NCBI GenBank assembly: GCA_963678675.1
Contig: OY783200.1
Span: 22,148,190 to 22,212,189, forward strand
DNA: 64,000 nt
Direction: 5' to 3'
DNA from: Xiphydria camelus
Lineage: Eukaryota; Arthropoda; Insecta; Hymenoptera; Xiphydriidae
The notes beneath the pieces were generated by a model. It did no database searches. It had not been told where the DNA came from and saw nothing but the letters and a program-made list of their open reading frames with translations. This document shows positions 1 to 64,000 of this stretch, piece after piece; the stretch's first letter is position 1; every line of letters begins with the position of its first letter. Both the position numbers and the translations under genes were made by a program.

Positions 1-3000
1 ATCGCGTCCTCCAGCTCGCCCTCGCTCGAGATACTCGCGTATGGCGTGGCGCCCGCGGTGAGGATCTCCCAGAGCAGCACGCCGAACGCCCAGACCACGG
101 CGGGCTGCTGCTTCTTCTCGTTGCCGAAGCACTCCAGGGCCGTCCACCGCGCGTACCGCACGTCCTCCAGCGCGTGCCTGGCGATGCCGTGGCCCGCGAG
201 CTTCGCGGTCCAGTCGTTGCCGAGGTAAACGCTCCTCGCGCACAGCCGATCGTGGACGATCTTGCGGCTCTCGAGGTGATCGAGGGCCGAGGCAACCGCC
301 GCCGCCGTGGGCAGCAGGCGATCCGCGGGGAAGGCGTCGCCGGCCGAGCGCACCGCGAGGAGGCGATTCTTCAGCGTCTGCGGCGGCATCTCCATCACCA
401 CGTAGAGGGTGTCCGGCGTCTCGCAGGTGCCCACGAGGCCGGCCAGGTGACGGTGCGCGCCGGCGCGTATGCAGACGTCGAGCTCGCGCAGCATGTGCCG
501 CTTCTCCGAGGCGCGCATTTGGCCGTCGGCGATGCTGTGGACCGTCACCGAAGAGGGCGTGCCGTCCCTGAGGACGGTGCCGGTGTGGACCGTGCCGAAG
601 CGTCCCCTGCGTATGACGACGGCGTCGATGGTGAGGAAGTTCTTCGGTATGTTCCAGACCTTCTGCTTCAATTCCTGGTAGTGATTGCGACGCTCGGGCA
701 CGTCTTCGGGAACGTACGCCATGTTGTCAACCTCGTAAACCGGGCCTTGCAGCGTCAGCTCCTGCTGTTCGGGCAGCCGACTGCCGCGCGCGTGAGCTCT
801 ACGATGATGGCGCTTCAGCGCGAAGTAGACGAGGATCGAGGCCAGCAGGAGAGCGCCGAGGAGGGCTATCGCCACGCAGAGGCCTATCGCGGTGGAGTCC
901 AGCCCGGCCGCGGGCTCGGGTCTTCGCGGCGAGTCCGTCGTGAGGTCGGAGTAGCTGTGCAGGATCTCCTTTCCCGCTCGCGAGAGAACCGCGAGTCCTA
1001 TTCGCGGTGTCAGGTCCAGCGGCACGTTGTAGTAACCGCCGATGAGCCTGCCGTCGCCCACCGTGAACCTCTTGTATCTGCGTACGATGAAGGATTCTTT
1101 GTCGGAGAGAACGAAAGTAGGGTGTGCAGCGATCAGGGATAATTGGTTTCCACGATATTTTAAAATATCACTAATAAGCAATTTGCATTTTGTCTCAGCG
1201 CACGCTTCCGTGTGACAGAATTTTTAGATTCTCGTGAAAAGATTTTACAAGATTTGCTCGTGAATACCGCTACGATATATCTGGCGCAAGACTTGCAGCA
1301 ACATCTTGCAGGAAGCTTCCGAAAGCCAACTAATTTTCCGCGTCCTCTTCTTCGTAGTGTACGCGCGCAGGACGGTTACCAGGGATATTTTATATTGAAA
1401 AAAAAAATTGCACGACATTCCCTTGATATATTTATACGCAAAAAGAAATTCCATGATATTTCCATGATCGCTGAACACCCCCGAAAAGGGAGGAAAAACC
1501 GCGATACGAACGCGCGGTACCGATTTATCTACCTGTGAAAATCGGAAGCGTCGAACTCGCCGGTAACGTAATACCCGAGGCCGTCGGTGTTCGACTTGTC
1601 GTAGTTGGGATAAGAGACATCGTCCTCGGTCGGCGGTATCGTGCCCGGATGGACGACGACCACTTGATAGGCGCTCACGGGACCGTACTCGCTGCTACCC
1701 TCGGACAGGAGGACCGTCACGGTGCTCTCGTTCTTCCCGATGATCGTCGGCGTCGCCGGCTTCTCGGGCGGACCGATCCGTGTCCAGTCCAACGCGAGGC
1801 CCGGCTCGCTGCTGTCCAGCGCGTTGGTCGCGTACACGGAGACGTTGTACCTCGTCCCCGGGTGAAGTCCGTGCAGGACGGTGCCGTTGGCGGTACCACC
1901 CTCGACCTGACTGTCCACCGGCGGCAGGGGATCGCGCGCGTGCGTCTCCACGGCCTCGGCGCGCAGCGTGTACGATTTCAGCTCGCCGTTGGGTATGTCC
2001 GGCGGCTCCCACGCAACCTCCAGGGAGTCACGCTGGCGGCTGACTATCTCTACTCGTCTCGGCGGACTCGGACCTGCAGAGACGAATCGTTCTTTCGTAT
2101 CGTCCGGGAAATCGAGAGTCTGCGCGACAGGTCCGGCTCTTTCTCTTGGATCACAGGCTTCACAGTTCTTGTTTATTTTAGTTTAGGAGAAGTGGGAAGT
2201 TTTGATAAAAAAAAGGGAGGACAATTTTGATTTAAAGAGATCTTCCAAAAATTAGAAACTTCCAGTGGTCAGAAAAATATCAATTTGTAAGATGTGCAAG
2301 AAAACATCAATACTCTCATTGAGTGAATGGAGAAAGTTCTTGTAACTGAAACATTTATGTCTTATGCCATGCAACTGAAATCTGAGCATTACAATCTGGT
2401 TTGAGGAAACAGGACCATTTCTCCAATCTAGTTTCCGATAATGCAATGCATTCCTGTTCATCCTCCTCAAATTTTTCTAATGGATATCTGGAATTGCTGT
2501 GTCAGAAGTACGTCAGATTCCCATAGAAATTTTGTACATGGGAATCCATGGGACCTTTTTAACAGGGATACTATCATAGTTACGAGTATTACTACTCTTG
2601 GCTTCCAGGTGGTAACCACGTCCAAAAATATTATTTTGTCAGCGTTTCTACTGGGATATTATAAATCTGACAAAATATCTCACCCCTCTGGCCAGTCGCG
2701 TAAACGCTTATAGCCTCGCTCGAGCCGCACAACGCGTCCGATTCCGTGGCGCACTGGACCGTGCAAGCAAGGGAAGGGCCGTTTCTGCCGTAATTGCTGC
2801 CGCAATAACATTGCTGCCCGTTCATCAGACCAGCAAACCTATTGCAGATAAGACTTCGTATCACCGCATCGCGACAAACAGGATCGAACCCTCGAAGCCT
2901 TACATAAAAAAAAAACTCACATGAAATAGCGCGAGCGGCATTCCCTCGTGCATTCGGAAGGCGAGCTCGCGTGATTGATAACGAGCGTCGGAAGGTCCGG

Positions 3001-3087
3001 ATCCGAGGGGGAACTCCGAAAGCAACCCTTGTACTCCTGCGCGGCGATCATACTCGCGAGAGACAGAGCGATCCACAGTCCGGTCAT
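1..3087 (-). CDS. Wsck: Wsck-like WSC/FN3 receptor tyrosine pseudokinase (3' end outside window)
   Basis: Four exons with matching splice phases: 3087-2921, 2838-2684, 2073-1533 and 1170 to beyond position 1; 677 residues are visible. Residues 1-16 form a signal peptide followed by QEYKGCF, the start of a WSC domain that continues with QCYCG (about 17-107). Exon 3 and the start of exon 4 encode two fibronectin type III domains (about 108-370), with a transmembrane helix at about 380-403 followed by basic residues. The kinase-like domain starts near 460. WSC plus FN3 plus kinase is the architecture of Drosophila Wsck. The kinase keeps GRFG of the glycine loop and GATPY of subdomain XI, but the beta-3 lysine is His (VTVH, about 498), HRD reads HDR (about 593), DFG reads GHG (about 613) and the Asp of DVWSFG is Val. 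It is therefore probably catalytically dead and would act as a signalling scaffold. The C-terminus is cut by the window edge. Confidence 0.9.
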
Positions 3088-3581
3088 CGCGACTCTGTTT
3101 TATTTCTCAACTCATAATTGGTGTGTCTCGACGCTTTAACCACGGCGCGCGTGCGGAATATCTCCGAAGAGCCGCTCGAACAAATTGGAGAACGTTGGTA
3201 CACGCGTCTTCAGCTTCATTGGTGATGACGAACGGCGAGTTCGAATTGCATAGATAGAGAGACCTTTGTTTGGGTGGGGTTTCTTATTATTGTTATGCCG
3301 CTGCGATGACGTCTTTGACAGTGCTCGCGACACAACCACTGTCGACCACCGACTGATTGAAATGTGCACTTGCCTGCCGGGTCTCCACGTATGTGTTGAC
3401 ATAGGACGATATGGCACGTAGCGTTTTGTAGACTGTAGGCTATATGCTATTGGTCGGAGACGCAAGGACGACGAACGATTGGCTCTGTCTATCGCCGGCA
3501 GACGTCAATAGTCGCGAGAGAAGTTCCCTAGGGCGTAAAAACCTAGCAGACGAGAAAGTAGGGGTACCTCGGAATGAACTC
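3088..3581. other. Wsck 5' flank, no gene seen
   Basis: The stretch upstream of the Wsck start codon holds the 5' UTR and promoter, whose limits I cannot place. There is no convincing coding region. The next gene in this direction, Gemin5, is divergent. Confidence 0.5.
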
Positions 3582-3841
3582 TAAGGCCCGGTTCCACAAC
3601 TCGGGCTTAACTCTTAAACGGAGTTTAAATCATCCGTCCAACCAATGAGCGCCCGAGAATGAGGATTTAAACAGAGTTTATCTAGATAAGCCTGAATTGT
3701 GGAACTGGCCTTAAGGCCCTGGCCTAACTCAGGTTTAACTATAATCTCCGGTTAGTTGCTACGGAGTAGCCAATTGCAAAGCTGGTATCATAGCAACCAA
3801 CTAAGGATTATAGTTAAACCGGAGTTGTGGAATGGGCCTTA
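3582..3841. repeat. Pair of abutting inverted-repeat elements (MITE-like)
   Basis: Two units, about 3582-3713 and 3712-3841, each start with TAAGGCCC and end with GGCCTTA. Their ends are mirror images around an 'ACAACTCGGG' / 'GGAGTTGTGG' type block. A related fragment in the other orientation lies at about 29985-30095. No coding capacity, so probably non-autonomous DNA transposons. Confidence 0.7.
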
Positions 3842-3860
3842 TATGTATAGGAATGAAGGC

Positions 3861-3993
3861 TTAGGACCGGTTTTACCAATGCGGTATAAACGCGATATAG
3901 CGCTATACTGAGAATAACCAGCAATAAGCCTTATGGTTATTCACAGTATAGCGCTATACCGCGTTTATACCTGTTGATAAAACCGGCCCTTAA
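3861..3993. repeat. Palindromic MITE-like element
   Basis: The left end TTAGGACCGGTTTTACCAA is mirrored at the right end by TTGATAAAACCGGCCCTTAA. The inner GGTATAAACGCG and AGCGCTATAC blocks are also mirrored around a short centre. About 130 bp, non-coding. Confidence 0.75.
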
Positions 3994-4183
3994 GAAACAG
4001 AAAGACTTGATGCTAATAGTATGGTTGAAAAAAATTAATTCTAGGGATTGGAAAAGATCTTGCAGTGCGATTGGGTGATGAGGGAGGTTCGTGGAAGAAG
4101 GAATAATACGGAGGATATAAGAATATGAATAGGGACTTCCTTTCAACCTCTCTCCCCACACCCCATCTACTGAGCTCGATATT

Positions 4184-4322
4184 GGGTACTTTCCATTTAT
4201 GACACAAGTCGACAAACTTCTATTAGAACCACCAACTGACTGGCAGGCTCCAGCAGAAAGAACCAATGGTTTAATTTTGTGTCGACTTGTGTCGACTCGT
4301 GTCAGTTAAATGGAAAGCACCC
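4184..4322. repeat. Short terminal-inverted-repeat element
   Basis: GGGTACTTTCCATTTATGAC at the left is mirrored by GTCAGTTAAATGGAAAGCAC at the right, with ACACAAGTCGACA mirrored internally. About 139 bp and non-coding. Confidence 0.65.
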
Positions 4323-4800
4323 ATTAGGATCGAGTAGGAAATTGACGGGTAAGAATGCATTAAACGACATTGCCTTAAATTAATAAGCAATAGATTCTTT
4401 TATTGTCGTAATCTCATTACATTTGCAACAGTAAAATTGAATAAAATTCTCGAAACCATTAACTAATACAAAATTAACTTTATACGGAACGCTCAGGTAC
4501 GCCGCGGAAACAATCCGTGCGACTCTGACAGTTGGAGAGTTCGACTTCGAGCAGTATTCCGAAACAGACATCGGACTAACGGGTCAGAAACCACCAAATA
4601 ATAATGCATTCCTTTATTGCCATTTTCATTACATTCGTATTGCAATAGTACAGTTCAATTTATCCGTCATTCTCATTATCACTCTCAGCACATCCGTACG
4701 CATATAAGTGCAACGCAATAGAGCTCAATGAATAGCATCATCTCCAATTCATTTACAGCATATTCATCAAACAGTATCATTTCTCGTTCGTCCGTAACAC
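4323..4800 (+). repeat. Diverged extra copy of part of the giant palindrome arm
   Basis: This stretch aligns with 6594-7090 of the left palindrome arm in the same orientation. Shared words include TGACGGGTAAGAATRCATTAA, GAGTTCGACTTCGAGCAGTA and CACCAAATAATAATGCATTC. It is clearly more diverged than the two arms are from each other, so it is an older fragment of the same family outside the palindrome. Confidence 0.75.
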
Positions 4801-4845
4801 GTTCTTTTCAAATTATTTTCGTTACAATCACGCCAGTTCTAATAG

Positions 4846-5007
4846 CTTCTTTAAAAAATACGTTATTTCAAAACGTACTAACCAATGAACAATTAATTCT
4901 CATGCCCTCATTATCTACGGTGGCGTCTACTCTCGTTAATGAAAGCATGAAGATTATTAATCATTGGTTAGTACGTTTTGAAATAACATTTAAAAAAAGT
5001 CATCAGC
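4846..5007. repeat. Palindromic MITE next to the palindrome boundary
   Basis: TACGTTATTTCAAAACGTAC and ACTAACCAATGA at the left are mirrored by TCATTGGTTAGTACGTTTTG at the right. The element ends about 95 bp before the giant palindrome. The intron at 35930-36110 carries a diverged relative of the right end. Confidence 0.7.
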
Positions 5008-5193
5008 TACAGAATCCGTGAGCACGGGTGTACTTAGGTATATCAGCTATTTAAAATCTCCCCCCACCAACAACCCGTTGGAATAGTTTCTCGTTCTTGC
5101 GCAACCCCCTCCCCAGCGCCACTCTCAGAAAGATGGCCACGCGCGCGCCCGTCAGTCTGGTTGCGATCGCTGAGCGGAATGGTTCATTCTCCA

Positions 5194-5959
5194 CGCTCGC
5201 GCATTCTATCTCGGATTATGTGTTAACTACCTACCTACTTATCAATGCGCGGGTTCAGTGACATTCTCGTACCGTGGATTATTAGAAAAGTGAAATAATC
5301 CCGTGTGTCATTTTAATTACGGTTGACAAATGGAATATAATAGTTAATTCTGCATCTCGCACGTTTCAATCCGGAGTGTAGTGTAGTTACCTTCTCGTGC
5401 TGTCACCCGAATAAGCAAAGTAGTTTCATGCGCGTCAGTCTCGTTTCGGCCGTCGAGTGGAGTGGTTCATCTTTCGTACTCATCATCATTAGTTTGTGCG
5501 CGACTGTCAAATAGTGAACTCGCGTTATAATCATGTACTTTCATCCGTCTTAAATTTAATTTTATTATCTGTAGAACGCTCGCACGTTCAATCTCGGACT
5601 ATGTGTCAATACTCTCCAGTGCACGGGTTCAGTGACATTCTCGTGCCGTGGCTTATTGAGAAAGCGAAATAGTGCTGTGTGTTATTCTAATTACGGTCGA
5701 CTAATTAATCTCCGGTCTCGCACGTTTGAATAAATCCGGAGTGTAGTGTAGTTACCTTCTCGAGCTGTCGCCCGAATAAGCAAATTAGTTTCATGCGCGT
5801 CAGTCTGGTTTCGGCCATCGAGAGAGAGAGAGAGTGGAGTGATTTAAGTATCTTTCGTACTCGTCATCATTAGTTTGTGCGCGACTGTCAAATAGTGAAC
5901 TCGCGTTATAATCATGTACTTTCATCCGCCTTAAGTTTAATTTTATTATTTTTAGAAGT
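5194..5959 (+). repeat. 383-bp direct duplication in the left arm only
   Basis: The block starting CGCTCGCGCATTC at 5194 recurs from 5577, a period of 383 bp. Both copies contain CGGGTTCAGTGACATTCTCG, GTAGTGTAGTTACCTTCTCG and CATGTACTTTCATCCG. The right arm (about 19360-19770) has a single copy, which accounts for almost all of the coordinate shift between the outer and middle parts of the arms. Confidence 0.8.
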
Positions 5960-6054
5960 GCTCTTGTTGTCTCGGTGGTGTTTTCAGTATATTCAAATAT
6001 TTAATCAAACAAAAATATCTTCCCAAAGTGAAAAATAAATTGAAAATATCGATG

Positions 6055-6215
6055 CAAGGACCGGAGAATTAACTATTATATTCCATTTGTCGACCGTAAT
6101 TAGAATGACACACGAGATTATTTCACATTTCCAATAATCCACGGTACGAGAATGTCACCGAACCCGCGCACTGATAGGTAGTATTAACACATAATCTGAG
6201 CACAGGGACTTTGAC
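6055..6215 (-). repeat. Inverted copy of the terminal block inside the left arm
   Basis: The sequence here (AATTAACTATTATATTCCAT ... CACTGATAGGTAGT) is the reverse complement of about 5215-5365 of the same arm, so each arm contains a smaller inverted repeat. The mirror image in the right arm is at about 19125-19265. Confidence 0.7.
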
Positions 6216-7122
6216 AGAATGGTAACTGCTCGCGCTCAATCGTCTTCAAAGGTATGCAGGTTCACTGACCTCTTGTTGTCTTCTTCAAGCCACTGCTTAA
6301 AATGTACCGCGGCACGAGTTTCGTTTAAATTTTCACTCGAGTTATATACCATTGATTAAATTTTCACATTTCTATATGCAAGTAAATTATTGTATATCTG
6401 CCTTCTGCTGGCATAGCGGTGATTAGGTTGCACCTCCGAAAAGTATTTTAATTAGATTATAATTCGAATTGTGAAATGCGCAGATGTACGGCAGTTGGGT
6501 ACGGATTAAAGAAACAAAGTCCAAACATGACACGCCGATGGTTTTGGGCGATTGCTGGCCAGGAGAGGTCAGCTTCGAAAAGCTCTTTCACAGAGGATCG
6601 ACTAGGAGAGTGACGGGTAAGAATACATTAAACAACTTTGCCTTAAGTTAATAAGCAATATATTCCTTTATTATCGTATTTTCATTACATTTGCAACATT
6701 GAAATTGAATAACATTCTCGAAACCATTAACTAACTGAATTAACTTTATACGGAACGCCCGTGTAGGCCGCGGAACCAATCTGTCCAACTCTGCAAGTTG
6801 GAGAGTTCGACTTCGAGCAGTATTCCGCAAAATCGGACTGACGGGTGAGAAACCACCAAATAATAATGCATTCCTTCATTGCCACTCTCATTACATTCGT
6901 ATTGCAACAGTACAACATCCAATTCATCTGTCATTCTCATTGTCACTCTCAGCACATCCATACGCATATAAGTCCAACACAATACAACTCAACGAATAGC
7001 ATCATCTCCAATTCATTTATAGCACATTCCTTTATCTACCACCATTTTCATTACATTCATCAAAGAGTATCACTTCTCATTCAACCCTAACACATTCTTC
7101 TGACATTATTTTCGTTACAATC

Positions 7123-7371
7123 ATGCCCCAGTGCTGTTTAAGAGAATTCATCAGTCAGCATCATTCCAAGTTCTTCTATTGTTACTTCCATCACTTTCAT
7201 AGCAGTACCTATTTAATGGAACTTATTAAACACTCATCTACATGGTACGTTTGTATATTGTCATTCCCATTATACAATAGTAATGTTAAAGAGAATACAT
7301 CAAATTGCATCATCAACACTCCATTTCATCTGTTATTGTACATACGCTTGACAGTATTCCCTTTGAAATGA
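7123..7371 (+). other. 82-codon open frame, identical in both arms, probably non-coding
   Basis: The frame beginning MPQCC and ending FPLK is repeated without change on the minus strand at 17983-18231. It is rich in H, S, F and Y as expected of AT-rich repeat DNA, has no recognisable domain and lacks splice or promoter context. Its value is as a measure of arm identity: 249 identical bases. Confidence 0.4.
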
Positions 7372-7934
7372 ATGCAATGTAACAATAGTTGTCACAATAA
7401 TTACTCCAAGAAATATTAATCCATAAGAACATTCTATCCATCAATCATATCTAATAGAAGAGTCTCAGGTTTAATAATACCCGAAGTATTATTAATCTCT
7501 AAGAAAATTCTATCGGCCAATTCATTCCTAATAGAAAAGTCTCAGGTTTAATAATACCCGAAGTATTATTCTAATCTCTAAGAAAATTCTATATTCATCA
7601 GCCATCTGTAATAGATGATTCTTATGTTGAATAATTCTTAGTGTTATTAATGCGATAGAGACTATCAAACTGTAACACCTTCACTTGATCCATGATCCAT
7701 AGCACATTCATTTATTTTCCAACCACGTAGATGAATGCAATTCGATAGAATCAAATCAAATAACACATCACTCTCAGTTCCTTCACAGCACATCCCATCA
7801 CAAACCATTAATCTCATTACATGCATATTAGTTTCATGCAGTAGAACCCATTTTGAACTATCATCAATTTATCTATAGCACATTTATTCCCTATCATTGT
7901 CGTTATATCAAATCATTCGTAGCGCATTCATTCT

Positions 7935-9550
7935 ACACTTAAAATTCTATATAGTTTATTCATATATTCTTATTAAAATTCTATATAAGATTCTCTTATA
8001 TAGAATCCTATTATAAGACTATTATATAGTATCATATTATTAGATTCTTATATTATATAATCCTATTATTAGACTCTTATCAGATTCCTATACAGAATCC
8101 TATTATCAGATTCCTATTATCAGATTTCTATACAGATTCCTATTATCAGATTCCTATACAGAATCCTATTATCAGATTCCTATACAGATTCCTATTATAT
8201 AAGATTCCTATAATCAGATTTCTATACAGATTCCTATTATCAGATTTCTATTATCAGATTCCTATACAGAATCCTATACAGATTCCTATTATAAGATTCC
8301 TATACAGAATCCTATTATCAGATTCCTATACAGAATCCCATTATTAGATTTCCATACAGATTCCTATTATCAGATTCCTATACAGATTCCTATTATCAGA
8401 TTCCTATTATAAGATTCCTATTATCAGATTCCTATACAGATTCCTATTATAAGATTCCTATTATCAGATTTCTATACAGATTCCTATTATCAGATTCCTA
8501 TACAGAATCCCATTATTAGATTTCTATACAGATTCCTATTATCAGATATCTATACGGATTCCTATTATTAGATTTCTATACAGATTCCTATTATCATATT
8601 CCTATACAGAATCCCATTATTAGATTTCTATACCGATTCCTATCATCAGATTCCTGTACAGAATCCCATTATTAGATTTCTATTATCAGATTCCTATACG
8701 GATTCCTATTATTAGATTTCTATACAGATTCCTATTATTAGATTCCTATACAGAATCCCATTATTAGATTTCTATACCGATTCCTGTTATCAGATTCCTA
8801 TACAGAATCCCATTATTAGATTTCCATACCGATTCCTATTCTCAGATTTCTATACAGAATCCTATTATCAGATTTCTATACAGAATCCCATTATTAGATT
8901 TCTATACCGATTCTTATATTATATAGAGAATCCTATTGATAGTTTCTTATATTATATAGAATCCTACTAATAGTTTCTTATATTATATAGAATCCTACTA
9001 ATAGATTCTTATATTATATAGAATCCTACTAATAGATTCTTATATTATATAGAATCCTACTACTAGATTAGATTCTATATTATAGAATCCTATTATAAAA
9101 TTCTTATATAGAGTCCTATTATTAGATTCTTATTATAGAATTCTATTATAAAATTCTTATATGTATAGAATCCTATTATTAGATTATTAAGTAAAGTCCT
9201 ATTATCAGATCCTTTTATAGATTTATTATTAGATTCTTATTATAGAGTTCTATTATAAAACTTTTATAAGTATTGAATCCTATTAGATTCTTATATAGAG
9301 TCCTATAATAAGATTCTTCTAAGTATTGAATCCTATCAGATTCTTATATAGAGTCCTACAATAAGATTCTTATTATAGAATCCTATTATAAAATTCTTAT
9401 AAGTATAGAATCCTATTATTAAATTATTAAATAAAGTCCTATTATCAGATTCTTATTATAGAGTTCTATTATAAAATTTTTATAAGTATAGAATCCTATT
9501 ACCAGATTCTTTTATAGAGTTATTATTCAATTCTTATTATAGAATTCTAT
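7935..9550 (+). repeat. AT-rich satellite array, left arm
   Basis: Irregular tandem array of 12-14 bp modules such as GATTCCTATTATCA and GATTCCTATACA, giving a higher-order period near 26 bp. It grades outward into degenerate TATATAGAATCCTA modules. The mirrored array in the right arm is about 1 kb longer. Confidence 0.9.
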
Positions 9551-9930
9551 TATACACATACATCTTCATCTTTATTATACACTCTCTTTCACTTTCCTGT
9601 TTTGCATGGCTCCTATAGGCTATATAACAATACCTTTCCCGGCTCTACTTTCAGTACAGCTTCGACTCTCGTCTCGTAAGGATCGTTAAGAATAAGTTAT
9701 ATTCTTCTGTAGTAGCCCGTCGCATGTAGCAGTACTCTCTCTCTGTATTAAAATATCAAATACCTTTTCAAAAGTACCCACAGAATTTGAAGTGCGCAGA
9801 CGCGCAGCATTCTTGCGCAGGCTATAGGTATATAAGGACGATCCATCTAGACCATTCCCTCAGATTCCGTTCGACTGTCGATCAGTAACGATCTGTAAGA
9901 ATCGCACAATTTTATCCATTTTTAATATAC
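9551..9930 (+). promoter_or_regulatory. Promoter-like unique module between satellites, left arm
   Basis: Single-copy sequence between two arrays. It has TATATAAG at 9829-9836 and a CCTCAGATT initiator-like site with the A at 9862, at core-promoter spacing of about 33 bp, oriented toward the palindrome centre. No open reading frame follows; transcription would enter the 274-bp repeats. The assignment rests on motif and spacing only. Confidence 0.35.
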
Positions 9931-10239
9931 TGGCCACCAAGGATGCTCCTCAGGAAATTTACTTTCTTCTTATAGGCCTTGTATACCACTGCGGAATCGA
10001 CTCGATGATTTTTAAATAATTTCAACTTCCTTCCCAAAGTTCAAGTTCATCTCCTTCATTCCTAAGTAATTCTTCTAAAACCCCTACACACTTTCTATAT
10101 TCCTTATATGTCTTCTAAACCCTAATGCATCTTCAATACCCCGACAACTTCTTTTAAAGCACCAATATACCTTCCATCTTCCTAATACTTGATTGAAAGC
10201 TTAAATACGCCCTTCTCATCGGGAATCTAAACTCATTCT

Positions 10240-11680
10240 CGTCTTCCCTAGTTCATAGTTCAAACCCCTGACATACCTTCTGCATCCCTTATACGTTTTC
10301 TAAAACTCCAACATAATCCCTTCGACCCTAATACTTCTTTTAAATTATCAGTATATCCTCCTCATAGCTAGTACTTACTTTTAAAGCCCCAGCATACTTC
10401 TAACATCCCTTATATATCTTCTAAAGCCCCAACACAACTCCGATATCCCTTATATATCTTCTAAACCCCTAGCATACGCTTCGCATTCCTAATATTCCTC
10501 GTGAATCCCTAATATACACTCCACATCTCTAATACAAACCCCTGATACACCTTCTGCATCCCTTATACGTTTTGTAAAACTGCAGCGTAATCCCTTCAAC
10601 CCTAATACTTCTTTTAAATTATCAGTATATCCTCCTCATAGCTAGTACTTACTTTTAAAGCCCCAGCATACTTCTAACATCCCTTATATATCTTCTAAAG
10701 CCCCAACACAACTCCGATATCCCTTATATATCTTCTAAACCCCTAGCATACGCTTCGCATTCCTAATATTCCTCGTGAATCCCTAATATACGCTCCACAT
10801 CTCTAATACAAACCCCTGATACACCTTCTGCATCCCTTATACGTTTTGTAAAACTGCAGCGTAATCCCTTCAACCCTAATACTTCTTTTAAATTCCCAGT
10901 ACATCCTAATCATAGCTAGTACTTACTTTAAAGCCCCAGCATACTTCTAACATCCCTTATATATCTTCTAAACTTCCAGCACATTCTCCACACTCCTTCT
11001 AAAGCCTCAACACAACTCCGATATCCCTTATATATCTTCTAAACCCCTAGCATACCCTACGCATTCCTAATATTCCTCCTGAATCCCTAATATACCCTCC
11101 ACATCTCTAATACAAACCCCTGATACACCTTCTGCATCCCTTATACGTTTTGTAAAACTGCAGCGTAATCCCTTCAACCCTAATACTTCTTTTAAATTAT
11201 CAGTATATCCTCCTCATAGCTAGTACTTACTTTTAAAGCCCCAGCATACTTCTAACATCCCTTATATATCTTCTAAAGCCCCAACACAACTCCGATATCC
11301 CTTATATATCTTCTAAACCCCTAGCATACGCTTCGCATTCCTAATATTCCTCGTGAATCCCTAATATACGCTCCACATCTCTAATACAAACCCCTGATAC
11401 ACCTTCTGCATCCCTTATACGTTTTGTAAAACTGCAGCGTAATCCCTTCAACCCTAATACTTCTTTTAAATTATCAGTATATCCTCCTCATAGCTAGTAC
11501 TTACTTTTAAAGCCCCAGCATACTTCTAACATCCCTTATATATCTTCTAAAGCCCCAACACAACTCCGATATCCCTTATATATCTTCTAAACCCCTAGCA
11601 TACGCTTCGCATTCCTAATATTCCTCGTGAATCCCTAATATACGCTCCACATCTCTAATACAAACCCCTGATACACCTTC
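10240..11680 (+). repeat. 274-bp tandem repeat, left arm (about five units)
   Basis: The anchor AATACAAACC recurs at 10531, 10805, 11109, 11383 and 11657, giving periods of 274, 304, 274 and 274 bp. Units consist of pyrimidine-rich submodules such as CCCTTATATATCTTCTAAA, so the repeat has internal sub-repetition. The 304-bp variant unit carries an extra CTTCCAGCACATTCTCC segment. Confidence 0.9.
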
Positions 11681-13254
11681 TGCATTATGGGCGGGGCTAA
11701 TTCAATTTTAACGGTTTGTAGGCGGGGCTAACTGAATTATGGGCGGGGCTAATTCAATTTTAACGGTTTGTGGGCGGGGCTAATTCAATTTTAACGGTTT
11801 GTGGGCGGGGCTAATTGCATTGTGGGCGGGGCTAACTCAATTTTAACGGCTTGTGGGCGGGGCTAACTCAATTTTAACGGTTTGTGGGCGGGGCTAATTC
11901 AATTTTAACGGTATGTGGGCGGGGCTAATTGCATTGTGGGCGGGGCTAACTCAATTTTAACGGTTTGTGGGCGGGGCTAATTCAATTTCAACGGTTTGTG
12001 GGCGGGGCTAATTCAATTTTAACGGTTTGTGGGCGGGGCTAACTGAATTATGGGCGGGGCTAATTCAATTTTAACGGTTTGTGGGCGGGGCTAACTGAAT
12101 TATGGGCGGGGCTAACTGAATTGTGGGCGGGGCTAATTCAATTTTAACGGTTTGTGGGCGGGGCTAATTGCATTGTGGGCGGGGCTAACTCAATTTTAAC
12201 GGTTTGTGGGCGGGGCTAATTCAATTTTAACGGTTTGTGGGCGGGGCTAACTGAATTATGGGCGGGGCTAATTCAATTTTAACGGTTTGTGGGCGGGGCT
12301 AACTGTATTGTGGGCGGGGCTAACTGAATTGTGGGCGGGGCTAATTCAATTTTAACGGTTTGTGGGCGGGGCTAATTGCATTGTGGGCGGGGCTAATTCA
12401 ATTTTAACGGTTTGTGGGCGGGGCTAATTCAATTTTAACGGTTTGTGGGCGGGGCTAATTGCATTGTGGGCGGGGCTAACTGAATTGTGGGCGGGGCTAA
12501 CTGAATTGTGGGCGGGGCTAATTCAATTTTAACGGTTTGTGGGCGGGGCTAATTGCATTGTGGGCGGGGCTAACTCAATTTTAACGGTTTGTGGGCGGGG
12601 CTAATTCAATTTTAACGGTCTGTGGGCGGGGCTAAAATTGAATTAGCCCCGCCCATAATTCAGTTAGCCCCGCCCACAAACCGTTAAAATTGAATTAGCC
12701 CCGCCCACAAACCGTTAAAATTGAGTTAGCCCCGCCCACAATTCAATTAGCCCCGCCCACAAACCGTTAAAATTGAGTTAGCCCCGCCCACAATGCAATT
12801 AGCCCCGCCCACAAACCGTTAAAATTGAATTAGCCCCGCCCACAAACCGTTAAAATTGAGTTAGCCCCGCCCACAATGCAATTAGCCCCGCCCACAAACC
12901 GTTAAAATTGAATTAGCCCCGCCCACAAACCGTTAAAATTGAGTTAGCCCCGCCCATAATTCAGTTAGCCCCGCCCACAAACCGTTAAAATTGAATTAGC
13001 CCCGCCCACAAACCGTTAAAATTGAATTAGCCCCGCCCACAATTCAGTTAGCCCCGCCCACAATTCAGTTAGCCCCGCCCACAAACCGTTAAAATTGAGT
13101 TAGCCCCGCCCACAAGCCGTTAAAATTGAGTTAGCCCCGCCCACAATGCAATTAGCCCCGCCCACAAACCGTTAAAATTGAATTAGCCCCGCCCATAATT
13201 CAGTTAGCCCCGCCTACAAACCGTTAAAATTGAATTAGCCCCGCCCATAATGCA
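11681..13254. repeat. GC-box minisatellite at the palindrome centre
   Basis: Dozens of tandem units beginning TGGGCGGGGCTAA, in a long (31 bp, with TTTTAACGG) and a short (about 21-22 bp, AACTGAATT or TTGCATTG) version. Each holds a GGGCGGGGC box of the Sp1/KLF type. Units are in + orientation up to about 12635 and inverted from about 12643, so the palindrome axis lies near 12639. The left array (954 bp) is longer than the right one (about 610 bp), but the two outer edges are exact mirrors. Confidence 0.95.
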
Positions 13255-14130
13255 GAAGGTGTATCAGGGGTTTGTATTAGAGATGTGGAGCGTATATTAG
13301 GGATTCACGAGGAATATTAGGAATGCGAAGCGTATGCTAGGGGTTTAGAAGATATATAAGGGATATCGGAGTTGTGTTGGGGCTTTAGAAGATATATAAG
13401 GGATGTTAGAAGTATGCTGGGGCTTTAAAAGTAAGTACTAGCTATGAGGAGGATATACTGATAATTTAAAAGAAGTATTAGGGTTGAAGGGATTACGCTG
13501 CAGTTTTACAAAACGTATAAGGGATGCAGAAGGTGTATCAGGGGTTTGTATTAGAGATGTGGAGGGTATATTAGGGATTCAGGAGGAATATTAGGAATGC
13601 GAAGGGTATGCTAGGGGTTTAGAAGATATATAAGGGATATCGGAGTTGTGTTGAGGCTTTAGAAGGAGTGTGGAGAATGTGCTGGAAGTTTAGAAGATAT
13701 ATAAGGGATGTTAGAAGTATGCTGGGGCTTTAAAGTAAGTACTAGCTATGATTAGGATGTACTGGGAATTTAAAAGAAGTATTAGGGTTGAAGGGATTAC
13801 GCTGCAGTTTTACAAAACGTATAAGGGATGCAGAAGGTGTATCAGGGGTTTGTATTAGAGATGTGGAGTGTATATTAGGGATTCACGAGGAATATTAGGA
13901 ATGCGAAGCGTATGCTAGGGGTTTAGAAGATATATAAGGGATATCGGAGTTGTGTTGGGGCTTTAGAAGATATATAAGGGATGTTAGAAGTATGCTGGGG
14001 CTTTAAAAGTAAGTACTAGCTATGAGGAGGATATACTGATAATTTAAAAGAAGTATTAGGGTCGAAGGGATTATGTTGGAGTTTTAGAAAACGTATAAGG
14101 GATGCAGAAGGTATGTCAGGGGTTTGAACT
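13255..14130 (-). repeat. 274-bp tandem repeat, right arm (about three units)
   Basis: Reverse complement of the left-arm array. The anchor GTGTATCAGGGG recurs at 13259, 13533 and 13837, periods 274 and 304 bp. The same 304-bp variant unit is present, but two of the 274-bp units found in the left arm are missing, a difference of about 548 bp. Confidence 0.9.
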
Positions 14131-14449
14131 ATGAACTAGGGAAGACGAGAATGAGTTTAGATTCCCGATGAGAAGGGCGTATTTAAGCTTTCAATCAAGT
14201 ATTAGGAAGATGGAAGGTATATTGGTGCTTTAAAAGAAGTTGTCGGGGTATTGAAGATGCATTAGGGTTTAGAAGACATATAAGGAATATAGAAAGTGTG
14301 TAGGGGTTTTAGAAGAATTACTTAGGAATGAAGGAGATGAACTTGAACTTTGGGAAGGAAGTTGAAATTATTTAAAAATCATCGAGTCGATTCTGCAGTG
14401 GTATACAAGGCCTATAAGAAGAAAGTAAATTTCCTGAGGAGCATCCTTG

Positions 14450-14834
14450 GTGGCCAGTATATTAAAAATGGATAAAATTGTGCGATTCTTACAGATCGTT
14501 ACTGATCGACAGTCGAACGGAATCTGAGGGAATGGTCTAGATGGATCGTCCTTATATACCTATAGCCTGCGCAAGAATGCTGCGCGTCTGCGCACTTCAA
14601 ATTCTGTGGGTACTTTTGAAAAGGTATTTGATATTTTAATACAGAGAGAGAGTACTGCTACATGCGACGGGCTACTACAGAAGAATATAACTTATTCTTA
14701 ACGATCCTTACGAGACGAGAGTCGAAGCTGTACTGAAAGTAGAGCCGGGAAAGGTATTGTTATATAGCCTATAGGAGCCATGCAAAACAGGAAAGTGAAA
14801 GAGAGTGTATAATAAAGATGAAGATGTATGTGTA
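14450..14834 (-). promoter_or_regulatory. Promoter-like unique module, right arm
   Basis: Mirror image of 9551-9930, with CTTATATA (TATA box on the minus strand) at about 14551-14558 and AATCTGAGGG as the initiator-like site. It points to the palindrome centre, so the two modules are convergent. Same caveats as for the left copy. Confidence 0.35.
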
Positions 14835-17400
14835 TAATAGAATTCTATAATAAGAATCTAATAATAACTCTATAAAAGAATCTGATAATAGGATTCTATA
14901 CTTATAAGAATTTTATAATAGGATTCTATAATAAGAATCTTATTGTAGCACTCTATATATGAATCTAATAGGGTTCAACACTTATAAAAATTTTATAATA
15001 GAATTCTATAATAAGAATCTTATAGTAGGACTCTATATAAGAATCTAATAGGATTCAATACTAATAAAAATTGTATAATAGAACTCTATAATAAGAATCT
15101 GATAATAGGACTTTATTTAATAATTTAATAATAGGATTCTATACTTATAAGAATTTTATAATAGGATTCTATAATAAGAATCTTATTGTAGGACTCTATA
15201 TAAGAATCTGATAGGATTCAATACTTAGAAGAATCTTATTATAGGACTTTTATAATAGGATTTTATAATAGGAGTAGGACTCTATATAAGAATTTTATAA
15301 TAGGATTCTATAATACAGAACCTAATCTATTAGTAGGATTCTATATAATATAAGAATCTATTAGTAGGATTCTATATAATATAAAAATCTATTAGTAGGA
15401 TTCTATACAATATAAGAAACTATTAGTAGGATTCTATATAATATAAGAAACTATTAGTAGGATTCTATATAATATAAGAAACTATTAATAGGATTCTATA
15501 TAATATAAGAGAATCGGTATAGAAATCTAATAACGGGATTCTGTATAGGAATCTGATAATAGGAATCGGTATAGAAATCTAATACTGGGATTCTGTATAG
15601 GAATCTGATTATAGGAATCTGTATAGAAATCTAATAATGGGATTCTGTATAGAAATCTGATAATAGGATTCTGTGTAGGAATCTATATAGAAATCTAATA
15701 ATGGGATTCTGTATAGAAATCTGATAATAGGATTCTGTATAGGAATCTGATAATAGGAATCGGTATAGAAATCTAATAATGGGATTCTGTATATGAATCT
15801 GATAATAGGATTCTGTATAGGAATCTGATAATAGGAATCGGTATAGAAATCTAATAATGGGATTCTGTATATGAATCTGATAATAGGAATCGGTATAGAA
15901 ATCTAATAATGGGATTCTGTATAGGAATCTGATAATAGGAATCTGTATAGAAATCTGATAATGGGATTCTGTATAGAAATCTGATAATAGGATTCTGTAT
16001 AGGAACCTGATAATAGGAATCGGTATAGAAATCTAATAATGGGATTCTGTATAGGAATCTGATAATAGGAATCTGTATAGAAATCTAATAATAGGAATCC
16101 GTATAGGAATCTGATAATAGAAATCTAATAATGGGGGATTCTGTACAGGAATTTGATAATAGGAATCGGTATAGAAGTCTAATAATGGGATTCTGTATAG
16201 GAATCTGATAATAGGAATCTGTATAGAAATTTGATAATAGGAATCTGTATAGATATCTGATAATAGGAATCTGTATAGAAATCTAATAATGGGATTCTGT
16301 ATAGGAATCTGATAATAGGAATCTGTATGGAAATCTAATAATGGGATTCTGTATAGAAATTTGATAATAGAATTCTGTATAGGAATCTGATAATAGGAAT
16401 CGGTATAGAAATCTAATAATGGGATTCTGTATAGGAATCTGATAATAGGAATCTGTATAGAAATCTAGTAATGGGATTCTGTATAGAAATCTGATTATAG
16501 GAATCTCTGTATAGAAATCTAATGATGGGATTCTGTATAGAAATCTGATAATAGGATTCTGTATAAGAATATGATAATAGGAATCGGTATAGAAATCTAA
16601 TGATGGGATTCTGTATAGGAATCTGATAATAGGAATCGGTATAGAAATCTAATAATGGGATTCTGTATAGGAATCTGATAATAGGAATCTGTATAGAAAT
16701 CTAATAATAGGAATCCGTATAGGAATCTGATAATAGAAATCTAATAATGGGGGATTCTGTACAGGAATTTGATAATAGGAATCGGTATAGAAATCTAATA
16801 ATGGGATTCTGTCTAGGAATCTGATAATAGGAATCTGTATAGAAATTTGATAATAGGAATCTGTATAGATATCTGATAATAGGAATCTGTATAGAAATCT
16901 AATAATGGGATTCTGTATAGGAATCTGATAATAGGAATCTGTATAGAAATCTGATAATAGGATTCTGTATAGGAATCTGATAATAGGAACCTGATAATAG
17001 GAATCTGATAATAGCAATCTGTATAGAAATCTGATTATAGGAATCTGTATAGAAATCTGATTATAGGAATCTTATATAATAGGAATCTGTATAGGAATCT
17101 GATAATAGGATTGTGTATAGGAATCTGATAATAGGAATCTGTATAGAAATCTGATAATAGGAATCTGTATAGAAATCTGATAATAGGAATCTGATAATAG
17201 GATTCTGTATAGGAATCTTATAGTAGGAATCTGTATAGGAATCTGATAATAGGAATCTGATAATAGGAATCTGATAAAAGTCTAATAATAGGATTATATA
17301 ATATAAGAATCTAATAATATGATACTCTCTATATAATAGTTTTATAATAGGATTCTATATAAGAATCTTATATAGAATTTTAATAAGAATATATGAATAA
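14835..17400 (-). repeat. AT-rich satellite array, right arm
   Basis: Reverse complement of the left-arm satellite, with modules such as GGAATCTGATAATA and GGAATCTGTATAGA. At about 2.56 kb against 1.6 kb it is the most expanded block. Long open frames on the minus strand here are repeat translations (repeating YYQIP/RFLYR) and not genes. Confidence 0.9.
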
Positions 17401-19860
17401 ACTATATAGAATCTTAAGTGTAGAATGAATGCGCTAGGAATGATTTGATATAACGACAATGATAGGGAATAAATGTGCTATAGATAAATTGATGATAGCT
17501 CAAAATGGGTTCTACTGCATGAAACTAATATGCATGTAATGAGATTAATAGTTTGTGATGGGATGTGCTGTGAAGGAACTGAGAGTGATGTGTTATTTGA
17601 TTTGATTCTATCGAATTGAATTCATCTACATGGTTGGAAAATGAATGAATGTGCTATGGATCATGGATCAAGTGAAGGTGTTACAGTTTGATAGTCTATC
17701 GCATTAACAACACTAAGAATTATTAAACATAAGAATCATCTATTACAGATGGCTGATAAATATAGAATTTTCTTAGGGATTATAATAATACTTCGGGTAT
17801 TATTAAACCTGAGACTTTTCTATTAGGAATGAATTGGCCGATAGAATTTTCTTAGAGATTAATAATACTTCGGGTATTATTAAACCTGAGACTCTTCTAT
17901 TAGATATGATTGATGGATAGAATCTTCTTATGGATTAATAATTCTTGGAGTAATTATTGTGACAACTATTGTTACATTGCATTCATTTCAAAGGGAATAC
18001 TGTCAAGCGTATGTACAATAACAGATGAAATGGAGTGTTGATGATGCAATTTGATGTATTCTCTTTAACATTACTATTGTATAATGGGAATGACAATATA
18101 CAAACGTACCATGTAGATGAGTGTTTAATAAGTTCCATTAAATAGGTACTGCTATGAAAGTGATGGAAGTAACAATAGAAGAACTTGGAATGATGCTGAC
18201 TGATGAATTCTCTTAAACAGCACTGGGGCATGATTGTAACGAAAATAATGTCAGAAGAATGTGTTAGGGTTGAATGAGAAGTGATACTCTTTGATGAATG
18301 TAATGAAAATGGTGGTAGATAAAGGAATGTGCTATAAATGAATTGGAGATGATGCTATTCGTTGAGTTGTATGGATGTGCTGAGAGTGACAATGAGAATG
18401 ACAGATGAATTGGATGTTGTACTGTTGCAATACGAATGTAATGAGAGTGGCAATGAAGGAATGCATTATTATTTGGTGGTTTCTCACCCGTCAGTCCGAT
18501 TTGCGGAATACTGCTCGAAGTCGAACTCTCCAACTTGCAGAGTTGGACAGATTGGTTCCACGGCCTACAGGGGCGTTCCGGATAAAGTTAATTGAGTTAG
18601 TTAATGGTTTCCAGAATGTTATTCAATTTCAATGTTGCAAATGTAATGAAAATACGATAATAAAGGAATATATTGCTTATTAACTTAAGACAAAGTTGTT
18701 TAATGTATTCTTACCCGTCACTCTCCTAGTCGATCCTCTGCGAAAGAGCCTTTCGAAGCTGACCTCTCCTGGCCAGCAATCGCCCAAAACCATCAGCGTA
18801 TCATGTTTGGACTTTGTTTCTTTAATCCGTACCGAACTGCCGTACATCTGCGCATTTCACAATTCGAATTATAATCTAATTAAAATACTTTTCGGAGATG
18901 CAACCTAATTACCGCTATGCCGACGGAAGGCAGATATACAATAATTTACTTGCATATAGAAAAATGTGAAAATTTAATCAGTGGTATAAGTCGAGTGAAA
19001 AGTTAAACGAAACTCGTGCCACCATACATTAGCAGTGGCTTGAAGAAGATACGAGGTCAGTGAACCTGCATACCTTTGAAGACGATTGAGCGCGAGCAGT
19101 TAACATCCTGTCAAAGTCCCTGTGCTCGGATTATGTGTTAATACTACTTATCAGTGCGCGGGTTCGGTGACATTCTCGTACCGTGGATTATTGGAAAAGT
19201 GAAATAATCTCGTGTGTCATTCTAATTACGGTCGACAAATGGAATATAATAGTTAATTCTCCGGTCCTTGCATCGATATTTTCAATTTATTTTTCACTTT
19301 GGGAAGATATTTTTATTTGATTAAATATTTGAATGTACTGAAAACACCACCGAGACAACAAGAGCACTTCTAAAAATAATAAAATTAAACTTAAGGCGGA
19401 TGAAAGTACCTGATTATAACGCGTTCACTATTTGACAGTCGCGCACAAACTAATGGTGGCGAGTACGAAAGATACTTAAATCACTCCACTCTCTCTCTCG
19501 ACGGCCGAAACGAGACTGACGCGCATGAAACTACTTTGCTTATTCGGGTGACAGCACGAGAAGGTAACTACACTACACTCCGGATTGAAACGTGAGAGAT
19601 GGAGAATTAACTATTATATTCCATTTGTCGACCGTAATTAGAATGACACACGGGATTATTTCACTTCTCCAATAATCCACGGTCCGAGAATGTCGCTGAA
19701 CCCGCGCACTGATAGGTAGGTAGTTAACACATAATCCGAGATAGAACGCGCGAGCGTGGAGAACAAACCATTCCGCTCAGCGATCCCAACCAGACTGGCG
19801 GGCGCGCGCCACCCGTGGCCATCTTGCTGACAAGTGAAAAAGGCACTGGGGAGGGGGTTG

Positions 19861-20173
19861 ACGTTTCCACACGTTTCTACATATTTACGAATTCTGTAAA
19901 TCGGTCAATAATCTTCACATACTGCGCTGAAGGACGTAAAGAGTAAGGTAATTATTTTCTTTTGAATAATTAAAAGAAACTAGTTTTCTATGGTGAGAAA
20001 GACACCGTAATTACTCCAGTTTATTCTCAGGGCGCGTGTTCACTTTGGCACTAAACCGCCGGTTAACCTCTGAACCGGCTTATGACAGTTCTGTACTAAT
20101 TACGTCGGCATGTGAAGAGAGACTTCACAGAATCCCTTAATATTATATGTTTCTTTCACTTTCAGAAAGAGCC
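19861..20173 (+). promoter_or_regulatory. Gemin5 5' flank and UTR, directly abutting the palindrome
   Basis: Only 313 bp separate the palindrome end from the Gemin5 start codon. A clear splice acceptor TTTCTTTCACTTTCAG ends at 20165, eight bases before the ATG, so a non-coding first exon must lie upstream, here or within the palindrome end. CCGGTTAACC and AACCGG form a small inverted repeat near 20058-20080. No TATA box is evident. Confidence 0.5.
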
Positions 20174-23100
20174 ATGAACGAAGTGACATTACCACCGTCG
20201 CCAAATTGGTATTTAAGCCGTGTTTTGGCTTGTGCCAATGATGGTACGATCGCCTGGGGTGCTAGAAACGTCATAGTAATCGCGAGACCTGGCAGAGAGG
20301 ACAAAATCCTGAAATACTCCATCATCGCAAATGCTCACACAGACAGGGTGACCTCGCTGGCTTTTTCTCCCGAATTTGGAAAGGAGAAAAAGAATTTGCT
20401 TGTCTCGGGAGGAGACGAACATGTCGTCAGAATATGGAACTTGGATGACAATAGTGCCGTCATGGCTCACTCTTATTCGGACGTAATTAATTCAACTTCT
20501 CTGACAAACATTCGAGTCCATAATCGCTTTGACAATTTACCATTTGCTTTAGTTTTGACGTCTAAACCCATTTTGTCAGTCTGAATCGCTTAAGAGAGAG
20601 TGACTTATATCGTATCACCACCTAAATCACATCAGAACTGATATTTCATGATACCATCATTTGAATCGTTCAACAGTTAATTTTTTTATAAAAAAATTAG
20701 TACTCTGCTATTTCTCTTTCATGAAACATCAATGGTAGTATGATTTAGGTGGTGATATAATATAGCTATTACATTGTTTATATCTACGCAAAAATGGCCT
20801 TCCCCTCTCTTCAAGGTGAAGCAAAAAGTCATCGGAGTCGACTGGTCCAACAGTGACCCCAACCTGGTCTGTTGCGTCAGTTCGGAAGGTTCTCTCATCT
20901 CGTGGAATGTAGCTTACAACATCGCTCAATCGATTTCCTTGGGAAAATTAACTGCCACTTGTATTTCCTGCTGCCCCCACGATTCGAACCTTGTAGCAAT
21001 CGGGACAAAGAGTGGCCTGGTATTTATCGTAGACATGAAGGGCTCAGGAACGATCACGTATAAATTGCGAGGACACGACGTAGAAATAGCCAGTCTTTCT
21101 TGGTGCCCGGTTGATGTCAATGTATTGAGCGGTAATGGCGCTAAAGATCTGCTCCTGGCTTCGGGCGGGAAAGATAGGTGAATATGACGCGATAAGCTAA
21201 TCGTTGCGTCCCTAATTTCCCTCGTAAAATCCCTTTAAATACCGAACAGTTGTGATGCTTGAATTGTACAGGCCTCCCTGGATGATTTCGACATTTATTC
21301 TTCAATTACAGATCAATATTCATATGGAAGGCAGGCGGAGATGGTCGTTACCAAACCGAAATCACGCTTCCGAGCAATCCCGTCGACTCGAATCAGCACA
21401 GAAGTAAATTAGGCGTATCCGCGGGAGGGTGGACCGCGCTGTGTTGGGTCGCTCCGAAACTTTTGCTGGCCAGCTCTTCCTGGGGCGAGCTCATCTCGTG
21501 GGACTTGTCGTTCGCGTCGAAGAAGAAACACCCTTGCAAATTAATTCACGCTTGCCATTTGCGAGGCTTGTTTTGCATCGCCAGCGTTCCCTACGAGCAA
21601 CCTGCGGATCATGAAAACTGGAGATCCAAAAGCCAAAGCGAGTAAGCGACCTGCCCGATTCGCGTGTTCGAATTCAAACGTTATTGCACGCGATATACAT
21701 CGAAAGACGTTCTTCACAGCATAACAGTTTGGACTCTGGCGCAAGATCGGCAAGTGGTTTGCTGCAGGATAACTGAATCGGGACCCAAGGTGGAGTACAG
21801 TATACCGACGCAAGGAGGGTACGTGTACTGCGTGGCGGCGTGTCCTTTGGACACTTCCCGAATCGCTTATGGTGTCGGAGATGCGATGATACGATTGTGG
21901 AACTTGTGCGAACCGCACGAAAGTACCTTCGACATCACCACGCTCTGGCAGAAGATAAAGGGGAATGTGAGGGCGGTGAGTAACCGTATACTTTCGAAAA
22001 TTAAGGGGGCGGCTCGCGAGAAATATTCGAGTTGCAACCGAACGAACGCGACGTACTTTTACACCTCTATAAAGTAATCGCGTCTACAGATCTCCTGGCA
22101 TCCCGAGAAAGAAAACTGGCTGGCTTTCGGTACCGGCGAAGGTCGCGTTGGCGTGTTCGATACGAACGCGAACAAACCACCGATTCTGTACAGACAGTAT
22201 CATCGGCATAACGTTTATTCCATCGGGTGGGGCCCGTCGCCAAAAAGCACTGGCAAAGTCTTATTGTACTCCTGCGGTGACGGCGAGCTAGTCTATTATG
22301 ATCCGGAAAAGCCAACCCAAGGTATAACATTCATGGGGCGTAAGGTGTCGTTTTCCCTGCAAAAGATTCTCATCCTAAGTCTATCCAAACGAGTTAATAA
22401 AGATTCCGTTGCCACATCTCTATAACTATAAGTATAGTATATAGATAGTTATTATCTTTATATTCGAATACAAATCAACGCAAAACCTTAGTCGGGGTCC
22501 GAAATATAACGGCAAGCATATTTTTCGCGCAGACCCGAAACCCGTCATCAAGAAGGAATGTACGGAATTCGCTTGGAAGCCGGATTTTACGTGCATGGCA
22601 CTGGGCTTCGAGAACGGGTTAGTTTGAAACGCGCTAGAATTCGCGAGAGTCTCGAATTCGTAGGAACAATGGTATCGTCAACTTAATCTTGCAGGTCGAT
22701 ATCGTTCGTAACTAGTGACCTATCGGAATGCGGTCGCCCTATCCACTCGCTGAAAAAAGCAATTCAATGCCTCGCTTGGCATCCGGAGAGTACGGCAACG
22801 GATCTGAGCCTGTCTCCTTTGCGAAATTACTTGGCCGTTTCCATTAACGCGTCTACGATCACGATCTTCGATATGTCGGGCCTGATAAATAGCTTGGGGC
22901 AACCGAAAAATACCGACGGTTCGGAGGAATCCACTCCGAACGATGTAAATACCAAAACAGATGAACCGCCGCTTCATCGGGTAGTCGCGACGTTGAGCGG
23001 ACATACGGGAAAGATCTTGAGCTTAGCTTGGAGTCCGCATATCAGTGGATATTTAGTCTCCGGTAGTTACGACAACACTGCAAAGGTGCGTGTCTGATTA

Positions 23101-26054
23101 TTTCAAAAGCGACTAAGTCCAGGATAAATGAACGCTTGTCTACTTGTCCATCTATCAACTCTCCATCCAGGTATGGAAGATAGAAACTGAAGAATCCATA
23201 GGTATTTACACCGCTCACTCTGGGCCGGTGTACTGCTGCATGTGGAGTCCACTCGATCCAAATCTGATAATAACGGGTTCGGCCGATTTCACGGTCCGCA
23301 TTTGGAATCTGTGCGACCAACAGGCCGTGCAGTGTATCGAAAGACCGCCGACGAAGAGAGTCAGAACGAAGAAGAACAAGACGAAAGCGTTGAGGGCTCT
23401 ACGGAATGAAGCGAGCGATAAAGCGACGGAAAATGACGTTAATAACAGTGTCACGACGGACAGCAATGCAATCACGAACACGCAGTGTGTGGAATTCTCG
23501 AAGACTGAAGAAGGTACATACATGTTTCATAGGGGTAGACATTAGTCGTTGTCGTTCTTTGATATTAATGTAACATTGAGCAGCCTGAAGCGGTGATATA
23601 ATGATCATTCCTAGATATAAAGAGCGCGACGAAGGAGTTGAAGAAGAAAAGAGGGAAGAAGGTGTCGTATTTTCCGAGTTATGCCAAATTAACTAACGAC
23701 AAAGCGTTCTTCCACGATTCTGTTAAGAATCTGGGGAGAAGCATTCAAGAACAGAACGAACAATGTGTCGCGACTGATGAATCGCGCGTATCGAATGAAC
23801 AGCATGTCGCGGCACCGACTATCTTCGGCAGTAAAGAGGAACTTTTCACGATTCTGGATAACGAAAGTGAGTTTTCAGCTGATCCAATTGACTTATCACA
23901 AATCGAGGCAAATACACATCTATATGAATTTTCCAGAAGCAATACACACAGCACAAGATCAACACAATGCCACTACTGAAATGGACGTTTGGACCAACAA
24001 TTTGCAAGATAATTTGCTCGAAGCGGCTAAGCAGAAACGCTTGAATGACTTTTTAGTCTCTCTCGCGCCGAGTCTCTCTATGAAGTCAGTTATCAGTCCC
24101 TTTCGATTCTCGCATGCGTTGTCAATAATTTCAGTAAATGCTTCCTACATCAGGAGTTCATTCGCGATTATAATATTAGGACGTGGAAAGAGATGTGCGA
24201 AGCATACGCAACGCAGTTAGCCTTCGAAGGCAATCATTCGAAAGCCGTGTCCTATTTTCTCTGCATTCACAAAATTCATCGCGCGATCGAAGTGTTCACC
24301 GATGCGAAGATGTACAAAGAGGCGTACGTGCTCGCCCGATGCAAGTTGGACAGTGAGGATCCGCTGTTGGCGAATTTACTGGTGGAATGGGCAAATAACG
24401 CGATCAAAGAGGGCCACTTTGAGGATGCTGTGCTATGGTTGGTTGTATATTGTAATGGTCCTATTGTCGCAGCTACGATCGTGATCATACTCGACGATAA
24501 TCACGAGCCTGAAAATGGTACTTCATCGGGTTACGCTTTCTTCTAGTTATTTGAAGCTGGGAAATTTCTCGGATGCTGCTAAATATCTCGGTCGTAGAAG
24601 GGATTTTGAGAGTTTGAAGATTGCAGGTGAACTGGCGCTCGCTGCCGACGATGAAGCACTGTGCGAATCCTTAGCGGATTCGGCGATCGTGCAGGCGCTT
24701 CTAAATTCGGATTGCGCTTCCGCCGAGGGCGTAATCGCAAAGTTTCCGTTGGTCAAGGTAGTACGACATAAAGTTCACGCGTTTTATCTATGAATTTCTC
24801 TTTGCACGCGTAATACGTAAACGTCTCGTGTTTTGGAAATGAAGAAAGATGTGTGTATCTTCGTTATAATCGTTCGCAGTATCGCGAAGTGCACGTGCGA
24901 GCTTTCGAAGCGATCTGCAAAGTGCTTCGCAACGACGAAACTACGAATCGGATGAAGGATTGGATATCGGGAAACTCTCAGTTTGGATTGCTTTGGGATT
25001 TGAAGGAACGATATCCAAATTGCCATTCCCACTATGCAAATTTAGCGCGCGATGTTTGTACGACCATTCCGGAAAGCAATGCTTTGGTAAGAATTATCGA
25101 TTTATCTCTCAAACAAGTATCATTCAGAGTTCATCATCGCGTTCCTCCAGACTATTTAATCTGGTGTATAAACTCTGTTCTATTCCCTCTCTCTTATCTG
25201 CGATTTCCCTTAAACTTCTTATCCAATGATCCTTCTAGTTTTACATACATTTATTTCATTACGAATAAACGTCGTCCAATCATCGTATCCTACCTTTACT
25301 TTAGTTGTGGCTGAATGTCAGTCATCAAATCGCCCTGGCAGTATCCACTGATGACAATGAAAAGTATTTGAGTCACATTGTCACCGCTCTGAGCATGATC
25401 TGCCAATTCGAAGTGCTGCATTCGCAAAAAGTCGAGGATTATTCGAAGGATTGTCTTATGAAGATACTTTGCAACTTGGACGCAAGAGCTCCAACGGCCG
25501 AGAATAGCCTTTTCGCCGACGACAAATGTACGATAACGAAGAGTTTGAGGGCATACTTGTGTCTCGGCCTCTTAAACTGGCTGGTAGAAAGAAATAGCGA
25601 CGAAATCGGAGAAGAGGAAAACGTCGAACCAGTGTTAAAGTTGGTCGAAGAACTTCTGAAGGACGTCTTGGATCGAGCTACCGTCAAGTATTGGTCGACG
25701 GCGCACGAGGTTAATAAATTAGAAGCCTCTCTCACAGCTGCTCTAGGTAATTATTAAGTATACAGTTATATTAGCGAGTCTGCGTACGACTGTGTAATAC
25801 TCACGATGACTTCAGGCCAGTCGCAAAGAGTTGACGAAACGGGAGACGCCAAGAAAGATACGGCCGACCTCATGGAGCGCCTGGACTGCGTCAGAAGCGA
25901 AAGGAAATGTTTCGTTGAGAAGCGCGTTTGCGCTCCGAGTCCTATTTTAGCGTACGGCAAGGCAACCGACGTAGCGAGCAAGTTGACGAACGAAGAGCGC
26001 AGGTCAACGTTCATGAGCGTTTTATCGGATACTTGGAAGAAAGCCGTTTCGTAA
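20174..26054 (+). CDS. Gemin5: Gemin5 (SMN-complex WD40 snRNA-binding subunit)
   Basis: Fifteen coding exons, all with GT/AG borders and compatible phases: 20174-20482, 20816-21177, 21312-21641, 21720-21975, 22090-22321, 22533-22617, 22695-23085, 23171-23513, 23615-23866, 23937-24084, 24135-24437, 24547-24757, 24880-25086, 25305-25746, 25816-26054; total 1369 aa. The start was chosen because MNEVTLPPSPNWY matches the N-terminus of the family (human LPPSPNWY). Residues 1 to about 710 form the twin WD40 propellers (GHD, HSGPVYCCMWSPLDPN, VRIWNL) that read the Sm site and cap of snRNAs. A Lys/Arg-rich linker follows at about 745-800, then a TPR-like dimerisation domain (about 850-1090) and a C-terminal helical part. 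It delivers pre-snRNAs to the cytoplasmic SMN complex and is the orthologue of Drosophila rigor mortis. The exon 6 start is the least certain border, because an in-frame stretch just upstream also looks coding. Confidence 0.95.
20605..20765. repeat. Small inverted repeat in Gemin5 intron 1
   Basis: TATCACCACCTAAATCA near 20613 is mirrored by TGATTTAGGTGGTGATATAA near 20740-20760. About 160 bp, AT-rich, MITE-like, wholly within the intron. Confidence 0.6.
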
Positions 26055-28445
26055 GCGTTGTTTGCTTCTGTAAAACTAAGACTGGATCTTGTTATGGCAA
26101 TTGATTAAAGGCATAATTTTGATAAATTTCAGTCGTTTGTATGTATATTTCCCTCACACAGTCCGTCTTCGGAATCCGCAAGGGAGAAACTGCATTTAAT
26201 TTTGTCGATATTGAATTTGTTATCCTTCCAGCGGATCATTTTTCCGACATACGATAAAAAATGTTTTTTTAGACCGTCCGCGCAAGTGCTACATATGTAA
26301 CTCATAGGCGTTATGATCGATTTATTCTCGGATCTGCTTAGCCATGGTATTCAGGAATGATATGCTCTTCAGTCGTTACCGTGCCAATGAGTTTCACTAT
26401 TTTATCGACAACGAGATCATTCACGGATGCCGCCCAAAAAGTTCCTCTGACGGATTTTCAAGGTCCCTGTACTTTGACAGACACCCCCCTTAACGTCCGA
26501 AAGATGTCCTATGGACGTCGATAAGATATCATGTGTTTACCGGGTAGCGGGCGGTGTTGCGTTACTTTTGTTTGTTACTAAATATCAATATATTTGTATT
26601 AAATTGCTATTTTGCGTTACGTTATATATGTATATCTCGTCGTAAATCACTATTTTCACAGCTCCATTCATCCCATCTGAAACGAAATCTTATAGCAATT
26701 ATTGTTACAATAGTCAAGCCTTCGGTAGTAGAAAGATAAATTGATACTCGCGCGCGTCCGATCGCCGCGCGGATTCTTCCATTCCTGTCCCCTTCGTCGG
26801 CCACCCAACGAAGCGTAAGCCTCGATCGTTATCGCGTCGCTCAAATTAAGGCTGCTCTACACTGCAGGTATCGAGAGGATCGATATCGCTACGCGCGTCT
26901 CTGAACCTACAAGTCTCGCATACGCTTTCCTCCCTCTGATGTAAGTCTCTACCTTACGCCTAGGAGTCGAGTACGATCGCGGAGAAGCGTGCGAAGAGAA
27001 GATCAGACCCAAGAAGTCACGCGGAAGTTGCCGTGCAATTTTAATCGGCGCGTACGTCGAGTGCCCGGGCGGTCCTTGCTCGATCTCGTCTCGGATTCGG
27101 TACAGATATTTTTATATTTTCAGGGAGGATTTTCTCCTCGCGTGGAACCGCAGAGGGAGCGGAGTTCGATCGCCTTTCGCGCGCGTCCTCCTTCCAGCTC
27201 GCGCGGAAGATATCTTCAGTTTTCGGGAAAACGAGCGATATCACCGCGAAGCCGGTGAGCGAGGATGCTCTATCGAGGGGTTGCCGGCGACAAACGGTTG
27301 CCCCGACGTTATCGCGATGATGCGCGTTCGCCACCCGCTCTCGACAACGGAAGAGTGTTCGCGACGACACGCGTTCTCCGTGCGGCTCAGTCGCGTGATG
27401 TAACAGTTTCGTCAGTCGAATATTCCCCTATCACTTTCGCAAACTCTAGCAGTTTCGCGGCGCGCGAACTCCGTCGAATCGTCTACCTAAGACGGCTAAA
27501 AGACGCGCGCGGGGTGCGCACCCCTAAGTTGCGCGCATTCGCTGCCCCCTCCAACTCTCTCTAAATCGTAATGATAAAACTAAATTTCCGCAAGCGAAAC
27601 CCCCGTCCTGCGGCGAACGTTTCGAAAAGATATTATGCCTTCGTGGCGCTGTTGCGCTATTATCATCGCACACACTTTCGCAGGGATGAATTCCACGTCC
27701 GAAGCGCCGCGCTCTTCGAGCGTCTCTATCGAGCTAATCCGATGAAAAAATACTCCACAACCGATGGAAAATTTATCTTCGCAGATCCCGAGCGCATGTA
27801 TGTACGTTTGTGTGTGTGCTACTCCAACATCTCGCAATATGCTCCTCTTTTCGAAAGATTCTTGACTCCCGCGCGGGCTGACTCAGCGGGCCGGACTCCG
27901 GTGCGCGCGAGCCAGGAATGCGTATTATGCCCCGCTCTGATACGAATTTTAATTCCTCCTCGCCAGGCTTTCGTTTACAACGAAGTTTCGAGACTCCCGC
28001 TTCCTATAGAGAACTAGTCGCAACGCTATTCTACGCGTGTACACTACCGGCCGCATATCCGAAGGATTACCTCAAGCGAGTCGAGTCGCGACGGCGAGAT
28101 CGAGGGCGGTAAGCTCGTCAATTAAATTACGCTGTATCTCCTGCGATATCGCAGCATCCGGGAGCAGCGGCGACTCCGTCAGAGTTGGGGATCTCCGTCG
28201 GCGTCGACCGCTCGGAGAAGCTGAATCGCGACCGCGAGTAATATAGAGTCCCGCGCGAAAGAGCGAGCGTTTCTCCCGTTGAAAGTTCCGCATCCCCGCG
28301 AGAAGGCTCGCCGCCGCGACCCAAGTGCGCTTCTTCCACCCCACCGCAATTCAGAGCGCGCGCCGAAGCTTCGGATTCCGCGCAACGACAGCACATACCA
28401 CCGATACCCTCTCCCGCTACCGTGCGACCCGCGTCGACGCTCGCA
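26055..28445. other. Convergent spacer between Gemin5 and RNF11
   Basis: Holds the 3' UTRs of the two convergent genes. ATTAAA at 26104-26109 is a possible Gemin5 polyadenylation signal, and TTTATT at 26321-26326 is a possible minus-strand one. From about 26800 on, the DNA is CpG-rich with several open frames on both strands, but none shows domains, conserved splice structure or convincing codon use. I call no gene here. Confidence 0.45.
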
Positions 28446-29408
28446 TTAAGTGGTCGGGTGATAAGAGTTGATCAAGGCGGCGTCCACCGGCTCCATGCAC
28501 GAGGGACAGGTGAGCGAGCGCAGCAGCCAGTCGTCGATGCAGGTGGCGTGGTACGTGTGCATGCAGGGCAGGTAGCGCACCTCCTCGCCGATGACGAGCT
28601 CCATCATGCAGATCACGCACTCGCCCTTCTTGGCGCCGTCGTACTCGCGCATCGGCAGGTGCTGAATCAATCCTATGCGCTTAGCGATGCGCATCTGCTG
28701 CTCCTCCTCGCCCGGGTCGATCCCGCGACCGATGCCCAGCTCGGTCGACCGCAAGTGGCGATCCCGCGTACCCGTCTGCGGGTAGTAGACGCTCGGCACT
28801 TCCTGCGAAACGGAGGGAAGAGAGGATTTCATTCAGGGCGGAGAAGAGGTCGCGGATTGCTTTGAATTGCGAGGCGCGCTGCGTGTATTTTGTAGTGAGG
28901 AGCGATGGTGGTTCTGGTAAACAACTTCTGGCAAAGATAGGAATCTTGCGTGGATCCTCTGGTGAAAATGTAGTGGACAGATATTGTTCAGATTGGTAAG
29001 GTATTATAGGAATTCTTATAATATTCAGAATTGAAAGGAGTGTGACGAATTCTATAAAAATTGCGATGGCAAATTTTTCCTGATTCCGGGGTAAATGCTC
29101 AAATGAATGGCCATGTTAAGCAAACGCGTGATAATATTAATTTAAAGAAACAGCTTATACTGCCGGTACAGCTAAATTACTGTTGAGATATGAATAAATA
29201 AAGGAATAATAAAGGACAAAACGCCCCGGAATCCGTGCGAGAATAATAATATTCATCGAGACATAAGAAGAGAAATTACGCTATAAGGCATCGCGGGTCC
29301 CAGCGCGCCCTGCGACGAAGCGTCGATCGACGCGGGATCGGGGCTGTTGGTCAACAGCGTCGTGTTGTCCTGCTGCGCACCGCCGATGCGTTTTAAGCAG
29401 TTCCCCAT
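28446..29408 (-). CDS. RNF11: RNF11-like RING-H2 ubiquitin ligase
   Basis: Two exons, 29408-29280 and 28802-28446, phase 0, giving 161 aa (human RNF11 is 154). The start MGNCLK matches the family: Gly2 is a myristoylation site and Cys4 a likely palmitoylation site, so the protein should sit on endosomal and plasma membranes. The segment IAKRIGLIQHLP (82-93) is the family signature. A RING-H2 domain follows with ligands C105, C108, C123, H125, H128, C131, C142 and C145, then CMEPVDAAL. RNF11 family members modulate ubiquitin signalling with NEDD4-type ligases and the A20 complex. The PPxY motif that recruits NEDD4 ligases in vertebrates is not seen; the equivalent place, at the exon junction, reads AMPYS. 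An unnoticed micro-exon cannot be excluded. The gene is divergent from Crag. Confidence 0.92.
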
Positions 29409-32296
29409 GTTACGTCCGGGTGCGCGCAATGACCTCTCTCCCGTACTGCGTACCATGCAGTGTCCTCGACGTGGATTAGAGAATCGCGAGAAGCTCGACG
29501 AGGCGTTGCTCCTCGACGCTCGGCCCCATGCCGCGATCCTCTGTCACCGCACTACGCACCGCGCTTGCCCGCTTTCGACGACCGATCGGTCCTCAACACC
29601 GAAGCACCAGCGAATTGTTGTGACTGGGCATCACCTGTCACGCACTTGGGTACAGCTGAGTGGCACTGCTGATGTTCGCGCAACGGTGAGACCGTGAACG
29701 ACGTCACGCGGCAGGGGGAGCGTGGAGACTCGCGTACCACGGCTGACGACGCGCGAATGGCGGAAAACTGGACGTGCGATGGGCACTACTGGCGCGCGAT
29801 TGGCTGGCCAATGGTGGCGTTCGGAGAGGGTAGGGCGGATTTGAATGCGGCGATCGCGGGCTAAATTCAAATCGAAATCGATCTGAATACAATTCAGATC
29901 AATTCAATTAATTGAGATTGAATCGGTCTAAATACAATTCCGATTAGTTGAATTAAATTGAAGAATTTAGAGTGGGTTCGATCAAGTCCCCTCAAACTTA
30001 AATCCTCATTTTCGGGCGATCATTGGTTGAACGGATGATTTAAATACTCCGTGCAAGAGTTAAGCCCGAGTTGTGGAATGGTTCTAAGAGTTTAATCTCG
30101 CGTTTAAGATTTGTGGAGCTTCCGCAGTCGCTTCGAACCAGTGACAGCAGGCGACCCACAACGAGCGACGATGTCGCCACCACCAGACGACGGAAACAGG
30201 TCGTTCTCCCGCGCGAAGAGGACCTGCCGCCTCGTTTGGAGATCCGCGTGATCTCTCGCCTCAGCTGCAGAGAATCGACAACGGTCCAGTAGCGATAGAT
30301 AAAGATATTAAGTGCTCCTTGTACCAGGCAGAAGCCGAATAAATACATATTCTGATTGTGGTGCATCCCAATCCATTGTCTCGCTCATTGAAAAGCCCCA
30401 GTGGTTAGGGATCCCCCGCAGATTCAAACTCCGCCACAACAGAATCGACCAATGGCGATGTCCCTCGGACGAATCGCAGCGTCCGCTACGAAAGCGGAGC
30501 TCAATTTACCGCGATCTTAAGTAAAATCCAGCATTCCCGTCATCACGAGACTTTCCTCGACTCCGCTTTCCACCCGAAAACATCCGCGCGCCGAAAATTG
30601 CCGCGGGGAAAAGCCCGCGAGCGATTTTCCGAGAACCTACCATCACACACGGCGGCCATTTTGCCGCTCGGGAAAGATGGCTGCCCGAGAAACAAGTATT
30701 TTTATATTATTTTGTAACTCGCTCGCGCATCGCGAGCCCGAGTAAAAAGTGAATAAAGGGGTTCCCGCTAGGCCCGCCGACGCGCCGGACGTATTTCGCT
30801 GCGGAGCATCCCCGCGTCGCGCCTGCAGCGGCGAAACCGTCGCGAGTTTTCCGCGGAGTGTGACGTATAACCTAGCAGTTCGCGCTCGCAATCCAAACGC
30901 TGCTCCTCTCGCGCCCCGTGCACGCGCGATCGACGGCGATACGTCGCGCCAGATTTTCGTCGAGCGACGCACCTAGTCTTCGTTCGTCGCTCGTCACGCT
31001 CGGCGCTGATCCCGTCACGGTTTTGCAGAGACGTACGTCGACGGAGTGCCACGCGTTATTCCGCTCAGAGCTCGATTTTCTTCTCGTCCGATTGCGCTGG
31101 GAGAGTTTCGGTACCGATAACTCGTTTGCGTCGTCGCGATTCTTCGCAGGGGCGAAGCTCCTCTGTTTTTGTTTCCTGGTTCCACGTCGTTCTCCGATCC
31201 TTCTTTCCCTGGAGGCGACGTTGTCATTTGACGCGCAATATTCGACTCGTCGTCCTTGTCTATCCGTTTCTCTTTAAAGGTAGAACCGTTTGTCTTTGTT
31301 ATGTTTGTCCGTTGATCGTAGTCCTTTTAAGGGAAACCATGAGGGTTTGATATTACATCACCTACATTCATTTATTCCTTATCTCTTTGCCGAGATAGGA
31401 AGCAGATTACAAAAGATATTCTAGGTTTCCTTGGAATTATTCCTTTCCAGCAGAGGTACACCTTTTTTCTGTCCCTTCAAGAGACAACACAAACGTTCGG
31501 GATCAATCTGAAGTATTCGACTATCCAGAGAAGCAGCTAGAGCTGCTTCAATAGACCTACAATATGATAACAGCTTCAAAATGGAAGTGGATAACACTAT
31601 CGAAGAGAAAGAAATCCTCCCAGCGCGTTTGATCAATGTCATTCGCTGTTTATTTACCAAATTTCGCATTCCTTATTGTTTACCCAACGTATCCACAGTC
31701 TGATACGACTCCTATCCATTGTAGAATCTCTCATCTAATGTCCTGAATGTTTCCTAATGTAAAAATTTGAATACATCACGTTATCAAGAAGGAAGAAACG
31801 TCCCATTCTGTTTATTCAACGTGTTGGTAGCTTTGCGTGATCCCCAGGCATTGTAGAAGCTCTCATCCAGCGTCCCGATTGCCCCTCGCGTTCACCAGAT
31901 TTATACAGACTCGTCAAAGTCTCACCTGAGAAACGCACACAAAGGATCACCCTCTGGCAATGCAGAACCGATTTTTAATCAATTCGCGAAGTACAAAGCC
32001 AAGCAGCCCCGTGAAAAAATTCCTAGGAAAGAATACAGAGTTAAAAACTGCCGGAACTCTCTCTTCCTTCCTACTTTCGCAGGCATTCGAACCTCCTAGA
32101 AGGTGTAAAACGATTCTTCGAATTGCAGGTCGGTAGAAGCAGAAGGAAGGACATGCCTCGCATCGAGAGACACCACGCTCCATCGCGCGCCGAACGCTCC
32201 TCCTGATCGTCCTGGAGCTATGCCCGAGATCGCCGATTCGCGCGCCGCAGTCGAGCGTCCGTAGCCCGCGACAATTGTTCCTACGAGCGACGCAGC
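29409..32296. other. Divergent upstream region of RNF11 and Crag
   Basis: Shared 2.9-kb upstream region of two head-to-head genes. GCGGCCATTTTGCCG and AAGATGGCTGCC at about 30650-30685 resemble YY1/Pho-type GCCAT sites. The stretch 30740-31280 is CpG-rich and may contain the Crag 5' UTR exon; AAAGGTAGAA near 31277 could be its donor and TTGCAGGTCGG near 32125 an acceptor, but this is a guess. No coding gene is supported. Confidence 0.45.
29985..30095 (-). repeat. Fragment of the TAAGGCCCGGTTCCACAAC element
   Basis: CATTGGTTGAACGGATGATT and AGTTAAGCCCGAGTTGTGGA match, in reverse complement, the unit at 3582-3713. It lies upstream of RNF11. Confidence 0.65.
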
Positions 32297-35200
32297 ATGG
32301 ACGAGAGACGAGTGGCGGATTACTTCGTGGTGGCGGGCCTGCCCGGCCAGGACGACGTGTACGGCCGGGAGAACGACGACGACGGCGAGCAGCTCGAGGA
32401 CTGGTGCCAGGAGGGGACCCACCTGAAGGACATGAACATGCAGGCGCCGATCACGGATCTCGCCGTGATCTTCCCCACACTCGGGGAGAGCTGTCCCGAC
32501 GGCTACACCCTCCTGGAGTACACGGTTAGCGGCCTGCCGGCCGACCTGAATCACGGCAGCCTGAGGACGAACGAGTGTTACCTCTGCTACAGGCGGGGAC
32601 GGGACAAGCCGCCGTTGGTCGATATCGGTGAGGGAAGATGCGTTTGTTTTCCGAGGATCGAGCTTTGTCCTCGAAAACAGGATTCGGAGCGTAGTCTGTG
32701 GTTTATTGTCCTTGTATTCGATGCGAATGATCCTCGTAGCTCCAAAGATCGCGTTTGTTTTCGTGCTGGCGATTTCGTGCATGGAAAATCTGGAAGGGTC
32801 AGGGAATTTTAACAAGATTTTTTGAAAAAAAGTGTTATTCTTTTGTACGGATATTTTGTCTACCGAGTCAAATTTCGTGTGATATGGCATAAATATGCGT
32901 ACAACTTGTGGTGGTTTTGCAATATTAGCAGTAATATAGTTTAATTTTGTTAAAACATATATGATAAGTATTTAACTCCTTCTCTTCACCGAGATTTTGT
33001 ATAGGTAGGTTTTGTTATGCTTGCGCCTTTTTCGTACTTATGCTTCTTTATTGTGTGATATCCCAGACTGTTAATGAACGCTTATTTCTCTTTTTCTCTC
33101 CCAAAGTCTTTTTACGACTTAATGAAACGATACGGAGAACGAGATTATTGTTCTGGAGTGCTTGAAAATTCAGGGAATGTTTAGAATCAAAATACGGGGC
33201 AACCCGGATAAAGTATTCGCTTAATACCGAACGCTGGAGTGATAGAAAAATCAGGAAATTTCAATAAGATTTCTTGAAAAAAAATTGTATTGGGTATAAT
33301 GATACTTTGTCTACCGAGCCAAATTTAGTGTGATTTGGTATAAATATGCATACAACTTGTGTGGCGATTCTGCAATATCAACAATAATATAGTTTCATTT
33401 TATTTAACACCTTCTCTTCATCGACATTTCATGTCGGTTTTTTTTATGCTTCCGTCTTCTTTGAACTTATGCTTCTGTATTGTACGATATTCCAGACTAT
33501 TAATGAACGCTTCTTTCTCTCTTTCTCTTTCAAAGTCTTTTTGTGACTTAATGAAACGACACGGAGAGCGCAATTTGCGCTCTCTGAAGAGCCTCGAAAA
33601 GTCAGGGAATGTTTAAGATCAAAATACCTGGCAATACTGATAAAGTATTTCTCCAACACCGAACGCAGGAGTGATATACGACGGCAAGGAGCGCATCATG
33701 CCGGACGCCAAGATGGTGACGACGACGCCGAGCGGCCACGTCGCCAATGTAAATAATTCCACATCGAAGATCTTCGTGACGTACAGACGCGCGAGTCCGA
33801 AGATGCCCTGCAACTCACTGGTGGTCACGGACATCTGCATCATCCTGACGAACAAGGGAGAGACCCGTCCGCACGCCTTCTGCGTGATCAACAAGAATCT
33901 GAACAAGGGGATGCTGGGCAGCGACGTTTTTCTCTGCTACAAGAAGTCGATGAACCGCGCCAACCTGATATCGTTCAAGCCGGCGATACTCTATAAATAC
34001 CCGACGACGGACTACGACAGCTTCGTCTTCCCCGATTCGGTGGCGATGTTCTGCCTGCCGATGGGCGCCACCATAGAGTGCTGGCCGAAGGTGGCCTGCA
34101 AACCGAAACCGGTCTTCTCCACCTTCGTGCTGACCGTCTCCGACGCCGCGCAGAAGATCTACGGCTCGGCGATAACGTTCTACGAGGAGATCGTGCCGGA
34201 GGCCGACACCACAAACTGCAACGAGCCGCTGGAGATCCTGGAGAGGACGGAGAAGAACTGCGGTACGCCTTTCTAATTTAGCTCCGACACTTCCTCACCT
34301 TCCATTTGAATCCCGCGGACTTTTCTCCTCCCCCGAAACGATCGAAAGCCAATTCGCCACGATCCTTGCAGACGTCGACACGAACGACGCCGAGGGTAAG
34401 ACGCCCGCCGAGGCGCAACCCCTCAGGCGGTTCGGCGTGCTGAAGAAGCTCGACCAGCAGCAGCTGGAGAAACTGCGGTACACGGAGCCGGAGAGCCAGT
34501 CGCTCAACATCAGCAAGTCCATCTGCATCCTCTCGCACTGGCCGTTCTTCGACACCTTCGAGCGCTTCCTCGTCTATCTCCACGGGATGGCGAACGGCAA
34601 GGAGCTGAGCGTGCCGCTCGAGAAGTACATCTCGTACTTCCTCTGCGACATACCCTTCCCCAGCCCGCAGAGGCCGCGAATTCTCGTGCAGCTGAGCGGG
34701 CGCGATCGGCTGATACTCACGCAACCGGAGGACCTGGCGCTGCCGCGTTCCGGCGCCAGTTTCCGGCAGTTGCTGCTCAATCTCGGCGCGGACAATTGCA
34801 TGCTGATCCTGCTGCTGATACTGACCGAGCAGAAGATACTGGTCCACTCGCTGAGGCCCGACGTGCTCACCTCCGTCAGCGAGGCGATCGCGATGATCCT
34901 GTTCCCCTTCAAGTGGCAGTGCCCTTATATACCGCTGTGTCCGCTCGGATTGGCCGAGGTAAGCTCTTGTACATCGAGAGAAATGATTGTTGCCGTCGAA
35001 AAAAATATGTCTCGAGTCACACAGGCTTCACGGTGTGTCCACTGATGTTTAAGTTTAGGTTCTGCCACTGTAAAGGCGACTTGGCGCGATTTTAAGAACC
35101 CTTTATCGCATGGTTCTCCAATGCAGGTCCTGCACGCGCCGCTGCCCTTCCTGATCGGCGTCGACTCGCGGTTCTTCGACCTCTACGACCCGCCGTCGGA

Positions 35201-38200
35201 CGTCAACTGCGTCAACCTGGACACGAACAACATCGCGGTGTGCGACGACAAGCGCTACCTGACGGTCAAGCTGCTGCCGAAGAAGGCCGCCAGGATGCTG
35301 AAGAATCGACTCGAGCACCTCTACTCGAAGCTGAACGCCTTGGGGAAGACTTGCTCGTCTCAGAAAGGTGAATTTCCTCGATAATTTCGCCGATCGACGC
35401 GCGAATCTCGCGCGTATATTCCCGTCGTCACTTCGCAGACAGGGGCGACGAGGACTTCAGCGTCGACAAGGAGTTCCAGCAGAAGCGCAGGGACCAGGCG
35501 CTCGAGCTGGAGATACAGGACGCGTTCCTGCGCTTCACCGCGTCCATCCTGAAGGGCTACCGCTCTTACTTGCTGCCGATCACGAAGGCGCCCACCGTCG
35601 GCTCGACGGATCCCACGAGCCTCTTCAACATGCAGGCGTTCCTGAGGAGCCGCGACAAGGCGCACGCCAAGTTCTACAGCATGCTCGTGCGGACGCAGAT
35701 GTTCATAAGGTGACGGTGGAGCTAACAAAGACGAGCGAAAGGAGAACGTCTTCACGGGGGTTTTTTCTTTCTTCCTTCGCGCAGGTTCATCGAGGAGAGG
35801 AGCTTCGTCTCGGACATGGACATGGCGGGCTTGGCGTTCTTCGACGAATGCACGGAGCGCGTCGAGGAGGAGAACGGTGAGAATTCGTCGCGAAAGGATG
35901 ACTCGAATTTTAAGGTACTCCCGGCGATTTTTTAAAACGTCACTTCTCTAAACATACTAACTGGTGAAGAATCGATTCTCGTGCATTGGTTAGCTAGATC
36001 CAACGCGCCGCCGTAGCTAATCCAAGCGTAAGAATTAACTATTTATTGGCCGATACGTTTAAAGGAGACATTTCAAAAAGTCACCAGCAACAGAATTCGT
36101 AACGTCGGGAGCGCCTCAGAATTCTTAGAGTTTTTCGCGCGACTTCCCCGGCTTCTCAAGAACCCCTTCTCGAAAATCCGAGCCGTGTCTAGCGTCGCGT
36201 AATTTTCAGTGACCCTGCTGGAGCTCGACGAGTCGCAGCACAGCGAGCGCACCGTCTTCATCCCGCCGCCGGAAGCGGGGCCCAATCAGTCGCCGGTGGT
36301 CTACAACACGTTCAAATTGAATCCGGAGCTGATGAGGCCGCAGAAGAATCTCACGCTGAAGAATCCCGCGCTGAGCGCGTTCGGAATGGCGCCGGGGAGC
36401 CCGATGGCGCGTCGGACGAAGCACGAAATCAAGGTGGCGCAGAGGATGGCGCGAAAGCAGGTGAGGTATCGCGGAGCTTCGACGAGCTCGGACGTCGCGA
36501 ACTCCTCGAAAGCGCGTATCGAGGAACGATCTTTACCCGCAGGCAGCCATGCCGGACCGGTGGGGCAAGTGTTTGCTCGGCACGTGCTACAGCCTCTGGT
36601 TCCTGCACCTGCCGGCCATGCTGCAGGTGTCGAGTCAGCCCGCGGCGGTGCTTCATCACGCCTACGAGCTGCTCGTGAAGATGCAGAAGCTGCGGCTGGA
36701 TCCGATGGAGGAGGTAGGCATCTTTTTTATCTCCCATCGGGAAACCCAGGAATTATGCGCGGATTTCCGAGTGCTGAGGAAGAACTGCGAATTTCACTCG
36801 TAAACCGGGAATTTTCAAACAAAGACTACGTTTCCATCGGACACTGAATGTGTTATTTATAAATATCGACATTGCTTAATTTAAATTTGGAGAGCGTTTT
36901 CATCGGACATTGATACAGGCAAACGCGGTATTTAGAGAAACAAGTCCGCTTCCATTGCAGTATTTACAAATACCAACGTTTCTAAATACAGCATTTAGTC
37001 ATCCGATGGAACATAGTCAAAGACGATGCTTTGACCAAGTTTATTTCGCGAGCCCGGGTCCGCTTCGTCGGTTGTTTTCTATTGTTCATTTGTAAGATCA
37101 TGCATTTTATAATCACAGGCTTTACAGTGTTGTCCCTCTATTCTCCTTCATTCTCCTTTTTTCAAGTTTCCCCTTTTTTCACTCTAAAACTCGCGATTCT
37201 CCCCATTTCTCCCTATAATTCGATATTTCCCTAAGATTAAACAAATAAGAGATGTGAAGCCTGTGGTACATAAATTGTTAAAGATTAGATTAATATAACG
37301 AGCAATTAATATTCATTGTGAAATTCTCGTTTCGTTTTTTTTTCATCCAACTGATGCATAGATGTTCTGATGACTAATATCTTAAGTTTTCTTTTCATTA
37401 AATTCTCTATCATATTCTGAGAATATTGTATCAAAGAAGAAGAACTATGCGGGAATTTCTGTCTCACGTTTGAGCAGCCACTCAGTCCTGGTACGCGACA
37501 CCCGAATTCTCGTTACAGGTCTGTTACCGGGCAATGATGCAGCTCTGCGGCGTGTACGGCCAGCCGCTCCTCGCGGTAAAGTTGCTGTTCCACATGAAGC
37601 GCAGCGGCGTACAGCCGAACGCCCTTACGTACGGCTTCTACAATAAGGTACGATCCAGCGAACATTCGCGTTCCGGCCTCAATGGGACGCCGCCTCTAAC
37701 GCCCTCGCTTTCCCCCAGGCGGTCCTCGAGGCGACCTGGCCGTCGGACATGACGAACTCGAGCCAACTGATGTGGAACAAGCTGCGCAACGTGATCGTCG
37801 GCGCGGCGCTGTTCAAGAAAGCCGGCAAGAAGAGCGCCCGCCGTCGACTCAGCACCAACGCCGACGTGCTGAGCGCGGACGGGAAGAGCCAGCTCCTGGA
37901 GCACGCGCTGTCGCGATCCAGCCTCGACAGCGGGCACTCGCAGGACACCGAGCCCGCGCACAGCGACTGTAAGGAATCGCCTCACGTCGCGTCGCGCGGA
38001 AGAACGATCGTCTAATGCCGCTCGGCGCTCTTTATTGTTGACAGCGCTCAAGGGAAGCTCCGTGCCCGACTTGCCGGCCTTCGGCACGGTCGACATGAAG
38101 CTCAAGTTTCTGCGGCAGAACAGCATTGTTAAAGGCCAGGGCGCGCTAAGCGCGTCCGAGCCGGAGGCTCTCGATCGAACCAACAGCAATCCCAGGTACG

Positions 38201-41200
38201 CGATACTCGCAGAGCTGAGGAGCTCTGGGAAATTCTGTCCCGCGTCTGCGTTCGAAAGAGGTCTAGAAATATGGCCTCTCTACCATTCATGTCAGTTTCT
38301 TGGCATATAAACCTCGGTGCAACTTCGTGTTCTTGCGCTATGTTGATTTGATTATACAAAACTCTTAATATGAGCAAAACATATCAGGATTACTTACAAC
38401 TTTAACTGAAATAGTCGGAGAAAAGTCTGGGATTTCTATAATCAAGTTTTTGTAGCCACCCTGAAAACTTGCTGACTTTTTAACACTAACATTGAGTCGT
38501 CTGGTAATGAGTAACAAGCAACACTCACTACTATGATTCGCGATGAGCATTTTTAAAAAAATATTCTAACTGATCAATGGCGCTATTCTGCGTGAGACTA
38601 CAAGCCCTATAAGGCACTACATTCCATAAAGTCACAAAAGAAAATCGTGTATATCTTTATAGAATGTAGCGTCTTATAGAACTTACAATTTCGTACAGAA
38701 TGGCACCAATAGAAGTGATTTTCGATTTTGTACTCATTTCGATGACTACGTACACAACTCTGAAATTCACAAACAACTTAATCCGGAAATCAGGGAAATC
38801 TCAGGGAATTTAGGAGATAGATTTAAGTCGTTACCCCGTCAGAATAAAAGAACTCGCGACTCTTCCAGGTTAGCGCGTAGCGTGGAATCTCCCGTCAAGA
38901 GTCCCATACGCACGCCGGTGACTGAAAACGATCCACTGGGCGCGTTGGTCAACGATGACACGCCCGTCGTCTCGCCTTCCGAGGAGAACGACTCGAACTG
39001 TTCCTCGAGCACATTGACCGTTTTAAACGAGGAACGACCGGGAGGTCCTCTTCTGTTTACGAGGTACGATCCAAGGCGCGGGATAGCTGTTGCTAATCCC
39101 ATTCGAGCTCTACGAATCTCGCTCTGTTCCGCTCCCCAGCAATATCCTGCCGCGCAGCGCGACGTTTCATCAGGCCGTGGACGAGACGGGCGCCACGATG
39201 GGCGGCCACTTGCAGCGCAGCGAGACGATGCCGCACTCGGTGGCGCAGCAGGGTGACCTAGAGAAAGAAAGAGAGAGACTGGAGATCGGCAGCCTTTGGG
39301 CGCAGAACAAGGACAGCGTCACGTCAAGTTTGTCTAGTCTTGGATCTAGTCTGAAACTCAGCTTTGGGTAAGCGCGCGTCGATTTAGCCCCGCCTAAGTA
39401 TCCCCGCGCGACTCTGGCGACGCGTCGAGACCCTTCCTCGGACGCGACCGCGCTTCTGTGTGACCTGGGTTAATTCCTTTTATTTATTATTATTTTGCAT
39501 GATTGCCCTGCCTTTTCGTTTCTTACTTAACGACACCGTAGACGATACTCTACCGGCGGACTGGCGTTTGCTAAAAATAAGGAACTGATATCGTCGAATC
39601 AGCTCATCGAGTCTCTCAGTCTCTCCAGCTACATCAGGTACGCAGTTTAAGGACCGGTCGAGTCTCTGGGCGCGTCAGAGTGCGCGCGGCGACGCCGCCC
39701 GAGAGCCCCGAGTCGATCGCGAAGCGCGCTTCTTCCTGAGAACACTATTACGCGATGTGCGTCGGGAGAAAGAAATTACGATAACGTCGCGTCGTCCCGC
39801 GGTTCGGTCGCGGCGGCGGCGGCGGCGGCCGAGTGAAACCTTGGCGATCGCGCGCTCGATTTTCAGCCCGACGAGTTTGACGGGTAAGAAGTCCAACGAA
39901 CTCATCCTGGGCGGCCTGAACAGCCTGAAATCAGCCGCGACGACCGTCGCCAAGAAGTTCGACGAGATAAAGGAGGCCATCTCGGCGACGAGCACCCCCG
40001 TGAAGCTCAAGGAGCGCGAGCAGAGGCTGGCCTACGGGATATCGCACGAGTCGCTGGATTCCCTCACGGACGGCTCGCAGCAGGACCGCAGCGAGATTCC
40101 CGCTAGGATTTCTGGTGCGCGAACGTATATCGCGATCCCCCCGCGTTTCCCCCGTGATTTCCGCGCAGAGCGTCGGGTATAAAATTAAACAAAATGCTCT
40201 CAGGTGACGCCAGCGTAGACCTGGCCGCGCTCTACGAGCTGGCGGAGTGCCTGTACCCGCGCACGTCGCGCGATCCGGAGGAGCGTCTCGCCATTGAGCT
40301 CGTCCTCTCCACCGCCAGTCGCTGCCACCACTGCGCGGCGATACTCTACGACGAGGAGATCATGGCCGGCTGGCAGCCGGAGGACTCCAACCTGAACACC
40401 GTCTGCCAGTTCTGCGACAAGGCCACCGTGCCGCTCCTCACCGTCACGATACTCGATTACAGGTGTGACGAGAGAAACGGGAAGTCGGGGAGATCTCAAG
40501 GATTCTCTTGACGATCTGGATATTTCAAGGGAATTTGCGAAATAAATGAAAAACTCGGAAACTCACAAACATTTCACCCGGAAATCTCAGGGAAAATTTC
40601 GAGGATAGATTTCCTTCGCCACCTTGTCTAACCCTTTTCTCTTTACCTTCGTCCTCAACACACTCCTCTTCTGGCATCGCCAGGTGCGACGAGGGTGAGA
40701 GGAGCAACGACCCGTTGACGGGGGCGCTGATCAAGCTCCTGGAGCAGCCGCGAGTCTTGCCCGAGCCGATAACCGTGCCCTATCTAAACCCGCTGGTGTT
40801 GCGGAAGGAGCTGGAGAGCGTGCTGAGCCAGGAGGGCGACTCCTGCCTCACTAAGCACAAGTTCATCCAGGAGCATCCCATAGTCTACTGGAATTTGATC
40901 TGGTACTTCGAGAGGATCAACCTGAGCACTCACTTCCCGGAGCTGTGGCTCAGCACCGACGGGGACAAGGATCTGCAGAACAACGCCGGCCTGGTCGGCG
41001 TGCGGACCGTGTGGGACAACGAGCGGCTCCACATGGACCGGCTGCCCATGTACCTTCAGTGGAAGATGAACAGCACGGAAGATAGAACGTGAGTATCGCG
41101 CAGAGGGGGTCGCGATTTCAAACCGGCGCACGGTGGGACAAAATCAGAAAAACGCGCGCATTCGCTTTGTTCCAATTGATACTGAATTGCATTCTTTAAT

Positions 41201-41835
41201 CTAAGGTAATTAGAGGTCAGTTGGGGTGAAACTAGTCAAAGTTACACAGGCCTCAGAGTGTTCCAATTTACCTTAAAAGTCCGTTTAATTACACGGTATA
41301 ATTTTCAAAATATTATATTTCATATTATATTAAATGCCTGCTGAGTAGATATGCCTAGAACCTTGAAACGAATATCTGTTTCGAGTCCGCGCGCGTGCGC
41401 GCATTTTTCTGATTTTGTCCCACTGTACGGCGTTTCTCGTGATTTAAAGACACTTTTTTCCCCCCGCAGACTAATGCAATCGGTCATAATGAACGTGCGT
41501 CATAACGACCTGGCGGAGCCGATCAAGAGATTAGCCATCGAGAGGAGCAGGACCCAAACGGAGGATCAGGCTCCCTTCTCCGTGTACCGCGACATCCTGT
41601 TCCTCGCCTTCACGGTTCTCGGCAGAGCGAACATCGATCAAGGTGCGTTGCCACGCGATTTTCGACGCGAACACGATGATCATTTTCCCGCATCGCAGGG
41701 GTATTCGATCGGGAGTACATGCTGTCGCTGGAGAGGCTAACGGAGGGCGAGGAGAAGCTGCTGCGAAATACCGACGCGCCGCCCACCATGATGGCGCTCT
41801 ACTGCAGGCATTATTTCAAGCAGCTCAGCATCTGA
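32297..41835 (+). CDS. Crag: Crag / DENND4 Rab guanine-nucleotide exchange factor
   Basis: Nineteen coding exons with consistent phases: 32297-32627, 33669-34262, 34372-34958, 35127-35367, 35439-35709, 35785-35876, 36210-36460, 36543-36713, 37519-37647, 37719-37968, 38045-38195, 38869-39063, 39140-39367, 39542-39637, 39867-40114, 40204-40462, 40684-41088, 41470-41642, 41699-41835; total 1602 aa. The start [14 protein letters not shown] matches the family. Order: MABP domain (about 45-200), uDENN, cDENN (about 320-500, with [21 protein letters not shown] and [14 protein letters not shown]), dDENN (to about 700), a PPR-like helix pair (about 850-889, [14 protein letters not shown]), a Ser-rich linker, and a C-terminal domain with paired cysteines (CHHC ... 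CQFC, about 1310-1345). Family members activate Rab10/Rab11-class GTPases; fly Crag directs polarised secretion of basement-membrane proteins. Intron 1 carries a tandem duplication. Confidence 0.95.
32790..33680 (+). repeat. Tandem duplication in Crag intron 1, including a dead splice acceptor
   Basis: Copy 1 (about 32790-33240) and copy 2 (about 33241-33680) share TGTCTACCGAG (32857 and 33309), GACTTAATGAAACGA and CCGAACGC-GGAGTGATA. Copy 2 ends with the functional acceptor ACGCAG (33663-33668) and the first bases of exon 2. Copy 1 has ACGCTG at the same place (33231-33236), so its AG has been lost. Confidence 0.8.
35930..36110. repeat. Diverged MITE remnant in Crag intron 6
   Basis: CATTTCAAAAAGTCACCAGC and ACAGAATTCGTAA match the right end and flank of the element at 4846-5007 (AAAAAGTCATCAGCTACAGA). 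The middle is strongly diverged. Confidence 0.5.
37117..37264. repeat. Small inverted-repeat element in Crag intron 8
   Basis: CACAGGCTTTACAGTGT at the left is mirrored by GATGTGAAGCCTGTG at the right, with pyrimidine-rich sequence between. Single ends of the same kind lie at about 2152 (Wsck intron), 35025 and 41238 (Crag introns). Confidence 0.6.
38576..38710. repeat. Palindromic MITE-like element in Crag intron 11
   Basis: ATGGCGCTATTCTG ... CTACATTCCATAAAG is mirrored by CTTTATAGAATGTAGCG ... CAGAATGGCACCAAT. About 130 bp, non-coding. Confidence 0.7.
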
Positions 41836-42032
41836 AACGGCGCAAGGTGAAAGAAAGCGAGAAGGGAGAGAAACGTATTTTTTGAAAGCGCGTAGACGCA
41901 CGCGGACGCCATCGCATCACCGCGTACGAATTATTCGGGACAAAGGCACCTCCGGCACGACCAACACTTATGTATGTACCAGACACATTCTAGACTTAAA
42001 TAATATTCTACCGCAAGATCTGATAATCGCCG

Positions 42033-42325
42033 ATACACTCGGAGAAATAATTGCTGATACGAAAAAATGTTTTCTTCAATCAGAAATATGACATTATTTC
42101 AGGACTAAGCAGTGGTCTTCTTCGCGCAAGAAAATGTTTAATAGACTCGCGTAATTGTTTTTTTCTTGCGCAAGAAGAATTTATCGTACCAACAAAAGTA
42201 TTCTTGAATCAAGAATAATATATTCTTTGACGAAGAGCCTGTACTCTTAAAACAATTTTAAGATAATTATCTTCTTGATTCAAGAAATATTTGTTTGATA
42301 CCGACAATTATTTCTCTCGGTGTAG
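42033..42325. repeat. TA-flanked MITE (CACTCGGAGAAATAATTG ends)
   Basis: CACTCGGAGAAATAATTG is mirrored by CAATTATTTCTCTCGGTG, with TA on both sides, typical of Tc1/mariner-type insertion. Internal shorter palindromes include CTTGCGCAAGAA and TTCTTGATTCAAGAA. Confidence 0.75.
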
Positions 42326-43472
42326 ATTTCCGCGCGCGTCGCACCGGGCGGCGAAAGTACGGCGCGAGCGACGGCGCCGAGCCGCTAAACCTTGTATTAT
42401 CGTTTCGACGAAGTTCGTTTGTTTCCCAATTCGCGTAGCTATCGACAACGAGATTTCCGAACGCGGGGAAGCTTACGCGAGTTGCGTATTCGTCCTTTCC
42501 CCGCGCGAAATCGTCGGCTTGAAATTCGCGCAGAGGTCGAGCGCTATTCTCGACGAAGTCACGGTTGTATAATTTGTTTCCCTGTCAAGTTCTACGTATT
42601 CTAGATTGTGTACCACTTATAGCTTCGTTTCTATCGACTAGCGGATCCTTATTTCCGTTTCTCTTCCGACGATCCGATCGCGTACGCGCGATCCCGCTCG
42701 GGTTTTCTCCCGGCATCGCGTCGGGGAGCGACCGCTCGTCGAGAGTGTGAGACTGCCGCTGCGGCGGAGGGCGAGAGATTATTATCGGGGGGTACGAGAG
42801 TCGATGAGCGTCTGTATTCGGGGATATTTTACGCGGGGATCGATAAGTTCGCTTCCGAGTGGATCTAAATTTTGTACGACGTCCGCGTAAATATTCGCAA
42901 CTCCCTCGACGCCCTGATTTCCCCCGCGTTTCTCACTCCGATCCGTTCGCGATGTTCCCCACGAAAGGAAGAACAGGGTGTCTAGGAATCAAAGAAAACT
43001 GGAAAACCTGGAATTGTCAGGGAATTTGATATTTCTGGAAAAATCATAGAATTGTCAGGGAATCCTGAAATTTTTCTGGATTTTTCCCCTAAAGTCGTTC
43101 GCGAATGGCCTTTACGAAAATCACTTCTCCCCAGGATGCACAATACTATATCTCATCGACGTATCTATCAAGACGTTCAGAGTGCAACGCGTTTCTAAAT
43201 CTGTCTTACTTTACACTTTAAACTATTTTCAATGTATCACAGTGAATCAATTATTGAATTTAGAATCCGAACCCAATAATTGCTTTAATAACATAAAAGA
43301 ATAACTTTAGACTAGTCAAGGAAAAATACATATGTATATTAGGCCTGGAAATCCTAAAAAAGTCAGAGAATTTCATATTCTGATTCTGCTAGACACTCTA
43401 AAGAAACCGTCGTAGAATGTTCCTAGATATGCTCAGCGGAAGGAACGGAGGAGAAACGAGGGCGAGAGCAAG

Positions 43473-43510
43473 AAAACGAGAGAGCAAGAGAGAGAGAGAG
43501 AGAGAGAGAC
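43473..43510 (+). repeat. GA microsatellite
   Basis: Uninterrupted AG dinucleotides within a purine-rich tract (GAGAGAGAGAGAGAGAGACG), in the Crag 3' region. Confidence 0.9.
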
Positions 43511-44998
43511 GCGGAAGCGGTAGCTATGATAATCGGCCTTTTAGCATGCGAAGATAAATATCGAGCGGTCCGAACAATGCGTGTTAGGTATTCAATTTTA
43601 TTCTTTACGACGGATGGTTTCTCTGTGATCAGAGAGAAAGAGAGAGTATGCAAAAGCGATATCGAATGCGTGAGAGCGAGAGTGAAAGAAGGGGTCGCGA
43701 TTTAATCGGTTTTGTATAAAAAAAAGGGGGTGTGGAAAGCTAGTTTAAGTATATTACGATAATAAAAAAAAGAAGAGAGTGTGGTAAGGTACAAGAACAA
43801 CGTCCATTCGCGAATAGGTAGTCGAGAAAAAAAGAGAAATAAAAGTGCAATCGAATTTTCTTCTTGACCTTTAAAGCTACTCTTCGTCTCGAGTACGGCA
43901 AGCTGATGTATATGCATTCATTATTGTATCGAGGAAATATGTCATAAGGAAATAAAGAAAAAAGTTGAGGTATTTTATAAAAAAAAAATAGGAAGAAAAG
44001 ACGAGTTTTCTCCTTCTTCCTATATTTATATACGCACACCCTTCCCTGACTCGAGTCGCGCACTTGCACGATTCCGATTTAATTCCACAATTTAAAAGTA
44101 AGATAACGCCTTACTAAAATTACGAGAATCGCGCACTAAAAAAATGATGCGGCACGCGATCATCGATGAACTGTTTTTGATACTCCTCTGTTGTGTGATA
44201 ATTCTCTATGTACAGATGAATAAAAGATGTGACTAGGGAAGGAAATTGTTTTCCAGCGAGGAGATAGTGTTTTCGCGCGCGCGCAATACTTATCGCCTTC
44301 GTTAATCGGCACGGATTAATTGTCATTGCGATTCATTTGCGCGTAACTACAGATACACATCTTCATTAAAAATGCTTGGGATGCTTTAAGGGCCGTCTTT
44401 TAATATTGTTGAAAGTTGGCAAAATTGACACGATTTAGTAGGGGACTGTAATATTTTTTTCTACTTATTTGTATGCATTGTATAATTTTATGCATAGTAT
44501 AATGAATTTTAATCGATTGTATCAGATCATTTCTAACCCTTCTACTGCGCGGTTTTCTTGATCTGATCATCGAAAAATGTATTATAAATTTGAGAAACTC
44601 GTAGACGATGCCGACGATTTCAAAGGGATTTAACAGGTAACAATATTTCGAGCAATATTAGACTTCTTGTGTATTTTACAGTAAGTTCGGGCGCGGTAGA
44701 GGCCTTTAAATTATTCCGCAAAATTCAATACAATTTCCTCCAGCATCGTAGCTGCTTTCTGCGTGGAGTTATCACAGTCCGTATGGCATATGGCGTATTT
44801 TCGATTTTTTGACTTTTAAAAAGTATTACATTTTTTTCACGGCACACTAGTTCAACAGATGTGGTTGCTCAATGAAACTTCAATGTTTATCGGATGACAT
44901 TAAATAATTAACCAATGACGATTGGATACTCATTCAGCGATTTTTATCTGATAAATCGGTATGCTATTTTCCAAATCCCCAGAAAGAAAAGACGCCCC

Positions 44999-45360
44999 TT
45001 AACCTTCCGTTAGGCGCGTCAGCTGATGAGACGCCCTTAGTCGCTATGTGCCTGTCAGACCCATATCAGTAAATATCTTATTTTTCATAATTGTAACGCG
45101 TTTAAAATAAAATTAAATGATCAACAATAGCTTCCCTTTCTGCGATATACACAGTGCTTTAAAATAAATAATTTACAACTTGATTTAGACAAATTAAAAA
45201 AATAAAAAAGAATTTTAACAGGGGTGTAAGACTCAGGTAAACCATTCTTAGAGCATCCCTCTGAGATGTCACAAAGTGACAACGGTGTGGCTCTAATAGT
45301 TTTCCAACAAATAAAGACGCTATGGGTCTGTCAGGCCCATAGCGACTAATGGAGGGTTAA
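44999..45360. repeat. TTAA-flanked MITE, piggyBac-like
   Basis: Bounded by TTAA at 44999-45002 and 45357-45360. The left end TTAACCTTCCGTTAG is mirrored by CTAATGGAGGGTTAA. A subterminal block GTCGCTATGTGCCTGTCAGA is mirrored by TCTGTCAGGCCCATAGCGAC. The TTAA target is the signature of piggyBac transposition. No transposase is present. Confidence 0.75.
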
Positions 45361-45642
45361 TTGCCACCCTACTAAATAGCCAGTACGATTCTTTTCGTAG
45401 CGCGAAAATAATTCGATCGAGCGTAGACATAGTCACTACACTGAATCTCGATTAAGAACGGGAACAAGTAATTCTAAAGCCGCATACGGACTGCGCGTAC
45501 ACTGGAACGCGAAGTCCGTTCGCGGCTTTATAGATTTGTTTGACACTGAAAACGATCCCGAATGTAAACGTTGGCTATAACGTTAGATTTTTGAGAAAAT
45601 TTTAACTCAATGTCGCAAAAAACGGTGTCTTGCAATGCAATA

Positions 45643-46042
45643 TACAGGGTGATTCGAAATGGGCGCACTTCCTCTCGTAGAGAGATTCTTCGCAAACAAC
45701 TGAACCGAAAGTTCCTGTACAAAATTGTTGTGCTCCGCCTAGTTTACAAGATAATCCAGTTCGAAAATATCCAATCCAAAGTCAGATTCAAGGGACAAGA
45801 TTTTAAACGGCAGCGAAACTCGCAGTAGTTATTCCAGCGTGCCTCCTCTGCAGCCTAGAATTTTGAAATCAATCATCGGAGCGGCGGAAGGCACCCTAAT
45901 ATTCGAAAAGCACCACCTGAGTCGTAAAAAAATTCACCAAATTTGTGCGGAGCACAAAAATTTTGTACAGGAACTTTCGGTTCAGTTTTTTGCGAAGAAT
46001 CTCTCTACGAGAGGAAGTGCGCCCATTTCGAATCACCCCGTA
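45643..46042. repeat. MITE with ~110-bp terminal inverted repeats
   Basis: TACAGGGTGATTCGAAATGG at the left is mirrored by CCATTTCGAATCACCCCGTA at the right. Mirroring continues through AGAGAGATTCTTCGC and GGAACTTTCGGTTCAG. About 400 bp. It ends some 140 bp downstream of the zinc-finger A stop codon and so probably lies in or next to its 3' UTR. Confidence 0.8.
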
Positions 46043-46184
46043 TTTCGGTGGAAATATCTTTAGTACTAGACATCATACTAGATACTTTCGTGGGACAAAT
46101 ACCAATTTCAACCAACCAGTACCCGCGCTCCCTTCGAACAAATTCCCCTCGCGGGACGACATCGACGTACCTCGCTACCGCGAC

Positions 46185-47194
46185 CTACGTTTTCTTCTTT
46201 CTCCGGTGAACGACCGAGTGCCTCGTCAAGTGATACTCGAGATTGAACCTCCTGTCGCAAACCTCGCAGCGAAACCGTCCCGTCTTCTTCTGCCGCTCGT
46301 GAATGACCGCGTGCCTCCTCAGATCGTCCTCGCCGGCGAAGGGCTTGCGACAGACGTCGCACCGAATCCCTCCATCCCCGTGTTCCTCGTCGCTCGCGAG
46401 CTTGCGACAAGAGCCACCCGACACGTGGCTGTCGTAATCCTCGCGCAGCTCGAACGTCGCCGAACAGACGTCGCAGCGGAGCGTCTCCCGCGCGAAGTGC
46501 GTCGCCACGTGCTCCTCCAGGCTCGCCTTCACGCGGAAGGTTTCCCGACAGATATCGCAATCGTACGCGATCTCCGGACAACCCGGCTCGCTCCCCGTCG
46601 TCGGCTCCTCTCGCGTAAACGTCTCCTCGCCGACTCCGTTAGCCCGAAGCTCCTTCCCGAACCTCACGCCGTGAACCGCGCGCATGTGCTTCTTCAGCGT
46701 GATGTCGTAGCTGTAAGAATTCGTGCAGAGCCGGCACTTGAAAGTCTTCTTCTCACCGTGAACGGCCATGTGCACATCCAGATTCCCCTTTCGACTGAAC
46801 GCCTTCCGGCAAATATCGCACGAGTACGGCCGCTCCGTGGAGTGCGTGAGCAGGTGCGACTTGAGCGTGTGCTTCTTGAAGAACTCCCTCTGGCACGAGT
46901 CGCAGCGGAACGGCTTGCGGCACGAGTTGCGTATCATGTGACTGTCGCGTTTCTTCTCGTACATGAAGTTCGCGAAGCACACGTCGCACTGGAAGGGCCT
47001 GTCGACGTGGCGCTTGTGCGCGAGCTCGTGCTTCAGCAGCGAGCACTTTTGATAGTAGCCCTTCTGGCAGACGCTGCACTGGAAGGGCTTCGTCTCGGGG
47101 TGCAGCAACATGTGGCGCCGCAGGCTGATAGTCGTGGGGAACAGCTTCGCGCAAACGTGGCACTTCTCGCCCTCGCCTTCCGGCGGGTCGCGCT

Positions 47195-47229
<35 letters not shown>

Positions 47230-50200
47230 TTCTTTCGCGGCGGTTTCCGCTTCACGTGGAGCGGCGCGTGGCGCAGCAGGTCGCTCTCCAGCAGAAACCG
47301 CTTGGCGCAGACGTCGCAGCGAAAGGGCCCGACGTTCTTCTCCGCCTCGTGGACGAGCATGTGCTTCTGGTAGTTCGTCTCGAGCGAGTACTCCTTCTGG
47401 CAGAAGTCGCAGTGAAACAGCTTCGGGAAGGCGTGACGCTCCGCGTGGCGCAGCAGGCTCTCCTGCTCGGGAAACTGCTCGAGGCACACCTCGCAGCGGA
47501 AGGGCTTGTCGCGGCTCTCCGTCTGGTGGAGGAGCTCGTGCTCCAGTAGGCTGCGCTTCGCGTAGAATCCCTTGCGGCAGATCGCGCACTCGAACCGTTT
47601 GTTCTCGCTGTGGATGAGCATGTGCTCGAGCAGATCGTCTCTGAGGAAGAATCGCTTGAGACAGACGTCGCAATGGTGCGGCTCCTTGCCGCGGTGGATG
47701 CGGCGCTTGTGCCGCACCATGTTGCGGCGTATGGGAAACTGCTTCAGGCAGACGTCGCACTGGAACGGCTTGCCCTCCTGCTCGTGGGCGCGCAAGTGCC
47801 GGAGGAGATTCGTCCTCTGGTAGTACGCCCGCTGGCAGAGCTTGCAACGGTACCGTTTCGTGTGACGCGGCAGGTGCAGCGCCAGGCGCTCCTTCGTGGG
47901 AAAGCACCTCTTGCAGACGTCGCACTTGAACGGCTTGACGTGGGTTTGCTCGTGGGCGTTCAGCGAGAATTCGGAGTAAAATTGCTTGGGACAGGTGCGG
48001 CAGCAGAACTCCTTCTCGCCGACGTGGAAGAGTACGTGGCGCTCGAGGCTGGCTTTCACGGCGTACTGCTTCTGGCAGAAGTCGCAGACGAACACCTTCT
48101 TCGGAGGGGATGCGCCTTTTGCTTTCTTGCGACGAGGAGCGTCGCGTTTCCGAGGGACGTCGCGTTTCCGAAGAGCGCGCTTCGCGCGACGCTTCTTCCG
48201 CGGTGATTTCTTCGCGGTGTGCGTCGACGCGTGGCGCTGAAGATCGCTCTCCTGAGAAAATCTCTCCGAGCAAACGTCGCACTGCAACGTCTCGTCGACC
48301 GACCCTCTCTCTTCGGTATCCTCGTCTCCCAATGAATCGTCGTGCTCGCCGTCGTCCCTCGGAAGCGATTCCTCCTCGTCATCGTTCTCCGGAAGTGAGT
48401 CGTTCCCGGTCTTCTCCGCCTCGTGCGTGCGTAAATGCTTTCGAAAATTGTTCTTACCTTCGTACTCCTCGCGACAAATGCTGTCTTCGTTCTCCCGTTT
48501 GTGCGTGAGCTCGTGCTTCAGCAGATTGCGCTTCGTGTAGAAGCCCTTCCGGCAAACGCCGCACTCGAAGCGCTTCTTCTCGCTGTGCAGCAGTTTGTGC
48601 CGCAGCATCTCCAACTTTCGCGGGAACCTTATCGAGCACACGTCGCAGGTGAACGACGTCTTCGCTCGTGCGCGAACGTTTGCCTCGCTCACCTCGCCGC
48701 CTTCGTGGGTGACCAAGTGCTTCACGAAATCGTCCTTGCAGTGGAAGGGCTTGAGGGTGCAGTGAATGAGGATGTGATTCTCGAAGGAGAGAACCTCGTT
48801 GAAGTGGATTCCGCAGAACTTGCAGCGGAGCTTGTCGCCGGGAGGAAGCGGTTCGGCTTCCGCGTGAATTTCCGTGTGACCGTTCGAGTGTGTCGCGTGG
48901 GAAAAGGATTCTTGCGTTTCGCGAGTAGCCGTGCGGTTCTCGAGGGACGACGCTTCGTCGTTCGAATCGTCAACGCGGATCGACTCCTCCTCCCCGCGAG
49001 CTCTCGAACGACCGTCGCCATCGTTTTCCCGCTCCCCCGCGTGAACGAGCGCGTGCTGCAGCAGACCGTCCTCTTCGGAGAACCGCTGCAGGCAAACGTC
49101 GCACGCGAACGGCATCAGGTTCGCGTGCCCGAACATGTGCCTCCTGTAATCATCCTGGACTCTGAATTTTTCCAGGCAAACGTTACACTCGATAAACCGC
49201 TCTTGCGAGTGGGACAACAGATGCTTCTCAAAGGCGTCCCTCTTCTTGTAGCGCGTGTGGCATACGTCGCAGCAAAACGGTCGGTCTCCGAACATGTGTG
49301 TTATCATGTGCCACGCGATGTGCTCCTTCCGCTTGAAGCGCTTCCCGCAGAAGTCGCAGATGAAACTCTCCGTGGCGCTCGCCCGATGCTCGACCAGACT
49401 GTGATCGTCGGGGTACGTCGCGCAGGAGAAGAGCTCCGCGGCCTCGTTCCTCGAACCGATCGCACGAATTCCCGAGCCGCCCTTCCCGGGCGATCCGGGC
49501 GTCCTGTGCGTCAGCAAATGACTGTTGTACGCGTATTTGTACCGAAACTGCTCGTGGCAATGGTAGCAGCGGTACTTCGTCGAGCGCGGCGTACCGGCAT
49601 ACGTCGCGACGCTCGATTTGAACGCCTCCTCGCTCCTCGTTTGGTCGCAGCACTCGTCGCAGCGGATGAGCTGCTCCGACAACGAGTCGCTCCTCTGCCG
49701 TTCCTTGGGAAAGAAAAGCCTGTCGCAGGAGCCGCACTCGAGCAGCACGGGGGCCGCGTGAGCGGCGTGGTGATCCAGGAGGTCGCGCTGGTCGGTGAAT
49801 GTCTCTTGGCACGCCGTGCAGACGAAGGGCTTGTGATCGACCTTGTGCCTCTCGAAGATCGCCTCGTTCTCAAAGCGGATATTGCAGACCATGCAGTAGA
49901 ATCTCTCCACCAGGTGGACGTTCGTGTGCGCTTCCAGGCTCTCCTTCGCTTTGAACCTCTTGCGGCAGACGCGGCAGGACAGCGGATACTCGGTGGCGTG
50001 TATCGACATGTGGTTGACGAAGCGCAGTTTCTGTTGGAAGGTTTTCTCACAGATGTTGCACTGCAGGAAATTCCAAGTGTGACTGTCCTTCGCCTTTTGG
50101 TCCGGCGAAGCATCCTCGAGGGAAACTGGAACGATCGGAACGGAATTCCCTAAAGTGTGAGGCGAGAGCTCAACGAAGGAGCACCACCGATCGGACGGTT

Positions 50201-50534
50201 CCTCCAGCGGAGCAATGCCGTCTACGGAGAGCGGATCGACGGGAGGATCGAGATGACGAGCGTCGGAGGTCTGAAAAAACAGGTGGAATCGAAGCTCGCT
50301 CGCTCACTCACTGCCGATAGCCGATGACTTCCGGACAAACTCTCGAAAGGTCGTGGCAGAGGGCGACGCGTTACATCGACGTACCTCGTCCTCCGTGTCG
50401 CTGGAATTGGCGAGATTTACGGTGGAGACGAACGCGCCGATGCAAAGCTGTTCATCTTTGATGTCGATTTCCTCATTAGCTGTAAAATCGGTGGTAAAAC
50501 CGTCGGATTCGCGGGTCAGCGGCGTCTCGCCCAT
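46185..50534 (-). CDS. C2H2 zinc-finger gene A (1411 aa, more than 30 fingers)
   Basis: Two coding exons: 50534-50385 (50 codons, MGETPLTRES) and 50270-46185. The start is shared with paralogue B, and an acceptor ending at 50553 shows a 5' UTR intron. After an acidic N-terminus of about 130 residues come over 30 C2H2 fingers, mostly C-x2-C-x12-H-x3-5-H, many with short linkers. Two are C2HC (SHMIRNSC, SHVSGGSC) and several are degenerate. Acidic and polyglutamine (10 Q, CTG repeats at 47197-47226) linkers occur. It is presumably a nuclear DNA- or RNA-binding protein, but I recognise no orthologue. Relative to B it lacks 708 bp at 48742, which fuses the start of one finger to the end of another (KPFHCKDDF) and leaves a finger without its C-x2-C pair. 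Confidence 0.88.
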
Positions 50535-50551
50535 AATTTCCGCGGACGTTT

Positions 50552-50880
50552 CCTGGGAAAGACGAGAAGCGTGAGGAAATCGCGCGGAGAGGAAACGAGA
50601 GCAACGGAAATAAAATCATCGCGATGAGTGGCGAGGATCGAGCGCGGATTATCGGTAAATACCTGCGAGCTGTCACTTTCCAGCTGTTCGCTGTCCGTCG
50701 TCGCGCGCGTCGTTCTGAAGGAATTGCGCGATGTGGAACTACACAGAACGGAGCTGCATTCTCGCGAATTATGTATCTTTCACTGTCTTGTACGTTTATA
50801 GGTTACGGACGCACCGCGGTTATCGGCGACATAACCTACCCCCTCAACGGACGCGAAGTTACTGCGCGCTGCGGCCGTAA
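50552..50880 (-). promoter_or_regulatory. 5' UTR splice acceptor and proximal upstream DNA of zinc-finger gene A
   Basis: CGTCTTTCCCAG on the minus strand ends at 50553, 18 bases before the ATG, so the first exon is non-coding. The same acceptor is present before gene B (near 57461, TCTTTCCCAT), where the AG is now AT; B would need another acceptor. Confidence 0.5.
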
Positions 50881-50899
50881 ATAAGCGGCGTCGCTCGAG

Positions 50900-51410
50900 T
50901 CGCGAGCACAGCCATTTTGGTGTGAGGCGGTCACGTGACCTGCGTTCAAAGACGGAGAACGCGAGGACACTTCGTAATACATATTATGAGTTTGAATCGA
51001 TAAAGGGAGGCGAGGGGACGCGCGTGTGAGATATACATGAAGGTACCCAGAAGATATATCAAAACTATAAATTCGAGGTGTGGAAAGATATTTCGCGTCG
51101 CTAGTTTTTGCAAAATATTCAGCTCGCTGTAAAGTGATCACGTGACTGTTGCGTTCAAAATTGGAAAACGCAAGGACGCTTTATAATTGTGATTGAAAAT
51201 CGATAAAGAAGGCGAGGAGGGAGTATACAAAAGTTTGGAGGAATCTCAAAACTGTAAATACGAGAGGTGGAAAGATATTTTGGGACGTTAGTTTTTGCAA
51301 AATATTCAGCTTGCTGCAAAGTGGTCACGTGACCGTTGTGTTCAAAATCGGAGAACGCGAGGACGTTTCGTAATCGTGACTGAAAATCGATAAAGGGCTC
51401 CTCCCTTTAG
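50900..51410. repeat. Upstream E-box minisatellite of gene A (three units)
   Basis: Three diverged units of about 190-205 bp. TCACGTGAC recurs at 50931, 51138 and 51325, followed each time by a GTTCAAA-TCGGAGAACGC-type block and GAATCGATAAAG. The first site is a perfect 12-bp palindrome, GGTCACGTGACC. CACGTG is the core of bHLH-zip (USF/Max/MITF-type) sites. Confidence 0.8.
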
Positions 51411-52725
51411 AAGGGATAAAATCTTAACATATGAAAATTGTTAACGCGGGGAACGAAAGAGAGAACCGCGTGTAGTTATTTCATAACTTGCCACCTGCAA
51501 TGATGGCTGATTTATGCTTCAATAAAATAGGATACTTTGTTGATATTTAACACTTCCCAAACCTAATAGGTTACAAGAAAAAGAGCGTAACTACGATATT
51601 ATAATATTATCATTACCATTATGTAATGTCTAAAAGAAATCTCCACCCCTCACTTATGTAACGTCGATGTATCAGTGTTACGTAACATCTGTTACATCCG
51701 ATTATATCAGAGCAATGTAATATCGACCTCACCGTGTTCAGCGGGAATGCATCTCGCGTGCAATTTCTCTCTTGCCAGTCGAATACGATAAAATCATATA
51801 TTCGCCGGTAACAAGAGCTCCACCGTGTCACCTTCCCATCCCAACAGGATTCCAATATATTTCATACGTAAACCTCACGGAAAGAACTTCTATGCGCCTT
51901 GTGTGTGTGTTCCTTGCTTGCCCGTGCGAGGGTCGCCCCGAGTAGTGGAGCCCGTGTGTTTCGCGCACGCGAGCTTCCCATTGAATCGCGGCGAAGAAGG
52001 GGGACGAGCCATTCATCGCGCGTTTGGCTTCGCATCGCGCTAGGCGAACGTGATAAATCCATATATTTTCGCAGCTTGGTTTCGTACGACTGCGATTATC
52101 GCGAGTTATAATAGCGTTTGATTTCCTCGCGAGAGAGCCGATCGCCGGATATTTTTTATGCGCGCGCCGGATAATTTGTATTTCTTCCGGCCCCTGTTAT
52201 ATCTCGCGGATCCCCCTTCCCCCGGCATTATCATCCCTTCGCCGCGATAAGGCGATACGGACGGCGGAACATGACGATTTGCGCGCGACGGTGGGAATGT
52301 TTTCTGTCTGTTGTTTCTTTTTTTTTTTAACAACGTCTGGTTAACGGTGTACGCGGTGTTCGCCGCATTGGCAATTTTTATGTGAATGTTCAGCTAGAAT
52401 TTCGTGAAAGGAAAATAAATAAGTGAACGAACAAAAGGGTGATATTGGACGAGCGATCGATCTGATATTTGGAGGTGGTCGATATTAAAATGAAACGCGC
52501 TGGGTTCATTTTTTCATTATCAGTAATTGGCCTCGACTCTATATTTATCGCGGCGTGGAATATATAAAGTTTGAATACTACCCAATCGTTGCAATGATCA
52601 CGGTACCCACGCTATCAGTCATTCGTTTGATCGCATCGACATATAATACAGCGAGAAACCAAGTGTGCAATTTACGCGAAAAATCAAACTGCGAAATCAA
52701 AACGAATTCCCTGACTTGAGCAGAT

Positions 52726-53255
52726 CCGGGAAAAATGGTCATATATGATCGTATATAATTGGATATAATCAGATCCGAAATTTGCCTCTATCTGATCATG
52801 TATGAAAATTCATGTATGATCATGTATACAATCAGATATGATGAAGATATCAGAAGATTATGTCAAATCCTGCACAGAGAAAGATAATTAGGTTAAAGTG
52901 ACAAAACGCATCTAGCTTGACGCGTTTAGTTATTCCAACTATAAAAAGTGGTCAGTTTAACCAAACAGTTTGGTCATTGTCACCAAGATTTTCGTTAAAT
53001 TGATCAATTATTATTCTCAGTGTATTTAGTCATATATAATTGTATACGATCACATACAGTTTATCATTTCTTTCATAAAATTATTCCATTAAAGACTTTA
53101 ATTTATCAAGAAACATTAAATAATTTGTAATCCATAACAGATTACATAATGTGTAATGTATTAGGAAAGATTAAGCGACTTTGAATCAGTGAAAAATTAT
53201 TAGATACACGATCATATATGAGAGAGAGAGATTATACATAAATATTTTTTCCCGG
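52726..53255. repeat. CCGGGAAAAA MITE with TATATGATCATAT arrays (copy A)
   Basis: CCGGGAAAAATGGTCATATA is mirrored by AATATTTTTTCCCGG. The arms are full of ATATGATCATAT-like self-palindromes. A second element is nested inside at 52873-53022. The duplicate is at 62801-63323. Confidence 0.75.
52873..53022. repeat. Nested CACAGAGAAA MITE (copy A)
   Basis: CACAGAGAAAGATAATT is mirrored by AATTATTATTCTCAGTG and followed by TA. TTTAACC / AACCAAACAGTTTGG lies near the middle. The ends resemble those of the element at 42033-42325. The duplicate is at 62951-63100. Confidence 0.65.
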
Positions 53256-53377
53256 AGAGTTTGACCTATTTCCGCGCAGGTACATTTTCACAGGGGTAGT
53301 TCACCACACCGCGCCACGGCTCTTTTCCCGTAACAAGGCTTTCCGTCCTCGCAATGTCGCGCGTATACCGCGTTAGC

Positions 53378-53379
<2 letters not shown>

Positions 53380-53410
<31 letters not shown>
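53380..53410 (+). repeat. Poly-T tract (31 T)
   Basis: Uninterrupted run of 31 T. The duplicated position at 63446-63466 has 21 T. Confidence 0.95.
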
Positions 53411-53944
53411 CGTTTCGTTTCAACGCACGCATGCGAAACGCCGGTATGATACGCCGCGCGGACGCAGCCACGCACGCGTAGTGGGATAACTACCGTACGC
53501 GATATGAAGAATAGCGGACTGTGCGCTGGAGAGCGTTTTGTTTAACCGCACTGACAGCACTTTGGCGCGCGCGACGAGGGTTTAAGTGCGCCTGCAATTT
53601 GCAAGGCACCCTCCACCGTTACTGCCGGAATTTATGTATTGTGTCTGGGATGCGCGCGGGCGAGTAAGAGAGAATGCGATTTCCGGAAAATGAACTTCCA
53701 ATATCTACCGGGCGGTATGCACGTTCCGCGATGGCAACGCGCACTTCCGGGGCGAGAGCTGCACGGGGAGGGTTCGACGATATTTTTCAACCCGATATAA
53801 GAGAGGGTTCGCGTCCGCGCGGCCCCTCCGGTAGGGTAAGACGAGGAGCCCCTCGACGAACTCGGTTCACCGTGGGTGGATTAAAAGGTACATACATATT
53901 TTTTGCGCCGCGCGAGTCTGGCGATATTTGAAAGTGAAATTCTC

Positions 53945-54873
53945 GGCGGCTTTTATACGTATGTACGTGGATTTTCGGTTTGAGAAATAATGAGCTCCCC
54001 CGTTCCGACCCTCGTAGATGCGAGGATCAGGTCGATCGGGCGACTGATTCGGATTATTTCGATTTCTGGCAAATTCCTAAGATATGTAACACTAATGATA
54101 AATAATTTATTTGTACGGCTAAGCCTGCACGCCTTTTACAATATACAATTTCATTTTCTTTCCTTCCCTATTCGCGCATGCACCTATTTCTCGATTTGGT
54201 GACATTATTAAATGTTTCTTCTTCTTTCCTTTACTTTTATTTTATCTCATAATGAGTTTTCAATATTATACCAGCTGTTACTCTGATAATCATTGTTTTG
54301 CTATTAACACGCCGAGAAAAAATATTTATATAAAATCATACATGATCATATATAATTGAATAATTTTCAACTCAGACTCTAAGATGCACGGATTTGCGAG
54401 AAATCGAAATCTTTCGAATCTCTCAGGTCGATATTTCAGCAGAACATTGCACCTTCTCGATTTTCGCGTCGATCGATCGACGTCGCGCTCGCTATTGATT
54501 ACCGAACGACGAGACGCGCGTATTATTCCCTTTCGCGAACCTCCATTTCTCGGCCCCGAGAGCAGCCGCGCTTCGCGTCGACGGCCGCTATAATGAAATA
54601 GTTGGAAAACTTTCGGCGCGGTAGTATGTTTTGTTGATAAAAGCCAAAACCGTGCAGCGCCGCGGCAACGTGCTTATTATCGCTGATGAATAAATTTGAT
54701 GTCGGCAAGTTGCGCGGGTGTGTGATACGCGCGTAATAGACGCACGCGTATAGATATACAGCGAGGTAAAAGAGTCATCGATTTCAACTTACGGGTAACA
54801 CACGCGCCCGGTGTGCAATGATTACGAATCGGCCGATTGTCCGCGTATCTATTGATACGACCGAGCAAAAGAA
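53945..54873. other. Spacer between duplicate block A and zinc-finger gene B
   Basis: AT-rich, with a solo half-end of the CCGGGAAAAA family at 54311-54362 (GAGAAAAAATATTTATATAA, CATGATCATATATAA). The part nearest 54873 is the 3' UTR side of gene B. No coding sequence is supported. Confidence 0.5.
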
Positions 54874-57442
54874 TTATTTGCCTTTGTGTGTGAGGAAGTG
54901 CTTCATGAAATCGTCCTTGCAGTCGTACTCCGCCTGGCAAATGCCGCAGTGAAAGGGCTTCGTCTGCGTGTGTTGCAGCGAGTGGCGCAGGAAGCTGGCC
55001 TTCGAGTAGTACACCTTGTGGCAGTAAGTGCAGTCGAAACGCTTGCCCTCGTTGTGGACGAGCATGTGGTCCAGCAGGCACCTCTCGTAGCTGTAGCGTT
55101 TCCCACAAAAGTCGCACTGGTAGAACTTGTTCTTGGCTGCCTTGTGGACGCGCTCGTGCGCCCGCAGGATGCTCAACTGGTCGTAGCCCTTCTGGCAGAC
55201 ACTGCAGCGAAACTGCTTACCCTTCTTGTGCTGGTGCTTGTGCCGCAGCATGGTGCTCTTCTGGGTGAAGCGCTTCGTGCAGACGCTGCACTTGTACGGC
55301 GCCACCTCGGTGTGCTGCTTCACGTGGCCGTGGTAGGCGTCGACGTTGGCGAACTTCTCGAAGCAGATCTTGCACTGGAACGGCCGCTCCGAGTGCGAGA
55401 GCACGTGGCTGTCCAGACTCTCCCTGGTCTTGTAGTTGCGACGACAGATCTCGCAGAAGAACGGCCTGTTGACGTAGGAGGTGTGCACGATCATGTGGCT
55501 CTCGAGGTGCTCCTTCTGGATGAACAGCTTCCCGCAGTAGTCGCACCTCAGTTTCCCGAGGCCCGAGTGCATCGCCTGGTGCTCGGTCAGGCTGTGGCTG
55601 TCGGCGAACTTCTCGGCGCAGGTGACGCAGGAGAAGGGCTTGAGGGTGTAGTGCCTGAGGATGTGATTCTCGAAGGAGAGGACCTCGTTGAAGTGGATGC
55701 CGCAGAACTTACAGAGGAGGTTGTCGTTCGACGACGCGTCGCGGTTCGAAGCGTCGTCGGGAGGAAGCGATTCGGCTTCCGCGTGAATTTCCGCGCGACC
55801 GTTCGAGTGTGTCGCGTGGGAAAAGGATTCTTGCGCTTCGCGAGTAGCCGTGCGGTTCTCGAGGGACGACGCTTCGTCGTTCGAATCGTCAACGCGGATC
55901 GACTCCTCCTCCCCGCGAGCACTCGAACGACCGTCGCCATCGTTTTCCCGCTCCCCGGCGTGAACGAGCGCGTGCTGCAGCAGACCGTCCTCTTCGGAGA
56001 ACCGCTGCAGGCAAACGTCGCACGCGAACGGCATCAGGTTCGCGTGCCCGAACATGTGCCTCCTGTAATCATCCTGGACTCTGAATTTTTCCAGGCAAAC
56101 GTTACACTCAATAAACTGCTCTTGCGAGTGAGACAACAGATGCTTCTCAAAGGTGTCCCTCTTCTTGTAACGCGTGTGGCACACGTCGCAACAAAACGGT
56201 CGGTCTCCGAACATGTGCGTTATCATGTGACACGCGATGTGCTCCTTTCGCTTGAAGCGCTTCCCGCAGAAGTCGCAGACGAAGCTCTCCGCGCGATGCT
56301 CGACCAGACTGTGATCGTCGGGGTACGTCGCGCAGGAGAAGAGCTCCGCGGCCTCGTTCCTCGAACCGATCGCGCGAATTCCCGAGCCGCCCTTCCCGGG
56401 CGATCCGGGCGTCCTGTGCGTCAGCAAATGACTGTTGTACGCGTATTTGTACCGAAACTGCTCGTGGCAATAGTAGCAGCGGTACTTCGTCGAGCGCGGC
56501 GTACCGGCGTACGTCGCGACGCTCGATTTGAACACCTCCTCGCTCCTCAACTGGTCGCAGCACTCGTCGCAGCGGATGAGCTGCTCCGACAACGAGTCGC
56601 TCCTCTGCCGTTCCTTGGGAAAGAAGAGCCTGTCGCAGGAGCCACACTTGAGCAGCACGGGGGTCGCGTGAGTGGCGTGGTGATCCAGGAGGTCGCGTTG
56701 GTCGGAGAATGCCTCTTGGCACGCCGTGCAGACGAAGGGCTTGTGATCGACCTTGTGCCTCTCGAAGATCGCCTCGTTCTCGAAGCGGATATTGCAGATC
56801 GTGCAGTAGAATCTCTCCGCCAGGTGGACGTTCGTGTGCGCTTCCAGGCTCTCCTTCGCTTTAAACCTCTTGCGGCAGACGCGGCAGGACAGCGGATACT
56901 CGTTGGCGTGTATCGACATGTGGTTGACGAAGCTTAGCTTCTGTTGGAAGGTTTTCTCGCAGATGTTGCACTGCAGGAAGTTCCACGCGTGACCGTCCTT
57001 CGCCTTTCGGTCCGACGAAGCATCTTCGAGGGAAACTGGAACGACTGGAACGGAATTCCCTAAAGCGTGAGGCGAGAGCTCAACGGAGGAGCACCACCGA
57101 TCGGACAGTTCCTCCGGCGGAGCAATGCCGTCTACGGAGAGCGGATCGACAGGAGGATCGAGATGGCGAGCGTCGGAAGCCTGAAAGAACGGGTGGAATC
57201 GAAGCTCGCTCTAACTCACTGCCGAGAGCCGATGACTTCCGGACACTCTCTCGAAAGGTCGTGGCGGAGGGCGACGCGTTACATCGACGTACCTCGTCCT
57301 TCGTGTCGCTGGAATTGGCGAGATTTACGGTGGAATCGAATGCGCCGATGCAAGGCTGTTCATCTTTGATGTCGATTTCCTCATTAGCTGTAAAATCGGT
57401 GGTAAAATCGTCGGATTCGCGGGTCAGCGGCGTCTCGCCCAT
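54874..57442 (-). CDS. C2H2 zinc-finger gene B (818 aa, about 19 fingers), paralogue of A
   Basis: Two coding exons: 57442-57293 (50 codons, MGETPLTRES) and 57180-54874. The N-terminal half is nearly identical to gene A, including the degenerate SCATYPDDHSLVEH motif and the acidic GERENDGDGR linker. Nine further fingers follow in regular array (KPFSCVTC to HCGICQAEYDCKDDFMKHFLTH) before the stop. Most of these are missing from A, while A has some 600 extra residues of fingers after the point where B ends. It is presumably a nuclear nucleic-acid-binding protein with unknown targets. The tandem direct orientation and shared upstream DNA show it arose with A by segmental duplication. Confidence 0.88.
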
Positions 57443-57819
57443 AATTTACGCGGACGTTTCATGGGAAAGACGAGAAGCGTGAGGAAATCGCGCGGAGAGA
57501 AAACGAGAGCAACGGAGATATAATCACCGCGATGAGAGTGGCGAGGATCGAGCGCGGATTATCGGTAAATACCTGCGAGCTGTCACTTTCCAGCTGTTCG
57601 CTGTCCGTCGTCGCGCGCCGGAGGGAGTTCTGAAGGAATTGCGCGATGTAGAACTACACAGAACGGAGCTGCATTCTCGCGAATTATGTATCTGTCACTT
57701 TCTTGCGCGTTTATAGGTTACGGACGCACCACGGTTATCGGCGACAGAAACCTCCCCTTCAACGGACGCGAAGTTACTGCGCGCTACGGCCGTAAACAAG
57801 CGGCGACGCTCGCGTCGCG

Positions 57820-58130
57820 AGCACAGCCATTTTGTTGCGAGGCGGTCACGTGACCTGCGTTCAAAGTCGGAGAACACGAAGACACTTCGTAATATTATGA
57901 GTTCGAATCGATAAAGGGAGGCGAGAGGTGAGATATACATGAAGGTACCCAGAAGGGAAATATGAAAACTATAAATTTTCGAGATGTGGAAAGATATTTC
58001 GCGACGCTAGTTTTTGCGAAATATTCAGCTCGTTGTAAAATGATCACGTGACTGTTGCGTTCAAAATCGGAGAACGCAAGGACGCTTTGAAATCGTGACT
58101 GAAAATCGATAAAGGGACGAGAGAAGGGAT
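57820..58130. repeat. Upstream E-box minisatellite of gene B (two units)
   Basis: TCACGTGAC at 57846 and 58044 in units homologous to those upstream of gene A. The middle unit of A has no counterpart. GCCATTTTG precedes the first unit in both copies. Confidence 0.8.
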
Positions 58131-59029
58131 GAAATCTTAACATATAAAAATTGTTAACGCGGAATATAATCGAGACTGATGCGAAAAGCGCCTTATGAAT
58201 AAAATTGTCGATGCTAAAAATCTTCGGGTATTTATCATGAGCTGTTGGTAGGTAGTTATTTTCAGAAGCAACTATTATCATACGAACATGGTGTTTTTTA
58301 TCAACAGTCACTCGAATGCGAAAGGTACGCTATCAGCAAGGTTCCTTCAGGCAGCAATGGGGTTTCACTGGTTGCTGTATCACAGGCTGATAAATGCAGA
58401 AACTGCAATTTTACTTGTATTCGCAATGTCTGTACCTATCTAGAATTCGAAATGTATTCGATCGATATTGAATTTTCACTCGCATTTAAAAAATATTCGT
58501 AATACTCAATTTCATCGTACTCTTGGGGGAAAAAGGAGCACAGTAACTCGTTCAACATTTCATTGTCATTTAACGACACATTCAAATCAGAGGGAATTTG
58601 AAACGAAGAAATGCATGAAACGCACGAATTAATCCGTAATTCGTAATTTAATAAATAATCATCGATTTTACGTATTTGTATCCGCACGGACGGCGACGCG
58701 GAACCGTCGGGGGTTAATTCTCGGCCATAAATAAGCGCGTCACAGGTGCCGGCATAAAATATCACCCGCGGAAAATGTACATAACGCGTGTAAGCTGTTA
58801 CATACCCCGCTATATGTATATAGGTGGATCCGCGAGAACCGTGCACGGTATTACAATGTTTTTCGCGCAGAATATTCTTCACGTTTAAGTACGTACTTGA
58901 AGGGTGAAACGCCGTAACGTGGTGTATAGCTGCCACATTCAATAGAGATGGTATTCCTATAAATAAGAAGCCTCAGAGATATAAATTTCAGCGCGGAGAG
59001 TGACCGTGTTGTTTTTTATCGTTAAAATC

Positions 59030-59372
59030 TGGAAAATAATATTTATATGTAATCATATATGATCATAATATATAAACGGATGTAATCAAATTTGCATTTT
59101 TTTTCTATCCGATGATATATGAAGAACTATTTATAATCATATATCACCTTATATGATGAGACAAGATTTGACATAATCGAATCCAGAATTTTCAACTTCG
59201 TTCAGATCGAAATAGGTATATGTGTAATCGTATCTGATCACATGTGATTATATTACAATATATAATCATACATGAATTTTCGAATATGATGAAATAGAGA
59301 CAAAATTCGAATCTGTGATTACATCCAATTGCATATGATCATATGCGATTACATATAAATATTTTTGCCCGG
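59030..59372. repeat. CCGGGAAAAA-family MITE (third copy)
   Basis: GGAAAATAATATTTATATG is mirrored by CATATAAATATTTTTGCCC. The interior is packed with ATATGATCATA and TGTAATCATATATGATCA variants. Confidence 0.75.
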
Positions 59373-60070
59373 GAAGGAAGAAAAGCAATCATTCGACACC
59401 GATCCATCATGCGAATTGTACTCGTCAAATTCTACAATTGTCTTCGATGGAAATTACAACCGCTCTGCGCGAGAATCGCAAGAATAAAAGTTATAACGAG
59501 GAGCGAAGGAAGGTGGAGCGAGACGAAGTGAAAAGGTCATTCTTCATTCGCCCTATTCTACGTCCATTTTTTATCCCCAACCTTCCTTTCAACCGTCCGT
59601 CACCTAGTCTTTGTCGACTTGTTTTAGCGACCTTTCGGAATCGCTCGCGATGCGAGCAACGCCTGGTAAATTCGAAGAAGTCGATCGAACATTCGTTTAT
59701 CGAAAGTTTCTCGACGTCGATTTCGGGGGACTTTCGGCGAACGCGACGTTGAAGAAGATATCGAGATCGCCTCGAAAATTGCACGGAAGGGCTGAACCTC
59801 CGGCGCAAAGAGAGACCCTCGCTCCTCGCCCACCCCACTCTGTGTACAACCCTTTTCTTTCCTGCCCGTCTCGCTTTTTAACTGTCAATCATTCCGCCTT
59901 TGTGGGATTACTTTAACGACCGCCCAAAAGCGGCGCGGCGCGTGTACCGACTTATTGTTGGGCGAGACTGTCGCGTCGACGCTAAAAAAAAAGGGAGGAA
60001 TCAGTTCGATTAACAAAAAGCGAAGTCAACAGGCGACGAGTCGAATACATTACTCGTATTATATATAGTA

Positions 60071-60586
60071 CAGTCAATAAGTCATTTTAAATGAAAAACA
60101 ATTGGGGCTGAATTTTTAATGTGTTGTTTCTGGTGGTGAAAAAGATAAAATCTTAAGTTTCTTTATCCCCACCTGTCCCCATTTTCAAAAATCAATTTCC
60201 CTTAGATTTAAACCGAAATTTGCGGTTCCGAAATCTATGTTTTATGAAAATGGTTGTTGATTTAAATCAATTTTCGAAAGTCGAAATACGGAAAGACTGA
60301 TTTTTTGAAACACTTTGGCGTCCTCTATCTTTTCGGGGACTAGTAACTACAGAGAGTTCGGTCTCAGGCAAAAATTTTGCAAATTTCGAGCTCTAAAATT
60401 TTCGTCCTTACATATTTTTCTCCCTCTGACGAATAAAAAATGCGATAAATCGATTCGAATTATTTTTCCCACAAGTGGGACACTTGGGATCTTAACTTTT
60501 TGACCACCAGAGAAACAACATATTAAAAATTCAGCCCTACCCCAATTTTTGGTTATCTACCCCCTTCTTTTATGACAGATTGACTG
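60071..60586. repeat. TA-flanked Tc1/mariner-like MITE (516 bp)
   Basis: CAGTCAATAAGTCATTTTA at the left is mirrored by ATGACAGATTGACTG at the right, with TA at 60069-60070 and 60587-60588 as target duplication. Mirroring continues inside: CTGAATTTTTAATGTGTTGT against ACAACATATTAAAAATTCAG. No transposase frame is left. Confidence 0.8.
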
Positions 60587-61575
60587 TACTAATCAGCAAA
60601 TACATCAGCGAAACGAAGCTGCCAAACGTAATAATCGCTCGTGGAAACAGCCGGGCAGCGGAAAACGAAATATTTAGTAATTTCCCGAGCGGAAGTTCCG
60701 CACCAGGAGTTCCTGCGGGAATTTTAAACGCGGACGCACGCCAATTTACCGAGGCCTTCCGCGAGTTCTCGCGGAGGAGGACGAAACGGATCCCGCGCGT
60801 CCCTCGCGCTCGATCTCGAACACCCGCTATTTCATAAATCCGCGAACCGAGAAAAGTACGTTACCCATTTCGAGTGAAAAGAAATTTTCTCGCGTCGAGC
60901 AGCTCGTGCCGCGAAACTTTGCATTCTGCCGCGTGCCCGCGGGCAACGAGGGTGTTCCAGTAGTGTCGTCCCGCCGAGTCGTATATTCTCGTCGTCGACG
61001 GGTATTCTGGTCAATTTCACGTAGAACGGATACCCGTAGTTGCTTCTCTTTTCACTGGTCCGAGGCAGCGTTGCGATCGAACCGCGGGCGGAGAAGACGA
61101 GCCTGGAAAGAGCCAGCGGAAAGAAGTGAGAAGGGGGATTCCCACTGAATACTGATTGGAAATGTTTACAGCATCTATATTGTATATCAAATATGTAACA
61201 CTGGCTCGTCCCACAGATAATCATTTGGAGCATGACGATAAATCATCATACAGTTGTAAATGCATATACCGTGGAGTACGAACTCAAGCATTGATTATTA
61301 GAAACATGGCAAGTGGCTGAACTAATTATTACCTCATTTTAAACTATAGTTTCGAATCCCAGTAAATACAAAGTTACAGTTATGTCATAGTTATATTATA
61401 ATTTCCTTCTGTTACATTGGTAATAGGTTTCACTTATATAACAAGTTACACAGTTGATCCGGAAATTGTAACACAACCACTGCGTAACAGTTACTTTACT
61501 GGGATTTAATTACGAGCTCATATATTTCATTGTAAACGTGAAATATATTTTATGATATGCACATAAGAAACCATC

Positions 61576-64000
61576 CTGCAATGATGGCTGATTTATGCTT
61601 CAATAAAATAGGATACTTTTTGTTGATATTTAACACTTCCCAAACCTAATAGGTTACAAGAAAAAGAGCGTAACTACGTTATTACAATATCATCATCACC
61701 ATTATGTAATGTCTAAAACAAATCTCTACCCCTCACTTATGTAACGTCGATATATCAGTGTTACGTAACATCTGTTACATCCGATTATATCAGAGCAATG
61801 TAATATCGACCTCACCGTGTTCAGCGGGAATGCATCTCGCGTGCAATTTCTCTCTTGCCAGTCGAATACGATAAAATCATATATTCGCCGGTAACAAGAG
61901 CTCCACCGTGTCACCTTCCCATCCCAACAGGATTCCAATATATTTCATACGTAAACCTCACGGAAAGAACTTCTATGCGCCTTTTTTTCCTTGCCCGTGC
62001 GAGGGCCGCTCCGAGTGCAGGTGGAGCCCGTGTGTTTCGCGCACGCGAGATTCCCATTGAATCGCGGCGAAGACGGGGGACGAGCGATACATCGCGCGTT
62101 CGGCTTCGCTTCGCGCTAGGCGAACGTGATAAATCCATATATTCGCAGCGCGGTTTCGTATGACGGCGGTTATCGTGAGTTATAATAGCGTTGGATTTCC
62201 TCGCGAGAGAGCGATCGCCGGATATTTTTTACGCGCGCGAGGGACAATTTGTATTTCCACCGGCCCCTGTTATATCTCGCGGCTCCCCCTCCCCCCGGCA
62301 TTATCATCCCTTCGCCGCGATAAGGCGATACGGACGGCGGAACATGACGATTTGCGCGCGACGGTGGGAATGTTTCCTGCCCGTGTCGTTTCTTTTTTTT
62401 TTTCACAACGTCTGGTTAACAGCGTACGCGGTGTTCGCCGCATTGACAATTTTTTTATGAATGTTCGGCTAGGATTTCGTGAAAGGAAAATAAATAAATG
62501 AACGAACAAAAGGGTGATATTGGACGAGCGATCGATCTGATATTTGGAGGTGGTCGATATTGAACTGAAACGCGCTGGGTTCATTTTTTCATTATCCGTA
62601 ATTGGCCTCGACTCTATATTTATCGCGGCATGGAATATATAAAGTTTGAATACTACCCAATCGTTGCAATGATCACGGTACCCACGCTATCAGTCATTCG
62701 TTTGATCGCATCGACATATAATACAGCGAGAAACCAAGTGTGCAATTTACGCGAAAAATCAAACTGCGAAATCAAAACGAATTCCCTGACTTGAGCAGAT
62801 CCGGGAAAAAATGGTCATATATGATCGTATATAATTGGATATAATCACAGATCCGAAATTTGCCTCTATCTGATCATATATGAAAATTCATGTATGATCA
62901 TGTATACAATCAGATATGATGAAGATATCAGAAGATTATGTCAAATCCTCCACAGAGAAAGATAATTAGGTTAAAGTGACAAAACGCATCTAGCTTGACG
63001 CGTTTAGTCATTCCAACTATAAAAAGTGGTCAGTTTAACCAAACAGTTTGGTCATTGTCACCAAGATTTTCGTTAAATTGATCAATTATTTTTCTCAGTG
63101 TATTTAGTCATATATAATTGTATACGATCACATACAGTTTATCATTTCTTTCATAAAATTATTCCATTAAAGACTTTAATTTATTAAGAAACGTTAAATA
63201 ATTTGTAATCAATAACAGATTAAATAATGTGTAATGTATTAGGAAAAATTAGGCGATTTTTAATCAGTAAAACATTATTAGATACACGATCATATATGAT
63301 TATACATAAATATTTTTTCCCGGAGAGTTTGACCAATTTCCGCGCAGGTACATTTTCAGGGGTAGTTCACTACACCGCGCCACGGCTCTTTTCCCGTAAC
63401 AAGGCTTTCCGTCCTCGCAATGTCGCGCGTATACGGCGTTAGCTATTTTTTTTTTTTTTTTTTTTCGTTTCAACGCACGCATGCGAAGCGCCGGTATAAT
63501 ACGCGGCGCGGACGCAGCCACGCACGCGTAGTGGGATAAGTACCGTACGCGATATGAAGAATAGCGGAGAGCGTTTCGTTTAACCGCACTGACAGCACTT
63601 TAGCGCGCGCGACGACGAGGGTTTAAGTGCGCCTGCAATTTTCAAGGCAAAACCCCCACTGTTACTGCCGGAATTTATGTATTGTGTCTGGGATGCGCGC
63701 GGGCGAGTGAGAGAGAATGCGATTTCCGGAAAATGAAGTTCCAATATCTACCGGGCGGTATGCACGTTCCGCGATGGCAACGCGCACTTCCGGGGCGAGA
63801 GCTGCACGGGGAGGGTTCGACGATATTTTTCAACCCGATATAAGAGAGGGTTCGCGTCCGCGCGGCCCCTCCGGCGGGGTAAGACGAGACCCTTACCGTC
63901 CGCCCCCCTCGACGAACTCGGTTCACCGTAGGTGGATTAAAAGGTACATATTTTTTGCGCAGCGCGAGTCTCTGGGGCGATATTTGAAAGTGAAATTCTC
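61576..64000. repeat. Upstream duplicated block, copy B (runs off the window)
   Basis: Counterpart of 51495-53944, differing by small indels (net about 25 bp) and scattered substitutions. Contains MITE 62801-63323 with nested 62951-63100, and the 21-T tract at 63446-63466. The duplication continues past the window end. Confidence 0.85.
62801..63323. repeat. CCGGGAAAAA MITE (copy B)
   Basis: Same element at the same duplicated position as 52726-53255, which shows it was present before the duplication. CCGGGAAAAAATGGTCATAT is mirrored by AAATATTTTTTCCCGG. Confidence 0.75.

Follow-up and report, generated by a model that had tools for sequence, protein, structure and literature searches.

A 14.8-kb gene-free palindrome of mirrored repeat arrays, foldback-like in its anatomy, between two divergent genes of Xiphydria camelus

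The window, that is, the whole stretch of 64,000 nt of Xiphydria camelus DNA that was analysed and to which all positions refer, contains a gene-free palindrome of 14.8 kb in the spacer separating two animal genes. An earlier note on this DNA had described these genes as divergent, which agrees with a start codon at 3087 on the minus strand and another at 20174 on the plus strand. A DENN gene, a RING gene, and two C2H2 zinc-finger genes also lie in the window, where no Rfam match reached the gathering score. The features of the locus are the following:

ATG 3087, minus strand: left neighbour, with fn3 above the Pfam cut-off and a WSC-like match below the cut-off
4326..4840, plus strand: diverged copy of arm block 6594-7135, outside the palindrome
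5102..12635, plus strand: left arm, 7,534 bp (BLAST and global alignment)
5102..5116, plus strand: left 15-bp terminal motif CAACCCCCTCCCCAG, no mismatch
5102..6230, plus strand: left outer flanking domain, no short tandem array, direct repeats spaced 365-381
6594..7135, plus strand: arm block with a diverged copy in the left flank
7984..9554, plus strand: left AT-rich arrays (26/52/78 bp, then 31 + ~80 bp)
9555..11679, plus strand: block near-identical in both arms (2 mismatches in 1,577 columns), with the 274/304-bp array from 10261
9829..9894, plus strand: core-promoter-like site (TATATAAG / TCAGAT / CGATCT) pointing to the axis, by sequence match only
11689..12635, plus strand: left 21/31-bp GGGCGGGGCTAA array, 36 units, the last one cut
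12636..12642, no strand: spacer at the axis, 7 nt, centre 12639
12636..13255, minus strand: right 21/31-bp array, 23 units
12643..19860, minus strand: right arm, inverted copy of the left, 7,218 bp (BLAST and global alignment)
14493..14558, minus strand: mirror copy of the core-promoter-like site, also pointing to the axis and likewise a match in sequence alone
14833..17416, minus strand: right AT-rich arrays, longer than the left
19846..19860, minus strand: right 15-bp terminal motif CAACCCCCTCCCCAG, no mismatch
ATG 20174, plus strand: right neighbour, a Gemin5-like gene

The palindrome is real. Self-comparison by BLAST returned long minus-strand pieces (E = 0.0) in which the two arms are colinear and inverted, and a global alignment of 5102-12639 with the reverse complement of 12640-19860 gave 6,005 identities in 6,219 ungapped columns (96.6%), hence 214 substitutions, together with 14 gaps of at least 15 bp, 22-407 bp in size. 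The axis sits within a unit of the 21/31-bp GC-box array, where GGGCGGGGCTAA (12624-12635), 7 nt (12636-12642), and TTAGCCCCGCCC (12643-12654) form a 12-bp inverted repeat; the DNA fold of 12560-12720 has a z of -16.25, and none of 200 shuffles was equally stable. Colinear arms mirrored around 12639 with essentially no loop, as claimed earlier, are thus what the alignments and the 7-nt spacer display. At the outer boundaries, the 15-bp end motif has exact copies in the window only at the two ends, a third site having three mismatches, and directly inside these ends the arms differ by indels of 7 and 5 bp. One has to keep in mind that 15 identical end bases are unremarkable given an identity of about 95%, and that sharp ends alone are not decisive, since an edge of similarity exists in any inverted duplication.

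Each arm is a mosaic, about 55% of which is tandem array. From the outside, the order is the 15-bp end, the outer domain, a block of degenerate repeats, and the 77-bp repeat, followed inwards by the AT-rich 26/52/78-bp and 31/80-bp arrays, a block without short arrays, the 274/304-bp array, and the 21/31-bp array that reaches the axis, the 31-bp unit being the 21-bp unit plus 10 bp. The earlier note had counted four repeat classes in fixed order; the mirrored order holds, and the number becomes five (77 bp; 26/52/78 bp; 31 + ~80 bp; 274/304 bp; 21/31 bp). Within the outer domain of the left arm, where these features were sought, an inverted repeat (5235-5351/6065-6181) is 93% complementary, and a subterminal motif at 5151 recurs at 5434 (8/35 mismatches) and weakly at 5799 (14/35). 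The array motif also turns up in two papers whose titles are unrelated.

None of the 25 ORFs of at least 150 aa listed in the window overlaps the palindrome, whose longest ATG ORF is 92 aa. A search of the left arm for Pfam domains in all six frames, stops being read as X, yielded none above the cut-off, the three weak matches (E 0.018, 0.063, and 0.071) each falling below their own cut-off; the absence of genes, including any mobility gene, noted earlier is therefore sustained by the left-arm scan and the ORF list. At 6484, a 55-codon frame resembling an exon was considered and rejected: the arms differ there by five replacement codons and one silent codon, so that the frame looks unconstrained.

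The arms are unequal in content and in divergence. Two 274-bp units and 369 bp of the outer domain are present on the left alone, the AT-rich arrays are longer in the right arm, and the central array counts 36 units on the left versus 23 on the right, with an order that starts alike from the outer edge (ABAACDE / ABACDE) and then diverges. Arm identity is 94.6% at 5102-5454, 97.5% at 5824-6230, 94.9% at 6231-6593, 98.8% at 6594-7130, 100% at 7131-7412, 97.4% at 7593-7983, 99.9% at 9555-11410, 100% at 11411-11679, and 97.5% in the central array at 11680-12635 (15/606 mismatches); mismatches number 4/180 at 7413-7592, 43/931 at 7984-8916, and 87/631 at 8917-9554. Identity is strongly heterogeneous over nine blocks (chi-square 86.8, 8 df), a test from which 5455-5823 (mostly left arm only), 7413-7592, 7984-8916, 8917-9554, and 11680-12635 were excluded because array alignments are unreliable there; the outer blocks hold 63 mismatches in 2,294 columns, as against 2 in 1,577 for the inner ones. 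Partial conversion between the arms would be the simplest cause of such patchiness.

The flanks had been called unrelated. This stands for the right flank (19861-20173) and the near left flank (4841-5101), whose similarity is not above that of shuffles; it fails for 4326-4840, a diverged copy of 6594-7135 in the same orientation (87.6% over 442 columns by BLAST), which lies 262 bp from the left end of the palindrome and is without the ends of the element. Over 483 columns, the fragment differs from the left arm at 56 and from the right arm at 60, the arms differing from each other at 6; at these six sites, the fragment agrees with the left arm four times, with the right arm never, and with neither twice. 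Judging from these columns, the fragment predates the time at which the arms parted in this block, or at which they last underwent conversion. Its presence shows that sequence of the arms has existed apart from the palindrome; a dispersed family and a local duplication are not told apart by the fragment, since it lies so near. Small inverted-repeat elements flank the fragment on its left (about 4187-4322, by eye) and on its right (4862-4987). Arm-sequence patterns had no match in phages, viral contigs (three patterns), or prokaryote genome contigs (two patterns), non-animal collections that are uninformative on the host.

As to a target-site duplication, perfect matches reach no more than 6 bp when each end is given 12 bp of slack, and with movable ends there is neither a perfect match of at least 7 bp nor one of at least 8 bp with one mismatch, while random boundary pairs gave perfect matches of at least 7 bp in 11 of 300 cases. 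The earlier statement that no clear target duplication is visible is, thus, confirmed.

In the available excerpts of the papers cited here, four families of foldback elements offer the closest structural comparisons. Tetris of Drosophila virilis has long inverted repeats made of an outer flanking, a tandem-repeat, and an inner domain, no ORF, a variable array copy number, and a part of the outer domain that recurs inside (PMC4079207); its arms reach at most 1,735 bp and its target duplications 8-10 bp, whereas here the arms measure 7.2-7.5 kb and such a duplication was not found, the likeness being one of structure. FB of Drosophila melanogaster combines inverted ends with blocks of short tandem repeats and vestiges of a 31-bp repeat in mid-element, and takes part in inversions through ectopic recombination; it differs in its ends of 467-479 bp and middle region of 321-322 bp (PMC7642927), and the agreement of its 31-bp unit with the 21/31-bp units here, compared by length alone, may be a coincidence. 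Galileo, of the P superfamily, has long, internally repetitive terminal inverted repeats (TIRs) with unequal repeat numbers; its chimeric copies have non-matching flanking 7-mers, and copies at inversion breakpoints are marked by exchanged duplications, but its longest TIRs are about 1.26 kb, and transposase-coding relatives and 7-bp target duplications are known for it (PMC3573991, PMC2775673). Tm1 (Mutator/Foldback) of root-knot nematodes has composite TIRs that vary in length, contain short tandem repeats, and average 93.15% identity within one element; 8-10-bp target duplications accompany 45 of 53 complete elements, unlike the palindrome here, and one copy is without its duplication (PMC3169594). 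In the literature on ants, bees, and wasps, no foldback element appeared by title among the 20 matches listed of 52; an ant supergene paper has the word “foldback” once, within its reference list.

We consider the chances about even that the palindrome is, or descends from, a non-autonomous, foldback-like DNA transposon. This reading draws on the domain order and tiny loop, which fit the plan of Tetris, FB, Galileo, and Tm1; on 15-bp ends that are identical despite the adjacent 7- and 5-bp indels; on arms that are about 55% tandem array with no Pfam domain above the cut-off; on array copy numbers that are unequal between arms, as in Galileo; on the strongly patchy identity; and on the presence of an older, related fragment outside the palindrome. 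Of what defines foldback elements, the long inverted repeats are internally repetitive, and the loop is small with no transposase of its own in the scanned left arm, as in non-autonomous copies, but the constant-length target-site duplication, 7-10 bp in the compared families, is absent. As the duplication was looked for and not found, we say that the palindrome “works like” a foldback element and do not file it as one. Further points count against the reading: no complete second copy is known, and the sole related fragment in the window is near and end-less, which suits a local duplication too; the arms are about four times the longest among the foldback families compared (the 1,735 bp of Tetris); and identity does not rise steadily toward the centre, the innermost array standing at 97.5%. 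The missing duplication does not exclude a transposon, since copies of Galileo and Tm1 without matching duplications are described in the excerpts cited.

Such an element would once have been moved by a transposase made elsewhere and would have landed between the two divergent genes. It may then have enlarged as slippage or unequal exchange added and removed array units in each arm on its own, while conversion from arm to arm would have kept parts near-identical, above all 9555-11679. Its target-site duplication may have been lost by decay or by ectopic recombination with another copy, on the pattern of Galileo and FB.

The main rival explanation, a local inverted duplication in which an intergenic stretch rich in repeats gave rise to its own mirror-image copy, is a serious possibility, though one we hold only tentatively. 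For example, a nascent strand could have folded back in a 21/31-bp unit near a break, a second switch rejoining the chromosome and later array turnover making the arms unequal. The axis argues for such a route, lying inside an array unit where 7 nt separate the halves of a 12-bp inverted repeat, much like yeast foldback-priming sites, for which PMC10622511 describes 11-bp repeats with a 6-bp spacer; an axis at a short inverted repeat is, however, expected of foldback elements too. The copy of an arm block just beyond the left end, in the same orientation, and the lack of a target-site duplication also speak in its favour. On the other hand, the yeast duplications, as described there, reach the chromosome end via a dicentric intermediate, so that an internal, repeat-made palindrome needs a second event; moreover, no single-copy or coding sequence was found in the arms, and the fragment is far older (56/483) than the split of the arms in that block (6/483). 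The macro-dyads of Tribolium madens are another insect case of kilobase inverted tandem arrays with no sizeable loop, but in the excerpt of PMC13081366 they belong to megabase satellite regions near centromeres with one satellite per dyad, and here a five-class mosaic lies between genes. The interpretation of the earlier note, which left the choice between a non-autonomous foldback transposon and a local inverted duplication open, is partly supported: the foldback anatomy is there, and the target-site duplication is not.

A hairpin-RNA locus, which could be added to either origin, would have the promoters of both arms transcribe through the axis, the resulting long dsRNA feeding the siRNA pathway; we regard it as improbable. 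At 9829, TATATAAG is followed by TCAGAT (5/6) and a DPE-like CGATCT (5/6), a trio which, like its copy at 14558 on the minus strand, gives matches to the TATA, Inr, and DPE consensus sequences. The two sites face the axis, the most identical part of the arms falls between them, and TATA + Inr + DPE triples averaged 0.1 in 20 runs of Markov-1 sequences of the window, with match thresholds chosen after the site had been seen. Polyadenylation signals in 9862-14460 number none on the plus strand and one on the minus strand, for a Markov-2 expectation of 9.6; 15 of 298 overlapping window stretches of equal length are also without any, and the lack falls short of significance when only non-redundant sequence is counted (1 observed, 2.59 expected). 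Substitutions between the arms show no preference for G-U either (G-U 63 versus A-C 66; 22 versus 31 outside the AT arrays). A hairpin-RNA function is, thus, possible but unsupported, and we think it equally improbable that a foldback-like element has turned into a self-complementary transcription unit, in which identical facing promoters would give axis-crossing transcripts and kilobase dsRNA, with inner arms homogenised to 99.9%. We also considered and rejected a solo LTR at this promoter-like site, as none of eight TG...CA pairs with 4-6-bp repeats is prominent.

An assembly or sequencing artefact, i.e., an incorrect join or one molecule read twice because its hairpin adapter was missed, does give palindromes with almost no loop, but 214 substitutions and 14 gaps between the arms, together with two different gene-bearing flanks, make it very unlikely here.

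Long inverted repeats as such are not new: Drosophila hairpins of more than 15 kb are mentioned in the excerpt of PMC13081366. If the palindrome is a foldback element, its arms, about four times the longest in the families compared from the excerpts cited, would show how far arrays can grow in mobile DNA and how palindromes of this kind persist through replication. Should it instead be an inverted duplication, it would offer a sequence-resolved case of an internal kilobase palindrome. With either origin, the blocks of 99.9% identity set against those of about 95% make exchange from arm to arm measurable.

A tandem segmental duplication in the window holds a pair of minus-strand genes whose C2H2 zinc-finger domains were identified by Pfam. 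Its 2.4-kb matching pieces are 93-94% identical as DNA when compared within the window, and the gap between the two pieces measures about 0.3 kb in the first unit versus about 3.5 kb in the second. The tRNA-Ser (cga) that ARAGORN calls within both gene copies are probably false positives within duplicated coding sequence.

Zinc-finger duplication and ARAGORN calls
46185-50009 and 54874-56919, minus strand: C2H2 zinc-finger loci (Pfam)
48834-51208 / 55753-58114: first pair of matching pieces
51491-53944 / 61571-64000: second pair of matching pieces
48892-48981 and 55811-55900: tRNA-Ser (cga) calls

Small inverted-repeat elements are densely packed at 3580-5000, in the left flank of the palindrome.

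Small inverted-repeat elements of the left flank
3860-3994 and 4862-4987: examples
about 4187-4322: seen by eye

Within the palindrome, the 274/304-bp tandem-repeat array, mirrored in the two arms, shows a strong strand bias: its GC skew is about -0.62 to -0.67 in the left-arm copy (10200-11400) and changes sign in the right-arm copy (13400-14200), to about +0.58 to +0.70. Beyond the right end, the ATG of the Gemin5-like gene lies at a distance of 313 bp (interval 19861-20174) and is immediately preceded by TTTCAG; an upstream 5' UTR exon may, therefore, start close to the palindrome.
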